This document shows positions 1 to 64,000 of a DNA stretch of 64,000 nt, piece after piece. Each line of letters begins with the position of its first letter. Position 1 is the first letter of the stretch. The DNA lies in contig JAJDZZ010000007.1 of assembly GCA_022824405.1 (NCBI GenBank), forward strand, positions 1 through 64,000, read 5' to 3'. This DNA comes from Opitutales bacterium. GTDB taxonomy: Bacteria; Verrucomicrobiota; Verrucomicrobiia; Opitutales; UBA2995. A program made the position numbers and the translations under genes. The notes under the pieces were generated by a model. That model was not told where the DNA came from, searched no databases, and worked only from the letters and a program-made list of their open reading frames with translations.

Positions 1-21
1 AGAAAAGCGCCTGGCAGGCAT
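1..21 (-). CDS. istA: IS21-family transposase IstA, first 7 codons (truncated by window edge)
   Basis: Reading the minus strand from an ATG at 21-19, the codons give M-P-A-R-R-F-S before the window ends. IstA proteins commonly begin with a motif of the type MPA(K/R)R(L/F)SMRK, so the match is good although very short. The start lies about 115 bp inside the element end at 138, after two terminal repeats, which is the normal layout of the left end of an IS21 element. IstA is the DDE-type cointegrase that works with the ATPase IstB, which should lie outside the window. The rest of the gene is not visible. Confidence 0.55.
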
Positions 22-86
22 CACCACAAACATCAACAACCTAACTCAATCAACCTATCAACAACCGTGATCTCTCTGCCTAAGGG

Positions 87-131
87 TGGGTCAATTTTAA
101 ACCGCCCGTACTGGGTCAATTTTAAACCGCC
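87..131. repeat. Two direct terminal repeats of the IS21 element
   Basis: TGGGTCAATTTTAAACCGCC occurs at 87-106 and again at 112-131, a 25-bp period. In IS21-family elements such repeats at the ends are binding sites for the transposase. Confidence 0.8.
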
Positions 132-138
132 ATTGACA

Positions 139-1100
139 CCACGCCCGCAGTAAACCGTTTCGTAGAGATACTTCGCAGAGGCCTGCTCATAACTCGTTAC
201 CACGTATCGAGCGTCAAATCCATTCGGACCGGCGATTACCCGGCAGATTACCCGTTGCGCCGCGCTCCAACTGCCCGCCTTATGCCACCCGCTGGCAAAC
301 CGACGCACTGGCTCCTCCCCGTAGCCCTCTTTCGCATTGCCCTTATAGGCGCTACGGGCCTCTTGGATGGTCAAGGCGAATTTTCTGTTCAAGGCTTTGT
401 TCGGAGCAAGTCCTGTGATCCAGCCAACCCCGTTTTCTTCCATCCATTCCATGACCTGTGGCTTGGTGTGGTGAGAGTCGGCGCGAAACAGCAGCAGGGT
501 CTGCCCAAATCGCTCCCGGATCTTTCTTACCATGCGTTTGAGCACCGCGAGGATTTCAGCCGCATTGGGAGTCTTGCCAGAACGCATCACCGTGGTGATG
601 AGCCGCCCGGTCTGCCCGTCGTAAACATGAAAGGGCATCAGACAGGTGTCGCCCACATGGGTATTGAACAATCCCAATTGTTGTTGCCCGTAGACCAGAT
701 GCGCGGTCCGATCCATGTCCATCACGATCATCCGTGGGGCTTCCTCAAAGCTGTCCAGGAAGTTCTCTGCAATGGCGTAGGCCATGCGCACCAGATCTTT
801 CATATTCACCGCGTTTTCCAGCCGTGACAGGGTCGGCTGGCTCGCCAATTGCCGTTCCACTCCGACGACCGTTTGCATAGCGCCATCATCACGCATTCGG
901 TCACAGTCATTGGCATCGGGATAGCCCCCGATGATTTGATAGATCCTTTGTTTCAATAACGCTTTGATGCTATGGATCGGACCAGCCCGTCGATCATTAA
1001 TGCATCCAGCGACCTTCTCAATATATCCAAGCGGATTTTCAAGTTGCGCTATGGCCAGTAGCCCCGCATCGGAAGTCAACTCTGGCTCATCGAAAACCAT
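139..1100 (-). pseudogene. IS1380-family transposase, 3' end lost to IS21 insertion
   Basis: About 320 residues from an ATG at 1100 resemble an IS1380-family DDE transposase: an N-terminal RIYQIIGGYPDANDCDRMR block near residues 52-70, a catalytic-type DMDRT block near 127-131, and VVTSYEQASAKYLYETVYC just before the break. Family members normally continue for another hundred or so residues after this YC.RG segment, including the last acidic catalytic residue. Here the reading frame runs into IS21 end DNA at 138 and stops at 33 after unrelated residues. The gene is therefore split rather than naturally short. The remaining piece presumably lies beyond the IS21 element, outside the window. A 190-codon frame on the opposite strand is only a shadow. 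Confidence 0.8.
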
Positions 1101-1245
1101 CGAGACTTTTTTGCCCTTTAAGCCTTGAAAATCCAGTATCTTCGCTTCACTATTCTTTTCCGGTGGGCTTTGTATGTTTTTTGCATAACCTGTTTTACAA
1201 CAGGTTCTTACAAAAGTCCACCTTTTTCTTTGTGAATAATACAGG
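139..1245 (-). mobile_element. Remnant of an IS1380-family insertion sequence
   Basis: The element body is the interrupted transposase. The outer end upstream of the gene is a guess: the minus strand reads CCTGTATTATTCACAAAG from 1245 inward, and IS1380 ends usually begin with CC. The matching second end is outside the window, so the inverted repeat cannot be confirmed. Confidence 0.35.
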
Positions 1246-1511
1246 CTAGAGGATGCGTATCATACAATCAAATGGGAAATTTCCTAATTGAGGTTACCGG
1301 ATGTGCCCAAAGGAAATTTCATCTACCCATGAAGAAGTATTGATACAGTTAATTAATACGATTCAAACCGGTTCCAATACCCCCGCCTTCGTCCGACTCA
1401 GGGTAGTCTTCTCCAATTAATTCCCAGGGGCACAGCCAAAAGGGGTCAAACGCAAAATGTTAACATCGTCCTCTAGTTTCACCTGAATAGCTGAACCGAA
1501 CCAATCAGATG
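1101..1511. other. Gene-free spacer between IS remnant and HAD gene
   Basis: No credible coding frame. It holds an 8-bp stem, 4-nt loop hairpin at 1187-1206 (AACCTGTT / AACAGGTT) inside the probable IS upstream region, an AT-richer stretch around 1210-1380, and the left arm of the 30-bp inverted repeat at 1438-1467. Confidence 0.6.
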
Positions 1512-1537
1512 TTAACATTTTGCGTTTGACCCCTTTT
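1438..1537. repeat. Perfect 30-bp inverted repeat, MITE- or REP-like
   Basis: The arm at 1438-1467 (core GGGGTCAAACGCAAAATG) is exactly the reverse complement of 1508-1537, with a 40-nt spacer. The structure is a 100-bp palindromic unit with no coding capacity. The right arm overlaps the 3' end of the HAD hydrolase gene: its last codons G-S-N-A-K-C-stop are spelled by the repeat. This suggests insertion into, or just after, the original gene end. Such units are often mobilised in trans by REP-associated (Y1) transposases, but none is visible here. Confidence 0.75.
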
Positions 1538-2258
1538 CCCCCAACAGCTTTCCCAACTCGGCCCAGTTCCCGGCGCGAAGATGGGGGATGGAGGCGAGTG
1601 GTGGCGCCGTCACATCGGCGTTTAACCACACCGGTATGAGACCCGCGCTGGTGGCGCCCACCACGTCGTTTTCCCAGAGGTCGCCCACATACCAGGTTGC
1701 CGCGGGGTTTGCTCCCAGTTTCTCGACCGCGTCCCGAAAGATGGCCGGGTGCGGTTTCCGCAAACCAAACTCGGCGCTGGAGACGACGAAGCGAAAGGCC
1801 TCCACCAGGGAAAGCTCTCGAATATCGCTCCGCAGTAGATCGCTGCTGAAAATCGAGTTGCTGACCACCCCCATGGGAAGTTTCAAATCATGGAATTCCT
1901 GCAGGACGCGCCGGGCATCTTCCGGCGGAGCATAGTCGATAATTTCCGTTCGAATGCACCGTTCCAGATCTTCCGGGGATCCCTCCGGATCTGAACCGGC
2001 AGAGAGATGGTCCTCCAGCCACTTTTTCACGTGAAATTCCCTCAGCCCATCGCGGTAGACAGCATCCATGGCGTCGGCCAGCGCCTGCGGGAGATTCAGG
2101 TCTTCTCCAACGAAGGGAACGAAGGCCTGCCGCTCCAACCGGGACCGCAACCTGGCGCTGAGCCCCCCGGAAACACGGTCGTGAAGCAGGGTTCCCCCCA
2201 GGTCGAACAGTATCGCTTCCGGCCGTTTGGCAACGATTTTCTCCTTTCCTTTCTTCAT
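1512..2258 (-). CDS. HAD-superfamily hydrolase
   Basis: A 248-residue soluble haloacid dehalogenase-like phosphohydrolase. Motif I is ILFDLGGTLL near residues 16-25 with nucleophile Asp19. The second Asp of the usual DxD is Gly21, as in many HAD proteins. Motif II is VVSNS, the motif III Lys is in LRKPHPAIF, and motif IV is YVGDLWENDVVGA. A cap region of helices lies between residues 30 and 120. The substrate cannot be predicted. The start has a GAGG Shine-Dalgarno 8 nt upstream. The last six residues come from the 30-bp inverted repeat, so the natural C-terminus may have been replaced. It is followed upstream by the metallo-hydrolase gene on the same strand. Confidence 0.85.
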   Translation of the reverse strand: MKKGKEKIVAKRPEAILFDLGGTLLHDRVSGGLSARLRSRLERQAFVPFVGEDLNLPQALADAMDAVYRDGLREFHVKKWLEDHLSAGSDPEGSPEDLERCIRTEIIDYAPPEDARRVLQEFHDLKLPMGVVSNSIFSSDLLRSDIRELSLVEAFRFVVSSAEFGLRKPHPAIFRDAVEKLGANPAATWYVGDLWENDVVGATSAGLIPVWLNADVTAPPLASIPHLRAGNWAELGKLLGEKGSNAKC

Positions 2259-2296
2259 GGCTCAACCTCAGAAATTCGTTGCGGCGGCCAGGAGGG

Positions 2297-3145
2297 TCAA
2301 TTTCCGAACACCTCATCAAACTGCAGGACCTCCTTGAGACGGACACCTTTTTCGGTGTCCTTTACGGTGCAAATTTCATTGACCGGATCGTGTTGGAGGA
2401 AGAGGTAGTAGTTCCCATCCACCGCCTGCCGCAAAAATTTGGCTTTTTCTTCAATCGTCAGTAGCGGTCTTACGTCGTACCCCATCACGTAGGGAAGCGG
2501 TATGTGCCCAGTCGAGGGGACGAGGTCGGCCATGAATACCACGGTATTACCATCGATTTTGATGCGAGGCAGCATCTGTGCCTCGGTATGTCCATGCACC
2601 AGCAAGACATCGATTTTCGGGTGGATGGATTCTCCCTCAGCTAAAAATCTGAGCTGACCGCTTTCCTGCATCGGGAGGATATTTTCCTTCAAAAACGAGG
2701 CCCCTTCCCTGGGGTTGGGGTCGAGCGCCCAATGCCAATGGGCCTCATTGGTCCAGAAAGTGGCATGGGGAAAGGCTGGAATGAGGTGTTCCCTGGCGGG
2801 GTCGTAGGCGATGCATCCTCCGCAGTGGTCCAAATGGAGGTGGGTGAGAAAAACATCCGTGATGTCTTCTTTGCCGAACCCATAGCGAGCCAAGGACAGG
2901 TCGAGCGTATCCTCTCCGTGCAGGTAATAGTAGCTGAAGAATTTTTCCGACTGTTTGTCACCTATACCGGTGTCGATAAGCATGAGCATGTCGCCATCTT
3001 CAACCAGGAGGGATCGCATGGCCCAGGTGCACAAATTATTTTCATCAGCCGGATTGGTCCTATGCCAAAGGGCCTTTGGAACTACCCCGAACATGGCCCC
3101 GCCATCGAGTTTGAAGTGTCCCGTATTGATGGGATATAGTTTCAT
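2297..3145 (-). CDS. Metallo-beta-lactamase-fold hydrolase
   Basis: A 282-residue protein of the MBL-fold hydrolase group that includes N-acyl homoserine lactonases. The metal motif THLHLDHCGG is at residues 101-110 (His102, His104, Asp106, His107). A later His-containing segment (NEAHWHW), an Asp in VVFMADLVPS and a C-terminal LFLQHDP provide the remaining ligands expected for a dinuclear zinc site. There is no signal peptide, so it is probably cytoplasmic. The substrate is unknown; lactone or thioester hydrolysis are possibilities within the family. It sits 38 bp upstream of the HAD gene on the same strand and may be co-transcribed with it. Confidence 0.85.
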   Translation of the reverse strand: MKLYPINTGHFKLDGGAMFGVVPKALWHRTNPADENNLCTWAMRSLLVEDGDMLMLIDTGIGDKQSEKFFSYYYLHGEDTLDLSLARYGFGKEDITDVFLTHLHLDHCGGCIAYDPAREHLIPAFPHATFWTNEAHWHWALDPNPREGASFLKENILPMQESGQLRFLAEGESIHPKIDVLLVHGHTEAQMLPRIKIDGNTVVFMADLVPSTGHIPLPYVMGYDVRPLLTIEEKAKFLRQAVDGNYYLFLQHDPVNEICTVKDTEKGVRLKEVLQFDEVFGN

Positions 3146-3177
3146 GGATTGGCTCCTGGTGTGCCGTCCTTCAAATT

Positions 3178-3345
3178 AACCACAGAGAACACAGAGAGCA
3201 CAGAGTTTGATCGTGATCTTGATCGTGATCGAAAGAAGGGCAGGAATGATGGAATATGGGAGTGTTGGAATGATGGAATGGGAATTGACTCTCGCAAAGC
3301 TCGCAGAGGACGCAAAGATTAATCGTGATCGTGATCGTGATCGTG
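3178..3345. repeat. Composite intergenic repeat, copy 1
   Basis: The 250-bp spacer 3146-3395 has no gene. It contains three modules in order: a CACAGAGAACACAGAGAGCA phrase (3178-3205), TGGGAATTGACTCTCGCAA inside 3271-3297, and four tandem ATCGTG units at 3322-3345 (further ATCGTG-like units at 3208-3231). The same modules recur at 38487-38617. The tail CCTTCATCCTTCATCCTTC at 3368-3386 is also a simple-repeat phrase, echoed near 39690. Confidence 0.75.
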
Positions 3346-3395
3346 ATCTCGATTAAGATTTTTAGCCTTCATCCTTCATCCTTCTTCCTTTTCTC

Positions 3396-4424
3396 ATGAG
3401 CCAAGCCAGCCTTCTCATTGAACCGCCTCCGATGCATCGGTTTGACCAAGGCGTTCTTAATGCCTATCTGGAACGCGAGCTCGAGGGTTACACCGGTCCC
3501 ATGAGGGTTCAGCAATTCGAAGGGGGTCAATCGAATCCCACTTTTCTGCTGACCACCCCCAGTGGGCGCTACGTGCTCAGGAAGAAACCGCCGGGGAAGC
3601 TCCTGCCCAGCGCCCATGCCGTAGAGAGGGAATACCGTCTCTACCGGGCCCTGCGGGACACCGATGTCCCCGTGCCCCGCACCTATTTATTGACGGAGGA
3701 CAGTTCAATCGTAGGGACTTCGTTCTTCGTGATGGAGTATCTGGATGGACGGGTTTTCAAAGACTCCGCGCTCCCCGGTGTTTCCCCGGAACAGCGCCGG
3801 GCAGTTTATTCCGACATGATTCGGATAATGGCCGCCCTGCACACCGTGGATTATCCGGCCAAAGGGCTTTCCGACTACGGGTACCCCGGCAACTACTTCG
3901 TGCGGCAGACTGGCCGCTGGACGAAACAGTACCTGGCTTCCCAAACCGACGAGATTGAATCGATGGAACACCTCATGCGTTGGTTGCCCGAAAACGTCCC
4001 CGTTGACGATACCACCAGCATCGTGCACGGCGACTACCAGTTGTACAATATGATGTATCATCCCACGGAGCCTCGGTGTATCGCGGTGTTGGATTGGGAG
4101 CTATCGACCCTGGGAAATCCCCTGGCGGACTTGGCCTACAACTGCATGAAATACCATGAGCAGAACGGGAGTCAGCCCTTGTCCGAGGCGGATGGAATTC
4201 CCAGCGAATCGGAAGTGGTGGAAGAATATTGCCGGCTCACGGGCAGAAGGGACATCGGGAATTGGAATTTCTGCCTGGCCTTTTCATTTTTTCGCATGGC
4301 CAGTATCATTCAAGGGGTCTATAAGCGAGGGCTCCAGGGGAACGCGAGTTCATCGACGGCGCTGCAAATGAAAGGCAGGATCACCGAAACGGCCGACACA
4401 GCTTGGAGAATCGCCAACCGGTAA
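3396..4424 (+). CDS. Aminoglycoside-phosphotransferase-fold kinase, ACAD10/11-like
   Basis: A 342-residue phosphotransferase-family (APH) protein of the kind often found with fatty-acid beta-oxidation genes and fused to acyl-CoA dehydrogenase in eukaryotic ACAD10/ACAD11. Visible features are the nucleotide-binding Lys near residue 63 (YVLRKKPPG), the catalytic loop IVHGDYQLYNMM at 209-220 (His211, Asp213, Asn218) and the metal-binding VLDWELSTLGNPLADLAY from 231 (Asp233). By analogy it would phosphorylate a hydroxyl group on a small substrate, possibly a hydroxyacyl-CoA. It converges on the MaoC gene with a 4-bp gap, which fits a shared role in acyl-CoA metabolism (inference). Confidence 0.85.
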   Translation: MSQASLLIEPPPMHRFDQGVLNAYLERELEGYTGPMRVQQFEGGQSNPTFLLTTPSGRYVLRKKPPGKLLPSAHAVEREYRLYRALRDTDVPVPRTYLLTEDSSIVGTSFFVMEYLDGRVFKDSALPGVSPEQRRAVYSDMIRIMAALHTVDYPAKGLSDYGYPGNYFVRQTGRWTKQYLASQTDEIESMEHLMRWLPENVPVDDTTSIVHGDYQLYNMMYHPTEPRCIAVLDWELSTLGNPLADLAYNCMKYHEQNGSQPLSEADGIPSESEVVEEYCRLTGRRDIGNWNFCLAFSFFRMASIIQGVYKRGLQGNASSSTALQMKGRITETADTAWRIANR

Positions 4425-4428
4425 GCCT

Positions 4429-4896
4429 CTACTCCGTAACCGCCATGCCGAGCGACTCCGCAACCATGGCGGGTTTATCCCTACCCAAGCCTTCGATCTC
4501 CAGGATTTTTTCCGATTTTATGAGCACGCGGCCGGGAGACTTTTCTCTGACGGAAACGATTCTGGTATGGAACCGAACTCTGGAGTTAACCTTTACCGGC
4601 TGGAGAAAACGAACGCGATCAAGACCGTAGTTGAGGCTCAACACCCGATTTTCCAGCTCCGGCCAATCAACTGGACCATGCTCGGACAGCAGAGAAAGGG
4701 ACAAAAAACCGTGGGCGATGGTACATCCGTAGGGAGAGTCCTTCATGCGTTCCGGATCGACGTGGATGTATTGATGATCGTCCGTGCAATCGGCGAAGCG
4801 GTCGATGCGCTCCTGGGTAATATCAATCCAATCGGAAGGGGAAAGTTCCCTGCCTTCGTAGTCCTTGAGTTCTTCCAGAGTAACCGTATGGGGCAT
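4429..4896 (-). CDS. MaoC-family (R)-specific enoyl-CoA hydratase
   Basis: A 155-residue single hot-dog domain protein. The hydratase motif spans residues 36-64: the catalytic pair Asp40 and His45 in CTDDHQYIHVDPER, followed by SPYGCTIAHGFLSLSLL. The family hydrates trans-2-enoyl-CoA to (R)-3-hydroxyacyl-CoA in the cytoplasm. The length is normal for a stand-alone MaoC protein. It is encoded convergently with the ACAD10/11-like phosphotransferase, suggesting a small acyl-CoA module. Upstream (4897-5114) is a spacer of about 220 bp shared with a divergent dehydrogenase gene, so both promoters probably lie there; no clear boxes were recognised. Confidence 0.88.
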   Translation of the reverse strand: MPHTVTLEELKDYEGRELSPSDWIDITQERIDRFADCTDDHQYIHVDPERMKDSPYGCTIAHGFLSLSLLSEHGPVDWPELENRVLSLNYGLDRVRFLQPVKVNSRVRFHTRIVSVREKSPGRVLIKSEKILEIEGLGRDKPAMVAESLGMAVTE

Positions 4897-5114
4897 GGAG
4901 TCAGATTCAGATTTCGGCTATCCGTTTTCAGTTGTCGCCAGTTCTGGCCAATTGATTTGATGGAGTTTAATCCATACCATAAAGAACCGCGGCCGATAAC
5001 AATATATTTCACTATCCCGGCAGAACCTTCAAATGCCGCATTCGGGCCTCCCGAAATTTTGGAGATTTGACTTGCCCTGCGAATTCAGATTTTCACAACT
5101 TCCCAATCGTCAAT

Positions 5115-6062
5115 ATGAAAGTTGTAGCGACTTCCGCCTTATATCACTTTGTTCCGGGGGCCAAGGAAATGCTTCTGGCCAAATACCCCGACGCCAAGTG
5201 TTGGGATCGGAAGGATCTCCTGGCCGGGGACGATTTGATAGCGTTTTGCAAAGGCTACGACGCGGCCTGCATCGGCCTGGAACGTTTTGACGACTACGTG
5301 CTATCCCATCTCCCGGAACTTCGGATCCTCGGCATGTCTACTGCGGGGGTGGATCACCTAGATCCGGCCTGTTGCAAAAAATATGGCGTGCGAGTGGGCT
5401 GGATAGGCGGGGTCAACAAGGTCGCTGTAGCCGAGATGACGGTGAGCCAGATGGTAAACCTTGCCCGGGATCTCTACCATTTGTCGGAGCAAATGCACCA
5501 TGGGCATTGGCCTTTCCGGAAAACTGGAATTCGGCTTCAAGGCAAAACGGTGGGAATCCACGGTTGTGGAAATATTGGGCGCGAGGTGGCCAAGCGACTG
5601 GTGCCTTTCGGGGTAAAGTTGATTGCCTGTGACCGGGTCGATATTTCAGAATTCTGCGCGGAGCATGGAATTGAGTCGGTCTCACCGGAGGAACTCTGGG
5701 CCCGGAGCGACATTCTCACCATCCATCTCCCCCTCAACAGCTCGACGCGCGGGCTCTACACGGCCGAGGTGCTCGATCAAATGAAGCCGGGATCCTATTT
5801 ACTCAACCTCGCTCGCGGCAACATCGTGGACGAGTCGGCTCTGGAAGCTCGGCTCAAAAGCGGGCATTTGGCCGGCGCCACCATGGACGTATATGCGGTG
5901 GAGCCTGCGGTCGGTCACCCCCTTTTGGAACTGGAGAATTTTATCGGCACTCCCCATTGCGGTAGCGCCACCTTGGAGGACCGTCTGGCCATGGCCGAGG
6001 CGGGGATACGCGCGTTGGAAGAAAATGCCATACCGGAGCCCGGCGTATACCCCTTCGATTAG
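5115..6062 (+). CDS. D-isomer specific 2-hydroxyacid dehydrogenase
   Basis: A 315-residue NAD-dependent dehydrogenase from the ATG at 5115. An in-frame TTG at 5067 would add 16 residues unlike the family, so 5115 is preferred. The Rossmann motif GIHGCGNIG lies at 147-155 with Asp173 at the end of the next strand, which predicts NAD preference. The catalytic trio is Arg234 (LARGNIVDE), Glu263 (VEPAVGHPL) and His281 (GTPHCGSAT). The reaction is reversible 2-keto acid to (R)-2-hydroxyacid reduction; the substrate (glycerate, phosphoglycerate, lactate) cannot be fixed from sequence. The neighbours give no further clue. Confidence 0.88.
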   Translation: MKVVATSALYHFVPGAKEMLLAKYPDAKCWDRKDLLAGDDLIAFCKGYDAACIGLERFDDYVLSHLPELRILGMSTAGVDHLDPACCKKYGVRVGWIGGVNKVAVAEMTVSQMVNLARDLYHLSEQMHHGHWPFRKTGIRLQGKTVGIHGCGNIGREVAKRLVPFGVKLIACDRVDISEFCAEHGIESVSPEELWARSDILTIHLPLNSSTRGLYTAEVLDQMKPGSYLLNLARGNIVDESALEARLKSGHLAGATMDVYAVEPAVGHPLLELENFIGTPHCGSATLEDRLAMAEAGIRALEENAIPEPGVYPFD

Positions 6063-6089
6063 GGAGCCCAAATGATGCCGGATGCGGGC

Positions 6090-6109
6090 GGCGGGCGTGA
6101 AAACCCGCC
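6090..6109. terminator. Candidate bidirectional terminator hairpin
   Basis: GGCGGG / CCCGCC with an 8-nt loop lies 27 bp after the dehydrogenase stop and 5 bp after the convergent DUF1501 stop. There is no long T run. Confidence 0.35.
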
Positions 6110-6114
6110 CTCGG

Positions 6115-7557
6115 TCAGGCGAGCACTTCGCGGATGACCCGACCGGCCACGTCGGTTAACCGGAACCGGCGGCCGTTGTGCTTGTAGGTGAGGCGCTCGT
6201 GGTCCATTCCGAGCACATGGAGCACAGTGGCATGAAGATCGTTGATGTGAACGGGGTCTTTCACGGCCTTATGCCCAAGTTCATCGGATTCCCCATAGGA
6301 TACCCCGCCCTTTACCCCGCCTCCGGCCATCCAGACGGTCATGGCATGCGGGTTGTGGTCCCTTCCCGGTTTCAGGCTGCCGATCTGGGCCATGGGAAGG
6401 CGTCCGAACTCTCCTCCCCAAATGACGAGGGTGTCCCTGAGCAACCCACGTTGCTCTAGATCGGTCAGTAACCCTGCGATCGGTTTATCGGTTTCCCCGG
6501 CGAAACGGGTATGATTTCCGAATATGTCGATATGGCCATCCCATGCCCTCTGGTTTTCGTTGCCACCTGAATAAATTTGCACGAAACGCGTGCCGCGTTC
6601 CAACAATCGGCGGCCCATCAAACACTGCCGACCGAAATGGGCACAGCGCGAGTCGTCCATGCCGTAGAGTTCCTTGGTATGCCGGGATTCGGTATCGATT
6701 TGGAATGCCTCGGGAGCGGCCGATTGCATGCGGTAGGCCCGTTCGAAACTCTCAATGCGAGCAGATAGCTCGGCGTCGTGGGACTGCTGCTCCATATCCC
6801 ACCGATTGAGCTGTTGGATCAGGTCCAACTGGGCGCGCTGCCGAGTTTCGGATAGTTTTTCCGGTTTCCGGAGGTTGAGGACCGGATCCCCCTTCTGACG
6901 GAGCAAGGATCCCTGGTATACCGAGGGGAGAAACCCGGAACTCCAATTCGATCGGCCGCCTTTGGGCAGCCCGCGGTCCCGAGGGTCTGCCATGACCACA
7001 AAGGCGGGCAAGTCCTGACTCTCACTGCCCAATCCGTAGGTGATCCAGGAACCCATACAGGGGAACCCGCTTCGGGGCAACCCACTGTTCATCATGAACA
7101 GGGCCGGGGTATGGTTGTTGGATTCGGAGTAAAGGGAGTGAACAAATGCCATTTTATCCACGTGTTCCCCCAGGTAAGGAAATATCTCCGATACCATTTT
7201 CCCCGACTGTCCATGCGGTGAAAATTTGAAAGGGGACTTCATGATAGCGCCTACTTCCCGTGAGAAAAAACCGGTAAATTTGTCAAAGCCTTCCAGTTCC
7301 ATGTCATGGTATTTTTCCAGCGCCGGCTTATATTCCCATGTATCCACGTGGCTGGGCCCGCCATTGATGAACAACCAGATGACCCGCTTGGCGCTCGGGG
7401 CAAAGTGCGGGGCTTTTGGGGACAGGGGACTGAGGGATCGCTTGCCCAACGGCCCGCCACGCGCCAGCAAACCTTCCCCTTGCAGTATACCGTACAGGCC
7501 GATCATTCCCAGCCCCATGCCGCAGCATTTGAGCAATTCGCGCCGGGTCATGGACAA
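6115..7557 (-). CDS. DUF1501 family protein with Tat signal
   Basis: A 480-residue secreted protein starting MSMTRRELLKCCGMGLG, with a twin arginine at 5-6 followed by a hydrophobic stretch, so export by the Tat pathway is likely. DUF1501 proteins are related to the alkaline phosphatase/sulfatase fold. The visible conserved segments are FINGGPSHVDTWEYKP and, near the end, LVIWGGEFGRLPMAQ, GRDHNPHAMTVWMAGGGVKGG and HINDLHATVLHVLGMDHERL, all usual in this family. The molecular function is unknown. In Planctomycetes and Verrucomicrobia it nearly always follows a DUF1549/DUF1553 gene, as it does here (134 bp downstream). Confidence 0.92.
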   Translation of the reverse strand: MSMTRRELLKCCGMGLGMIGLYGILQGEGLLARGGPLGKRSLSPLSPKAPHFAPSAKRVIWLFINGGPSHVDTWEYKPALEKYHDMELEGFDKFTGFFSREVGAIMKSPFKFSPHGQSGKMVSEIFPYLGEHVDKMAFVHSLYSESNNHTPALFMMNSGLPRSGFPCMGSWITYGLGSESQDLPAFVVMADPRDRGLPKGGRSNWSSGFLPSVYQGSLLRQKGDPVLNLRKPEKLSETRQRAQLDLIQQLNRWDMEQQSHDAELSARIESFERAYRMQSAAPEAFQIDTESRHTKELYGMDDSRCAHFGRQCLMGRRLLERGTRFVQIYSGGNENQRAWDGHIDIFGNHTRFAGETDKPIAGLLTDLEQRGLLRDTLVIWGGEFGRLPMAQIGSLKPGRDHNPHAMTVWMAGGGVKGGVSYGESDELGHKAVKDPVHINDLHATVLHVLGMDHERLTYKHNGRRFRLTDVAGRVIREVLA

Positions 7558-7691
7558 GGGGGAAGGGGTAATCGGAAATGAGGAATGAGGAATGGGGAAT
7601 CAGGGGCTAAGCGTTGGGAGTGAGGCACGAAGGCGCCGCAACGAGATACCGGGAGTTGGAAACCAGGGGCCGAGGTATGAATGGGGGGACC

Positions 7692-10600
7692 TCACCGAAT
7701 ATAGATAAATTCGTTTAAACTGAACAAGGATTGGCAAAAATCCACAAGGGCTAACCTCCGGGCCCGGTTCTGAGGCCGATAGGAGGCCTCCTGCTCCTGG
7801 AGAAATTTTATCGCGATCTCTTTTTCTCTCGGTTCGGGATACCGGTTAAAGGCAAACCGGTAGGCTCGATCGACCTGGTCCGGAAAATTTTCAAAGGGTT
7901 CCAAACGCTCGGCCAATCCCTCGGCGTACTTGCGCGTTTGCGGGCTGTTGAGAAACTGAAGCGCCTGTGGGGCCAGGGTGGTTCGGGCCCGCCGTCCAAT
8001 TCCGACCAAATGTTCCGGCCAATCGAACAAAACCATTTCCGGAATCAATGCCCCACGTTTGACGTGGAAATAGATGCTGCGGCGGAGCATGTCGGGGTCT
8101 CGTGTTCCCCGCCCAAAGGGGATGGTGTCCAACAGACCGGAAACCCGCAGCAGTGAATCGCGAATCGCCTCCGCTTCCATCCTTCTGGGCGGATACCGCC
8201 AAAGTAAACGGTTTTCCCTATCCCGTTCAGATTTGCCGGATTCAAATTGAGCGCTTTGCCGAAAGGTGGCGCTGGTCGCTATGAGCTTCTGCAAACGCTT
8301 CACGTCCCAACCGTGGCGCACAAAATCGTAAGCGAGCCATTCCAGCAAGGCGGGATGGCTCGGATTTCCACCCCGTCGCCCAAAGTCACTCGGGGTTTCG
8401 ACGAGGCCCCGGCCAAAATGGTGATGCCAGACCCGGTTGACAAATACGCGGGCCAGCAGACTCCCGGCTCCTCCTTGAACGTCGGTAATCCAACGGGCCA
8501 GAGAACTGCGTGAAGGGGAAGGATCGTCGAGCTCCGGCAGCAAGGATGGATCCCGCACCAGTACCTGCGGATACCCAGGTTGGGTGACGGCTCCCTTTTG
8601 GGTTACATCGCCTCTTTCCAAATAATGGGTCGTTTCGTAAAAAGACGGGAATCCCTTGGAGGCGCTTCGGTGCCATACCGGGGGCAGGGTATCGGAACAG
8701 GCCATGATGCGGGTCGCGGTTGATTTGGGCTGGCTCAATTGGTGATCGATCCACTTCTTTCTCAAGCTCATCCAATGGGTGTCGCGCAGGGCGTACCAAT
8801 TTTTGAGGGCAACCCTTTCAGCTCCGGAAAGCGCCTCAGGGTTTTTTCCCGCGCGAAGCTTCAACAATCCCTGCAAAGCGAAGACGGGAACGCCTTGGCC
8901 GATTTCCAACGGGGGACTGCCATTTTGAGTAACGGAGAAGCGGGGCCTCCCCACCATTTGGTGGATATTCATCCCACTCGATACGCGAATTCTGATTCGG
9001 GTCCCCGCCTCAAAGCCTACGGGCTGGGCAAATCGAATGGCGATAGCCTGGGCTTTCCCAAAGGCTTCTCTGTCGATGGACCAACCCTGGGTAACCCCAT
9101 TAATGGCCGCGCCCGCCCCGAGGGATCGGTCGTTTTCCTGGGAAGTGGCCCGGGCAGATTCGAGAGCTACCTTTACCCATTTGGGGTCTACGGCGGCCAA
9201 GTCCCGAACCTCCAGGCTCACCTCGTCGATGGTGAATCCTCCTTCATAGTCTCCTCCCGGTCCGTTGTTGGGCAAATGGGGATGGGTGAGGGTTTCCATG
9301 CGAAGACCAGAGAGATTCTGCAGACTGGTCTCGCATTCAAAAAAAACATTCTCGTCATCGATGTCCAAATGCTGGCTCCCGATGAGGACGGAATCGTCCC
9401 ATAGTTTCTCCATATGGGCGCCTTCCCGGGAACTGAAGGTGTCCGGGCTGAGAACGATCCACTGATCCGAGGGCGCTTCAAAGGGTCCCGTTTTCAGCCA
9501 CTTCCGAAAAGGTTCCTCCAGAACGGACCGCTCATAATCGGCCAATTGCTGGGTTAGCTCGGCTTTTCTGCTCTCAAATTCGGCCACTGAGGCTTCATAC
9601 CGGGCCGATTCGGGATCGTATTCCATGTAGGTGCGAACCGTTCGGGTAAAATTGGATACCAACTCGTAGTAATCATTGGAGGTGATCGGGTCGTATTTAT
9701 GGTCGTGACAACGAGCGCAGCCCACGGTAGTACCCAACAGGGCGGTACCCAAGGTATCGACCATGTCGTCCATCTCATCATAGCGGGACGACTCAAATTC
9801 TTTTTCCGTTATGACGGTGGACAACACGCCGACCCCCAGGAAACCGGTGGCCATCAATGCGAGCGGTTCCTCCGGCCTCAACTGGTCGCCGGCAAGTTGC
9901 CACCGCACAAACCGATCGTAGGGCATATTCCGATGAAACGCCTTAATCAGAAAGTCGCGGTAATGGTAGGCATAGGGTCGGTCAAAATCGGTTTCAAAGC
10001 CCATGCTTTCGGCAAAACGGGCAATATCCATCCAATGCCGGGCCCATCGCTCTCCGTAGTGGACCGATTCCAGCAAGCCATCGATCATTCGTCCGTAAGC
10101 GCCGGGTTGACCATCCATTACAAATTGAGTCACCTCGTCGGGGGTGGGCGGAAGCCCGATCAGGTTCAAATAGGCTCGTCGAATGAGAACGCGTCGGTCT
10201 GCTTCTCTATTGGGTCGCAGATTCCGGTCCTGTAAACGCTGGAGCACGAAATGGTCGATTTCGTTTCGCGGCCAGGCATCGCCCTGGGCCTCCGGTAACT
10301 TCGTTTCGATCAAAGTTCGATAGGCCCAATAGTTGCGGTCCTCTTCCGTGACGATGACTGGGGGCTCCGACGGGGCCAAGGCCCCATCCACCAGCGGTTT
10401 ATCATAGGGAGCTCCAAAATCGATCCAACGGGCTATGGCCTCGATCGATTCCTCATCCAGTTTATCTCCTTCACGGGGCATGTAGGGCTCGAAGCGGTGG
10501 GTAATCGAGTCCATGAGACTGCTCTTCTGGGCATTTTCAGCAACATGGCCGCTGGCAAAAAGGGAAGCACGGGTGGAAAGGTCGAGTTCCCCTTCGACCT

Positions 10601-11003
10601 CCTCCAATCCATGGCATTCGATGCAGTTGTTCTGCAGGATTTCCCGAACCTCGTTCTTAAACAGAGCAAGGCCCTCATTCATTTGCCGGGCATGCCGAAG
10701 GCCGGCTAGCCCGGATATCTCAGAAAATTCGTCGTGAGCGAATGGAGGACGAGTGCTGGTGGGGGTTTCGTGCAGATTCGGGGGTGAAGCCGGGTCGAGA
10801 CCCTGCAAAGACCCGAATCCAGGGAAATCCGCTCCAGCGCCGTCATTCCGAAGCGCAGCAGAAGATTGGGAGATGTCGCATTCGCTCGGTAAGTGAGATA
10901 TTCGGGCTTGGGCGGAGTCTATTGCGGCGGCAAAGCAAACCGAGTGGCAAAAACCCAGAGAAAGAACCCCCATAAGGAACCTGGAAGAACCAATCATTTC
11001 CAT
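7692..11003 (-). CDS. PSCyt1-DUF1549-DUF1553 multidomain secreted protein
   Basis: About 1103 residues from the ATG at 11003. The frame is open to 11063, but the preceding 20 residues precede the signal peptide and look non-coding. A signal peptide is followed by a stretch of about 80 residues of low-quality sequence, then a planctomycete cytochrome C-like heme motif NNCIECHG with a PREGD / IDFGAPYDKP tail. DUF1549 follows (LPPTPDEV, ERWARHWMDIARF, and a second VGCARCHDHKYDPI heme-type motif), then a middle galactose-binding-like region and a C-terminal DUF1553 (RVFVNRVWHHHFGRGLVETPSDFG, split by reading here). It is probably a periplasmic redox or carbohydrate-linked protein acting with the DUF1501 partner; the exact role is unknown. 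Confidence 0.9.
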   Translation of the reverse strand: MEMIGSSRFLMGVLSLGFCHSVCFAAAIDSAQARISHLPSECDISQSSAALRNDGAGADFPGFGSLQGLDPASPPNLHETPTSTRPPFAHDEFSEISGLAGLRHARQMNEGLALFKNEVREILQNNCIECHGLEEVEGELDLSTRASLFASGHVAENAQKSSLMDSITHRFEPYMPREGDKLDEESIEAIARWIDFGAPYDKPLVDGALAPSEPPVIVTEEDRNYWAYRTLIETKLPEAQGDAWPRNEIDHFVLQRLQDRNLRPNREADRRVLIRRAYLNLIGLPPTPDEVTQFVMDGQPGAYGRMIDGLLESVHYGERWARHWMDIARFAESMGFETDFDRPYAYHYRDFLIKAFHRNMPYDRFVRWQLAGDQLRPEEPLALMATGFLGVGVLSTVITEKEFESSRYDEMDDMVDTLGTALLGTTVGCARCHDHKYDPITSNDYYELVSNFTRTVRTYMEYDPESARYEASVAEFESRKAELTQQLADYERSVLEEPFRKWLKTGPFEAPSDQWIVLSPDTFSSREGAHMEKLWDDSVLIGSQHLDIDDENVFFECETSLQNLSGLRMETLTHPHLPNNGPGGDYEGGFTIDEVSLEVRDLAAVDPKWVKVALESARATSQENDRSLGAGAAINGVTQGWSIDREAFGKAQAIAIRFAQPVGFEAGTRIRIRVSSGMNIHQMVGRPRFSVTQNGSPPLEIGQGVPVFALQGLLKLRAGKNPEALSGAERVALKNWYALRDTHWMSLRKKWIDHQLSQPKSTATRIMACSDTLPPVWHRSASKGFPSFYETTHYLERGDVTQKGAVTQPGYPQVLVRDPSLLPELDDPSPSRSSLARWITDVQGGAGSLLARVFVNRVWHHHFGRGLVETPSDFGRRGGNPSHPALLEWLAYDFVRHGWDVKRLQKLIATSATFRQSAQFESGKSERDRENRLLWRYPPRRMEAEAIRDSLLRVSGLLDTIPFGRGTRDPDMLRRSIYFHVKRGALIPEMVLFDWPEHLVGIGRRARTTLAPQALQFLNSPQTRKYAEGLAERLEPFENFPDQVDRAYRFAFNRYPEPREKEIAIKFLQEQEASYRPQNRARRLALVDFCQSLFSLNEFIYIR
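10671..10919 (-). repeat. Possible dispersed repeat embedded in frame in the DUF1549 gene
   Basis: Between the signal peptide and the heme domain the gene encodes about 80 residues rich in S, P, R and D that do not look like a folded domain. The DNA includes CGTCATTCCGAAGCGCAGC near 10840-10860, which resembles a phrase found in intergenic dispersed repeats of many bacteria. No stop codon is introduced. Inference only. Confidence 0.35.
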
Positions 11004-11107
11004 AAATTCAACCCCAATCACCCAGAGGAATTCAAAACAATTGCCTGACCCCGAAGGCGCCAATCGGGAATGAGGAAGGAGATCTCGCCAAGGCGAGATG
11101 GCACAAA

Positions 11108-11224
11108 GGCGCCTGGAGGCCCGCCAATTACACGGGGGAAGGGGTCGAGCTGAACTGGCTCAATGGCTGGGAGAACGGCGCCAAGGATTACGACCCCGAG
11201 GCGGCGTCCCCGGCCGGGCGGTAA
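11108..11224 (+). pseudogene. Short C-terminal gene remnant (unidentified)
   Basis: A frame on the plus strand reads WRPANYTGEGVELNWLNGWE and continues N-G-A-K-D-Y-D-P-E-A-A-S-P-A-G-R to TAA at 11222. The composition looks protein-like, but there is no start codon of its own. Immediately upstream is repeat-like DNA (GGGAATGAGGAAGGAGATCT). It may be the 3' end of a gene whose body was lost. I do not recognise the family. Confidence 0.25.
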
Positions 11225-11234
11225 ACCATCCCTT

Positions 11235-11255
11235 CAGGGGGGCATAACCCCCCTG
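11235..11255 (-). terminator. GC-rich hairpin downstream of glnK
   Basis: CAGGGGGG / CCCCCCTG, an 8-bp perfect stem with a CATAA loop, 18 bp beyond the glnK stop. It lacks a U tract on either strand, so it may pause or stabilise the transcript rather than act as a classical terminator. Confidence 0.45.
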
Positions 11256-11273
11256 CTTGGAAAATGGTCCCGG

Positions 11274-11654
<381 letters not shown>

Positions 11655-11681
11655 CTATTCTGGTTACAAGCCCCATAATGC

Positions 11682-13022
11682 TCAATGACTGGATGGGGCG
11701 AAGTCGGGATAGGCTTCCTGCCCATGTTCCCCGATATCCAATCCACCAAATTCTTCCTCTTCGCTCACGCGCAATCCGAGGACCACATTGATCAAACTGA
11801 AGGTTACAAAGGCAAAGACAAAGGCGAAGGCGGAGATGGACAAGGTTCCGAGGAGTTGAATGAGGAAATCGCCGCCACCGAAAATTCCGACGGCCAGGGT
11901 TCCCCAAATTCCACAAACTCCATGGACCGATATGGCCCCAACGGGATCGTCGATCCGGATCTTGTCGAAGAACAGAATGGCAAACACCACAATGACGCCG
12001 GCGATCAAACCGATGAGAACGGCTTCCCAGGTCCCGACCGCATCGGCCCCGGCGGTGATACCCACCAGGCCGGCCAGAATTCCGTTCAACCCCATGGAAA
12101 GGTCGGGCTTTTTCAGCACCATCCAGGAAGCGAATATGGAGGCCAGCCCGCCGGAACAAGCGGCTAAGGCGGTAGTTACAAATACGAGGGAGACCAGGGT
12201 GGCGTCCGCGCTCAAGACGGATCCGCCATTAAATCCAAACCATCCCAGGAAGAGTAGAAAAACCCCGATAGTCGCCAGAGGCATGGAGTGACCCAGGATG
12301 GGCTTGATTTTTCCGCCTTCCAAATATTTCCCCTTGCGTGGGCCCAAAACCATTACCCCGGCCAAGGCGGCAAATCCGCCGAAGGCATGCACCAGACTCG
12401 ATCCGGCAAAATCGGCGAAACCCAGGCGATCCAACCATCCTGCGCCCCATTCCCAGGACCCGGTGATGGGATACCCGATCAACACGATAATGGTTGCCCC
12501 GACCATGAAGCTCCCCAGTTTGATGCGCTCGGCCACGGCCCCGGATATGATGGTAGCGGCGGTTGCGGCAAACATGGCCTGGAAGATGAAGTCGGTCCAC
12601 AAAGTGTAATCGGCATAGTCGCTGGTCAAATTGCCCACCGCCTCGGTGGCATCGGGTATGGGACCTCCCTTGCCGATGACACCATCCCAAATCCAATTGT
12701 CCACGGGGTACATGGAATTAAATCCCCAAACGGCGTAAGCCAGGGTGCCCATACAGATGATGAACACATTCTTGAACAGGATGTTGACGGTATTTTTGGA
12801 CTGGGTCAGCCCACTTTCGAGAGTGGCGAAACCCAGGTGCATGACGAACACCAAACCGGCGGCAATAAGTAACCACAAATTGTCAACCAGGAATTTGGGG
12901 TAAGCGGCGGACTCCTGGAACTGCTCCAAGGATTCCCACTCGGCAAAACCGGTGCAGGCAAATCCCATTACAGCTATGAGACCCAGGAAAAAGGTAATGA
13001 ATCGATTGTATTTCAGGTGCAT
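11682..13022 (-). CDS. amt: Ammonium transporter Amt
   Basis: A 446-residue inner-membrane protein with a cleavable signal-like N-terminus (residues 1-27, cleavage near CTGFAEW) and about 11 transmembrane helices. The twin histidines of the pore are visible as His212 in SSLVHAFGGFAALAG and His367 in ISVHGVCGIWGTLAVG. ATLESGLTQSKNTVNIL and WFGFNGGSVL are further family signatures. It conducts ammonium/ammonia as a trimer and is gated by the PII protein encoded next to it. Length and order (amt then glnK) are usual. Confidence 0.95.
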   Translation of the reverse strand: MHLKYNRFITFFLGLIAVMGFACTGFAEWESLEQFQESAAYPKFLVDNLWLLIAAGLVFVMHLGFATLESGLTQSKNTVNILFKNVFIICMGTLAYAVWGFNSMYPVDNWIWDGVIGKGGPIPDATEAVGNLTSDYADYTLWTDFIFQAMFAATAATIISGAVAERIKLGSFMVGATIIVLIGYPITGSWEWGAGWLDRLGFADFAGSSLVHAFGGFAALAGVMVLGPRKGKYLEGGKIKPILGHSMPLATIGVFLLFLGWFGFNGGSVLSADATLVSLVFVTTALAACSGGLASIFASWMVLKKPDLSMGLNGILAGLVGITAGADAVGTWEAVLIGLIAGVIVVFAILFFDKIRIDDPVGAISVHGVCGIWGTLAVGIFGGGDFLIQLLGTLSISAFAFVFAFVTFSLINVVLGLRVSEEEEFGGLDIGEHGQEAYPDFAPSSH

Positions 13023-13080
13023 AATATGATCGGTTAGCTTTCGGTTTTATGCGGTCAAAGGCCCAACTGATCCCGAGTAA

Positions 13081-13096
13081 AGCACCTCATATGCCA
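13081..13096 (-). promoter_or_regulatory. Sigma-54 (RpoN) promoter for amt-glnK
   Basis: The minus strand reads TGGCATATGAGGTGCT at 13096-13081. The consensus is TGGCAYRNNNNTTGCW. Only the T at position -15 differs (G here), and the GG and GC dinucleotides are separated by exactly 10 nt, as required. The predicted transcription start is near 13070, about 48 nt before the amt ATG. Nitrogen control of amt-glnK by RpoN is well known in other bacteria. No NtrC-like enhancer site was recognised upstream. Confidence 0.65.
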
Positions 13097-13244
13097 ACTG
13101 GGAGGTTTTCGCCCAAATCTTTTGGATTGTCCGCGGTCAGGCCTTCCTTTCCCAAAGGTTTGCCGAGGTTTTGCCCGGGGGAACCCAGGATTGTATAAAA
13201 AGGTACAGGTCAGTTCCGTTAGGGAGGCGTCGTTATTGATGATT

Positions 13245-13281
13245 GGTAGGGCTACTGCGTCCTCGCAGTGCCGATGCTACC
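13245..13281. repeat. Intergenic palindromic repeat 1
   Basis: ACTGCG-TCCT-CGCAGT forms a 6-bp stem flanked by outer GGTAG / CTACC arms. It sits in the 364-bp spacer 13023-13386 between divergent-oriented control regions of amt and the end of aspS. It looks like a dispersed extragenic palindrome. Confidence 0.5.
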
Positions 13282-13330
13282 CCATGCTTCCCCCCAAGAG
13301 GCTCCACACGTCACAGCGCAGGCATTTTTT

Positions 13331-13361
13331 TGTAGGAGCGGCTTTACGCCGCGATTGCTCC
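13331..13361. repeat. Intergenic palindromic repeat 2 (REP-like)
   Basis: TGTAGGAGCGGCTTTACGCC followed by GCGATTGCTCC. The core GCGGC-TTTAC-GCCGC (13338-13352) is a stem-loop. Very similar TGTAGGAGCGGC...GCCGCGA phrases are common extragenic repeats in several bacterial groups. It lies 26 bp downstream of the aspS stop and could also serve as its transcript end. The remainder of the spacer 13097-13386 shows no gene. Confidence 0.55.
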
Positions 13362-13386
13362 GAAGTTGTTTCCCGGTTCTTTTGGG

Positions 13387-15189
13387 CTAACGCCTCGGCT
13401 TTTCCACTACCCTGGAACGAATGTGCAAATCCCGCAGTTGTTTTTCGGTGACCGGCCCGGGGCTGCTGGACATCAGGCACTGTCCCCTCTGGGTCTTGGG
13501 AAAGGCAATGACATCGCGTATGCTCCCCGTCCCGCAGAGCAGGCCGACGATGCGGTCCAACCCGAGGGCGATTCCACCATGGGGCGGCGCGCCATAGCGA
13601 AACGCGTTCACCATGTAGCCGAAACGATCCTCGATGACCTCCTTGGGTAGTTGAAGCACCTCCTCGAAAACCTTCTGCTGCAGATCGGGTTGATGGATAC
13701 GGATACTTCCTCCCCCCAATTCCATCCCATTCAGCACCAGATCGTAGTGCTGGCCACGGGCCAATTTGGGATCCTCATCCAACAAATGCCTGTCTTCCAC
13801 CAGTGGAGCGGTGAAGGGGTGGTGGGCGGATACAAAGCGGTCCGCTTCGTCATCGAAAACCATCAGGGGAAATTCGATGACCCAGAAAAAGTCCCAAACC
13901 GAGGGGTCGATAGCCAATTTTCCACGCTTCCGGAGCAACTCTGCCGCCTCCAGGCGGACCTTGCCCAGAATGGAACAGGCTCTCTCCCACCCCGCCGCCA
14001 TAAAGAACACCAGATCGCCTTCTTCGATTTCCATTCGCTCGCGCAAGGCCGCTATCTCGGCATCGCTAAAAAACTTGAGGATGGGGGATTTCCATGGGCC
14101 ATTTTTGCGGGCCCGGATGAAGGCCAGTCCCTTGGCGCCCATGGCGGTGGCCATATCGGTCAGGTATTTCAGTTCCCCCTCCGTGATATCGGAAAGACCC
14201 TTGGCATTGATGGCCTTGACGTGTCCTCCGCTTTCGATCACCCGGTTGAACACGTTGAAGTGGGAACCCTTGAAGATATCGTTGAGGTCGGCCAGTTTGA
14301 GCCCGAATCGACGGTCCGGACGATCGGAGCCATAGTTATTCATGGCATCCTCGTAGGACAGTCGTTCGAACGGCAGATCGAGATCCACGTCCAACAGACC
14401 CTTCCAAAGGCGCTGCATCATGCCCTCGATCAAGGCGTACATGTCCTCCCGATCGATAAAGGACATCTCCAGGTCGACCTGGGTAAACTCGGGTTGTCGA
14501 TCAGCCCGCCCATCTTCATCCCGGAAGCACCGGGCCAACTGAAAATAACGTTCCACTCCCGCTACCATGAGCATTTGCTTGAATTGCTGGGGCGATTGGG
14601 CCAGGGCATAGAACTCCCCGGGATTTACCCGACTCGGCACCAGATACTCCCGGGCTCCTTCCGGGGTGCTCTTGAATAGCATGGGGGTTTCCACCTCGAT
14701 AAATCCCTCTTCATCCATGTAGTCGCGAATGATTTTACAGGCCCGATGACGCCTCTTCAATACGGCCAGGTTTTTGGGCCGTCGCAGGTCGAGGTAGCGG
14801 TAGGTCAACCGAAGATCTTCATTTACCCTGTCTCCTTTCAGGTCTTCGATGGGAAAGGGAGGTGTCTGGGAGGTATTGAGCATGGTCCAGGATTCGGCAT
14901 GCACTTCCACCTCCCCCGTGGCCAGACGAGGATTGATGGCATCGTTTTCGCGCTCGGTCACACTCCCCTTCACCACAATAACGCTTTCCGGCTTCAATTG
15001 GTGAAGCGTCTGGGAAATAGCATCGCTACGGTGCGGATTGAAAACGACTTGGGTGACTCCTTCCCGGTCGCGCAAGTCGACGAATAATACGCCTCCATGG
15101 TCGCGCACCGAATCGATCCACCCGTTGAGTATGGCGGTCGAACCGATATCCGACCTCCGCAGTTCTCCACAATGATGCGTGCGTTTCAT
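13387..15189 (-). CDS. aspS: Aspartyl-tRNA synthetase
   Basis: A 600-residue bacterial-type class II AspRS. The N-terminal OB-fold anticodon domain (to about residue 110) includes RDHGGVLFVDLRDREG. The catalytic core has ETPMLFKSTPEGAREYLVP, the QSPQQFKQ loop (199-206) and motif 2 CFRDEDGRADRQPEFTQ from 221. A GAD insert occupies roughly 290-420, and motif 3 is GIALGLDRIVGLLCG near the C-terminus. It charges tRNA-Asp in the cytoplasm. His31 in the anticodon domain is a residue reported for non-discriminating enzymes that also charge tRNA-Asn, so an Asp/Asn transamidation route is possible. The next gene upstream is in the opposite part of the genome; expression is probably monocistronic. Confidence 0.95.
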   Translation of the reverse strand: MKRTHHCGELRRSDIGSTAILNGWIDSVRDHGGVLFVDLRDREGVTQVVFNPHRSDAISQTLHQLKPESVIVVKGSVTERENDAINPRLATGEVEVHAESWTMLNTSQTPPFPIEDLKGDRVNEDLRLTYRYLDLRRPKNLAVLKRRHRACKIIRDYMDEEGFIEVETPMLFKSTPEGAREYLVPSRVNPGEFYALAQSPQQFKQMLMVAGVERYFQLARCFRDEDGRADRQPEFTQVDLEMSFIDREDMYALIEGMMQRLWKGLLDVDLDLPFERLSYEDAMNNYGSDRPDRRFGLKLADLNDIFKGSHFNVFNRVIESGGHVKAINAKGLSDITEGELKYLTDMATAMGAKGLAFIRARKNGPWKSPILKFFSDAEIAALRERMEIEEGDLVFFMAAGWERACSILGKVRLEAAELLRKRGKLAIDPSVWDFFWVIEFPLMVFDDEADRFVSAHHPFTAPLVEDRHLLDEDPKLARGQHYDLVLNGMELGGGSIRIHQPDLQQKVFEEVLQLPKEVIEDRFGYMVNAFRYGAPPHGGIALGLDRIVGLLCGTGSIRDVIAFPKTQRGQCLMSSSPGPVTEKQLRDLHIRSRVVEKPRR

Positions 15190-15226
15190 ATGCTTTTACT
15201 GGTTTGCCTATTTCAAATTTAGCCTT

Positions 15227-15246
15227 TTCCCCAGGATAATGGGGAA
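15227..15246 (-). terminator. Candidate hairpin downstream of the propeller gene
   Basis: TTCCCCA-GGATAA-TGGGGAA, a 7-bp perfect stem, lies 89 bp beyond the stop of the 15335-17545 gene and 37 bp before the aspS start. No U tract follows, so the role is uncertain. Confidence 0.3.
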
Positions 15247-15334
15247 GCGAGCTATCAACTTGAAGGAAGGCCCTTGAATCAACACCATTTTTGATCGGGT
15301 TCCGTGACGGTGAATCGATCGCGAGGGTATTCTT

Positions 15335-17545
15335 CTAACCCAAGCTACGTGAAAGAACGGTCGAATTACCCACTTCATCCCCGATTTCCACCATGAGACT
15401 CTGGCCTGAATCCTCCTCGGCATCCAACTCCAAGGTAAAGGATTCCTGTTTTTCGTCCAGGATGCCGTCATCCGGATGAATCGAATCCAGGTCGTTTCCA
15501 TTCAATCGGAAATTGGCCCGGCGGATCAAACTGGTTGAATCGGAGGCGGTCAGCTTCAAGGTCACGGTGTCCCCATCCCGGTTGAAATCCTCCAGCACGA
15601 TGACGGGCGGGGTGTTGTCTATGGGAAATACATTGCTCACGGCTTCTCCCGATTTGGCTTCGGTGTGAGGATTGGAGGGTTCATCCGAGGCCGTGACTCT
15701 AAGGCGGTAGAAGCCATCCGGGAAACCTTTGGTATTGAATGAGTGGTAGGTGTACTCGAGATGGTCGGCCAACGTTATCCAGTTTCCATCCCCCAAACGG
15801 GCCAATTGAATTTTGTAGATCAAATCGTCGTCGTTACCGTCTACCGAACGCCAGACCACCGTCTGGGAGCCCGGCTTTTCAAAAACTTTCACCTGTTTGG
15901 GCTTATTGGCCAATTTTTCAAATTCCTCCTCGATACCGGAATTAATACTGCGGGCCAAATCTACGCTGGGGGCGGAAACGGTGGAGGTAATGGTTTTTGC
16001 CTCATATCCCAGATCCAGAATTCTTATGCCGGTCACAAGAGGGGCCAGGTTCTGGGTTCTGGAAAAGAACCGGACCTGGTGAACAGGGGCGACTTCTTCT
16101 CCGCTGAACCGCAACCGGTACTGCAGGTAGCGGGAGGGCGGCAGAGGGATGTCGAAGATAAGGTTCTCGCCCGCCAATCCGGTCCAGTCCGTCCAGGTGC
16201 GATCCGGGTCCTCCACGTTGCCGGCCCGCACTTCCACCGCGACCGTCTCTTTTCCGTTCGGTTCGATAAACACCTGAAAACTGCCAAATTGGGAGACTTG
16301 ATTGAAGTCGACTACCTCTGATTCGAAATATCCATCATTCCTATGGCCGTTATCCAATAGCAGGATGCGCCCGGGATTGCTGCAAATCAGGTAAGAGGTA
16401 TTGTCTCCGGGGCCCTTGACAAATTCGGTAATCTCACCACCGGATTCGAGGTCGTGCAGGAAGGTCCATTCCCCGGGCTGAGCCACCGTGTACAAATGTC
16501 CCTGACTGCCCGTGCCCAGGAATATCCTCCCATCGTCCCCTTCCCTTATGGAATAGATGGAGGTATCCTTGTATTGCCACCACCGGGTCACGAAGCCATC
16601 CGCATCCATCCGGTAGAGGGAACTCCCATTGTCCGGTTTGGCCGTCACGGTCATGGAAAAGATGGAACGGGAGGAAGAGGAAGAGTTCTTGGAAGGGGTA
16701 TCGTTGGCAAAATTCGAATTGCCGCCCGCATTTTCCGATGTGTTGGAGGCGGAACTTTCCCGGGACGTTTTTGCTTTTGAAGCGGGCCTTCCGGGATGGT
16801 TGAAGGAGGAGAAGAAGATGGACCCGTCCGGTCGGCCCAGAATCCGGCGAATCTCCCTGTCGCCGGTAGCATAAATTACCTTCCCCCCACCCTCCTTATC
16901 GATGCGGTAAAGGAGTCCGTGAGTGGCGCTTCCGGCCAGGAGATTGCCCTCGCTGTCAAAATCCATGGCCGTGATGTGGGTTTCCTCACTGTCAAAAAAT
17001 ACCTCCGCTTCGGGCTCCTCGGCGCTGGAATCAACTTTGTAGACAATCCCGTGCGGACCGGAGGCGATGTAGAGGACATCTTCTTCGTCTATCAGGATGT
17101 CCCAGACGTATGCGTCGGGAATTCCCAGAAAAACTTCCACTGCCCCCTCCCCGGAAATCCTGTACAATCCCCCCTCCGGGGATACAGCCACGTAGAGTCT
17201 ATCCTTGCTATCCATGGCCATGGCCCGGGACATGAGGCGATTGGGCTTGAACACCTCGCTCACCGTTCCCTTCCCGTCCACTTTATAAACGGCGCCTTCA
17301 TTGCCGGTGCCGATGTAGAGATTTCCTTTGGAATCCATTTCCGCGGCCCAGAGAATGGGGGCGTCTATTTCGGCAAACGGGGTCAATTTCGGGGCGGCCA
17401 GCAAGTAACCGTCTGAGTGAAGGGAAATGCCCTTGAGGTCGCCTTTGATAAAGTCGTTGAACGATTGTTGCACGGTTTCGTGGGTCCTCGGCCAAGCCGG
17501 AGGAGCGAATAAAAGCAACACTGAAAGGGTTCGGAATAATTTCAT
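15335..17545 (-). CDS. Secreted beta-propeller protein (NHL/PQQ-like repeats)
   Basis: A 736-residue protein with a Sec signal peptide (MKLFRTLSVLLLFAPPAWPR). Residues about 60-260 contain repeated blades of the pattern D-[SD]-x-[GD]-x-L-Y-[IV]-[AG]-[ST]-x-x-x-G-x-[VL]-Y-[KR]-[IV], typical of NHL/WD-like propellers. A Ser/Asn-rich linker lies near 262-305, and a second propeller part follows to about 400. The C-terminal half has two Ig- or Fn3-like beta domains (VRAGNVEDPDRTWTDWTG; LARLGDGNWITLADHLEYTY; GFYRLRVTASDEP). It is probably periplasmic and binding rather than catalytic. It begins 1 nt after the S55 peptidase gene, so the two are translationally linked and may act together (inference). 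No specific function is known. Confidence 0.75.
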   Translation of the reverse strand: MKLFRTLSVLLLFAPPAWPRTHETVQQSFNDFIKGDLKGISLHSDGYLLAAPKLTPFAEIDAPILWAAEMDSKGNLYIGTGNEGAVYKVDGKGTVSEVFKPNRLMSRAMAMDSKDRLYVAVSPEGGLYRISGEGAVEVFLGIPDAYVWDILIDEEDVLYIASGPHGIVYKVDSSAEEPEAEVFFDSEETHITAMDFDSEGNLLAGSATHGLLYRIDKEGGGKVIYATGDREIRRILGRPDGSIFFSSFNHPGRPASKAKTSRESSASNTSENAGGNSNFANDTPSKNSSSSSRSIFSMTVTAKPDNGSSLYRMDADGFVTRWWQYKDTSIYSIREGDDGRIFLGTGSQGHLYTVAQPGEWTFLHDLESGGEITEFVKGPGDNTSYLICSNPGRILLLDNGHRNDGYFESEVVDFNQVSQFGSFQVFIEPNGKETVAVEVRAGNVEDPDRTWTDWTGLAGENLIFDIPLPPSRYLQYRLRFSGEEVAPVHQVRFFSRTQNLAPLVTGIRILDLGYEAKTITSTVSAPSVDLARSINSGIEEEFEKLANKPKQVKVFEKPGSQTVVWRSVDGNDDDLIYKIQLARLGDGNWITLADHLEYTYHSFNTKGFPDGFYRLRVTASDEPSNPHTEAKSGEAVSNVFPIDNTPPVIVLEDFNRDGDTVTLKLTASDSTSLIRRANFRLNGNDLDSIHPDDGILDEKQESFTLELDAEEDSGQSLMVEIGDEVGNSTVLSRSLG

Positions 17546-17546
17546 A

Positions 17547-19307
17547 TCACCTGACGGTTAGGGGCAGGAAGGCGCTGCCGCGAAATTCAGCCTCGACCGG
17601 TATGCGCAATTCAAATACCGGGTCCCATTGCAAGTCCTTGTCGATCTTCAGTCCCTTGGCATTTTTCAAGAGGGCCAGGGTGGAGGGCGGCAATCCGGAG
17701 AGGTGTTTTCCTTCCACGCTGATCCCCTGAGACCTGCGCAGGATTTTTATGTAGATCCGGTCACGGCTTTTCAGAGCGTTCAACCGTTCAAGAACATGTT
17801 CGAAGCGGGTAGCGGGAAAGAATTCCTCATAGTCGACTTTCTCCGCCGCCACTGCATCCGCCACCATGACCTCCACGCGTTCCTGGCGAATTTCTTCCGG
17901 CAAGGGAAAGCTGACCTTGCGCCGGAACCGGTTTCCCGCATGGTCCTTGAGACTGAGGGTCAATTCGACCTCATCCCCGGCATCGAGCACATTATCTTTC
18001 AGATAGACGGCATCCAGAAGATGGACCAGGGTTCGGGGAAGGGATTCGACCCTCACCTCCACCGATTCCACGGCGGGAGGATCGAATAGGCTATCGGTTA
18101 TCAGGCTGTGGATGGCCCTACCCTGAAAAGCTGCTTCCTGTGCCGCCCCGACCCCCGAAAAAATATCGGTAAGCTCGATTCGATCGTGACCCTCCACCTT
18201 TAACCGGGTGGTGACGGTCAGGGTTTGCTCCTCGGAAAACTCGTGCACGCGGGTCAGGGCTTCCATGGTGGCGATTCCATTCAAGACGGGACTGAAGCGA
18301 GGGTGCCGAAACATCTTGGCGGAGAAGGATTTATCCTGAGAACCGGGATAGGAGACGTGAACGGAAAAATCGGTCATTGGAACAAAGCTTCCCGCCTCTC
18401 CCGCGATTCCGTTCAGCCGATCCTGGTAGACGCGACCGAAGACCCTCCCGTAATTGGACAGCTTGAAGGAAATGGGCATGGACCGTACCACCGTCAACAC
18501 TTCGGAGTAAGCCAGGGGTATCTCCACGTCCCCCCACTGGAAAAAGGAATGTCCGAAAGCCAGCAATTGATTTCCGTCCACGTAAGTGACCGTTCCGGTG
18601 GCTCCGAAATTGAAATCCCCATACATGAGAATGGCAGTGACCGGAGATCCCGCTTCCAGGGATAAATCCCCGGATTGCCGGGCCGAGCCCATCGGAGCAT
18701 TCATCACCTCGAGCCCGATGGCATCCATGTCCGACTGGAAAGCTTCCAGGGTGTTGTGCGAAATTCCCGATACGAACAATGGGGAAGGAAGGGGCTTCAG
18801 AGCCGATTGGTACTGTAACAGTCGTTTCCGGCTGGCCGGTTCCACCGATTTCCAACGCGCGGAATTCCTTTCCGTAGAAGTGGATCGAACCCCCGGACCA
18901 TCCATCACCGGGAGCATTTCTTCAATGGGGGTTACCCCGATAATGGCCTGTTGCTTGGGCCAAGTGTAGCCATAGGCGTAGGCCCCGACAAGTTTGCCCT
19001 CGATAAAAACAGGACTTCCGCTCATGCCCGCAACCGGGCCCGAAAGCCTGTTTTCCTCATCCGTTGCTTCGCAAATAATGACGGGCTGATTGGGTCCGAT
19101 AAAATGGTCCGCTATTCCAATGACCCGCAGTTGAAAGGTCTCGATGTCCGATCCGGAAACCGCCGTGCGCCATTCCCCTGCCATGCCAGGTTTGACCTGA
19201 TCCAAGGGCAGAATTTCCATTCCATGGCCAGGTTTTGACAATAGACTTCCCCAAAGGGCGGCCAGGAGAAGGCCCATAATGGCATGCTGCTTTGTCCCCA
19301 TGGTCAT
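17547..19307 (-). CDS. SpoIVB-type S55 peptidase domain protein
   Basis: A 586-residue exported protein: signal peptide to about residue 29, then EILPLDQVKPGMAGEWRTAV, a start typical of S55-domain proteins. The serine motif GMSGSPVFIEGKLVGAYAYG begins at residue 94 (Ser96 and Ser98). GDFNFGATGTVTYVDGNQLLAFGHSFFQWG follows in the middle (written in two parts here: GDFNFGATGTVTYV and DGNQLLAFGHSFFQWG), matching the S55 fold. The C-terminal 200 residues are beta-rich and unassigned. Outside sporulating bacteria this family has no defined role; a periplasmic regulatory protease is a reasonable guess. It is encoded 4 nt after gpmI and 1 nt before the propeller protein. Confidence 0.8.
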   Translation of the reverse strand: MTMGTKQHAIMGLLLAALWGSLLSKPGHGMEILPLDQVKPGMAGEWRTAVSGSDIETFQLRVIGIADHFIGPNQPVIICEATDEENRLSGPVAGMSGSPVFIEGKLVGAYAYGYTWPKQQAIIGVTPIEEMLPVMDGPGVRSTSTERNSARWKSVEPASRKRLLQYQSALKPLPSPLFVSGISHNTLEAFQSDMDAIGLEVMNAPMGSARQSGDLSLEAGSPVTAILMYGDFNFGATGTVTYVDGNQLLAFGHSFFQWGDVEIPLAYSEVLTVVRSMPISFKLSNYGRVFGRVYQDRLNGIAGEAGSFVPMTDFSVHVSYPGSQDKSFSAKMFRHPRFSPVLNGIATMEALTRVHEFSEEQTLTVTTRLKVEGHDRIELTDIFSGVGAAQEAAFQGRAIHSLITDSLFDPPAVESVEVRVESLPRTLVHLLDAVYLKDNVLDAGDEVELTLSLKDHAGNRFRRKVSFPLPEEIRQERVEVMVADAVAAEKVDYEEFFPATRFEHVLERLNALKSRDRIYIKILRRSQGISVEGKHLSGLPPSTLALLKNAKGLKIDKDLQWDPVFELRIPVEAEFRGSAFLPLTVR

Positions 19308-19311
19308 TTCG

Positions 19312-20886
19312 TTAGCGTATCAGGTTTTGTCCTGTCATTTCTGTTGGTTGTTCCAAGCCCAAGAGGCGCAAAACCGTGGGGGCTATATCGGCTAGACGTC
19401 TCCCACCCTGCAACAGTTTCATATTTTCGCAACCTTTCCCGTAAATTACCAGTTCCACGGGGTTCAGGGTATGGGCCGTGTGCGGACTGTTCAGGGCCGG
19501 GTCCCACATCTGATCGCTGTTTCCATGATCGGCCGTAACCAGCGCAACCCCATTGACTTCGTCGATGGCCTCCAACAACTGGCCCAGACAACGGTCGACT
19601 TTTTCGCAGGCTTCGATCACGGCTGGAAGGGATCCGGTGTGCCCCACCATGTCGGGGTTGGCAAAGTTGACCAGTATGAATTGGTAGCGGCGGGAGAGGA
19701 TGGCTCGTCGGGTGAGATCCTTTACCTTTTCGGCGGACATTTCCGGGGCCAGGTCATAGGTGGTGACCTTGGGGCTCGCTGCCATCTCCCGGTCCTCACC
19801 GGGAAAGGGCTCCTCCCGATAGTCGTTAAAAAAGTAGGTCACGTGGGGGTACTTCTCGGTTTCGGCACACCGGAACTGCTTCAGTCCCCGGTCGGCCAGC
19901 AAACCACCCAGAATATGGTTCATTTTGGGAGGCTTGGGGAACACGGCGTGGTCCAGCAGGCCCTCTTGATATTCGGTCATTCCGGCATAATAGAGATCCA
20001 ACAATTCCCCGCGGTCGAAAGCGTTGAAATCCTTTTCGATAAAGGCGCGGGTAATTTCCCTGGGGCGATCCCCTCGATAGTTGTAAAAAATGACCGTATC
20101 TCCGTGCCCGATGGTGGCCAGCGGATCGCCTTTCCCGTCGACCACCCAGGTAGGTAAAATGAATTCGTCCCCCCTGCGGGATTGATCCAGAGGGTTGCGG
20201 TAATAGCTCTCCACCGCGCGGACGGCGGAGGAAGCAGAGTTACCCGCTCTGGAACCCGTCAGCATATGATAGGCCTCGGCTACCCGATCCCACCGGTTAT
20301 CGCGGTCCATGCTCCAAAAACGTCCGCAAACCGAAGCGATTTTTCCTACCCCGATTTCGCTGCACTTCGCCTCCACTTCCTGAATGTAGCCCAGGCCGCT
20401 TTGGGGAGGCGTATCCCTTCCGTCGGTGAAGGCGTGAAGGTAAACTTCCTTCAGTCCGGCCGCTTTTGCCTCCTCGAGCAATCCGTAGAGATGTTCGAGC
20501 AATCCGTGCACACCCGCATCGGAAAAAATCCCCAGCAAATGCAAGGCTCCTCCTCCCCTTGCGCGGTGGAAAGCTGCTTGCAAGGTTTCGTTTTGACGGA
20601 TACTCCCGGTGGCAAAGGCCTTGGAGATCCGCACCACCTCCTGATCGACAATGCGCCCTGCCCCGATGTTCTGGTGCCCCACTTCGCTATTGCCCATCAC
20701 ACCGAGGGGGACCCCGACGTCCAATCCACACGCGGCCAACTCGGTTCCGGGCCATTCGGCGGTCAACCGGTCCGCAACGGGGGTCCGAGCCAGTTTAATT
20801 GCGTTGAAGGAATCGTGTCGGCGGTTGTGATTGGCGCCCCATCCATCCCGGATAACCAAAAGCACTGGTCCCGTTTCTGCTGTCAT
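19312..20886 (-). CDS. gpmI: 2,3-bisphosphoglycerate-independent phosphoglycerate mutase
   Basis: A 524-residue two-domain iPGM of the alkaline phosphatase superfamily that interconverts 3- and 2-phosphoglycerate in glycolysis. Asp14 in [10 protein letters not shown] and the catalytic Ser67 in [15 protein letters not shown] bind the Mn ions and phosphate. [26 protein letters not shown] and the C-terminal [13 protein letters not shown] and [13 protein letters not shown] blocks complete the active site. The length is standard. It is the first gene of a tight three-gene unit with the S55 peptidase and propeller protein. Confidence 0.95.
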
Positions 20887-21194
20887 AATTATTTTATCCT
20901 CAAATTCAAAATGTTCCCCTTACAACCCGATAAGGACAACACAAAGCCGGACAGCTTTTGAAAATTGGGCCCTCAAGTCTAGCCTGGATATCCCGGAAAT
21001 TTTCCATGGCCAAGGCGAGGGATGGCATGGGTGCGACCGTCAACCCGGCAAAGGCTGAGGCGCGGTTGATCGGAGGGCACGCAAATAACCGGCCTTAATT
21101 CGTGCCTGCGCGCTTGACTTGGAAGGGTTTAATAGCATGTTTCCGCGCTTATTGGCTGCCGGTTAACCCCGTTGGGCCGAAAAATTTCTGCGGT
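20887..21194. other. Divergent promoter region between gpmI and ileS
   Basis: A 308-bp spacer without a convincing gene. It must hold the promoters of gpmI (minus strand) and ileS (plus strand). A TTGACT at 21114-21119 followed by AT-richer TTTAATAGCAT could be part of the ileS promoter, but the spacing to a good -10 box is not right. No T-box leader or riboswitch was recognised. Confidence 0.4.
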
Positions 21195-23987
21195 ATGACT
21201 GCCAACCTGAAAAAAACACTGACCCTCCCCAAGACCCGTTTCCCCATGCGGGCAAATCTGGTTCGGCGGGAACCCCAACGGTTGAAGTTTTGGGAAAAAG
21301 AGAACCTCTACCACCGCATTCAGGAAAAAAACGCCAACGGTCCTTCCTTTATCCTGCACGACGGACCTCCCTTCACCAACGGGTTCGTCCACATGGGCAC
21401 GGTCCTGAACAAGGTCCTCAAGGAAATTATTCTTCGCTACAAATCCATGCGCGGATTCCGCACCCCCTACGTCGCGGGATGGGATTGCCACGGCCTACCC
21501 ATCGAACACAAGGCGATGCTCGAGTTGAGAAACCGGGAAAGGGATTTGTCCGCTCGCGAAATTCGCCAGGCCTGCGCCCAATTCTCAAAAAAATACCTGA
21601 AGACCCAGCGAAGACAGTTCACCCGCCTGGGAGTCATGACCGATTGGAGCGCAGAATACCGCACCATGGATCCTGCCTACGAAGCGGACATACTGCGCAC
21701 CTTTGCTTCTTTTATCGACCAGGGAGCCGTCTATCGCAGTAAGAAGCCGGTTTACTGGTCCATTCCCTGTCGAACCGCTCTGGCCGAGGCCGAAATCGAA
21801 TACAAGGAACACCTCAGTCCGTCAATCTGGGTAAAATTTGTCATATCCGATGCTTCCGCTATCGGAATAAATGACCCGTTAAAAGTGGTTATCTGGACCA
21901 CGACCCCCTGGACGCTTCCGGCAAATCTCGCTATAGCAGTGCATCCCCGGCTGACCTATTCCGTGCTCAAATCGGGTGGAGAACTCTACCTGGTGGCCGA
22001 GGATCTGGTTGAGAACTTCGCCCGGGACACCGGATTGGGGGCCGTGCATACGGTAAAGACCGTAACCGGAGAAAAATTGGAGGGGCTCGTGTCCCAGCAT
22101 CCTTTTATCGACCGGACCAGCCCCATTATCCTGGCCAACTACGTCACCACCGAGGCGGGAACCGGCGCCGTTCACACCGCCCCCGGTCACGGCTTGGACG
22201 ATTACCTGTCCGGACTGGCCAATAATCTGGATATCTACAGCCCGCTCGACGACGAGGGAAAGTACGCAAAGGACGGGCAAATCCCTCCGGAATTGGTTGG
22301 AGTAGCGATTCTCGGCCGCAGAGGCCGGAGCCCGGCCAATGAAGCGGTGGTGGATTTGCTGGCCCAATCGGGAGCGCTGATGCAATTTCGCAAATTGAAA
22401 CACAGCTACCCCCATTGCTGGCGGTCCAAGACACCGGTTGTATTCCGGGCCATGGATCAGTGGTTTGTAGCAATGGATGAAAAGGGTCTGCGCCAACGCG
22501 CCCTGGAGGCCATTGGGGACGTGCATTGGATCCCGGCCTGGGGAGAGAACCGCATTCGCGCCGCGGTGGAAAACCGTCCCGACTGGTGCATCAGCCGGCA
22601 ACGCAGTTGGGGAGTGCCCATACCGGCCTTCTTCGATGCCGGGGGCAAGGCTTATCTCGATGCCGGCGTGGTCCGTTCCATCGCCGAAAAAATTGGAGAA
22701 AAAGGCAGCGATTTCTGGTTTGAAAACGACCCCGCTACCATTCTTGAAGGCATCGACCTGCCCGACTCCTGGAAAGGAAAATCGTTGGCCTGCGGAGGAG
22801 ACACACTAGACGTATGGATCGATTCCGGTTCGAGCAGCCAAGCCGTTTTAAAACGAAACGAGCAACTCGGTTACCCTGCCGACCTCTACTTGGAGGGCAG
22901 CGACCAACACCGGGGTTGGTTCCAATCTTCCCTTTGGGCCGGGATGGTTACGGAGGGTATCCCTCCCTACAGGCGGGTCCTCACCCATGGTTACGTTGTC
23001 AATGAGGACGGAACCAAGATGAGCAAGAGCGACGCTAGAGGCCGCCCCCAGACCGCCGACACTTTCGTAGAAAAATATGGCGCCGACGTCATCCGCTTGT
23101 GGGTCTCCTCCCAGGATTACCGCAACGATATTCCTTTCTCACCCAATATCCTCAACCGCATCGTCGATACTTATCGGTTGTTCCGCAACACCCTGCGTTT
23201 TCAATTGTCCAATTTATTCGATTTCGACATGGAGGAGGACGGCTTGGCCATCGATCGTCTCGACCATATCGACCGCTGGGCATTGTACAAGACAGCCGAA
23301 TTGGTAAAGCCGGTTACTCAGGCCTATGAAACCTACGCATTTCACAGAGCCTACCAGCTTTTAAACCAATTTTTCTCCGTCACCCTTTCGGCCCGCTACC
23401 ACGACATGCTGAAGGATCGCCTCTATACCCTGGCTCCGGATTCACCGCTGCGGAGATCCTCCCAAACCGCCATGTTCCATATCTTTCGGACGGTGGCCCG
23501 ACTGATGGCGCCCGTGCTGGCCTTCTCCACCGACGAAGCCTGGTCACACCTCCAAAACGAAAACGACTTCTACCAGGATTCCATCCATCTTCAGTCCTGG
23601 CCGACCCCTCCGGATAGCTGGACCGATTGGGAGGAAATGGAGGATTTTGAAAAGGTTATGAGTTTTCGAAATGAAGTTAACGAATTTTTAGAAAAGGCTC
23701 GACAAGCCAAAAAAATTGGAAAATCTCTCGACGCCAATATTTCGGTAACCGGCCCGGAAGATGATTCCCTTTTTCAAATTTTGCTTCGATACGAAACCAA
23801 ACTTCCTGAAGTATTTATTGCCTCTCAAGTCTCACTGGAAACAAGTGAGGTTGAAGAGGTATCCATTGAAGTTACTCCGGCAGTGGGTGAACGATGCCCC
23901 CGCTGTTGGCGTACGGTAGAAAAGCTGGTTGAAACGACAACTTACGGACCTCTGTGCCCCCGCTGCCTGGAAGCGCTCAAGGCCTGA
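21195..23987 (+). CDS. ileS: Isoleucyl-tRNA synthetase
   Basis: A 930-residue class I synthetase from the ATG at 21195 (MTANLKKTLTLPKTRFPMRA). The open frame from 21102 adds 31 residues with no family similarity. The HIGH signature is HMGT at 66-69, KMSKS is at 608-612, and the CP1 editing domain lies between them (AGTGAVHTAPGHGLDDY). The C-terminus ends in a zinc ribbon with Cys901, Cys904, Cys921 and Cys924. It charges tRNA-Ile and edits valine. It is followed after 17 nt by the dksA-like gene and then lspA; an ileS-lspA neighbourhood is widespread in bacteria. Confidence 0.95.
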   Translation: MTANLKKTLTLPKTRFPMRANLVRREPQRLKFWEKENLYHRIQEKNANGPSFILHDGPPFTNGFVHMGTVLNKVLKEIILRYKSMRGFRTPYVAGWDCHGLPIEHKAMLELRNRERDLSAREIRQACAQFSKKYLKTQRRQFTRLGVMTDWSAEYRTMDPAYEADILRTFASFIDQGAVYRSKKPVYWSIPCRTALAEAEIEYKEHLSPSIWVKFVISDASAIGINDPLKVVIWTTTPWTLPANLAIAVHPRLTYSVLKSGGELYLVAEDLVENFARDTGLGAVHTVKTVTGEKLEGLVSQHPFIDRTSPIILANYVTTEAGTGAVHTAPGHGLDDYLSGLANNLDIYSPLDDEGKYAKDGQIPPELVGVAILGRRGRSPANEAVVDLLAQSGALMQFRKLKHSYPHCWRSKTPVVFRAMDQWFVAMDEKGLRQRALEAIGDVHWIPAWGENRIRAAVENRPDWCISRQRSWGVPIPAFFDAGGKAYLDAGVVRSIAEKIGEKGSDFWFENDPATILEGIDLPDSWKGKSLACGGDTLDVWIDSGSSSQAVLKRNEQLGYPADLYLEGSDQHRGWFQSSLWAGMVTEGIPPYRRVLTHGYVVNEDGTKMSKSDARGRPQTADTFVEKYGADVIRLWVSSQDYRNDIPFSPNILNRIVDTYRLFRNTLRFQLSNLFDFDMEEDGLAIDRLDHIDRWALYKTAELVKPVTQAYETYAFHRAYQLLNQFFSVTLSARYHDMLKDRLYTLAPDSPLRRSSQTAMFHIFRTVARLMAPVLAFSTDEAWSHLQNENDFYQDSIHLQSWPTPPDSWTDWEEMEDFEKVMSFRNEVNEFLEKARQAKKIGKSLDANISVTGPEDDSLFQILLRYETKLPEVFIASQVSLETSEVEEVSIEVTPAVGERCPRCWRTVEKLVETTTYGPLCPRCLEALKA

Positions 23988-24004
23988 ACCAAACCCAAAA
24001 CCTC

Positions 24005-24793
24005 ATGCAAAATTCCCCTGAATCGACCGATACGTCCTCTTTCAAAGTGGCAACCATTGCCAAAGCGGTGGCACGGGTAAAATCAGCCTCGGGCAAGTCC
24101 AAGGCTTCCCCTTACAAAGTGGCCGCTTTTACCCTGGATGACGTGCAAGACTTTTTGGCCAACAAAAAGGATATTCCCACCGAGACGGAGAGGACAGTCT
24201 TCCAAAAAGTCCGGCCAAAAAAAGTGGCCGCCCTCGCAATCGACCGGCCCCAAGAAAGCCGGAATCTGGGCGCCGCGTCCATTAGCGAAATCCTCGGCTA
24301 CGATCCCTCCAAGGGTTTGAAGACGGCAACGGAGGAAGCCGCCGTTCCCCACGAATTCAAGCCCTATTACAAACTGCTGGTTCAACTTCGTCGACAACTG
24401 ACCGAGGAAATCGATCCGCATACCCAGGAAACGCTTAAAAAGCCGAGTATGGAAGCTTCCGGGGATATTTCCGGATACAGCCAGCACCCGGCAGATGAAG
24501 GAACGGATAGGTTCGACCGGGAACTTGCCCTGAGTCTGGTATCCAGCGAAAAGGAGGCCTTGGCAGAAATCGAGGAAGCGATTCAACGCATTTTCGATGG
24601 GACGTATGGCGTTTGCCAGGTTACCGGCAAACCGATATCCAAGGAACGACTCCTGGCCGTGCCCTTCACCAAGTATTCCGTGCAAGGGAAGAAGGATCTG
24701 GAAAAAAACAAACGCCGGACCCTGCAACGAGGCGCAATTTTTGGTAGCGCTTTGGAAGATTCCAGCCAATATTTCGGTGACGACTCTGAATAA
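24005..24793 (+). CDS. TraR/DksA-family protein lacking most zinc cysteines
   Basis: A 262-residue protein from the ATG at 24005. The first 110 residues are basic and Ala/Lys-rich with no recognisable domain. The C-terminal 150 residues match DksA/TraR: a coiled-coil segment (about 120-190) and the zinc-finger region FDGTYGVCQVTGKPISKERL. Only one (Cys204) of the four cysteines of the canonical C-x2-C / C-x2-C finger is present; the others are Thr, Ser and Gly. The finger fold may be kept without zinc. DksA proteins bind the RNA polymerase secondary channel. The stop codon overlaps the lspA start by one base (TAATG), indicating coupled translation. Confidence 0.8.
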   Translation: MQNSPESTDTSSFKVATIAKAVARVKSASGKSKASPYKVAAFTLDDVQDFLANKKDIPTETERTVFQKVRPKKVAALAIDRPQESRNLGAASISEILGYDPSKGLKTATEEAAVPHEFKPYYKLLVQLRRQLTEEIDPHTQETLKKPSMEASGDISGYSQHPADEGTDRFDRELALSLVSSEKEALAEIEEAIQRIFDGTYGVCQVTGKPISKERLLAVPFTKYSVQGKKDLEKNKRRTLQRGAIFGSALEDSSQYFGDDSE

Positions 24794-25320
24794 TGGGGAA
24801 ACCGATTGGTAATTTAGCGCTATTCACCCGGGTTCTGTCCTACCGCTGGTTCTATATGGTGGTATTCACCACCGTTCTGCTGGATCGGCTGACCAAGTGG
24901 ATCATTCAGTTGACCCTGCCCTTCGGCAGCTACGAGAAATTCAACATGATTGAGGTTATCCCGGGGTTTTTCTATCTTTGCCACATTGGGAACACGGGCG
25001 CCGCCTGGGGCATCTTTCCCGACAGGAGTTTCATGCTGGCGGTATTTGCCATTTTGGCCCTTGGATTCATTTTCGTATTTCGCCGGGCCTTGGGGTTGCG
25101 CAACCTGTATTTTCAAGCCTCCTGGGGCATTCTGGTCGGGGGAATAATCGGTAATCTCATCGATCGCCTGGCCCTTGGGCACGTGGTCGACTTCATAGAC
25201 CTGCACCTCGGGTTTTACCGATGGCCCGCCTTCAATATTGCCGACATGGCCATTCTCACCGGTGTATGCATTTTCACCTGGTCCAGCATCAGGGCCAATT
25301 CGGTCGGAACCGAACCCTGA
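24793..25320 (+). CDS. lspA: Lipoprotein signal peptidase (signal peptidase II)
   Basis: A 175-residue inner-membrane aspartyl protease with four transmembrane helices. It cleaves the signal peptide of diacylglyceryl-modified prolipoproteins. The catalytic aspartates are Asp124 in GNLIDRLALGHVVDFID and Asp151 in WPAFNIADMAI, 27 residues apart as in E. coli LspA. GNTGAAWGIF near 66-75 is also conserved. It is the last gene of ileS-dksA-like-lspA and converges on yicC with a 4-bp gap. Confidence 0.95.
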   Translation: MGKPIGNLALFTRVLSYRWFYMVVFTTVLLDRLTKWIIQLTLPFGSYEKFNMIEVIPGFFYLCHIGNTGAAWGIFPDRSFMLAVFAILALGFIFVFRRALGLRNLYFQASWGILVGGIIGNLIDRLALGHVVDFIDLHLGFYRWPAFNIADMAILTGVCIFTWSSIRANSVGTEP

Positions 25321-25324
25321 ACCG

Positions 25325-26200
25325 CTATTCGATGTTGGCGACCTGTTCGCGCAAGCGTTCCAGTTCGTTTTTGAAAGCGATGACCTGGCGGGAAATGCGG
25401 ATGTCGTTGGATTTGCTCCCGATGGTATTGATTTCCCGGTTCATTTCCTGCAGCAAAAAATCTGTGCGGCGGCCCACCGGGCCTTCGAATTCCAAAAATT
25501 GAAAGAGTTGATCGAGGTGGGATTTCAAACGGGTGATTTCCTCGGCGATGTCACTGCGGTCGGCGAACAAGGCGATTTCCTTTAGTACCCGCTCGTCATT
25601 CAGATCGAGGTGGAGGGCTCCCTGACGCAGGCGTTGCAAGAGCAACTCGCGATACCTCGCCACCGTCCCGTCGGCGTACCCCTCGATCGCGGTAATCAAC
25701 TCTCCGAGATCCTCGGCCCGGACTTTCAGGTCAGCGGCCAATTTCAATCCTTCGCTTTCCCGCATCCCCATCATGAAAGCCAAAGCGCGCTGAAAAGCAT
25801 CGAGCAGTGCTCCTTCAACCTCTTCGGGTTCGGGAAGGGATTGGTTTTTTTTGGCGTAAAGGGCTAACTGAAGAAGCAGATCGGGAGAAACGGTAAAAGG
25901 CACCTTGAGCGATTCGGAGAGGGCTCGAAATTCCTCGACCAAATTTGCAATGGAAGCCGCCTCGAAGGCTTCGTCGTCCCTGTCACTGGCCGGTTGGGCT
26001 TGGACGAGGATAACGACCCGCCCGCGTTCCACCCTCTCCTTGAGAGCGGACAGAATTCCGCCTTCCAGCGCCTGCCACTCCCGCGGCATCGTCACAATGG
26101 CATCCAGGTTCTTGCGGTTGACCGAGCGCACTTCCACCGAAATCTGAAAATTTTCATGGATGGCTGAGGCGCGCCCGAATCCGGTCATGGACCGCATCAA
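25325..26200 (-). CDS. yicC: YicC-family endoribonuclease
   Basis: A 291-residue protein with the typical start [11 protein letters not shown], an N-terminal YicC domain ([13 protein letters not shown]), and the C-terminal DUF1732 region ([18 protein letters not shown], then [17 protein letters not shown] and GSKSNDI). Family members are reported as RNases that act on small RNA and mRNA. The start codon overlaps the trpB stop (ATGA), so the two genes are probably co-translated. That pairing has no obvious functional logic. Confidence 0.93.
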
Positions 26201-27417
26201 ACCTCACCCTCCCCCAGTAAACGGGCCGCCTCCTGGACGTCCTTGTCACCCCGACCGCTCAAATTGAGAAGGAGGATTTCATCCTTGCCCATTTCGGGAA
26301 CCCTCCTGATGGCATAAGCCACGGCATGGGCCGATTCAAGGGCCGGAATAATGCCTTCAATGGCGCTGCATATCCGGAAGGCCTCGAGCGCCTCCTCGTC
26401 AGTGGCATAGGTGTATTCGATGCGACCGGCGTCGCGGTAGTAGGCATGCTCAGGACCGACCGCGGCGTAATCCAGACCTGCTGAAACCGAATGGGTCAAT
26501 TCGATCTGACCATCCTCATTTTGCAAAATGTAAGTCTTCGTTCCCTGGAGCACGCCCAATTTACCCCCGTGAAATCGTGCTGCGTGGCTACCGGGGACAA
26601 TTCCCCTGCCCCCGGCCTCGACACCCACCATTCGGACCTCCTCATCGCCGAGGAATTCGTAGAATAATCCTATGGCATTGCTACCTCCGCCCACGCAGGC
26701 GCACAGTTCATTGGGAAGACGCCCTTCCCTTTGCAATATTTGGGCCCGAGCCTCTTGGCCGATGACCCGGTGAAAATCGCGCACCATCATGGGATAGGGA
26801 TGAGACCCCAGGGCGGAGCCCAGGATGTAATGTGTATTCCTGACGTTGGTAACCCAGTCGCGCATGGCTTCACTAACGGCCTCCTTGAGCGTTTTTTGCC
26901 CCGCATTCACAGGCCGCACCTCCGCTCCGCTCAAGCGCATGCGGTAAACGTTGAGGGCCTGTCGTTCCATGTCCACGCGGCCCATGTAAATCACGCACTC
27001 CAAGCCGAATTTCGCACAAACTGCGGCGGTGGCAATCCCGTGTTGACCCGCCCCGGTCTCGGCGATAATGCGCATCTTCCCCATGCGCCGGGCCAGCAGG
27101 GCCTGCCCGAGCACATTGTTTATCTTATGAGCTCCGGTGTGTAACAGGTCTTCCCGCTTGAAATAGACCTTGGCGCCGCCCAACTTCTCGGTTAGGCGGC
27201 GGGCATAATACAACTCCGTGGGTCTGCCGGCAAATTCCTTGAGATGCCATTGCAGTTCTTCCCGGTATTGCGGGTCCTGCCTGGCCTGCCGGTAGGTATC
27301 CCCCAACTCTTTCAATGCCGTCATCAGGGTTTCCGGCACGTAGACCCCCCCATAGGAGCCAAAATGACCGGCCGGATCGGGCAAGGCTTCAGGGTTTGTC
27401 GAAGGCTGGGAACTCAT
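26197..27417 (-). CDS. trpB: Tryptophan synthase beta chain
   Basis: A 406-residue PLP enzyme from the ATG at 27417 ([10 protein letters not shown]). An upstream in-frame ATG at 27498 would add 27 unrelated residues. The PLP lysine is Lys98 in HTGAHKINN, the phosphate loop is GGGSNAIG, and ETGAGQHG and the C-terminal [10 protein letters not shown] are present. It condenses indole with serine. It is the TrpB1 type that normally pairs with TrpA, but no trpA or other trp gene is in the window. It is upstream of and overlapping yicC. Confidence 0.95.
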
Positions 27418-27511
27418 GTCGGCGTGAAAAGGGTTAGTAAAGGATGGCTGCACGGATCGATCAAGAGCGCTTCGGTCCAACCCCACCAACCCGGCCAATA
27501 CCGGCGGCCCC

Positions 27512-28012
27512 TCATTCCGACCTCAGGAAATTCAACAGGTTTTCAAATTTGGGAAGATTTTTCCGGTCGACCTCAACCAGATCCTCATGGGCCCCCATGA
27601 GCATTTCCTTCTTTTTCTCCTCCGTTAGATTTTCCGATTGCAGATGGACCCCGACCTCCCAGGAAAGTCCCCGATGCGGCGGCGCTTCCAGTAATTGGAC
27701 AATCCGGTGAAGCCCGAGGTTTTTAATGAGGTCGAGGTTGCGGTCGCTCAACCCGGCCAGACAGATGACTCCGTCGGGTTTGTTCCGTTTCAAGTCCAAG
27801 GCTGCCCCGGCCAGTATTCCCAAACAGGTGCTGTCCATGCCGGTGCAATCGGTAAAATCCAATTCAAAGGAATGCCGGTTCTTTGCGATCATCTTCCGGA
27901 AAAAGGTCCTGAGGGGACTGCAGTTCAGAAAATTTGCACGTCCGTAGATGCGTATCCGAATCGGCTCGGAATGGGGGTCTACCAGGAAAACCGGATCGTA
28001 TTCTTCGGCCAT
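27512..28012 (-). CDS. STAS-domain protein (anti-anti-sigma-like)
   Basis: A 166-residue protein with an N-terminal STAS domain (residues about 10-110). The conserved segment [20 protein letters not shown] contains the Ser that is phosphorylated in SpoIIAA-type antagonists (D-S-T-C-L-G). The C-terminal 50 residues are charged and helical. It could be an anti-sigma factor antagonist or part of a partner-switching module, but no anti-sigma kinase is nearby. It lies 12 bp downstream of acnA on the same strand. Confidence 0.8.
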
Positions 28013-28024
28013 GAGGGGGCGAGA

Positions 28025-30751
28025 TTAGGAAGAAGCAACAATACTGCGTAGAACATAAGGCAAAATACCACCATGTCGATAATACTCGACCTCAACTGGG
28101 GTATCTATACGGAGTTTCACTTGGGTTTCAAGCCGGGACCCATCGGCCCTCTGCACGGACATGTTGAGATTCATTCCGGGTTCCAAATCATCGGAGAGTC
28201 CCCTTATGGAAACGACTTCGGATCCATCCAGTCCTAAGGTGTCGGGGTTTTCGCCCTGGAGAAATTCGAGGGGCAGCACCCCCATGCCGATGAGATTACT
28301 GCGGTGAATCCGCTCGAAGCTCGCGGCTACTACGGCCTTGACGCCCAGGAGTCTGGTGCCCTTGGCCGCCCAATCCCGTGAACTGCCCATGCCGTAATCC
28401 TTCCCGGCAAAGACAATGGTGGGGACCCCGCGCCGTTTGTATACCTGGCAGGCATCGTAAATGGGGAACAGTTCCCCTTCCGGCATCAGTTGGGTAAAAC
28501 CGCCTTCTCTACCCCGGGCCATACGGTTCTTTATCCGAACGTTGGCAAAGGTCCCTCGGGTCATAATCCGATCGTTGCCCCTGCGCGATCCGTAGGAATT
28601 GAAATCTTTCGGCTCCACCCCCCGGGACAGGAGAAATTTCCCGGCTGGAGTCTCGGGATGGAAAGCCCCGGCCGGGGAAATGTGATCGGTGGTCACCGAA
28701 TCCCCCAGGATGGCCAGCGGCCGCATCCCCTCCAAATTGAAAATGCGGGAAGGTTTCATGGAAAAATCATCGAAGAAGGGCGGTTCCTGAATATAAGTGC
28801 TCTCGTCCTGCCAGTCGTAGATATCCCCGGTAGAAGTAGTGATGGAATACCACTGCGGTGAAGCCTGCAGAATTTTGGCATATTGCCCGGTGAACATTTC
28901 GGATTTCAGTCCCGAGGCGACGAGTTCCTCTATTTCCCTGTGGGAGGGCCAAATATCCCGAAGGTAAACCGGCGCGCCCTCCGGTGTCCTGCCGATGGGA
29001 TCTTCCTCCAGGTTGATATCCACGGTTCCGGCCAAAGCGTAGGCCACCACGAGGGGCGGGGACATGAGAAAATTCGCTCGAATGGACCCGTGCACACGGG
29101 CCTCGAAGTTGCGGTTCCCCGAAAGCACGCTGGCAACTACCAGATCCCCCTCCCTGATCGCATCTTCGATGGGTTCGGCCAAAGGACCGCTGTTACCGAT
29201 ACAGGTTGTGCAACCATAGCCGACCAGGTTGAATCCAATCCGATCGAGATAGGTCTGCAACCCGGTCTCCCGGAGGTAGTCGGTGACCACCCGCGACCCC
29301 GGGGCCAGACTGGTTTTCACCGTCCCATCCACAGAAAGGCCCCTTTCGACGGCTTTTTTGGCCACCAAACCGGCTGCGATCATCACGTTGGGATTCGAAG
29401 TGTTGGTACAACTCGTAATGGCTGCGATCACAACGCTTCCGTGGCCTATGCGGGAATCGGCCAGGGCGACTCTCCCCTCCCCCGATCGCACTCTGACCGA
29501 CCGGGAGAATTCCTCGCCGCGTTTCCCAAAACCACCCTCCGGCAAAGGCATGGAAAAAAGGGAACGGAACCGATCCTTCAAATCGGGGAGATCGATCCAA
29601 TCCTGGGGACGTTTGGGCCCGGCCACCCCCGGAACCACGTCCGCCAAGTCCAAGGGAAGCGATTTCGTATACTCCACTTCTCCCGCTTGAGGAACGCCAT
29701 ACAATCCCTGGGCCTCAAAATAGGCTTTGACCCGTTGAACCGTCTCTTCGGGGCGCCCCGTCAGGCGCAGGTATTGCAGGGTCTTTTCATCGATGGGGAA
29801 AAACCCCATGGTAGCGCCGTATTCCGGCGCCATGTTCGCAACCGTGCTGCGGTCCGCCACGGTCAGATTTTCGGCGCCCTCACCAAAAAACTCGACAAAT
29901 TTTCCCACGACGTGTTCCCGCCTCAGCATTTGGGTGACGTGCAGAGCCAGATCGGTTGCGGTTACGCCTTCCCGCAGGGATCCCGTGACGTGAACCCCGA
30001 TCACCTCGGGGGTTTGAAAATATACGGGCTGACCCAGCATTCCGGCTTCAGCCTCGATTCCGCCTACCCCCCAACCGACAATTCCCAGCCCGTTGATCAT
30101 CGTGGTATGGGAATCGGTGCCCACCAGGGAGTCGGGATACAATAAGGTATTCCCCTTTACCTGTTTTTCGAAAACTACCCTGGCCAGGTATTCCAGGTTG
30201 ACCTGGTGCACTATTCCCATGCTCGGGGGAACGACCTGAAAGGTATCGAAAGCCTGTTGGCCCCACTTGAGGAACCCATAACGTTCGCGGTTTCGCTCAA
30301 ACTCGATGTCCAGGTTGGCCTTGAAGGCGTCAACCGTTCCACTGCGATCGACCTGGACGGAATGATCCACCACGAGGTCGACCGGGACCAAAGGTTCAAT
30401 ACTCTTGGGATCCTTGCCCAGCCGGTCTACAGCCGAACGCATGGCGGCCAAATCCACCAATAAGGGCACACCGGTGAAGTCCTGCAAGGCAATCCTCGAC
30501 ACCACAAAGGGGATCTCGCCTGGGTCCGGATCCGAAGCCTTCCAATTGGCCAGCCTTCGAACATCCTCCTCCGTTATGGTTTTTCCATCGCAATTGCGAA
30601 GGACGGATTCGAGAACAACCCGGATACTCGCGGGCAACCTTGAAATGGGTCCCACTCCATCGGCCTCCAAGGCGGGCAGGGAATAGTAGACCGTGGACCC
30701 TTTATCGTCCAGCCCTCTCAGGGTTCCGAGGGGATCGGGCAGATCCATCAT
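28025..30751 (-). CDS. acnA: Aconitate hydratase A
   Basis: A 908-residue aconitase of the AcnA/IRP type. The 4Fe-4S cluster ligands are Cys448 (TSCTNTSNP), Cys514 and Cys517 ([11 protein letters not shown]); the spacing of 66 and 3 equals that of E. coli AcnA. The swivel domain appears after residue 680 ([26 protein letters not shown]). It isomerises citrate to isocitrate in the TCA cycle. It lies 51 bp downstream of the peroxiredoxin gene, which may be relevant because the cluster is oxidant-sensitive (inference). Confidence 0.96.
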
Positions 30752-30802
30752 GGTTGGAGCAAACCGGCGATTTCCATCATTGGGTTCCCTTCCTCCGGGA
30801 GA

Positions 30803-31273
30803 TCAACTCAGCGCCGCTTTTATGGCGTCAAAATCGGGGATGACGGTCGGGTCATCGCTACTCCAACTGTATTTTACGGTCCCATCGGAAGCGATGACGA
30901 AAGCCGACCGCTTGGCCACGCCCTTCAATCCGATAAGGTCTTCGTATTGCACGTCGTAAGCCGCGCTGACCTCCTTGTTGAAATCACTCAACAGGGGGAA
31001 GTTGAGGTTGTTCTGTCCGGCGAATTCCTCCTGGGTGAAGGGGCTGTCCACACTGATTCCGTAAAGAGAGGCATCCAGGTCATTGTAATCCTGCAGGCTG
31101 TCGCGCACGGAGCACAACTCCTCCTGGCAAACACTGGTAAAGGCCAGGGGGAAGAAAAGGAGTACGGTTTTGCCGCCGCCAAAATTATCACTCAAGGTGA
31201 CATCCTGCAATCCGTCGGCGGTTTTTGTCTGGAGCGTGAAATCGGGAGCTTGGGTTCCTATTGCTAAGGCCAT
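30803..31273 (-). CDS. Peroxiredoxin (AhpC/TSA, AhpE-like)
   Basis: A 156-residue thiol peroxidase from the ATG at 31273 (MALAIGTQAPDFTLQT). The open frame to 31327 adds 18 residues unlike the family. The peroxidatic Cys49 is in PLAFTSVCQEELC, with Cys54 five residues on; no resolving cysteine is seen in the C-terminal half, so a 1-Cys or atypical mechanism is possible. It reduces hydrogen or organic peroxides in the cytoplasm. It is first in a minus-strand run with acnA, the STAS protein, trpB and yicC. Confidence 0.92.
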   Translation of the reverse strand: MALAIGTQAPDFTLQTKTADGLQDVTLSDNFGGGKTVLLFFPLAFTSVCQEELCSVRDSLQDYNDLDASLYGISVDSPFTQEEFAGQNNLNFPLLSDFNKEVSAAYDVQYEDLIGLKGVAKRSAFVIASDGTVKYSWSSDDPTVIPDFDAIKAALS

Positions 31274-31450
31274 AATTAAAAGTGGGTTGAATTTATGTTT
31301 ATAGAACCAAAAAGGATTCCTAACCATGGGGGGATTTTGGGGCTTGGCAATGCTTTAACCCAACCGGGGGTCCAATTTTCCCCCGGCCTGCCCCCGCTCG
31401 GTTTTCTATTGAAACTCCCCCTCCAACCCTAAACCTATAAGCCGTTTCCC

Positions 31451-32629
31451 ATGGATGTCCTAAAGCAGATCAGTCGCGGCGCCGAGGCCATATTGAGCCC
31501 GGAGGAGTTGGCCCGGAAATTGGGCAAAAACCGGCCTCTTCGCGTAAAACTGGGAGCGGACCCGACCAAGCCCGACCTGACCCTGGGGCACGCCGTGGTT
31601 TTACAAAAGCTCAGGCAGTTTCAGGATCTGGGACATACCGCGGTCCTCATAGTGGGAGACTTTACCGCTCTGATCGGGGATCCCTCGGGAAAATCTTCCA
31701 CCCGCCCCGAGCTGAAAAAGGGAGAGGTGGAAGAGAATGCCAAAACTTACATCGAACAGGTCTACCGCATTCTCGATCCGGAAAAAACGGAAATTCGCTA
31801 TAACAGCGAATGGTTGGAAAAGTTGAATTTCGAAGCCATCTTGAAATTGCTGCGCAAGTTGACCGTTGCCCGGATGCTGGAACGCGATGACTTTTCCCAA
31901 CGCTTTAAATCCAACAGCCCCATTTCTCTGGTGGAATTCGTTTATCCCCTGGCCCAGGCCTATGATTCGGTAGTCGTGAAAGCCGATATCGAACTAGGGG
32001 GCAGGGACCAATTATTCAACCTGTTGGTGGGTCGACAATTGCAAAAGGACGCGGGCCAGGAACAACAGGTCGTCATCACCGTGCCCTTGTTGATCGGATT
32101 GGACGGACAACAGAAGATGTCCAAGAGCCTGGGCAATTACATCGCCTTCAACGACACTCCCAGGGATGTTTTCGGAAAAGTGATGTCGATCAGCGACAAT
32201 TTGATGTGGAATTACTGGACCGTCCTGTTCCACAAGTCCGCATCGGAATTGAAGGCGCTGAAAAACGAGCATCCCATGGCGGTTAAAAAGGCATTGGCCC
32301 GCGCTGTTACGGCAAAACTTCACCATGAGGAGGCGGCCGACTACGAATTGCAGCAGTTTGAACAGGTTTTTTCCAAAGGCCGACAACCGGACGATATGAC
32401 AACCCTGTCCTGGAGGACGGTAGCGGAAGACCGCGATTCAATTCCCATGGTGACGGTTTTAGGCAAGTCCGGTTTGTTTCCGAGCAAGAAGGAGGCCCGG
32501 CGCCTGCTCCGGCAGGGAGCCATCCGAGTGGACGGCAGGAAGGTAAAGGACGACCTGGTCCTGGATAGACCGGAAAAAACCCTGGTTGTACAAGCGGGAA
32601 AGCGCTTGTTTTTCAAGATCATCCCCTGA
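31451..32629 (+). CDS. tyrS: Tyrosyl-tRNA synthetase
   Basis: A 392-residue class I synthetase. GADPTKPDLTLGHAVVL (LGHA at 45-48 for HIGH) and KMSKS at 222-226 are clear, and a C-terminal S4-like RNA-binding domain covers about 325-390 (GLFPSKKEARRLLRQGAIRV). The shortened S4-only C-terminus and the LTLGH motif fit the second bacterial TyrRS subgroup (TyrZ-like). It is transcribed away from the peroxiredoxin operon; the 177-bp spacer 31274-31450 should contain both promoters. Confidence 0.95.
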   Translation: MDVLKQISRGAEAILSPEELARKLGKNRPLRVKLGADPTKPDLTLGHAVVLQKLRQFQDLGHTAVLIVGDFTALIGDPSGKSSTRPELKKGEVEENAKTYIEQVYRILDPEKTEIRYNSEWLEKLNFEAILKLLRKLTVARMLERDDFSQRFKSNSPISLVEFVYPLAQAYDSVVVKADIELGGRDQLFNLLVGRQLQKDAGQEQQVVITVPLLIGLDGQQKMSKSLGNYIAFNDTPRDVFGKVMSISDNLMWNYWTVLFHKSASELKALKNEHPMAVKKALARAVTAKLHHEEAADYELQQFEQVFSKGRQPDDMTTLSWRTVAEDRDSIPMVTVLGKSGLFPSKKEARRLLRQGAIRVDGRKVKDDLVLDRPEKTLVVQAGKRLFFKIIP

Positions 32630-32748
32630 CCTCGGCCGAACCGGGAGATCGCCAAATAGGAATGCGGACAAGGGAGTTCGGGGAGGTAGCAAAATCCGGA
32701 ATTATGGAAAAAATCACCCTGGAGAGGCGATTTCGCCCAATACCTGGC

Positions 32749-32773
32749 AATTCAGGGCAAAATTTCCTGAATT
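32749..32773 (+). terminator. Candidate terminator of tyrS
   Basis: AATTCAGG / CCTGAATT with a 9-nt loop, followed by TTTTCGTTTT, 120 bp after the tyrS stop. The stem is AT-rich. The whole spacer 32630-32979 (350 bp) has no gene. Confidence 0.4.
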
Positions 32774-32919
32774 TTTCGTTTTACTTTGGGTCAGACTTTC
32801 CTTTAATTGCTGCTTAGATAAGTAACCACCTCCATTTTATAGACTGTTGATTCTTCAAAATTTCACCCCGATAGATAAAATTTTTTGGTAGCAGGTTAAA
32901 AGGATAAGTTGGGATTGTA

Positions 32920-32947
32920 GAGGGTATGAAGCAAGTTTCATACCCTC
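32920..32947. repeat. 11-bp perfect stem-loop between tyrS and yraN
   Basis: GAGGGTATGAA-GCAAGT-TTCATACCCTC, 32 bp beyond the yraN stop (minus strand). It is too perfect to be chance and is a likely 3' end signal for the smc-yraN transcript, although no U tract follows. A run of eight T at 32966-32975 next to GGCGCCGCC lies between it and the gene. Confidence 0.5.
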
Positions 32948-32979
32948 TGCTCGTTTAAGGCGCCGCCTTTTTTTTACCG

Positions 32980-33375
32980 TTACGACCGAGTGGGAATGTT
33001 GGAGAAGTGGAGTACCTCCCCATTCCCGTCGGAATATCGGTTCACCTCCACCACATCCAATCGATAGGTCCTCGGTCGCCGCTTGAATTGGCGCATATAA
33101 GCCCACATGGCCCGTCTCAAGGCCTTCTTTTTCCGCTTATTCACCGAATAGTAGCCTGGAACCAAGCCCCCAGCCTTCCGGGTTTTCACCTCCACGAAGA
33201 CGAGGACTTCCCCATCGTAGGCAATGAGGTCGATTTCCTCCTTACCCGACCGCCAGTTGCGCTCCAGAATCCTGAACCCTTTTTCCATCTGCAAAAATTC
33301 GGCCGCTTTTTTCTCACCCCATCCGCCTACTGACGGCTCATCCCGCCCTAACCAGTTTCTTATTTTGAGCAGCAT
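32980..33375 (-). CDS. YraN-family (UPF0102) endonuclease-like protein
   Basis: A 131-residue small protein with a restriction-endonuclease-like core. G-W-G-E-K-x-A-A-E-F-L near residues 18-28, then EEIDLIAYDGEVLVFVEVKTR carries the D-x(n)-E-x-K active-site pattern. The biological role is unproven; family members often sit near rnhB or replication and repair genes. It begins 29 bp after the smc stop in the same orientation. Confidence 0.9.
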   Translation of the reverse strand: MLLKIRNWLGRDEPSVGGWGEKKAAEFLQMEKGFRILERNWRSGKEEIDLIAYDGEVLVFVEVKTRKAGGLVPGYYSVNKRKKKALRRAMWAYMRQFKRRPRTYRLDVVEVNRYSDGNGEVLHFSNIPTRS

Positions 33376-33404
33376 GGAACCGGAAAAGCCGAACAGGCCG
33401 CCGC

Positions 33405-36400
33405 TCAGGCGCTGGCTTGAACCACCTTCACCTCTTCCGCAATACCGGTTTTGCGATTGAATTGCATGGACAATATTTTCGACACCCCCTGCTCTTGCAT
33501 GGTCACTCCGTATATGGTGTCGGCGCTGGCGATGGTGCGCTTATTATGGGTTATGATGACAAATTGGGAGTGTTCGGTAAACTGGCGCAACATGTCCACG
33601 AACCGCCCGATGTTGGCTTCATCCAGCGGCGCATCCAATTCATCCAATAAACAGAACGGGCTGGGTTTAACCTTGTAAATGGCGAAGAGAAGGGCCACTG
33701 CGGTCATGGTTTTCTGTCCCCCCGAAAGCAAAGAAATGGATTTAAGCAGGGTCCCCGGCGGTCGAGCCACTATTTCGATTCCCGATTCGAGCGGGTCCTC
33801 CGCATCCTGCAGAATCAAATCCGCCTTGCCCCCCCCGAACAAGGTATGGAAAGTAGAAATGAAATTGTCCCGCACCCGATCGAAGGATTCCTTGAATTGG
33901 GCCATTGATGTCTTATTGATCTCATCGATGGCTCCCAACAATTGATCCTTGGAATGGGTGAGATCTTCACTTTGGATCCGCAAAAAATCGTGGCGCTCTT
34001 TTAAATCGGCGTATTCCTCGATGGCCACAAGGTTGACCGGACCCATGGAGTGAAGCTTCTTTCTGGCCGCATTGACTTCCTTCTCGATGAGATCCCAATC
34101 CGGGTTTTCCATTGTCTCCAAATCTTTCCGGGTCGGCTCGACCAAACGCGGAGGCCGGTCCGGATCGGGCGCCTCAGCCCGGTCTTCCTCCAAATCCAGG
34201 GCCAATTTTTCCACCAGTTTCTGATTGGCCATGAAATACTCGCGCCGCCAATCGACACTTTCCAATTCGAGATCGTATTCCCGCCTGATCTCCTCGGAAA
34301 GATACCGCGCGTGCGATGTCTTCTCGGCCAGGATGACGGCCTCCTGGTTCAGGTTCCCCTCGGTGGATTGCAAATCACGGCGCAACAGGGACAAAGACCC
34401 TTCTCCCTCGGAGATCTCCCGTTCCCGGGAAATCAAGGTCTCGCGAAGTTCTTTCGTAGCCTCCTGGGCCTTCTCCAATTCCTGCTCAAGTCTCGCCGAA
34501 ATTTCCTCTTGCCGGTCGATGGTCTGGGCCAAATCGGCCTTCTGCCCGATCAAGGATGCCTTTTCCTCCTTTCTTTGGAGGCGCTTTGCTTCGAGCTCAA
34601 CGGTCTGCTCCCTGAGGCCCGTCAGATTGCGTTCCAGGTTTTCCAATTGTTGTTTTTTCGCTGTTAAATCAACCTCAACCTTGGACAAATCTCCTTGGAT
34701 CTCCTCTCGTTCTTCTCGCAGGGCCTGCAAATGGTTTTCCAGATCGGTCAGGCTCTCGCGTCTGGACTCCAATTCACCCTCCGCCGCTTTCAAGGTCGTA
34801 ACCCCTTTGTCCAGTTTCGTTTCCAACGCCCTCAGGTTAGCCTCCAACCCGGTCATCCCCCCTTGGACCTGACCCAGACGTTGCAGGGTCTTGGCCAAAC
34901 TGGCTTCCGCCGTGCGCTTTTCCGTTAACAGAGCCACTTCCTCGCGTTCAATGTCCATCAGGCGCGCTTTCAGACTATCGACCTGCTCATTGACTTTTTC
35001 CAAGGAATGGTTCTGGCGCCGGGCTGCCTCGCGCTTCTCCTCTATCCTGACTTCCCGGTCCTTCATCCCCTGCTTCAGTTCATCGATCTGGAAACCTCGC
35101 TCCAGAATACTGTCGGGTTCCCTCTTGCTTTGCCCGCCAAAGTACCAACCCCTGCAATCCAACAGTTCACCTGACAGGGATGCCACCTGAAGAAAGGGAA
35201 AATCCGGTTCCGCTTTCCAGTAGGTTAAAAAGTCTTCCAGCAAGTCGCAGACGTAACAGCCTTCCAAAACCTTTTCCAAGGCCTGAGAGGTTCGGAAATC
35301 ACTCGATTCCACCACTGAAAGGGCCGGTTTCAAAAACTTGGGCAAACCGTTTTTCTCCCACCGCTCGGACGATTCGACCGGAAACTGGAGGCATACTTTG
35401 CCCAATTGACGCTCGGCGAGGCGATCCGCAACCCGTTGGGCCGCCTCGGCCGAGTCGACCAGAATGGCATCCAGCGAAGCGCCGAACAAGGCTTCCACCG
35501 CACGGGTATATTTCCTGGAAACCCCAATGGTTTTGGCCAGCAATCCGAATTCCCCCGCAGGGAGAACGGCATCGAGCCGGCCCTGCAATACTGCCTTGGC
35601 CCCTTCGCTGTAACCTTCGAATTTCCGATTCAGATTATTCAACACCTTCGAGTGGGCCGCCATTCTGGCAAGGTCTCTGTCCAGTTCCTGAATGGAAACC
35701 TGCAATTGTCGAAAGGATTGCAGGTGCTCTTCCGCTTTACCGCTCCGCTCTTCCAATTCCCCCGCCAAAGCCATTTTTTCCGCGACAAATCGGTCCATTC
35801 TCCCGGCCAGTTCCTCCATGAATTTATCCAGCCCGGACTGCTCTTCCTCCAGGCTGAGGCGGTTTTCCCGCAAGCTGGCATGCTTCACTTCATCCGCTTT
35901 CAAGGCCATTTGAAGGCGGTAAACTTCCGTGCGGAATTTTTCGACAACTCCTTCTTGCTGGGCAATCGAACTCCGCTCATTGAGAACCTTGGCTTCGGCG
36001 TGGGCTTGGCGGCTCTGGGCCAGACGAAACGCTTCCGACCGCTTATGAAACTTCTCATCCGAAGTTCCAACCAATTCCAGTTGCAACTCCAAGGCCTCCA
36101 GATCCCCCTGCGAGCGGGTTGAAACCCCTTCCTTGCGCTTCTCAATGTCCTCTACTTCCCGATCGATATGCTCGAGCCGGTTCTGAATATCTTCTATTCG
36201 GGTTCGGGCAAATCGCGCCTGCCCATCCGCATGTTCCTTCCCGGATCGGAGATCGAATATATTCTGCTGGGCCTCCCCCACCCCGGCATAGAGCTCGGTT
36301 CTCATTACCCGTTGCTTTTCCAAATGGGTTTCCCGGTCCTCTACGCGTTGGCGCAAGTCTTCCACCTCTTGCCTCAATTGGGCCGACCGCTGGCCCGCTT

Positions 36401-37127
36401 CCTTGAGACTGGCTCCGACCCCGGAAAATTTGTAGGCCTGGAGGGCAAGATCCAGATGCTTGAGGCGGTGCGCTACCCGCTTGTAGCGCAGGGCCTTGGC
36501 CGCTTGGCGCCGCAGAGAACCAATCTGCCGGACCACTTCTTCCATGACATCCATCACCCGGGCCAGATTGGTATCCACGTGGGATAACTTCTTAAGGGCC
36601 TCCTTGCGTTGAGCCTTGTAACGGGTAATGCCGGCGGCTTCTTCGAAGATAATGCGCCGTTCCGCCGGGTTGGATGATAAAATCTGGTCGATCTGGCCCT
36701 GAACCATGTAGGAGTAGGAAGCTTGCCCCACCCCGGTATCCATGAACAGCTTGCCTATGTCCTTCAGACGACAGGGTTTGCCATTGATATAGTAGTTGCT
36801 TCCCCCGTCCCGGACGACCCGCCGTTTGATCTCTACTTCATGAAAGGCCTCTCCCAATTGCTTTTCACATTCCGTAAAGGTCAGGCTGACTTCGCAAATG
36901 GAATGCGGTTTCCTTTTCTTCGTCCCTTCGAAGATGACATCCTGCATTTTACCCCCGCGCAAGGCGGTGGGTCGCTGCTCCCCCAATACCCAACGAATAC
37001 AATCCGCTATATTGCTTTTGCCACAACCATTCGGACCTACAATCGCGGTCACTCCCGGTTGCAGGACAATATCGGTAGACTCGGCAAAACTCTTGAAGCC
37101 GTTAATACTGACCTCTCTGAGGTACAT
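33405..37127 (-). CDS. smc: Chromosome segregation protein SMC
   Basis: A 1240-residue SMC ATPase. Walker A IVGPNGCGKSNI is at 29-40, and a long coiled coil runs to about 480. The hinge domain is near 510-670 (SEGAKAVLQGRLDAVLPAG...), and the second coiled coil runs to about 1060. The C-terminal signature LLSGGQKTMTAVALLFAIY and Walker B PFCLLDELDAPLDEANIGRF complete the head. It works with ScpA and ScpB (not in the window) in chromosome compaction. The length is in the normal range. Confidence 0.96.
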   Translation of the reverse strand: MYLREVSINGFKSFAESTDIVLQPGVTAIVGPNGCGKSNIADCIRWVLGEQRPTALRGGKMQDVIFEGTKKRKPHSICEVSLTFTECEKQLGEAFHEVEIKRRVVRDGGSNYYINGKPCRLKDIGKLFMDTGVGQASYSYMVQGQIDQILSSNPAERRIIFEEAAGITRYKAQRKEALKKLSHVDTNLARVMDVMEEVVRQIGSLRRQAAKALRYKRVAHRLKHLDLALQAYKFSGVGASLKEAGQRSAQLRQEVEDLRQRVEDRETHLEKQRVMRTELYAGVGEAQQNIFDLRSGKEHADGQARFARTRIEDIQNRLEHIDREVEDIEKRKEGVSTRSQGDLEALELQLELVGTSDEKFHKRSEAFRLAQSRQAHAEAKVLNERSSIAQQEGVVEKFRTEVYRLQMALKADEVKHASLRENRLSLEEEQSGLDKFMEELAGRMDRFVAEKMALAGELEERSGKAEEHLQSFRQLQVSIQELDRDLARMAAHSKVLNNLNRKFEGYSEGAKAVLQGRLDAVLPAGEFGLLAKTIGVSRKYTRAVEALFGASLDAILVDSAEAAQRVADRLAERQLGKVCLQFPVESSERWEKNGLPKFLKPALSVVESSDFRTSQALEKVLEGCYVCDLLEDFLTYWKAEPDFPFLQVASLSGELLDCRGWYFGGQSKREPDSILERGFQIDELKQGMKDREVRIEEKREAARRQNHSLEKVNEQVDSLKARLMDIEREEVALLTEKRTAEASLAKTLQRLGQVQGGMTGLEANLRALETKLDKGVTTLKAAEGELESRRESLTDLENHLQALREEREEIQGDLSKVEVDLTAKKQQLENLERNLTGLREQTVELEAKRLQRKEEKASLIGQKADLAQTIDRQEEISARLEQELEKAQEATKELRETLISREREISEGEGSLSLLRRDLQSTEGNLNQEAVILAEKTSHARYLSEEIRREYDLELESVDWRREYFMANQKLVEKLALDLEEDRAEAPDPDRPPRLVEPTRKDLETMENPDWDLIEKEVNAARKKLHSMGPVNLVAIEEYADLKERHDFLRIQSEDLTHSKDQLLGAIDEINKTSMAQFKESFDRVRDNFISTFHTLFGGGKADLILQDAEDPLESGIEIVARPPGTLLKSISLLSGGQKTMTAVALLFAIYKVKPSPFCLLDELDAPLDEANIGRFVDMLRQFTEHSQFVIITHNKRTIASADTIYGVTMQEQGVSKILSMQFNRKTGIAEEVKVVQASA

Positions 37128-37207
37128 GGATAGAAGGGATAGGAGTAGAGTTGAGGCCAGTCAGGATTTCAGCAACCCTTAATTTCAGGATTCTACCCCC
37201 GGGCCGT

Positions 37208-38344
37208 TCACCGCCCGTTTACACGCTTGAAGAGATACAACCCCAAGGCCTGAAAGAAGAGATTGGGAACCCACACCAGTAGGTCGGGACGCCATTCCGG
37301 CCTTATTTCCAACCAGCCCACAATTATGACCATGAAGTAAAACCCAAAGGCCAATCCCAAAGCCAACATGAAATTGGCATAGGTTTCACTTCGTCGGACC
37401 TTGATCCCCAACGGAATTCCCAGAAATGCAAAAGACAGTACCGAAAAAGCCATGGAAAAATTTTTCTGGATCTGGGTCTCCAGGCGCGTCACTCGCTGGG
37501 AGATTTCCCGAGGATCGAGTTCCTCATCGAGCAGGGTGGTTTGGCGTTCGGTGATCAATTCATTGAAATTCAGGCGGGAAATTTTCCGGTGGTAGGTCCC
37601 ACCCCCCAGGAAACGGGAGAGGGGCAACTTGATACGGGCTTTCTGAAACGAGCCCGCCATCAAGGGTTTCCTCAAATCGTTTGGGTTTTCCACGTCGCGG
37701 TCCTCGGCATAGCCGTTGTAGAGGGTGAGAATCAAAGCGTCCTCAGCCTCATCGAAATGCAGTTCGCCAGACCTGGCCCGCACCAACTGATGGACGTAAC
37801 GTCGCTCGTCCAACTGCCAGATCCAAAAGTCCTTCATGGTGGTTCCATCCTTTTCCCCGATGTAAATTATCCGGCCCGTAAATTCCCGAATAAAGGTCTT
37901 GGCCACGATGGCTTTCAAGGGATCTTTACCGACCGTCTCCCGCAGCGATTGGCGATAGGCAGATTTGGCGTTGGGGGCATAATAATTGTTGATCATGATG
38001 GACAAAGCCGCCCCCAATACCGCCAAGGCAAAAACGGGAGAGGTAATCCGCCATAAGCTGAGCCCGGCGCAACGCATGGCCGTAATTTCATTTTGCGAGG
38101 ACAACCGCCCCAAAACCAGCAATACCCCCGTCAACATTCCCAGGGGAAGGGCATAGGAAACGACCCAGGGAACCAGAGAACCAATGATCTGGAAAAACTG
38201 AATCCAGTCCAGGTAACCCGTGGCCAGCAGCCTCACCACGTCCTTGACCGCATTGCCCATCAGCAAAATGAAGGTGAATAACGATATCGATAAAATCGAG
38301 GAAACGGCGACTTGCCTGAATATATATAGGTTTAGCGTACTCAC
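37208..38344 (-). CDS. LptF/LptG-family permease (YjgP/YjgQ)
   Basis: A 378-residue permease from the GTG at 38344 (MSTLNLYIFRQVAVSSILS), with AAGGG about 7 nt upstream. The open frame continues to 38617, but those residues are translated from repeat DNA and are not part of the protein. There are three N-terminal and three C-terminal transmembrane helices around a periplasmic beta-jellyroll (about 130-260). GRLSSQNEITAMRCAGLSLWRI is typical of the family. LptF and LptG with the ATPase LptB extract lipopolysaccharide from the inner membrane. It stands alone 80 bp upstream of smc; which of the two paralogues it is cannot be decided. Confidence 0.88.
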   Translation of the reverse strand: MSTLNLYIFRQVAVSSILSISLFTFILLMGNAVKDVVRLLATGYLDWIQFFQIIGSLVPWVVSYALPLGMLTGVLLVLGRLSSQNEITAMRCAGLSLWRITSPVFALAVLGAALSIMINNYYAPNAKSAYRQSLRETVGKDPLKAIVAKTFIREFTGRIIYIGEKDGTTMKDFWIWQLDERRYVHQLVRARSGELHFDEAEDALILTLYNGYAEDRDVENPNDLRKPLMAGSFQKARIKLPLSRFLGGGTYHRKISRLNFNELITERQTTLLDEELDPREISQRVTRLETQIQKNFSMAFSVLSFAFLGIPLGIKVRRSETYANFMLALGLAFGFYFMVIIVGWLEIRPEWRPDLLVWVPNLFFQALGLYLFKRVNGR

Positions 38345-38486
38345 CGATTCGCCCTTATCTCTTACTAATGAGGGGAAAGCAATAGCCGGGATGCCCCATC
38401 CCGACAACGGCAAACGCTTCCACCTCCCCGCAAACCTGCAGGAACGTGGCTTCTTTCCCGTCTGAACCACGGAGGGGAAGAAGATA

Positions 38487-38617
38487 AACCACAGAGAACT
38501 CAGAGGACACAGAGGGGAAAGTAAGAAAGGCCGAAGATTAAAAGCGCCGAATTTAATCGTGATCGTGACAGTGATCGATAGCAAAAAAGTGATGGCATTG
38601 GGAATTGACTCTCGCAA
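38487..38617. repeat. Composite intergenic repeat, copy 2
   Basis: Inside the 410-bp gene-free spacer 38345-38754. It contains an AACCACAGAGAACTCAGAGG phrase (38487-38514), ATCGTG-like units (38556-38578) and TGGGAATTGACTCTCGCAA (end of 38590-38617), the same module set as at 3178-3345. The arrangement suggests a shared repeat family in this genome. Confidence 0.7.
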
Positions 38618-38683
38618 TTCGCACCCCCAGCGCGTTTCCCTTTTGCCAGACCATCAAATTTAAATATTTTCCGACCCCGTTCA

Positions 38684-38723
38684 CTTTCCGCCTTTCCGCC
38701 TTTCCGCCTTTCCGCCTTTCCGC
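38684..38723. repeat. Five tandem CTTTCCGC octamers upstream of metF
   Basis: Five perfect copies of the 8-mer CTTTCCGC end 31 bp before the metF start codon, followed by TTCCTAATTCCTAA. They may be hypervariable in copy number. Confidence 0.85.
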
Positions 38724-38754
38724 CGTTTAATTCCTAATTCCTAATTTTTCCTTT

Positions 38755-39636
38755 GTGACTGCCACCCACATCTCCGACCTGTTGCGGCAGGGCCGACCCC
38801 TCAAATCGGTCGAATTTTATCCTCCCAAGACAGAGAAGGACAAAGCCCGCCTCCTCCTGGCCTCCAGGCGCCTGCAGGAATTTCGTCCCGATTTTGTGTC
38901 CGTTACTTACGGAGCCGGTGGGTCCACCCGGCAATTTACCCAGGAAATAACCTGTCAATTGCAATCCGAGTTCGGCTGGCTCATGATGCCCCACCTCACC
39001 TGTGTCGGCTCAACCAGGGATGAGCTTTTCTCCATTGTCAGAGATTTTCACCATGCCGGTTTTCGCAACATAATGACCCTGCGAGGCGATCCTCCCAAGG
39101 GATCCGGCAAATTCGTGGCGGTTAAAGACGGCTTTCGTTACGCCAGCGATTTGGTGGCCTTTATCAAAAAGCATTTCCCCGACTTTTGCCTGGGTGTGGC
39201 CGGATATCCGGAGAAACACCCGGAAGCGCCCTCCTTCGAAGATGACCTGGCCCACTTGAAATTCAAGGTCGATCTGGGAGGCGAATTCATTACAACCCAA
39301 CTATTCTACGACAACGCAGCTTATTTTGATTTTGTAAATAGACTGCGGGAAATAGGGGTCGACAAACCGGTCATACCCGGGATCCTGCCCATATTGAACA
39401 TCGGCCAGGTCGAGCGTTTCGGAATTACGCTGCCCCAAGATCTTTTCCAACAACTCAAAAGAGCGGGAAAAGATAAAGCACGGCAAAGACAGGTCGGGAT
39501 CGAATGGGCCACCGACCAAATCGCCGATCTGCTCGATGGAGGAGCGCCCGGGGTCCATCTCTTCGTCATGAACCTGAGCAAATCGGCCCTGGGTATTCTA
39601 CATAACCTGCGAGAACGCGGCTACTTCCCGGACTGA
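38755..39636 (+). CDS. metF: 5,10-methylenetetrahydrofolate reductase
   Basis: A 293-residue FAD enzyme of the MetF TIM-barrel family starting with GTG (MTATHISDLLRQGRPLKSVE). The catalytic Glu is in SVEFYPPKTEKDK. SVTYGAGGSTRQFT, MTLRGDPP, GVAGYPEKHPEA and ITTQLFYDNAAYFDF are signature blocks. It makes 5-methyl-THF for methionine synthesis. There is no clear Shine-Dalgarno; the upstream DNA is tandem repeats. No SAM riboswitch was seen. Confidence 0.95.
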   Translation: MTATHISDLLRQGRPLKSVEFYPPKTEKDKARLLLASRRLQEFRPDFVSVTYGAGGSTRQFTQEITCQLQSEFGWLMMPHLTCVGSTRDELFSIVRDFHHAGFRNIMTLRGDPPKGSGKFVAVKDGFRYASDLVAFIKKHFPDFCLGVAGYPEKHPEAPSFEDDLAHLKFKVDLGGEFITTQLFYDNAAYFDFVNRLREIGVDKPVIPGILPILNIGQVERFGITLPQDLFQQLKRAGKDKARQRQVGIEWATDQIADLLDGGAPGVHLFVMNLSKSALGILHNLRERGYFPD

Positions 39637-39652
39637 GGCGCCGGGGGCGCCT
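39636..39652 (+). terminator. Terminator hairpin of metF
   Basis: AGGCGCC-GGG-GGCGCCT starts at the last base of the metF stop codon and is followed by TTCC. A strong 7-bp GC stem but a very short T tract. Confidence 0.5.
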
Positions 39653-39709
39653 TTCCGCATCCGGCATCTCTCCACCTTCAGCCTTTAGCCTTCATCCGTC
39701 TTCCTTTCA

Positions 39710-39922
39710 TCAAATCCCGCTCCTGCTTTGAAGAAAGGCCAGCGCTTTCTGGTAACTCCGGTTCTGCAAAAAGTGTTTCAGATGGCCATCGATCTCGGAG
39801 GCCTTTTCCCGTTTCAAGGAATCCAGGGCCAGAGTAGCGTTGAGAACGCCTTCGGAGTCTCCATTGGCGCTGGCAGTCAGGAGGCTCCTTATCAGTTCAG
39901 CAATTTCTTTCTCTATCATCAT
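39710..39922 (-). CDS. Small hypothetical protein (70 aa)
   Basis: MMIEKEIAELIRSLLTASAN begins a mostly helical, soluble protein of 70 residues ending FLQSRSGI. There are no cysteines, no membrane segment and no known motif. It follows the YhaN-like ATPase gene by 53 bp on the same strand and could belong to that operon. Protein-like codon use and a plausible start (ATGATG after TATGGGGC) support it being real; I do not recognise the family. Confidence 0.55.
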   Translation of the reverse strand: MMIEKEIAELIRSLLTASANGDSEGVLNATLALDSLKREKASEIDGHLKHFLQNRSYQKALAFLQSRSGI

Positions 39923-39975
39923 GCCCCATACTGTCCAAAAATTTTAAAAAATCGAATCTAATCGGCAGGGACCCC

Positions 39976-42900
39976 TTACCCCCATTCCCACCATCTTTGC
40001 AGGCATGCATTGGCCACGCCATCGGGCAATTGATTGGCTGCGGGAGTGGTTAGTGCGCGGCGCAGTAATTCGTCCTTGGTGAGGATGGGTCGGTGGTCCA
40101 GAATTCCGTTCTCGGTCAAGTATTCTTGAAGTTGATCTATGCTATCGGTCCTGAATCTCTTCAATCGGTCATCTCCCCGATCGCGCAGCATGGCGACAAG
40201 GCGTTGAGGATCCCCGCTCAGTTCTTTTGCTATTGTGATCACCTTTTCCAGGAAAACCTTCGACACGGCGCCGCTCTCGATCAGCACATCCCTGTCCACT
40301 GGCCGGCCCCTCCCCTCTTGCCACAACCCGCAATAGGCCTCCAACAGGTCCAGCCGCAAACCAATCTGTTCGGCGTCGATTGACCGCGAACCCAACTTTT
40401 CTGCGAGCGGGGTACCTGAGACGGTCTTCCACTGGCCTCCTCGTTCGATGCGGTTGTCCAGGAAGTCGCGCAGGAGGGGCAGGTCGTCCCACAGGATGTA
40501 AAAGACATGCTGCTCGGCAAAACCGAGGATGGGACGGAAGGTCGGGACCTTGAGAAGCACAGCGTATTCTTCGGGAGAAAGCCCATCGGGCTCGGGAACC
40601 GGTGTCTCCGGATCAATCCGGAGATCCTCCGGACCCTTGATGCTCGCTTGGCCGGTCCGTATCAGTCCCAAATCGATCTCCGCGGCAATGTCGCAATCCT
40701 CCTTTGCCAGCGCGTCCCGAATCCGGTCCACGTCGAGCGGGTCGCTGGTCAGGTAGAAAATCTGCCGACCCTGATCTCGCGCGACGCAACCGAGGCTTGC
40801 GGTAATGGCCTGGAATCGTTGTGGGTCGCTCTGGTCGAGGGCCTCATCGAGGAACAGCGGCATGACCTTGCCCTGCTCTACTTCTTCGGTGTAGGCAATG
40901 CGGGCTGCCAGAAGCAACTGGGCCCGAGTTCCGGCGGAAAGTTCATCGAGTTGACGCACTTTCCCGCTTCGCAGTTCTACGGCAGCGAGCCGCGGCTGCG
41001 CATCGCTCTTCTCCAGTCGCAATTCGTAGTTGTGCAGGGTAAAACGGGAAAAGTGATCCCCCGCTCGCTTTAATACGCGGGGGAGTTGGGCCTGCTCGTG
41101 CTCTTCCTCGATTTCAGTGAGGAGAAAGTTTCCCGCCTCCGCGAACAGGGCATCGTCCCGAAGACTCCGCAGGTTGGCGCGAGCTTCCTCGCGGGCAGCA
41201 ATGAGATGCTGTAGTTTATTGCCGCGCCTTACCTCATTTCTCTTGTTGGTCACGTCGGCTATTACGTCGCGCAACTCGCTTTCCCGGGAAGCAGCGGCCT
41301 GTAGCTTCTCCTTTAGATTTTCCAGGGAATGGGCATCCAATTCCGACAGAGTCGCTTCGCCGACTTTTCCAAGTTCGGTGCGATCCAGTTCGACATTGCT
41401 CCGGAGAACCGTTTTCTCGCGGATCGAATCACGGTATTCGGGCAACCTGTCGAGCAGCAAGGCGAGGCCTTGTTCATCGCCCTCCTCCAGCCCCGCTTCC
41501 GCGTAGATCCGGCTGATCGCGGTGCGTGTTGCATCGCGATCGAAGGTATTCTGTTCCAGCTGCTCGGTGATCGATCGTTCTTCCCCAAGCGCCTTCTCCA
41601 GCATCGTATTCCGTCGGGAAAGGTTGTTGAGGCGGGCCTTGGCCTTGGCGGCGTCTTCTGGCTGCGGCTCGCCGTGAGGTTTCAGGATGCCGGACAGATC
41701 GGCCAGAAGCGCCGCATGGCATGTTTCAAGCTGTTTCACTCTGCCGTTTGCGGCTTCGTGGGCACCGCGAGCGCTACGGAGTTGATCAAGGGCCCGAGCG
41801 AAATCCACCAATTCCGCATCCGGTGGAAGCGTATCCAGGCCGAGACTGTCCTTCAGCTTTTGCCTGCGGACAGCGAGATCGCTCGCCCTCTCCGACAGAC
41901 CCTCCAATTCGTTTTCCAGCGATTTCCGTTCCACGTCGCGGTCGCGAGCACGTTCCTTGGACGCCTGAAACTCGGCCGTTTCGCTCTCCATTTCGCGTAA
42001 TCGGGATGTAACAGAGGGAATGTCCCAGGCCTCGGGGCCTTCCAGACCCAGATTCTCGAACGACTTCCGGGCCTCAGATCGGTTCCCGGACGAGGCTCCA
42101 TCATCATCGGAAACAGAACGCTTGCCCATGAACATGGCGGCCAAGGCGATCCCCACGCCGAGGGCGGCGAATAGCGCCAGGGCGGGATGAACGAACCAAG
42201 CAAGAATACCGACCGCCAGCAGGCCGAGACCGGATAAAAGCCAGGGCCTCCGACTGCCCTCCACGGCTGGCGGCCCGGCCCGCAGCCAAGCGCGCAGGGC
42301 ATCAACTCCGGTCTGGAGCTTTTCAAGTTCATGTTGTGGGTTCAGTCCGGATGCTTTCACGCGGTCGAGGAGACGTAACCGTTCCTTGATGTTTTGGACG
42401 CGTGAAGCATGTTCCTGACCCGCCCGAAGAAACCCGAACAACTCGGCATGATTGGGCAGGGTCAGAGCCGCATTGTCCATGTCCTTGCCACCCACCGCAT
42501 CCAGGGCCGAAACGAGCTTATTTTTTGCGGTTTCGCGTTCAGTCAGCGCCGCATTGAGATTCAATTCGATCCGCTCCAACTCGTCGGCTTTGTCCCTCCA
42601 TGCTGCCAGATCAGCCTGTTCCAAGGAGGTGGAAAGCCCGGATTCCATTTGTTCCGCCCGCGCTTTCCGAAGCATTTTTTGGAGATCCCGATCAGACGCC
42701 TCCCGTTGGGTCAGTTTTTTCCGAAGTTCCACAAGGTCATCGTGTTCCTTGCCCGTCATATTTGCTAACGCTCTGGGCATAATCCCGAGTCGTTTCTCGA
42801 TACTGGCAAGTTCTTCCCGGCGTTGGGCCAAGCCGGATGCGCGATCGACGTGTGGCAGTCGGCGAGCGGCGGTTTCAGCTTCCTGGAGTTGAGATTTCAG

Positions 42901-43455
42901 TTGTCCAAGTTGATCGACCCGTTGAAGGAGGTCGATTTGTTGGTTTTTCTCCCGCTGGACCTCATCCCGGGCCTGGTTGAATTTATTCAGTTCCAGGCGC
43001 CTACGGCGGTGAGTGACCTCGGTGAACAACTCCGAGGCAATCCGCTCCAGGTCGAAGCCCCCAGACATCTGGCGCCGGATCTCGGAAGCGATATCGGACG
43101 TGCTTTCCCGGGACGGATCCAGCAGATCTCTCAGCCGCAGAAAAAAGCAATGATAATGGCGGGAGTGGGGAATTCTAGGGGAAACCTTCCCTTCGCCATC
43201 GCGTCTCCAGAGCACAACCGCACCTTGGCGTTCTGCCCGCCAAATGGCGCCGTTCCATTCAAATTCGCCGTTCACCGAAGTGTGCCGGGAGGAACCGCGG
43301 TCATCCCAGTAAAGCCCCTCGACGGCACGGCAAATGCTCGACTTGCCGACCCCGTTCGGTCCGAAAACGATGTGGATACCGGCTCGCTCAGCTTCGATTT
43401 CAAAGGGTTGGCCGATGCCGGGAAGCCGAAGGATAGCAAGTCGCTTGAGAATCAC
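39976..43455 (-). CDS. YhaN-like SMC/Rad50-type ATPase with extra C-terminal domain
   Basis: 1159 residues from the GTG at 43455, which overlaps the stop of the phosphoesterase gene (GTGA). The open frame to 43587 would add 44 residues inside that gene. Walker A is FGPNGVGKSS at 31-40. A long coiled coil is broken at about 405-443 by two hydrophobic segments (WLLSGLGLLAVGILAWFV; LALFAALGVGIALAAMF), a membrane hairpin as in YhaN proteins. The signature is DELSAGTRAQLLLAARIA from 837 and Walker B is VMPLFLDEALDQSD at 864-877. After the head come about 250 more residues (906-1159) that YhaN and Rad50 lack; I cannot identify them. With the Mre11-like partner it probably processes DNA ends at the membrane (inference). 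Confidence 0.85.
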   Translation of the reverse strand: MILKRLAILRLPGIGQPFEIEAERAGIHIVFGPNGVGKSSICRAVEGLYWDDRGSSRHTSVNGEFEWNGAIWRAERQGAVVLWRRDGEGKVSPRIPHSRHYHCFFLRLRDLLDPSRESTSDIASEIRRQMSGGFDLERIASELFTEVTHRRRRLELNKFNQARDEVQREKNQQIDLLQRVDQLGQLKSQLQEAETAARRLPHVDRASGLAQRREELASIEKRLGIMPRALANMTGKEHDDLVELRKKLTQREASDRDLQKMLRKARAEQMESGLSTSLEQADLAAWRDKADELERIELNLNAALTERETAKNKLVSALDAVGGKDMDNAALTLPNHAELFGFLRAGQEHASRVQNIKERLRLLDRVKASGLNPQHELEKLQTGVDALRAWLRAGPPAVEGSRRPWLLSGLGLLAVGILAWFVHPALALFAALGVGIALAAMFMGKRSVSDDDGASSGNRSEARKSFENLGLEGPEAWDIPSVTSRLREMESETAEFQASKERARDRDVERKSLENELEGLSERASDLAVRRQKLKDSLGLDTLPPDAELVDFARALDQLRSARGAHEAANGRVKQLETCHAALLADLSGILKPHGEPQPEDAAKAKARLNNLSRRNTMLEKALGEERSITEQLEQNTFDRDATRTAISRIYAEAGLEEGDEQGLALLLDRLPEYRDSIREKTVLRSNVELDRTELGKVGEATLSELDAHSLENLKEKLQAAASRESELRDVIADVTNKRNEVRRGNKLQHLIAAREEARANLRSLRDDALFAEAGNFLLTEIEEEHEQAQLPRVLKRAGDHFSRFTLHNYELRLEKSDAQPRLAAVELRSGKVRQLDELSAGTRAQLLLAARIAYTEEVEQGKVMPLFLDEALDQSDPQRFQAITASLGCVARDQGRQIFYLTSDPLDVDRIRDALAKEDCDIAAEIDLGLIRTGQASIKGPEDLRIDPETPVPEPDGLSPEEYAVLLKVPTFRPILGFAEQHVFYILWDDLPLLRDFLDNRIERGGQWKTVSGTPLAEKLGSRSIDAEQIGLRLDLLEAYCGLWQEGRGRPVDRDVLIESGAVSKVFLEKVITIAKELSGDPQRLVAMLRDRGDDRLKRFRTDSIDQLQEYLTENGILDHRPILTKDELLRRALTTPAANQLPDGVANACLQRWWEWG

Positions 43456-44798
43456 CGTCGATCGCCGGCCTCCCGTCCGGAAAACATCTCGCTCAAAGCC
43501 GCCTTTCCCGAGCGCAACAGCAAATCGCGCAGGACCTCGTCCGACAGGGGATCGGCGGCGTCGTGGCGCTCCCGTAGCGGGAACCAAGAATCCTGCCGGG
43601 TGTATTCATCCAATCTGGCGCGCGCTCTGCCGAGAAGTTCCCTGGCTCGGTCATCGTCCCGTCCGAGCAGTAGCAAACGGCGGGCCAGAAGGGCGGCGGG
43701 GTCATCGCCCGACGCGATGTGCTCAAGGTCCAGATGCAACTCCATCGCGTCGACGATCCTGTTGAAGAAAATGACAGTGTCATTTACGGTGCGGTTCATG
43801 GAACGCCATCTATCGGTCGCGACCCACTTCCGGATGGCCTCATAGAAGGAACTCGAACCGGTAAGCCGCACGCGGAGACCGAGGGCGCGAGGCAGCGGCT
43901 GACCCATCTGCTCAAGTTTCCGGAGGTGTTGTTGCGACGCATCCAACAACCGGTCGGGCACATCCTCGACGTGCTCGATTCCGGTTATATCCACCTTCAT
44001 GCGCTCCCACCGCAAAGGGGCCAGGGGAATCTGCTCCAGGCCGATGCCGCCGTCATCGGAACCCTTCAGGAGCCAGGGGCCATGCGGCCCCGTTTCCGAA
44101 GAATCGAGCCCGACCAGCGAACCCAGATAGCCGCAAGGCCGCGAGCCGCCCGATCCCGATAGCCCTTCCAGCGACGGCTTGTGGATATGGCCCAGCAACC
44201 AAGCGTCGTAACCGGTATCGTTGAGTTCGGTCTGCCGGATGGGGGCATAGGGCCCACCGGAAGCGTCGAGATCGCCGTGCAGCAGGCCGATCCTTGGAAC
44301 CGGCGGCGAGGGCGCCTGCATCGGTTGGTTTAGCAACATTGCCACCGGACTCTGACGCACATATTGATCTCCGAAGGACCAGCCGACCACTTGGGCGCGA
44401 GGAATCCCGGCCTTTGCAACCGTTACCGGTTCCCACTTGCCACCTTTCCCCAAAAGCGTGAAACCATCGATCAACGCCGCCAGGCGCGGCAGCGCTTCAA
44501 AGTCATGATTGCCCGCCACCGCCATGACTTCGATTTCCCGGTCCAGCAATCGCCGAACGCTTTCTTCGAGAGGCGCCATGGCCTCGAATCGGGCATTATC
44601 CCCGTCAACGACGTCACCGGCAAACAGCACCGCGGCCACTCCCCTTTCGATGGCGAAATCGACGGCGCGCCGTAATGCCGCAGCAGGCGTGAGTTCGGAC
44701 GGGTCCGCCCCCCAGGATTTGATTTCGCCCGGCAATCCCGAACACGCCGTGCCCAGATGAACATCGCCGATGGCAAGAATCAGGGCGCCGTCGCTCAT
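43452..44798 (-). CDS. Mre11/SbcD/YhaO-like metallophosphoesterase
   Basis: A 448-residue calcineurin-like phosphoesterase. The dinuclear metal motifs are AIGDVHLG (Asp12, His14), LFAGDVVDG (Asp61), VAGNHDFEAL, GLLHGDLDASG and LLGHIHKPS, in that order and spacing as in DNA-repair exonucleases. The C-terminal 200 residues (from about 270) form a capping or partner-binding region with charged helices. It overlaps the ATPase gene by 4 nt, so the two subunits are made together. The pair resembles SbcCD or YhaO-YhaN, which cut DNA ends and hairpins. A spacer of 121 bp separates it from nuoN. Confidence 0.88.
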   Translation of the reverse strand: MSDGALILAIGDVHLGTACSGLPGEIKSWGADPSELTPAAALRRAVDFAIERGVAAVLFAGDVVDGDNARFEAMAPLEESVRRLLDREIEVMAVAGNHDFEALPRLAALIDGFTLLGKGGKWEPVTVAKAGIPRAQVVGWSFGDQYVRQSPVAMLLNQPMQAPSPPVPRIGLLHGDLDASGGPYAPIRQTELNDTGYDAWLLGHIHKPSLEGLSGSGGSRPCGYLGSLVGLDSSETGPHGPWLLKGSDDGGIGLEQIPLAPLRWERMKVDITGIEHVEDVPDRLLDASQQHLRKLEQMGQPLPRALGLRVRLTGSSSFYEAIRKWVATDRWRSMNRTVNDTVIFFNRIVDAMELHLDLEHIASGDDPAALLARRLLLLGRDDDRARELLGRARARLDEYTRQDSWFPLRERHDAADPLSDEVLRDLLLRSGKAALSEMFSGREAGDRR

Positions 44799-44919
44799 TG
44801 TTCCAACAGCCGGCTCACCGCTTTCATATTACCCAATCCCGGAGCGCGGCCAGGACGAAGCGCCGCATCCGTCGTTATGGAATGGCATCCATACACCATT
44901 TATTTGAAACAACGAGGTG

Positions 44920-46422
44920 TCAAGGGTAGCTGAACCCGTAGCTTATGAAGTCGACCAGGACCATGGGAACGAGGCCGAGGCCCAGTACGAGGAGGGCGAG
45001 GATAACCAAACCGGCGCCCTCCAATTTGCTCAGTTTAATCGGGGACGGGCCGGGAGACTCATTTGAAACCAGGAAGGCTTTAAGCACTATGATGTAATAA
45101 TACAGGGAGACGGCGGACATGAGGAGGGCCACGGCGACCAGCCAGTAGAATCCGTCGCTCCAACCGGCGATTTCCGGACGTGAGCCAATGGCCGCCATGA
45201 AGAGATAAAGTTTCCCGAAGAAACCGGACAGGGGAGGAATGCCGGCCAGGGAAAGGATGAAGATCATAAAGAGAAAGCTGAGACCGGGATTTTTCTTCCA
45301 GCAACCGTTGAAATCCTTGATCAGGGCTTCGCGACCGAGGCGATGGCTGAGGATTCCGATAATGGCAAAGGCCCCCAAGGTGGCGGCGGCATAGACGACA
45401 CTGTAAAACAGTACCGATACGTTACCTTCCCGGTTGGCTGCTATCAAGCCGATGAGGATGTAGCCGGCATGGGCGATACTGGAGTAGGCCAGGAGGCGTT
45501 TGACGCAAGTTTGTCGGAGGGCGCCGATGTTACCCAGCACCATGCTGAGCAGGGAGATCAAAACGATCCCGATGATGAGGGTGTCGCGCTGGGCCGAGAA
45601 CTGCAGAACCGGCCCGAAAAGCTGGACCAACACGAAGAAGCTGGCAATTTTGGATCCCGTGGCAATCCATGCCGCTACCGGGACGGGGGCGCATTGATAA
45701 ACGTCGGGAGCCCAGAGATGAAAAGGGACGGCGGCAATCTTGAACCCCAGGCCCACCAACAGAAAAGTCGAGCCAATCCACAAGTAACCGGTCGGCACCG
45801 CACCGTTGTCCAGCGCGGCGACGATGGCGTCGAAAGCCAGGGCGTTGGTGGCGCCGTAGAGGTAGCTGATGCCAAAAAGCAGAAAAGCGGAGGATACCCC
45901 TCCAATGGCAAAATATTTTATGCCCGCCTCAACGGAATATCGTTGGGAATTTTGAAATGCGGTGAGTCCGTAGAGACTGAGGGATATCAGTTCTATGGAA
46001 ATAAAGAGCATCAGCAGGTTCTGGGCGGTAATGAGAAAGCCCATTCCCAAGGCGCTGAGGAGAAAGAGTCCGAAATATTCGCTGACGTGTTGGTTTGGGA
46101 CCTGGAATCTGGCAAACTGCAGGACAAACAAGGCCAGAGCAAAGACGAAGGCTTTGAACCCCAGGGTAAGGGGATTGAGGACGATCTGGCCCTCCCAGGT
46201 GTCTGCCGGAACAAGGGGACTACCCACGCCCGAACTCCATTGCCAAACCACCCCGGCTAGGGCCAGGAGCAGGGAGAGCGATGTAATCATGGCCACCTTG
46301 TCGCTACGGACCTCGACGGGGGAATGTTTGTATTTGGTGTAATCGACACCGAGAGCGGCAAACATTCCCAGGACCACGATCAGGTCCGGCCACGTGGCGA
46401 AAAATAATTGCGCGTATTGCAT
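44920..46422 (-). CDS. nuoN: NADH-quinone oxidoreductase subunit N (2M-type cluster)
   Basis: A 500-residue antiporter-like subunit from the ATG at 46422. A strong AGGAGGT at 46433-46439 sets this start; the open frame to 46551 lies inside nuoM. It has fourteen predicted transmembrane helices. The helix-5 Glu is in FISIELISLSLYG, and the helix-7 and helix-8 lysines are in VGLGFKIAAVPFHLW and ATGSKIASF. It forms a proton channel next to the quinone module. It is the last gene of the nuoABCDIHJKLMMN cluster. Confidence 0.93.
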   Translation of the reverse strand: MQYAQLFFATWPDLIVVLGMFAALGVDYTKYKHSPVEVRSDKVAMITSLSLLLALAGVVWQWSSGVGSPLVPADTWEGQIVLNPLTLGFKAFVFALALFVLQFARFQVPNQHVSEYFGLFLLSALGMGFLITAQNLLMLFISIELISLSLYGLTAFQNSQRYSVEAGIKYFAIGGVSSAFLLFGISYLYGATNALAFDAIVAALDNGAVPTGYLWIGSTFLLVGLGFKIAAVPFHLWAPDVYQCAPVPVAAWIATGSKIASFFVLVQLFGPVLQFSAQRDTLIIGIVLISLLSMVLGNIGALRQTCVKRLLAYSSIAHAGYILIGLIAANREGNVSVLFYSVVYAAATLGAFAIIGILSHRLGREALIKDFNGCWKKNPGLSFLFMIFILSLAGIPPLSGFFGKLYLFMAAIGSRPEIAGWSDGFYWLVAVALLMSAVSLYYYIIVLKAFLVSNESPGPSPIKLSKLEGAGLVILALLVLGLGLVPMVLVDFISYGFSYP

Positions 46423-46424
46423 GG

Positions 46425-47921
46425 TCAAAAGACCTCCTTTCCCGCCATGGCCAGGGCTTCCAAAATGGGCGCCAGGCTGGGTTCCAGGATGGAGGTCAGC
46501 AGAGGCGGATAGATTCCGATGGCCGTGACAATGGACAATAACATCCCACAACCGATTTTTTCAGGCAGGGTCATGGGCGCATACACGCCGTCCGAAACGG
46601 GGGCATCCGATTTTCCAAAGAAGGCCTCGTGGATCTTGACCAAAGTATAGGCAAAGGTGGCGAGGACCCCGATACCGGCTGTTACTATGATCCAAATGGA
46701 AAATCGGTCCTGGTTCCAGGCGCCGATCAGCACGTGAAGTTCCGCGACGAATCCGCTGAATCCGGGCAGGCCCATGGAGGCCAATCCGGCGACGACGAAC
46801 GTCCAACAAATTCCGGGCATGCGCTGAACCAGGTTGTGAAATTCGCCCAACTGCCGGGTTCGGGTGCGGGAGTAAACGACCGAGCCGACCAGGGCGAAAA
46901 GGAGGGCGCCGATGACTCCGTGGGAAAACATCTGCAGGGAGGCGCCCACCAGCCCCACTTCATTGAGCGTAGCCAAGCCTAACAAAACAAACCCCATGTG
47001 GCTCACGCTCGAATACCCGATCACGTACTTGAAATCGGTCTGAACGAGGGCGATAAGCGCGCCGTAGACAATATTGATTACGGCGATCCATCCCACCACC
47101 GGGGCCCAATATACCGCACCCTCGGGCAACAGGCCGATAGCTACGCGAAGGCAGCCGTAGGCCCCCAATTTCATAACCACTCCGGCCAGGAGCATGGAGG
47201 CGGCCGTCGGCGCCGCCACGTGCCCGGTGGGAGCCCAGGTATGGAAGGGCCACATGCCGGCCAGAATGCCAAAACCTACGAAGAGGACGGGAAATACCAC
47301 CATCTGGAACTTTGGGGAAAACTCCCCGGAGTGCATGAGCTGAACCAGGTCGAAAGTGTGTTGCCCGGAACCGTAGTAGATCGCGATCAATCCCAAAAGG
47401 GCCACAGCTGAGCCCACAAAGGAAAAAAGCACCAGTTTCATGGCCGCGTAGGTCCTCCTGCCGCTGCCCCAGATGGCGATGATAAAATACTTCGGAACGA
47501 TGGCCAGTTCGTAAAAGACAAAGAGCAGAAAGAGATCGAGGGAGAGGAATACGCCAAATACCCCCCCGATCAGGGCGAAATAATACGCGTAAAACTGGTT
47601 GGCCCTATCCTGGAGCGTCCAGGTAAACAACACACCGCAAACGGCCACAATCCCGGTCAGCATCAACAAAGCAATACTAAGACCGTCCACGCCGACTTTG
47701 AACTCCGCCCCGATGGCCGGAATCCAGGGAAGTTCGATCACGTTCCGGAATGTCCCCCCTTCCCCCAACTGGAACTGGGCGTAACAGACCAGCGAAACGG
47801 CTAAAGTCGACAACCCGGTGACCAGGGCGATACCCCGGATCAAACGATAGTGTTTTCCGGGAATCAACCCCAGGACAACGGCGCCGAGGTAACTGATTAT
47901 TACTGTGAGCAAGGCGGTCAT
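46425..47921 (-). CDS. nuoM: NADH-quinone oxidoreductase subunit M, second copy (NuoM2)
   Basis: A 498-residue antiporter-like subunit. Helix-5 Glu138 is in FVFYELAIVPKYF, the helix-8 Lys is in GVVMKLGAYG, and the helix-12 Glu is in GFVAELHVLIGAW. The helix-7 position that is Lys in E. coli NuoM (Lys234) aligns by eye with Leu220 in FGILAGMWPFHTW. Its sequence around WAPTGHVAAPTAASMLLAG is closer to the NuoM of the neighbouring cluster than to the other NuoM of its own cluster. It begins directly after the first nuoM and ends 2 nt before nuoN. Confidence 0.92.
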   Translation of the reverse strand: MTALLTVIISYLGAVVLGLIPGKHYRLIRGIALVTGLSTLAVSLVCYAQFQLGEGGTFRNVIELPWIPAIGAEFKVGVDGLSIALLMLTGIVAVCGVLFTWTLQDRANQFYAYYFALIGGVFGVFLSLDLFLLFVFYELAIVPKYFIIAIWGSGRRTYAAMKLVLFSFVGSAVALLGLIAIYYGSGQHTFDLVQLMHSGEFSPKFQMVVFPVLFVGFGILAGMWPFHTWAPTGHVAAPTAASMLLAGVVMKLGAYGCLRVAIGLLPEGAVYWAPVVGWIAVINIVYGALIALVQTDFKYVIGYSSVSHMGFVLLGLATLNEVGLVGASLQMFSHGVIGALLFALVGSVVYSRTRTRQLGEFHNLVQRMPGICWTFVVAGLASMGLPGFSGFVAELHVLIGAWNQDRFSIWIIVTAGIGVLATFAYTLVKIHEAFFGKSDAPVSDGVYAPMTLPEKIGCGMLLSIVTAIGIYPPLLTSILEPSLAPILEALAMAGKEVF

Positions 47922-49418
47922 CTACCGGGAAATCAGAAGTGTGAAGGATTCGACAAACGGAGCGCTGAAGGCCAACCAGGCGTCGGGAGCAACTCCTATC
48001 CAGACGGTGAGAACAAGTAAGGGAGAAATATAGAAGACCTCGCGGTAGGAAATGTCGGCCAATCCGGACCTGGACGGATGCACCGGTCCGGTAAAAAGAC
48101 GCTGGAGAATATTGAGCAGGAATACCGCCGTGGCCAGCAGGCCCAGCAAGGCCAGACCGGTATGCCAGGGCGCCAAGGCAAAGGCTCCGGTGAAAATCAG
48201 AATTTCGGCGGCGAACCCGGCCAGAAAAGGAAGGCCCAGAGATGAAAAAACGAGCAGGCCGAATACAAAAACGTAACGCGGCATTACCGAACCAAGGCCA
48301 CCGAATTCATGGATGTCCCGGCTGCCGGCGAGGATCTCAAGTTTTGCCGCCACGAAGAAGAGGCCGGAGATCCCGATTCCGTGGGCGAACATCTGGAGAA
48401 TGGCTCCCTGAATGGCGATGGCAGGGGCGTTCATCCCCTCCGGACTCGCCGCAGCGCCCAGGGCGAAGATGCCGAACATGCAGTAGGCCACGTGATTGAG
48501 TGAGGAGTAGGCCAGGACCCGTTTCAGATCCCGCTGGCGCAAGGCGATGAATGCTCCCCAAAGAAGGGTAATCAAGGCAAAGGCAAGCAATGTATCCGCA
48601 TAGGTGTGCATGGCCTCGGGAAAAACCGGAAGAACCAGGCGCAGAAACCCGTAAACCCCCATTTTCGACATGACGCCGGCCAGAATCATGCTCACCGGGA
48701 CCGGGGCCTCGGCATAAGCCGGGGCCTGCCAGGAGTGAAGAGGAAAAAGCGGCACTTTCACCCAAAGCCCGAGCATCACGGCGACAAAGATCGCGGTGTA
48801 GAAGCCACCGAGTTTGCCTGGAATGATTCCTTCGATGGCCAACCGACGCAGTTCGATAAAGTCGAAGGTGCCGGTGTGCAGGTAGAGGAAAAGCATGCCC
48901 AGCAACATGGCCACCGACCCCAAAATGGTGAAAATGAAGAAGTTCAGCGCCGCCTTGTGACACTTGGGGCCGCCATACAGTTTTATGAGGAAAAAGGCGG
49001 GAACCAAAGCCGCCTCCCAGAATATGAACCAGTGGAAGAAATTGAGCGCGGTGAAGGCTCCATAAAGGGCCGTGAACTGGACGGACAGAAGACTGAAGTA
49101 AGGTTTTTCCTTTCCCTCGATTCCCCGGGAAGCCAGGACTATTATAGGGGAAAGGATAGCCACCATCAGTACCAGCAACAGGTTCAGGCCGTCGAGCCCC
49201 ACAAAATAATCAACCCCTATGGAAGGGATCCATTCCTGTTTTTCCACGAACTGCAGGCCCTTACTGGAGACGAATCGAAGGGCCAGAGACAGGGTCAGAA
49301 CGGATGAAAGAAGCGAGCCGATCAGGGCGGTCAGCATGATCTGCCTGCGATTCCGGCCGGGAGACAAAACAATGACGAGGGCGGCCAGAAGGGGAATGAA
49401 TGTGATGGTCGTAATCAT
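47922..49418 (-). CDS. nuoM: NADH-quinone oxidoreductase subunit M, first copy
   Basis: 498 residues from the ATG at 49418 (MITTITFIPLLAAL). An ATG at 49430 is possible, and GATGGGG precedes the chosen codon. Key residues of a working proton channel are present: Glu135 in FIFWEAALVPAFF, Lys221 in LWVKVPLFPLHSW, a Lys in GVMSKMGVYG and a Glu in AGFAAEILIF. It lies between nuoL (gap 13 bp) and the second nuoM (adjacent). Two different NuoM genes in series are not present in ordinary complex I operons. Confidence 0.93.
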   Translation of the reverse strand: MITTITFIPLLAALVIVLSPGRNRRQIMLTALIGSLLSSVLTLSLALRFVSSKGLQFVEKQEWIPSIGVDYFVGLDGLNLLLVLMVAILSPIIVLASRGIEGKEKPYFSLLSVQFTALYGAFTALNFFHWFIFWEAALVPAFFLIKLYGGPKCHKAALNFFIFTILGSVAMLLGMLFLYLHTGTFDFIELRRLAIEGIIPGKLGGFYTAIFVAVMLGLWVKVPLFPLHSWQAPAYAEAPVPVSMILAGVMSKMGVYGFLRLVLPVFPEAMHTYADTLLAFALITLLWGAFIALRQRDLKRVLAYSSLNHVAYCMFGIFALGAAASPEGMNAPAIAIQGAILQMFAHGIGISGLFFVAAKLEILAGSRDIHEFGGLGSVMPRYVFVFGLLVFSSLGLPFLAGFAAEILIFTGAFALAPWHTGLALLGLLATAVFLLNILQRLFTGPVHPSRSGLADISYREVFYISPLLVLTVWIGVAPDAWLAFSAPFVESFTLLISR

Positions 49419-49431
49419 GGCATACCCCATC

Positions 49432-51438
49432 TCAACGGGCAAAAACGAGGAAAAGGACGCCCAGGATCACCGCTCCCAAGGCGACTATGCGGAGATAACC
49501 CTGAAGAAACCCGTTTTGAATAATAGCATTGAGTTGGCTGCTTTTGTAAATGCGGTCGCAGACGCCGTCGAAGGAGATCCGGTCGATCAATTTACAATCG
49601 ACGGTCTTGGAGAAGAATCCACCTGTAATCGTCACGAAACTCCTCACCGTCTCGACCAGGAAATGGAAGCCGGATTCCAGGAAAACGATCAGAAAAGCCG
49701 AACCTTTCCAAAGCCTGGTAACCGTAGCGGCGTAGAGTTCATCGACAAAAAAACGGTTTTCCATCCAGGAATATGGCGTGGGCAAGGAATCCTTGACGGG
49801 ATCGGTCGTATCCAATCCCAATTTGGAACCGCCGTAAACCAGGAGACCCAGGGCAATTCCTCCCAAGGCTATCACCCAACTGACAACCACCACGATCAGG
49901 GCGTGCTGATCCACCGCAAAACCGGACAGATAAGCGAGGATGTGGAAGAACTCCTCACTGACAATTCCCATCGCCAGGGAAAAGAGCGCCAGTATTACCA
50001 ATGGCGCCGTCATCAAGGCCGGGCATTGGCGAATCGAACCCCTCCCTCTGTAATCTCCCAGGAAAACGTAGCAGCACTGCCGGGTCATGTAAAACGCGGT
50101 GAGCAGAGAAGCGGCGGCGCTGATCCAGAAGACGGCGCCATGGGCCGTCCAGGCGCTGATCAAAATCTGGTCCTTACTGTAATACCCACTGGTGAAAGGA
50201 AAGGCGCAGAGAGCCAACGCCCCGGCCAGGTAACAGATGCTCGCTAACTTCATCCGGTTGAAAACACCGCCCATCAGGCGAATGTCCTGTTCGTGACGGC
50301 ATCCATGAATGATGGCGCCGGCCCCGAGGAACAGGAGGGCCTTGAAAAAAGCGTGGGTCAGGAGGTGGAAGATTCCGATGGATACCCCTCCCTCGCTCAG
50401 GGCCAGACCCCCGGCTCCCAGGCCCACCATCATCAGACCGAGTTGACTGACGGTAGAATAGGCCAAAATGCGTTTGATGTCGTATTGCCCGACCGCCACC
50501 AAAGCGGCAAAGAGCGCGGTGAGGGCGCCGACCCAGGAAACAATCGCCAGCGCCGTGGCATCGGCCAGGAAAAGCGGAAAGGCACGAGCCACCAGGAAAA
50601 CCCCCGCCGCCACCATGGTAGCGGCATGAATCAGAGCGGAAACCGGGGTGGGACCCTCCATGGCATCGGGCAACCACACGTGAAGCGGCAACTGCCCCGA
50701 TTTGCCCACCGCACCGATAAAGAGGAACAATGCGATTACTCCGGCGCCGTTTAAGCCGAAGAGCACATCCTTGGAGGCGATCAGGGCAGTGATCCGATCG
50801 CTCTCCAGCAGGCCCTGCCCCCCGTCGAAGAGTAGAAACGTAGAAGTGGCCTTAAAGGCCCAAAGCAACCCCAGGAGAAATCCCAGGTCCCCGATACGCG
50901 TGGTGATGAACGCTTTTTTCGCCGCCGCCGCCGCGCTGGGTTTTTGGAACCAGAATCCGATGAGGAGATAGGAGGCGAGTCCGACGATTTCCCAAAACAT
51001 GAAAAGCAGCAGAAGGCTGTTGGACATGACCAACCCCAGCATACCCACCATAAACAGGGAGAGGTAGCAGAAGAACCGCGTCATACCCGGATCGCGGCTC
51101 ATGTAACTGGTGGAATAGAGAAAAATCAATAGGCCGACAAAGGTGACCATGGCCAGCATGGCGCCGGTCAGGGGATTGAGCACAACTCCGAATTCCAGGT
51201 TTACCCCGGCCACCTGAATCCAGGTAAAATTGGCGGTCAGGGCGCTGGCTTCCGGGCCCCAGGTCATGGAAAAGGCCCGGATGGACAGAAGAAGGGAAGC
51301 CGACAGAGCCGCATTGGCCACCGCCGCGGCAAATTTGCCAGAGGGATTGAAAAATCCCAGCCATACCGTTGCCATTAGTGGAAACAGCGGAATCCACCAT
51401 AACCACCCAACCGAATGCGAAAAATCAAACAGGTTCAT
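49432..51438 (-). CDS. nuoL: NADH-quinone oxidoreductase subunit L with long lateral helix
   Basis: A 668-residue distal antiporter subunit. Glu150 in LFMFWEIVGLASYLL and Lys246 in IGAVGKSGQLPLHVWLPD are the helix-5 and helix-7 charges. The C-terminal part after FFVDELY (residue 563), which includes the amphipathic lateral helix and last transmembrane helix, is 106 residues long. The corresponding part in the neighbouring NuoL is 80. A longer lateral helix is what would be needed to span one extra antiporter subunit. It overlaps nuoK by 4 nt. Confidence 0.94.
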   Translation of the reverse strand: MNLFDFSHSVGWLWWIPLFPLMATVWLGFFNPSGKFAAAVANAALSASLLLSIRAFSMTWGPEASALTANFTWIQVAGVNLEFGVVLNPLTGAMLAMVTFVGLLIFLYSTSYMSRDPGMTRFFCYLSLFMVGMLGLVMSNSLLLLFMFWEIVGLASYLLIGFWFQKPSAAAAAKKAFITTRIGDLGFLLGLLWAFKATSTFLLFDGGQGLLESDRITALIASKDVLFGLNGAGVIALFLFIGAVGKSGQLPLHVWLPDAMEGPTPVSALIHAATMVAAGVFLVARAFPLFLADATALAIVSWVGALTALFAALVAVGQYDIKRILAYSTVSQLGLMMVGLGAGGLALSEGGVSIGIFHLLTHAFFKALLFLGAGAIIHGCRHEQDIRLMGGVFNRMKLASICYLAGALALCAFPFTSGYYSKDQILISAWTAHGAVFWISAAASLLTAFYMTRQCCYVFLGDYRGRGSIRQCPALMTAPLVILALFSLAMGIVSEEFFHILAYLSGFAVDQHALIVVVVSWVIALGGIALGLLVYGGSKLGLDTTDPVKDSLPTPYSWMENRFFVDELYAATVTRLWKGSAFLIVFLESGFHFLVETVRSFVTITGGFFSKTVDCKLIDRISFDGVCDRIYKSSQLNAIIQNGFLQGYLRIVALGAVILGVLFLVFAR

Positions 51439-51749
51439 TCCTTCAGGTCCTGGATCGACTCCGGATCGATCGTTTTGTAGTGGCGAAAGATAGCCAGCAC
51501 CAAGGCCAATCCGAGAGCCGCTTCAGTAGCGGCAATGGCGATGGCAAAGAGGGTGAACAACGGCCCGTGCAAGGGTAACGGATTGGGGCTGAAATGCCAG
51601 AATGCGATCAGGTTGAGATTGGCCGAGTTCAACATGATCTCCAGACAGATCAGCATTATGATGATATGCCGACGCGTCAGGGCGCCCACCAAACCGATGG
51701 AAAACAGAATGGCGGAAAGGATCAGGAAATGGTGCAACGTCAATCCCAT
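51435..51749 (-). CDS. nuoK: NADH-quinone oxidoreductase subunit K
   Basis: A 104-residue three-helix membrane subunit: MGLTLHHFLILSAILFSIGL, the Glu of helix 2 in MLICLEIMLNSANLNL (two conserved acidic/carboxamide positions), and a Glu-containing ATEAALGLALVLAIFRHY. It links the quinone module to the antiporter arm and contributes half of a proton channel. It is tightly packed between nuoJ (2-bp gap) and nuoL (4-bp overlap). Confidence 0.95.
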   Translation of the reverse strand: MGLTLHHFLILSAILFSIGLVGALTRRHIIIMLICLEIMLNSANLNLIAFWHFSPNPLPLHGPLFTLFAIAIAATEAALGLALVLAIFRHYKTIDPESIQDLKE

Positions 51750-51751
51750 GG

Positions 51752-52300
51752 TCAGGTATTGGGATAATTGGGGCGATTTGCCGGAACGGTCTTTTTTTGG
51801 TCGGCCTCACTGGCTCCGGTTGCCGCCACTACCGCGCCAATCAGGCCGGCCGTGAGCAACAGGGCTATTACCCCAACGGAGGCGAAGTAGGGATCCATCA
51901 GGACCATTCCGAGTTGTTTCACGGATGGATTGAAGTCGGAGAGCGGGGTTGGCGTTTGGCCGCCGGTTCGGGAAATGAGGGGCAATAGGACACCCGCAAG
52001 CAAGGCGATAACGGCCAATCCGCCCCAAACCCAGCCACGGGATCGGACCGGGCGGTTGGGATCGCCCATCACATTGGTAGTGAGCATGATGGCGAAAAGC
52101 ATGAGGATTCCCACCGAACCGATATAGACCAGCACCTGAACGGCGGCGATGAACTCGGCCAACATCAGGAGAAAGAGACCGGCCAGGGCGGAGAAGAACA
52201 ACAACACGGAAAAAACGGCGTGAACGACATTGCGCAAGGTGATGGCCAAACCGGCGCCCAGAACGGCGACCAGGGCGAGTAGGTAAAAGGCGATATTCAT
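51752..52300 (-). CDS. nuoJ: NADH-quinone oxidoreductase subunit J
   Basis: A 182-residue membrane subunit with five helices. RNVVHAVFSVLLFFSALAGL and EFIAAVQVLVYIGSVGILMLF are the family core. The latter includes the pi-bulge Tyr-Ile-Gly region of helix 3 that couples quinone reduction to pumping. The C-terminal 25 residues are polar (ASEADQKKTVPANRP). The start overlaps the nuoH stop by 4 nt. Confidence 0.94.
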   Translation of the reverse strand: MNIAFYLLALVAVLGAGLAITLRNVVHAVFSVLLFFSALAGLFLLMLAEFIAAVQVLVYIGSVGILMLFAIMLTTNVMGDPNRPVRSRGWVWGGLAVIALLAGVLLPLISRTGGQTPTPLSDFNPSVKQLGMVLMDPYFASVGVIALLLTAGLIGAVVAATGASEADQKKTVPANRPNYPNT

Positions 52301-53520
52301 TCCACTAGTTGGTAAACGCGTTTGCTCCGCATAATGGGGGACTGGTTAAGCCGACTGAGCGCCGTAGCGGCAAGCTGCAAGGCGCCGAAACCGAGTATCC
52401 AACCGGCAAGCATGGCAATGGCCGTTCCCCATTGCCGTTCAATAAAATGATAAAAGCCCGCCAGGAATATGTTGAGGATGGCCAACGGGAAGAGAAACTT
52501 CCAGGCGTAACCCATCAATTGGTCGACCCGGAGACGGGGAAGGGTGCCGCGAATCCAGATCATGACGGCGAAAAGACTGAAGAGCTTGAGGACAAACCAG
52601 GGAAGTCCGGAAAATACCGGCCCGTTCCAACCGCCCAGGAAGAGGGTCACGCCAATGCCGGCGATGGCGAAGGCGCTGATGTATTCTCCCATGAAGAAGA
52701 TGGCGTATTTAAATCCGCTGTATTCGGTGAGATGGCCGGCAATGATTTCGGAATCCGCCTCGGGCAAATCGAAAGGGGAACGGTTGGCCTCGGCCAGCGC
52801 GGCGACGAAAAAGAAGATAAAACCGGCAAACCCCCAAGGTTTGAATACGTTCCAGCCGAGAATTCGGCCAAAGAATTCCTGAAGGATATTTCCGCTGCCC
52901 ACCCAGGAGGAAATCTGCTGGGAGGCCACTACCTCCTGGGCATTGAGCGAACCGGCTATCATTATGACGGCGACGGCGGACAATACCAGGGGGATTTCGT
53001 AGCTGATCATTTGCGCCACCGCACGCATTCCTCCGAGCAGGGAGTACTTGTTGCGGGAAGACCATCCCGCCATAAAAACCGCGATGGTATTCAAGGAACT
53101 GATGGCAAAGAAAAAGATGATGGCGGAATCGAGCGGCAAGGCGTGGAGCCCATCACCCAAGGGCAGAAAACCGACCCCGATCAGGGCGGGAATCATCAGC
53201 ATGATGGGGGCCAGAAAATGGAAGAGCTTGTCGGATCGTTCCGGAACGATATCCTCCTTGATCAACATCTTAATGCCGTCGGCAATCGGTTGAAGCAGGC
53301 CGAAAATACCTACCCGATTCGGACCGGGCCGGTTCTGGATGCGGGCCAGCCCCTTTCGTTCCAACCAAGTGGTAAAAGCGAAGGCTCCCATAAAGGACAA
53401 GGCCAGGGGCAAAGTGCACAAAAGTAGGTGGACGACTAATTTGAGCGACGGGAAATCGGCGAAGAAAGCCTCTATCCATCGGCCCAGTTCAACCAGTTTG
53501 AGATCGAAAAAATTATTCAC
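52297..53520 (-). CDS. nuoH: NADH-quinone oxidoreductase subunit H
   Basis: A 407-residue membrane subunit with eight or more helices that forms the quinone entry chamber with NuoB and NuoD. ERKGLARIQNRPGPNRVGIFG and MISYEIPLVLSAVAV are the signature loops, and FDLPEADSEIIAGHLTEYSGF carries the conserved acidic cluster. It follows nuoI in this cluster (order D-I-H-J), with the start inside the last 8 nt of nuoI. Confidence 0.95.
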   Translation of the reverse strand: MNNFFDLKLVELGRWIEAFFADFPSLKLVVHLLLCTLPLALSFMGAFAFTTWLERKGLARIQNRPGPNRVGIFGLLQPIADGIKMLIKEDIVPERSDKLFHFLAPIMLMIPALIGVGFLPLGDGLHALPLDSAIIFFFAISSLNTIAVFMAGWSSRNKYSLLGGMRAVAQMISYEIPLVLSAVAVIMIAGSLNAQEVVASQQISSWVGSGNILQEFFGRILGWNVFKPWGFAGFIFFFVAALAEANRSPFDLPEADSEIIAGHLTEYSGFKYAIFFMGEYISAFAIAGIGVTLFLGGWNGPVFSGLPWFVLKLFSLFAVMIWIRGTLPRLRVDQLMGYAWKFLFPLAILNIFLAGFYHFIERQWGTAIAMLAGWILGFGALQLAATALSRLNQSPIMRSKRVYQLVE

Positions 53521-54160
53521 TCTTTTCGGGTTGGGGTGGTTTTTCCCGGGCGGGAGGGGATTTCTTCAGGCGAGATGGCGGCCTTTTGGCTTTGGCGGCG
53601 GCCAACCGGGTTTTCTTTTGGCGGGCCTTTTTCTTGGCTTCGGCCAAGGCGTTTTTGGCGGCGATACGGTCGTCTGTTTCCCTTGCTTCCACGGGGTTGA
53701 GTGCGTGGTAGTAGTCGTTGGATTTGAGAAGATCGCCGCGGTTGATGAGCAGGCCCTCGAAGCGGTTCTCGTTGGAGAGTTCGAAGGCGCTGTCCATGCG
53801 AATGGCTTCGTAAGGGCACACTTCGACACAAAGTTGACAGCTCATGCAGACGGATGTGTCGATGTCGAAAATCCGTGGGCGCAGGATGGGCTTTCCCTTT
53901 TCATCCTTGTCCTTGATGATGTAAATGCATTGGGGCGGACAAGCTCTTTCACACAGGGTGCAGGCGGTACAGCGCATGCCGTCGACCGCGTCGTCGCCAT
54001 CGTAGAGGAGGAAGGGAAAGTTTCGCGTAAATGGGGTTATGGTGGATTTCTCCTCGGGGTACTGGACGGTGGGAAGACGCTCCTTCCGGTAATAACTCTG
54101 GAAGAAGTTCTTGGCCGTTACCGCCATTCCTTTGAGGATACCTTTCGCTAACAAGCTCAT
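53513..54160 (-). CDS. nuoI: NADH-quinone oxidoreductase subunit I with basic C-terminal tail
   Basis: A 215-residue ferredoxin-like subunit with two 4Fe-4S motifs: Cys64, 67, 70, 74 (CTACTLCERAC) and Cys105, 108, 111, 115 (CMSCQLCVEVC). These are clusters N6a and N6b, which pass electrons to NuoB. Residues about 165-215 are a Lys/Arg/Ala/Pro-rich tail absent from the neighbouring NuoI (179 aa). Without NuoE, F and G in the cluster this subunit would be the surface-exposed electron entry, so the tail could help dock an acidic donor such as ferredoxin (inference). Confidence 0.94.
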   Translation of the reverse strand: MSLLAKGILKGMAVTAKNFFQSYYRKERLPTVQYPEEKSTITPFTRNFPFLLYDGDDAVDGMRCTACTLCERACPPQCIYIIKDKDEKGKPILRPRIFDIDTSVCMSCQLCVEVCPYEAIRMDSAFELSNENRFEGLLINRGDLLKSNDYYHALNPVEARETDDRIAAKNALAEAKKKARQKKTRLAAAKAKRPPSRLKKSPPAREKPPQPEKSE

Positions 54161-54184
54161 AACGCTGCAGGGGAAATTCTCATC

Positions 54185-55336
54185 TCAGCGGTCGACCTCC
54201 CCCAGCACGATGTCGATGCTCCCGAGTATGATCACGGCGTCGGCCACTTTATGGCCCAGGCACATGTGGCGAAGAGCGGTGAGGTTGACGAAGGACGGCG
54301 GACGGACTTTGAAACGATAGGGGATGGGAGTGCCGTCGGAAATGAGGTAGAAACCGAGTTCGCCCTTGGGGGCTTCGATGCGACCGTAGGCTTCTCCCGG
54401 AGCCGGTCGGAAAATTTTGGGCGCCTTACCCATGATATTACCATCGGGCAAATCCCGGATGGCCTGTTTGAGGATCTTTACACTTTCCCGCATCTCGAGC
54501 ATTCGGACCATGAAGCGATCGTAACAATCCCCATGCCCGCCAATGGGAATCTTGAAATCGAAGCGGTCGTAAATGCCGTAGCGGTCGACTTTGCGAATAT
54601 CGTAATTGACGCCGCTGGCACGGAGCATGGGACCGGTGAGGCTGAAGTCGATGGCTTCCTCCCGGGTCACTACTCCCACGTTCTGAGCGCGGGCTATGAT
54701 AATCTCGTTCTCGGTCAGGAGGGTTTCATATTCATCGAGAAAGGCGGGAAAGGCGTCGACAATCCGCTGGCACTCCCCCAACCAGCCTTCGGGCAGATCG
54801 CAGCGAACACCTCCGAACCGGATGTAGTTTACCATCATGCGGGCTCCGCTCAGGACTTCGAATAGATCGAGGATTTTCTCGCGTTCGCGCAAGGCGTAAA
54901 GAAGGGGAGTTCCGAGGGCGCCCAAGTCGTTGATGAAGAATCCGATGAGGAGGCAGTGGTTGACCAGGCGGGTGAGTTCACCGACAATAACGCGAAGGTA
55001 TTCGGCCCTTTCGGGAACCTCGATTTCAATCAGTTTTTCAGCGCTCAGGGCATAGGCCCAATTATTGGTCATTCCACACAGGTAATCCAGGCGGTCGGTA
55101 AACGGCATGGACATCGGGTAGGAAATGTCCTCGGCGATTTTTTCGTGGTTGCGGTGCAGGTATCCGAAAACCGGTTTCAGATCCACTACGGTTTCCCCAT
55201 CGAGTTTCAGATCCATACGGAAGACCCCATGGGTGGAGGGGTGGTGGGGCCCCATGGCCACCTCGAGAATATCGGCCCCCAACTCGTCTTTGCTGAGGTG
55301 GTAACCGCGAGGAGGCATTGTTTGGACGGGGCTCAT
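54185..55336 (-). CDS. nuoD: NADH-quinone oxidoreductase subunit D
   Basis: A 383-residue 49-kDa-type subunit. The quinone-site region [20 protein letters not shown] includes the conserved His, and [20 protein letters not shown] the Tyr loop. The C-terminus ends [14 protein letters not shown], the usual form in complex I. It is separate from nuoC, which overlaps its start by 4 nt. The next gene downstream is nuoI (24-bp gap); nuoE, nuoF and nuoG are missing at the place where they usually stand. Confidence 0.95.
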
Positions 55337-55923
55337 GGCGATTGTCCCTCCAATTCCTCGCGCCTTTCCCTGGCGCGTTGCAGAACGTCCCCGTGAGGAG
55401 TAGGTTCGTATTCGTAGTCATTGGGAGGGACGTAATCCTTGCGCATCGGATGGTGTTGAAAAGCCTCCCACATGAGGATGCGACGGAGGTCGGGATGACC
55501 TGTAAAGTGAATGCCGAAGAGGTCGTAGACCTCCCGTTCCATTAATTCGGCCCCCCGGTAATGGGGAGTGAGGGAGGTGACCACCGGGTTTTCCCGGGAA
55601 TGGACGCGCTGTTTCAAAATGAAGGGTCCGGTTTTCTTCTCCATGGAATAGAAATGGTACACCACCTCCATTTTTTCCGGGGAAAGGCTGGTCTTGACCA
55701 CCATTTTTCCCGCCTCGTTGCGGACTCTGGTTTTTTCTTCCTTCTCGAGGTAATCGACGCCGGAAACACAACTTAGATAATCCAGGCGATAGGCGGGATC
55801 CTCTTTCAGCCAGGATACCACCTCGTCCACCCTTTCCGGGGACAGGATAAGGCTTCCCGAAAAATCGTCCCATTCGAGTTCGGGAAACCGTCGGATTACC
55901 CCTTGATGGTCTATAGCGCCCAT
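55333..55923 (-). CDS. nuoC: NADH-quinone oxidoreductase subunit C
   Basis: About 196 residues if started at the ATG at 55923 ([17 protein letters not shown]). The open frame from 55992 would overlap nuoB by 28 nt and add 23 residues. It is the 30-kDa-type subunit: [18 protein letters not shown] and the signature [21 protein letters not shown] (split here as [12 protein letters not shown] and [17 protein letters not shown]). It contacts NuoD and NuoB in the peripheral arm. The stop overlaps the nuoD start. Confidence 0.93.
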
Positions 55924-55964
55924 ATACCCAATCGTCGTCTCAATGGTTATAGCGGTCGGGTCGC

Positions 55965-56642
55965 CTATCGGGCCGGTCTCCCTTTGGGGCATCCGTCCTC
56001 TACATTGGGGTTAGCGGTCGGAGGTGTCCAAACATCCGGATTGAAGGGAGGAACAAGATCATCGCCCTTCAGTTCGGGCACCGGATAAACCCGCCTGCCA
56101 TCCGCATAGGCTGGATTGGTAATGTTTCTTCCCAGGGATTTTTGTCGTTTGATTTTCTCCTGAAGGGTCATCAAGGAGTGGAGCAGGGCCTCCGGACGGG
56201 GGGGGCATCCGGGAAGGTATACATCGACGGGGATGTACCGGTCGATCCCCTTCAGCACGTTGTATCCTTGTTTGAAGGGTCCCCCCGATATGGCGCAGGC
56301 ACCCATTGCGATGACATACTTGGGCTCGGGCATCTGATTGTAGATCCGCACCACTTGCGGGGCCATTTTTTTGGTAACCGTTCCCGAAACGATCATGAGG
56401 TCGGACTGCCTGGGGGAAGGTCGAAACACCTCGGCTCCGAAACGTGCTATGTCGTGGCGCGACCCGGCCGTGCCTATCATCTCGATGGCGCAGCAGGCCA
56501 ACCCGAATTGCAGGGGCCATACCGAATTGCTCCGGCTCCAATTATAGATCCAGTCCAGCGAGGATAGAATAACCCCGGCTTTTGCGGTCGCCTCGGGTGA
56601 GAGGTCGACTTCTTTACGATCTGACAACTCGGGAGAGTTCAT
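55965..56642 (-). CDS. nuoB: NADH-quinone oxidoreductase subunit B
   Basis: A 225-residue subunit holding the terminal cluster N2. The ligands are the tandem Cys50-Cys51 ([13 protein letters not shown]), Cys116 ([11 protein letters not shown]) and Cys146 ([12 protein letters not shown]). It reduces quinone at the interface with NuoD and NuoH. The C-terminal 50 residues are Pro-rich and less conserved. It lies between nuoA (4-bp gap) and nuoC. Confidence 0.95.
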
Positions 56643-56646
56643 TGCG

Positions 56647-57012
56647 TTATTTCCATTCCAGGCAGCCTTTGAGCCATAAGTAAACCAAACTTTCGGCCAT
56701 GATTAAAATAAAGATCCCCATGGCCAGAAATCCGCCAAAACCGATGTCGGTAAACGCGGTTGCCCATGGGTAAATAAAAACGGCCTCGATATCGAAAATT
56801 ACAAAGACCAGGGCGTAGAGGTAGTATTGCATCTTGAACTTTCCCCATGCTTCCCCGGTCGATTCCAAACCGCACTCGTAGGTTGCCTGCTTCAAGGCGC
56901 TCGGTTTCTTCGGGCAAATCAACCTCGCGATAAGGATGGGAGTGCAGGCCAGGACCAAACCGGCTACGGCAAAGGCCACCAGGGTCATGTAATCGATCCA
57001 GATAGAGGACAT
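56647..57012 (-). CDS. nuoA: NADH-quinone oxidoreductase subunit A
   Basis: A 121-residue subunit with three helices. [20 protein letters not shown] contains the conserved Cys-Gly loop (E-C-G) that closes the quinone cavity, and [18 protein letters not shown] holds the conserved Asp-Glu pair. The start at 57012 is preferred to a frame on the same strand at 57049 that is in another phase. It begins 41 bp after nuoN of the upstream cluster, so the two clusters may share a transcript. Confidence 0.95.
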
Positions 57013-57053
57013 GGCAAAAACGATAGATAGCTGTTTGGAGCAGGGTCAAACTT

Positions 57054-58586
57054 TCAATACTGACTCAGACTGCTCAGCGGTCCCGGATAGAGGCCGAGGA
57101 GCAGGATCAACAGAGCCAAGCCCCCCAGGATAATTTTCCCAGCCAAGCCGAGTTCGGGCCACACCTTGGGCCGCGGGGATGGTTCATCTTCCAATCGAGA
57201 TAATTTCCAATCCCGGAAGGTGGCTTCTTTTATCCAGCCGAAATAGTAGTAGATGGAAAGGACCACACCGATAACCGCCACCCCCAGAAGTCCATAAAGC
57301 TGCGCTTTGAAGGCGGCGTAAAAGAGGAGGAACTTTCCGACAAATCCGGCCAGAGGTGGAATTCCGGCCAGGGAGGCCAGACCCAGGGCCAGGACTCCCC
57401 CCAGAAAAGGATTTTCCCTGGATAAATTCCGATAGACATCGATCGGCTGGATGTCGTCCCTGCCCCCTTCCGATACATGGGCCATTACACCGAAGACGGA
57501 AAAGGTCGCCAGAAGATACGTGACCAGGTAAAACACGATGGCGTTCCGCGCCTCCGGTATGGCAAACATGGCCACCACCCCAATGAGGAGGTAGCCTGCG
57601 TGGGAAACCCCGGAAAGCCCCATCAGACGCTTTACATTGCGCATGGTCAGGGCGGCAATATTGCCAAAGAGAATTGTCGCCATGGCAATGGCGCTGAGGA
57701 CCGGAACCAGCAAATCGGCCATGGGCCGGAAGGGACCGCTTACCAGCGCCACCAGGACTGCAAATCCTCCCGCCTTGGAGGAAACGGCCAGGGCGGCCGT
57801 CACCGGAGTTGGAGCCCCCTGGTAGACATCGGGTATCCAGATCTGGAAAGGAACCGCGCCAATCTTGAAGGCTATGCCCGCCACCACCAGCAATACCCCA
57901 GTCCTCGCGATCGAATTGTCGCTGTTGAACTCCAAAAATTTACCCAACTCGTCAAATTTCAAGGCATTGCGGGCGCTATTCTCCAAACCGGAACTCTCCG
58001 CTATACCGTAGAGCAGCGCTATTCCCATAAGCAGGATAGCTGTACTCACCCCGCCCAGAATCAGGTATTTCAGACCGGCGGCCAATCCGTTGGAGAGGTT
58101 GCGGTTGTAGCTGACCAGAACATAAAATCCAACCGTGACGGTCTCGAGGGCGACGAACAACATCACGAAATGATTGCTTTGGGCCAGGAGCATGAGCGCT
58201 GCGGTGACCAATAACCAAATGGCATGGAATTCAGTCCCGGGCAGCGGGTTTTTCTTCAGGAAGATGCCACCCAGGTAGGTGACCAAAACCGAACTCACCA
58301 GAAAGAAGAAACGCATGATTTGCCCGAATTGGGAATGAACCAGCATTCCGGAAAAGGTTTCCCGGTCGAGCCGGTCATCGGTTCCTATCAGGGCCGTGAA
58401 AGCGACCAGGACCAATAGGAGTTGCCCCGTTATGGCCACTCGGGCCACCAGACGCCGGTCAATCCGGCGGCCTCCCAAAACGTCTATGATCAACAGACTC
58501 AAGGCCAGGACCACCAGACAGATCTCGGGAAATATGGAACCCCATTGATGGGTTGCGGTAAGGGCAAAAAAATGGCTCCAATTCAT
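57054..58586 (-). CDS. nuoN: NADH-quinone oxidoreductase subunit N (upstream cluster)
   Basis: A 510-residue antiporter-like subunit. The helix-5 Glu is in LFVALETVTVGFYVLV, the helix-7 Lys in AGIAFKIGAVPFQIW and the helix-8 Lys in AVSSKAGGF. It ends the visible H-I-J-K-L-M-N series of the second complex I cluster and is followed by nuoA of the downstream cluster after 41 bp. It is clearly a different lineage from the NuoN at 44920-46422: the alignable core is shared, but loops and the N-terminus differ. Confidence 0.93.
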   Translation of the reverse strand: MNWSHFFALTATHQWGSIFPEICLVVLALSLLIIDVLGGRRIDRRLVARVAITGQLLLVLVAFTALIGTDDRLDRETFSGMLVHSQFGQIMRFFFLVSSVLVTYLGGIFLKKNPLPGTEFHAIWLLVTAALMLLAQSNHFVMLFVALETVTVGFYVLVSYNRNLSNGLAAGLKYLILGGVSTAILLMGIALLYGIAESSGLENSARNALKFDELGKFLEFNSDNSIARTGVLLVVAGIAFKIGAVPFQIWIPDVYQGAPTPVTAALAVSSKAGGFAVLVALVSGPFRPMADLLVPVLSAIAMATILFGNIAALTMRNVKRLMGLSGVSHAGYLLIGVVAMFAIPEARNAIVFYLVTYLLATFSVFGVMAHVSEGGRDDIQPIDVYRNLSRENPFLGGVLALGLASLAGIPPLAGFVGKFLLFYAAFKAQLYGLLGVAVIGVVLSIYYYFGWIKEATFRDWKLSRLEDEPSPRPKVWPELGLAGKIILGGLALLILLLGLYPGPLSSLSQY

Positions 58587-58592
58587 TACGAC

Positions 58593-60146
58593 TTACTCCC
58601 TGTCGGGGTCCGGTTCCTCTGCCTGGGAAACGACAGCGATTACAGGGGAAAAGTTATCCCCCAGGGTTTTGTTCATCTCGTCGGTGAAAAGGCGGGGCCA
58701 AAACCCGGTAAGGATCAAAGCCGCCAGCAACACCAGCGCCGGCAACTTTTCGGCCATGGTGATATCCTTGACCTCATTATGCTTGAGATAATCGGCAAAG
58801 GCTTCCGAGGGTGGACCGAAAAAGATCCGGGCGATGGCCCGCAATCCGTAAACCGCGGATATGATGAGGCCCAATGCCGCCATGACCACAAAGGGCACGT
58901 GATAGTCCCACAGAGCCAAAAATATGGCAAATTCACCCCAGAAGTTGAGGAGGCCGGGTCCGGGCAGGGCCACACTGGCCAGTACCGCCGCGGAAAAAAG
59001 AGCGGCCAGGACCGGGGCCCGTCTGACCAACCCGCCCATATCCTCCATATTGAAGGTGTCGGTCCGGCGGTAGACGACGTGACCGAGCAGAAACAACAAA
59101 GCCACTGTCAACCCATGTGCCACCATCAGGATCACCACGCCGCCGGCGCCTAGAACGGACAGGCAGGCGACCCCCAAAAAACAGTAACCCATGTGCATCA
59201 CCGAACTGTAGCCGATCATCTGTTTCAGGTCCCGTTGGGCCAGGGTGACAATACCGATGATCACCACGCTGCCAAGGGCCAGCCAGCACATTTCCTCCCT
59301 CCAATGGAGGGCGCCCAGTGGAACCAGAGGCAGCGCCACCTGGAGCAATCCATACAAACCGAATTTCTTTAAAACGCCGGCGTGGAGCATCGCCACGGAT
59401 GTAGGAGCCGCGCCATAGCCTCGTGGCGCCCAGGAATAAAAGGGAAACAGGGATACCAGAATTCCGAATCCGAAGAGCAATAAGGCGAATATGATTTGCT
59501 GTGCCTCACCTTCGAGCGGGGCGCTGCTCAAAAACGATTTCAGCGTAATCATGTCAAAGGAATCGACTCCGCTTTTGAAACAGATGGCGAGCAGTCCCAC
59601 CAGGGAAATCATGGCCCCCAAGGTGAGGTAAACGGCGATTTCCATGGCGGCGATGTGACGATCCCGTCCACCCCAAACACCAATGCAGATGAAAGTCGGA
59701 ATGAGGGCCAATTCGTGGAAGAAGTAGAAAAAGAATACGTCCACCGAGGCGAACATTCCCATCGACCCGGACTGCATGAACAGCAACAGCATGAGGTACG
59801 GGCGTTGCGGCCGGGCCTCGCTTTGCAGGGCGTAGCTTCCGGCTGCGCAACCCACGATTCCAGCCAGGACGAACAACGGCATGGATAGACCGTTCAACCC
59901 CAGTTTGAGGGTTATGCCCAAGCCTTCCAGACCCGTGTCGAATGAACACAGGTAATCGTAGCCCGATGGGTCGATCGGTTGAAAATTCGACCACAGGACG
60001 AGAGAGGCCAAGGCGGGAAAAAAGAATCCTGCGGTGGCGAGGAACCGGACGGTCCTGAGGGATAGTTTACGGCCCACCAGCAGAATTAGGGCCATGGACA
60101 GCGGCAGGATTATCGCATTGAGAAGGAGTATATTATAACTGTTCAT
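58593..60146 (-). CDS. nuoM: NADH-quinone oxidoreductase subunit M (upstream cluster)
   Basis: A 517-residue antiporter-like subunit. Glu145 lies in YFFHELALIPTF and the helix-12 Glu in NFWGEFAIFLALW. In FGILVSLFPFYSW the position equal to the E. coli helix-7 Lys is Leu230, as in the second NuoM of the other cluster. A helix-8 Lys pair (GVLKKFGLYG) is present. The C-terminal 20 residues are acidic (SQAEEPDPDRE). It is located between nuoL and nuoN. Confidence 0.93.
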   Translation of the reverse strand: MNSYNILLLNAIILPLSMALILLVGRKLSLRTVRFLATAGFFFPALASLVLWSNFQPIDPSGYDYLCSFDTGLEGLGITLKLGLNGLSMPLFVLAGIVGCAAGSYALQSEARPQRPYLMLLLFMQSGSMGMFASVDVFFFYFFHELALIPTFICIGVWGGRDRHIAAMEIAVYLTLGAMISLVGLLAICFKSGVDSFDMITLKSFLSSAPLEGEAQQIIFALLLFGFGILVSLFPFYSWAPRGYGAAPTSVAMLHAGVLKKFGLYGLLQVALPLVPLGALHWREEMCWLALGSVVIIGIVTLAQRDLKQMIGYSSVMHMGYCFLGVACLSVLGAGGVVILMVAHGLTVALLFLLGHVVYRRTDTFNMEDMGGLVRRAPVLAALFSAAVLASVALPGPGLLNFWGEFAIFLALWDYHVPFVVMAALGLIISAVYGLRAIARIFFGPPSEAFADYLKHNEVKDITMAEKLPALVLLAALILTGFWPRLFTDEMNKTLGDNFSPVIAVVSQAEEPDPDRE

Positions 60147-60161
60147 TCACCGTCTCCTTCC

Positions 60162-62042
60162 TCAAAGAATCCCAAATGCGATAGCTCCCAAAATGAGCGC
60201 CCCGGCGGCAAACCAGTAGACGTAAGCGTGAATGCTGCCCAAGTGCAGCGAGCGGCCGAGAATTCCGAGCAGACCCACTATCCCCGCCACACCGCGCACC
60301 ATGAGGCCGTGGATAAGCAGTCGGTCCAGAAGAAAACTCAGCCCCTGGGAAAACGGGTCCTGGACCTTTTTCACATACCAGTCGTAGGCATCGTCGATAT
60401 ACAACCTGGCCGCCAAGGCTCGGAACAGGCCGGGCAGTTTGGCCTCCAAGGCATCCGTTCCCCTTTGGGGATTCCACACCCACCAGGCAATGAGGATGCC
60501 CCCCAAGGATAAAAGAGAGCCGGAAACGATCGTGTAGGTCCCGAAGGAACTTCCCCCCGTTGGTTGTCGGGGAATGATCCCTTCGAAGAAGTCGCCAAAG
60601 AACCAACCGTACCCACCGATGGCGGAAAGCACACCAAGAACCAGCAGGGGAACGGTCATGGAAAGGCCGGTTTCCTCCGCGCTTTCGGCTTGGTGCGATC
60701 GCGGTTTTCCAAAAAAAGTCACCAGGTAGAGCCTGCCCAGGTAGAGACCGGTCAAGGCTGCCGTGACCAATAGAATGATGTAGACGGGAAAATTCTCTTC
60801 CTTCGCCAGATGGAGAATAGCGTCCTTGCTGAAAAATCCGGACAAAAAGGGAAATCCTCCCATGGCCAATAGCCCCAGGGTAAAGGTGGCAAAGGTCAGC
60901 TTCATCCGGCTGGACAAACCACCCAGTTGGAAAATATCCCGCCCATGCCCGCAGGCGTGAAGGATGGACCCGGCATTCAAAAAGAGTAAGGCTTTGCCAA
61001 ACCCGTGAGTGGTAAGGTGGAACATGGCCGCCGCCGCTCCGGCGGTCACCGCCAACTGGCCTCCCTCCCCCCGGGTCCCGTCCTGTCCTCCCAACCCCAG
61101 CGCCGCCACCATGTAACCGAGTTGGGAAAGGGTGGAAAACGCCAAAATCTTCTTGATATCCTTCTGGCCGAAGGCGACGAGGGCGGCAAATACCGCGGTT
61201 ATGGTTCCAACCCACAGGATCACCTGCAACGCCCCCGAGGTCATGAGGAAATGAACCCGAGCGGTAAAATAAATCCCTGCCGCCACCATGGTCGCGGCAT
61301 GGATCAAGGCGGAGATAGGAGTCGGGCCCTCCATGGCATCGGGCAACCATACGTGGAGGGGCATTTGGGCCGATTTTCCCAACACCCCGCAAAACAACAA
61401 TAACCCCATGGATGTGGAAATCATCCCCGGTCGAGCTCCGGCTATGGCCTCCAATTCCACCAGGTCGAAAGTCCCGAACTGCCCGTAGATATACAGAATA
61501 CCCAACAAAAGACCGAAGTCCCCTACCCGGTTTACCACAAAAGCTTTTTTGGAAGCCGAAACGGCGGAGGGCCGATCGTAGTAATGGTTGATCAGCATGT
61601 AGGAACTGAATCCGACCAATTCCCAAAAAATAAACAGCAGAACCAGGTTGTCGGCCAAAATAATTCCCGACATGGAGAACATGAAAAAGGAAAGTCCGGC
61701 GAAAAACCGCGCCTTCCCCGGATCGCCTTTCATGTAACCCAGGCTGAATACCTGGACCAGAAATCCCACCACGATCAGAACCAGCAACATGAGGGCGGCG
61801 AGGTCGTCGAAATTCGCCCCGACCTCGAAGGACAAGCCCTCCCCCAGGGAGAACCAGGCATGGGCCCAGGTAAACCGAGCCCCCCCGTAGATCAACCACA
61901 GTCCGAGAATGGAAAAAACAGCGCCCGAGATTACCGACAATAACGAGGCCACCCGGTGCAGCCTGCGCAGGAAGCAGGCGATGATTCCCGCCGTGGCCAA
62001 CGGCAGGAGCAATAGTATCTGGGATAGGGTCGCGGCTTCCAT
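60162..62042 (-). CDS. nuoL: NADH-quinone oxidoreductase subunit L (upstream cluster)
   Basis: A 626-residue distal antiporter subunit of normal length. The helix-5 Glu is in LFIFWELVGFSSYML and the helix-7 Lys in GVLGKSAQMPLHVW. The lateral-helix and last-helix part after LYIDDAY (residue 547) is 80 residues, 26 fewer than in the NuoL at 49432-51438. That makes it a useful internal control for the downstream cluster. Confidence 0.94.
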   Translation of the reverse strand: MEAATLSQILLLLPLATAGIIACFLRRLHRVASLLSVISGAVFSILGLWLIYGGARFTWAHAWFSLGEGLSFEVGANFDDLAALMLLVLIVVGFLVQVFSLGYMKGDPGKARFFAGLSFFMFSMSGIILADNLVLLFIFWELVGFSSYMLINHYYDRPSAVSASKKAFVVNRVGDFGLLLGILYIYGQFGTFDLVELEAIAGARPGMISTSMGLLLFCGVLGKSAQMPLHVWLPDAMEGPTPISALIHAATMVAAGIYFTARVHFLMTSGALQVILWVGTITAVFAALVAFGQKDIKKILAFSTLSQLGYMVAALGLGGQDGTRGEGGQLAVTAGAAAAMFHLTTHGFGKALLFLNAGSILHACGHGRDIFQLGGLSSRMKLTFATFTLGLLAMGGFPFLSGFFSKDAILHLAKEENFPVYIILLVTAALTGLYLGRLYLVTFFGKPRSHQAESAEETGLSMTVPLLVLGVLSAIGGYGWFFGDFFEGIIPRQPTGGSSFGTYTIVSGSLLSLGGILIAWWVWNPQRGTDALEAKLPGLFRALAARLYIDDAYDWYVKKVQDPFSQGLSFLLDRLLIHGLMVRGVAGIVGLLGILGRSLHLGSIHAYVYWFAAGALILGAIAFGIL

Positions 62043-62043
62043 C

Positions 62044-62349
62044 TCAGTTCTTCAAGGCGCCCAGTTCCTGGACGTAGACGGACCGGCGCTTGCGGAAAAG
62101 CGCCACCAGTATGGCCAACCCGACCGCCACCTCGGCCGCGGCTACCGTGATTATAAAAAAGACGAACAGGTTACCGCCCATGGTTTCGGTAAACCGGGAG
62201 AACGCGACCAGGGCAAGGTTCACCGCGTTGAGCATCAACTCCAGACACATGAAGAGTATCAGCGCATTGCGCCGGATGAGAAGACCCACGAACCCAATGG
62301 CAAAAAGAAGGCCGCTCACCATGAGAAATTCATGGATTCCCAAGGTCAT
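62044..62349 (-). CDS. nuoK: NADH-quinone oxidoreductase subunit K (upstream cluster)
   Basis: A 101-residue three-helix subunit: [38 protein letters not shown] with the conserved Glu, and [20 protein letters not shown] with the second Glu. It overlaps nuoJ by 4 nt and is 1 bp from nuoL. Confidence 0.95.
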
Positions 62350-62879
62350 TGCCGATGAGAGGCCTCCTCCCCGGAAGAATCTCTTGTCCGCTTGCCGATA
62401 TGGATCACCCCGAGCATGGCTATCAGGAGCAATACCCCCGCAAGTTGGACCGGCAGCATGTAGGTAGTGAATAGCTCGACGCCGAAGGACCTCGTGCTGG
62501 CGCCGACCGGCACCGATTCTCTCAGGGTCGCCAATGTAAAATAATCACCCCGCTTATACAGGACCAGGGCCCCGGCCACGAGCAACGCCCCCACCCCGAT
62601 TCCCGCGACCAAGCCCGGATAATTGGGCTTCCCGGAACGGGCCGTCTCCACGTCGAGTAGCATGACGATAAACAAAAACAAAACGATGACCGCTCCCGCG
62701 TAGACGGCCAACTGCACCGCCGCCAGGAAATAGGCCCCCAACAAAACGAAGAGGGCCCCTGTCCCGACAAAGGTAAGGATCAGGAGCATGGCCGCATTAA
62801 TGGGATTGCGGGTCAGAATTACCGTCCCGGCAGCCAATAGCGTAGTGAGGGAAAACAGATAAAACAGAAAGTCGACCAT
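62346..62879 (-). CDS. nuoJ: NADH-quinone oxidoreductase subunit J (upstream cluster)
   Basis: A 177-residue five-helix subunit. [20 protein letters not shown] and [20 protein letters not shown] are the conserved helices 2 and 3; the final cytoplasmic tail is polar. It is 18 bp downstream of nuoI and overlaps nuoK. Confidence 0.94.
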
Positions 62880-62897
62880 ACCCCAATGAGCGCCTCG

Positions 62898-63437
62898 CTA
62901 GTGACGCTTGGCAGCCTCCTCCTCCGCCTTTTTCCTGTCCCACTTGAAGTGATTATCGGGCAGGGTTCCGCCCAATTGGTACAGTTTTTCCTTATCGAAC
63001 ACCATTGCTTCCCGGCTGTATCCGGAGATGGAAAATACATCCTGCAACCAAATTGCCTCCTCCGGACAAACCTCCTGGCAATAACCGCAGTAAATGCATC
63101 GCAACATATCGATTTCAAACTCATCGGGAGCCTTTTCGATGTGGGCATCCTCTCCCCCTGTTTCCAGCTCGCGCGAGGTTATGCGAATGGCCCTGGGCGG
63201 ACAGACAAACTCGCACAATTGGCAGGCCACACATTTCTCCCGTCCGTTTGCATCCTTAACCAAAGTGGGGACACCGCGATAACCCTCTGGAATATCCGGC
63301 CTTTCCTCGGGATACTGGAGGGTTACGGACGGACGAAAAAGGTTCCTCAAGGTTATCTTCAACCCGATGAGGATTTGCGGAAGGTAGGTCTTTTCCAGCA
63401 AGGACAGCGGCCGTCTCTTCAGTATCTTTACAGCCAT
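62898..63437 (-). CDS. nuoI: NADH-quinone oxidoreductase subunit I (upstream cluster)
   Basis: A 179-residue 2x4Fe-4S subunit: Cys69, 72, 75, 79 (CVACQLCEFVC) and Cys114, 117, 120, 124 (CIYCGYCQEVC). The C-terminal 20 residues (KWDRKKAEEEAAKRH) are short and mixed in charge, unlike the long basic tail of the NuoI at 53513-54160. It is 9 bp downstream of nuoH. Confidence 0.95.
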   Translation of the reverse strand: MAVKILKRRPLSLLEKTYLPQILIGLKITLRNLFRPSVTLQYPEERPDIPEGYRGVPTLVKDANGREKCVACQLCEFVCPPRAIRITSRELETGGEDAHIEKAPDEFEIDMLRCIYCGYCQEVCPEEAIWLQDVFSISGYSREAMVFDKEKLYQLGGTLPDNHFKWDRKKAEEEAAKRH

Positions 63438-63446
63438 GGTAATTCC

Positions 63447-64000
63447 TTATATTCCATCCCAGACGGCCAAAAACAGGGCGTATCCGATTATATTGAGCAG
63501 GGACAGGGGAAGCATCACCGTCCAGCCCAGCTTCATTATCTGATCGTAGCGGAACCGGGGCAGGGTCCAGCGCACCCACATGAAAAGGAAGACGACCAAA
63601 AAGGTCTTGGCGCAGAAAACCAGTACCGACAACACCGCCCCGGTCATTCCGCCGGAATAATAGGACGCGATGAAGGGGAGGCGCCAACCGCCCAGGAAAA
63701 GAACGGTAAACACTCCCGAACCCACCACAATATGGGCGTACTCGGCCAGAAAAAAGAGCCCGAATTTGAAACTTCCGTATTCCGTGCTGAACCCGGATAC
63801 CAATTCCGATTCCGATTCCGCCATGTCAAAGGGCAGGCGATTGGTTTCCGCAAAAATTGCAACCAGAAAAAGCAGGGCGGAAACCGGCATCCAAAACACG
63901 TTCCAGAAGTGTTCCTGCCCCTGCACCACGGCAAACAGGTTTAGGCCGGCCTGGGAACCCGGCGCATTGGTCCACATGAATACCGGCAGTATGGAAAGCC
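63447..64000 (-). CDS. nuoH: NADH-quinone oxidoreductase subunit H (upstream cluster), 5' part missing
   Basis: The last 184 or so residues of NuoH; the frame remains open to the window edge. LPVFMWTNAPGSQAGLNLFA, RLPFDMAESESELVSGFSTE and the C-terminal FLFMWVRWTLPRFRYDQIMK are family signatures. The genes expected upstream (nuoG and others) are outside the window, so it cannot be told whether this cluster has nuoE, F and G. Confidence 0.93.
   Translation of the reverse strand, partial: LSILPVFMWTNAPGSQAGLNLFAVVQGQEHFWNVFWMPVSALLFLVAIFAETNRLPFDMAESESELVSGFSTEYGSFKFGLFFLAEYAHIVVGSGVFTVLFLGGWRLPFIASYYSGGMTGAVLSVLVFCAKTFLVVFLFMWVRWTLPRFRYDQIMKLGWTVMLPLSLLNIIGYALFLAVWDGI

What the first reader, a model, noticed from the sequence alone, without database searches (positions are those of the whole stretch)
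49432..49752. NuoL of the 2M cluster has a lateral-helix region 26 residues longer than its neighbour
From the aligned FFVDELY / LYIDDAY motif to the C-terminus I count 106 residues here and 80 in the NuoL at 60162-62042. Twenty-six residues of alpha helix are about 39 angstroms, roughly the width of one antiporter-like subunit. This is the structural change expected if a fourth antiporter subunit is inserted between NuoL and NuoN, and it supports the extra nuoM being part of the complex.
Basis: partly seen in the sequence, partly recalled or inferred. Interest (0 to 1): 0.75.

Follow-up and report, generated by a model that had tools for sequence, protein, structure and literature searches.

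The report
Long-helix NuoL of 2M complex I
The proton-pumping subunit NuoL encoded here has a lateral "strap" helix one 26-residue unit longer than its neighbour's, as in the known "2M" respiratory complex I that carries a second NuoM pump subunit; the feature is real and published, but the long strap also occurs in complexes with only one NuoM, so it does not by itself prove an extra pump.

Summary
From FFVDELY/LYIDDAY to the C-terminus the two NuoLs have 106 and 80 residues. AlphaFold models put the extra residues in the lateral helix HL (79 vs 52 helical residues), not in a loop or an added transmembrane helix. This is the 2M complex I of Chadwick et al. 2018; a later paper credits that work with a similar NuoL insertion, so the finding is a member of a known kind.

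Additions here:
(1) HL length is bimodal: all 49 two-nuoM clusters examined are long, none short.
(2) The extension is one unit: short HLs have a conserved acidic residue at +22 from the DELY Asp, long HLs at +22 and +48. In 11 of 12 long-HL, one-nuoM clusters the two units are recognisable 26-residue repeats; in the window itself they are not.
Twelve long-HL clusters have a single nuoM, and three of those genomes show no other antiporter-like gene. A long HL accompanies 2M but is not diagnostic.
(4) The two NuoMs fall on opposite sides of an old split, so they are not recent tandem copies. The second lacks the TM7 lysine (Leu in 49/49), so "one extra proton" is unproven.

The parts
49432..51438 (-). 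nuoL of the 2M cluster, 668 aa
   Evidence: NCBIfam TIGR01974 549.9 bits (cut-off 407.5) and PRK06590 581.9 (556); key residues E150, K246, H271, K366, K422 match E. coli NuoL E144, K229, H254, K342, K399
49519..49755 (-). lateral helix HL, residues 562-640 (helices 562-621 and 623-640 in the AlphaFold model)
   Evidence: the canonical neighbour has one 52-residue helix, 548-599
49597..49677 (-). approximate site of the extra 26-residue unit: from E588 (+22 from the DELY Asp) to D614 (+48), the two positions of the conserved acidic residue; the exact edges cannot be fixed
49438..49506 (-). C-terminal transmembrane anchor after HL, residues 645-667
   Evidence: hydropathy above 1.6
47922..49430 (-). 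first nuoM (K-type), probable ATG start at 49430, just after the nuoL stop
   Evidence: TIGR01972 408.8 bits (cut-off 263.8); TM7 lysine K229 in the 506-aa ORF numbering
46425..47921 (-). second nuoM (L-type), directly abutting the first
   Evidence: TIGR01972 438.7 bits; L220 in place of the TM7 lysine; E138, K251 and E394 kept
44920..46551 (-). nuoN of the 2M cluster (ORF as listed; true start probably further in)
   Evidence: TIGR01770 367.4 bits
51435..57012 (-). rest of the 2M cluster: nuoA (56647-57012), B, C, D, I, H, J, K (51435-51749); no nuoE, F or G
   Evidence: D, I and H matched; same order in five family relatives
60162..62042 (-). nuoL of the neighbouring one-nuoM complex I, 626 aa, short HL (the comparison)
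   Evidence: TIGR01974 515.4 bits; model
58593..60146 (-). single nuoM of the neighbouring complex (L-type, L230)

Best explanation
This is NuoL of a 2M-type complex I. Its lateral helix HL is one ~26-residue unit longer, so that the helix can run past two NuoM subunits instead of one and still place its C-terminal transmembrane anchor at the far end of the antiporter row. Shown here: the longer tail, its modelled position in the helix, its fixed length, the second copy of the conserved acidic position 26 residues on, and its constant presence in two-nuoM clusters. Inferred: that the unit packs on the second NuoM, that all four antiporter-like subunits are in one complex, and that HL acts as a strap rather than a driver. 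The second NuoM is not a recent tandem copy: it belongs to a NuoM class without the TM7 lysine, while the first is of the E. coli-like class. Whether it adds a full extra proton per cycle is open.
For: Tail lengths. HL helix 79 vs 52 residues. Bimodal length, 49 two-nuoM clusters all long. Acidic position +22 in the short class (83% D/E) and at both +22 (85%) and +48 (86%) in the long class; C-terminal motif mostly at +50 vs +75. Average self-similarity of long HLs peaks at lag 26 (13.3, against -9.1, 0.5 and -9.0 at lags 25, 27 and 28); the short class shows no such peak. 26-residue repeat at p<0.01 in 11 of 12 long-HL one-nuoM clusters. In the family relatives HL length is unchanged although its first half falls to 30-40% identity in four of five while the core stays at 76-79%. 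In E. coli the HL kink at P564-N566 is the NuoM contact, and truncations that remove the last TM helix leave negligible quinone reductase activity (PMC3274701); E. coli D563 lies beside it, at +21. Contiguous gene order in relatives. Literature on 2M (PMC9040806, PMC6606698).
Against: Long HL also occurs with a single nuoM (12 clusters). In the window's own NuoL the 26-residue repeat is not detectable (p=0.5), so duplication there is inferred from relatives. On the NuoL tree the two traits change only 4-5 times and the independent-pairs test has too few pairs to be significant, so Fisher p=5e-15 overstates the support. HL is modelled as a free chain with pLDDT about 50-65 over much of residues 610-650.
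Confidence: 0.82

Rival explanations
1. The long HL is an older feature of this NuoL lineage, present before the second NuoM joined; it made room later used by the second NuoM but did not arise for it. In one-nuoM complexes the extra unit packs elsewhere or bulges.
For: Twelve one-nuoM clusters with long HL in Omnitrophota, Zixibacteria, Coatesbacteria, Riflebacteria, Armatimonadota, Bacillota and Chloroflexota. Most of them branch outside the two-nuoM NuoLs in the core tree, and their single NuoM is K-type like the first NuoM of 2M. PMC9040806 reports similar insertions in other complexes of Manganitrophaceae.
Against: Tree support around these nodes is moderate (80-93, SH-aLRT only, midpoint root). 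Loss of the second nuoM from a 2M ancestor would give the same pattern, and L053 and L074 look like such losses. It concerns origin and can be true together with the strap function.
Confidence: 0.4
2. The second NuoM is built in but is not a full pump: without the TM7 lysine it is a spacer or uses another proton route, so stoichiometry does not simply rise by one.
For: Leu at the E. coli K234 position in 49/49 second NuoMs, Lys in 48/48 first NuoMs scored. No new conserved charged residue in the L-type class obviously replaces it.
Against: The L-type is the only NuoM in 28 of 32 short-HL one-nuoM clusters, including the window's other complex I, so it probably works. Glu TM5, Lys TM8 and Glu TM12 are kept.
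Confidence: 0.25
3. The second nuoM product is not part of this complex and works alone or in another complex.
For: No protein-level evidence exists for this organism.
Against: Abutting genes, the same L-M-M-N order in the sampled Verrucomicrobiota, Acidobacteriota and Chloroflexota clusters, and NuoM family membership.
Confidence: 0.05
4. The extra residues form a loop or an added transmembrane helix outside HL.
For: One-residue break in the modelled helix at 622 and low pLDDT nearby.
Against: Continuous helices 562-621 and 623-640. The sampled 19-residue hydropathy windows starting at 556-641 peak at 1.31 and no window reaches 1.6 before residue 643.
Confidence: 0.03

Closest known systems
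2M complex I (Chadwick et al. 2018, ISME J 12:2668; paper not held, known through citing papers)
   Same: two nuoM genes between nuoL and nuoN, and a NuoL with a lengthened HL (PMC9040806, PMC6606698)
   Different: host is probably Verrucomicrobiota, order Opitutales or near (inferred from relatives); the cluster keeps nuoH and lacks nuoEFG, whereas the N. moscoviensis clade 3 cluster lacks nuoE, F and H
Complex_I_3 of Ca. Manganitrophaceae (PMC9040806)
   Same: 26-residue insertion in HL, there in the MrpD2 subunit
   Different: that complex has five pumping subunits with two MrpD-like ones; here NuoL, two NuoM and NuoN
E. coli complex I (NuoL, PDB 3RKO and later)
   Same: same fold and key residues
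   Different: HL about 26 residues shorter, one NuoM

Membership tests
2M complex I | two nuoM genes between nuoL and nuoN | tested here: met
2M complex I | insertion of about 26 residues in the NuoL lateral helix | tested here: met
2M complex I | four antiporter-like subunits assembled in one complex | not testable with these tools
   needs protein work or a multi-chain model
2M complex I | more protons pumped per electron pair | not testable with these tools
   inferred in the literature; the second NuoM lacks the TM7 lysine
NuoL (TIGR01974) | score above the curated cut-off and the key ionisable residues | tested here: met
   549.9 vs 407.5 bits; residues
MrpA/MrpD antiporter | score above the curated cut-offs of Mrp models | tested here: not met
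   best Mrp model score 275.3 against a cut-off of 1104

The most novel reading that the evidence does not exclude
The lateral helix is a modular ruler: one 26-residue unit with one conserved acidic position per NuoM-like subunit. The unit was duplicated before the second NuoM joined, and 2M complexes arose by bringing together NuoMs of two anciently separate classes (with and without the TM7 lysine) rather than by tandem duplication.
Probability: 0.35. Interest if true: 0.6.

Novelty: new member of a known kind. Interest (0 to 1): 0.4.

Why it matters
A complex with four antiporter-like subunits tests how complex I couples over distance and what sets its proton count. Two points bear on inferences made from genomes: a long HL alone does not show a fourth pump subunit, and the added NuoM belongs to a class lacking a lysine held to be essential in E. 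coli (general knowledge), so the usual count of one more proton needs measuring.

Tried and rejected
Loop or extra-TM reading: rejected by the model and hydropathy. Reading the second nuoM as a recent tandem copy: rejected, 31.7% identity to its neighbour and opposite sides of the NuoM split. L059 looked like a natural switch from 2M NuoL to short HL, but identity drops abruptly near residue 270, in a highly conserved stretch; a MAG misassembly is likely, so it was left out of the final count. The NuoN tree was too poorly resolved to show the partner of the second NuoM. A substitute charge for the TM7 lysine was sought and not found. Foldseek rmsd rises to 10 A when HL is included, also for the canonical model, so HL placement in free-chain models was not interpreted.

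Full report
Observation. The NuoL at 49432-51438 (-) is 668 aa and that at 60162-62042 (-) 626 aa. Between the conserved Asp and the conserved Tyr near the last helix the gap is 82 against 57 (D566/Y648, D550/Y607), so 25 of the 26 lie between the anchors.

Identity. NuoL scores 549.9 bits with TIGR01974 (cut-off 407.5) and 581.9 with PRK06590 (556); both nuoM genes pass TIGR01972. Key ionisable residues of E. coli NuoL are conserved. The cluster reads nuoA-B-C-D-I-H-J-K-L-M-M-N. It has no nuoEFG; the only NuoF (Complex1_51K) in the genome lies upstream in the neighbouring complex I. Five family relatives carry the same 2M cluster with NuoL 72-92% identical over the full 668 residues.

Structure. 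AlphaFold2 from 55 related sequences gives mean pLDDT 87.3, with HL as helices 562-621 and 623-640 and the final anchor at 645-667. The canonical neighbour (18 sequences, pLDDT 79.8) has one HL helix, 548-599, and an anchor at 605-625. The difference of 27 helical residues is the insertion. No 19-residue window before residue 643 is hydrophobic enough for a transmembrane helix in the HL region. Fold comparison returns known NuoL/ND5/NdhF chains. HL was modelled without its partners and with lower confidence near its end.

How general it is. 80 related loci, 20 regions from the same phylum and five from the family were parsed for the number of nuoM genes before nuoN. After removing one chimera, 49 clusters with two nuoM have the long HL and none the short; 31 with one nuoM are short and 12 with one nuoM are long. 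The Asp-to-Tyr distance is 52-57 or 81-85, with no intermediates. Fisher gives p=5e-15, but the rows are related. The NuoL tree needs only 5 changes of HL and 4 of nuoM number, and independent pairs are too few for significance.

What was added. A conserved acidic residue sits 22 residues after the DELY Asp in both classes, and again at 48 in the long class (86%). Self-similarity of long HLs peaks at lag 26. In one-nuoM long HLs the repeat is plain, e.g. WVDQKLVDGTVNLVGIIT and LFDTYIVDGCVNLVGTVT in L042; 11 of 12 are significant, against 9 of 49 two-nuoM sequences, and the window's own is not. Duplication of one unit is therefore well supported for the class and inferred for the window. In E. 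coli the HL kink at P564-N566 is the contact with NuoM (PMC3274701), next to D563, which lies at +21. The simplest mechanism is that the added unit supplies a second NuoM contact. That step is inferred. In the family relatives HL keeps its length while its first half falls to 30-40% identity in four of five, against a core at 76-79%, as expected for a strap whose length matters more than its sequence.

Long HL with a single nuoM occurs in several phyla. In G006, G008 and G012 the search found only one NuoL, one NuoM and one NuoN (completeness of these assemblies is not given). PMC9040806 noted similar insertions in other complexes of Manganitrophaceae. A long HL is thus a regular companion of 2M, not proof of it. 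In the tree most one-nuoM long-HL NuoLs lie outside the 2M group, which suggests that the long HL came first, with moderate support.

The two NuoMs. They share 31.7% identity. Every first NuoM scored has Lys at the E. coli K234 position (48/48), every second has Leu (49/49). One-nuoM long-HL clusters have Lys (12/12), one-nuoM short-HL clusters Leu in 28 of 32. The NuoM tree needs one change at this site, so the pair brings together two old classes. Both keep Glu TM5, Glu TM12 and, with one exception, Lys TM8. Whether the second NuoM pumps a full proton is unknown; its class serves as the sole NuoM in many complexes, so it is probably functional.

Known or new. The 2M complex with lengthened NuoL is published (Chadwick et al. 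2018, cited in PMC9040806, PMC6606698, PMC11636273). This is a new member. I found no held paper describing the 26-residue unit structure, the spread of long HL in one-nuoM complexes beyond Manganitrophaceae, or the K/L split of the two NuoMs, but the original paper could not be read, so novelty of these points is uncertain.

Noticed in passing
window 46425-47921, 47922-49442, 58593-60146: Two NuoM classes: the first NuoM of the 2M pair has the TM7 lysine, the second and the other complex's NuoM have Leu; the pattern is fixed across 49 two-nuoM clusters.
   Followed up: partly
L042, L046, L051, L053, L055, L060, L067, L072, L074, L079, L080, L082: One-nuoM clusters whose NuoL has the long HL; L051 and L072 also have extra C-terminal sequence after the anchor.
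   Followed up: partly
L059 nuoL, about residue 270: Chimeric NuoL: 2M-type before and one-nuoM type after a highly conserved stretch, 83-100% identical to L018 up to the break (97-100% over residues 91-300); probably a MAG misassembly, possibly recombination.
   Followed up: partly
window 44920-57012 and L121: The 2M cluster has no nuoEFG and the genome has a single NuoF, in the neighbouring complex I; electron input to the 2M complex (shared module or ferredoxin) is unknown.
   Followed up: partly
L122:10764-17240: Mrp-type Na+/H+ antiporter genes (three antiporter-like subunits plus B and C) beside lipA/lipB on contig C11.
   Followed up: no
L178, M1 ORFs at 8678 and 8953: The first nuoM in the closest relative (G128) is split into two frames; sequencing error or a broken gene.
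   Followed up: no
window 39976-44798: Large AAA ATPase-like ORF (1203 aa) and a metallophosphoesterase-like ORF (448 aa) downstream of nuoN, looking like a nuclease pair; by eye only.
   Followed up: no
L016: Record titled Klebsiella pneumoniae MAG groups with Verrucomicrobiota in the NuoL tree, so the label is probably wrong.
   Followed up: no
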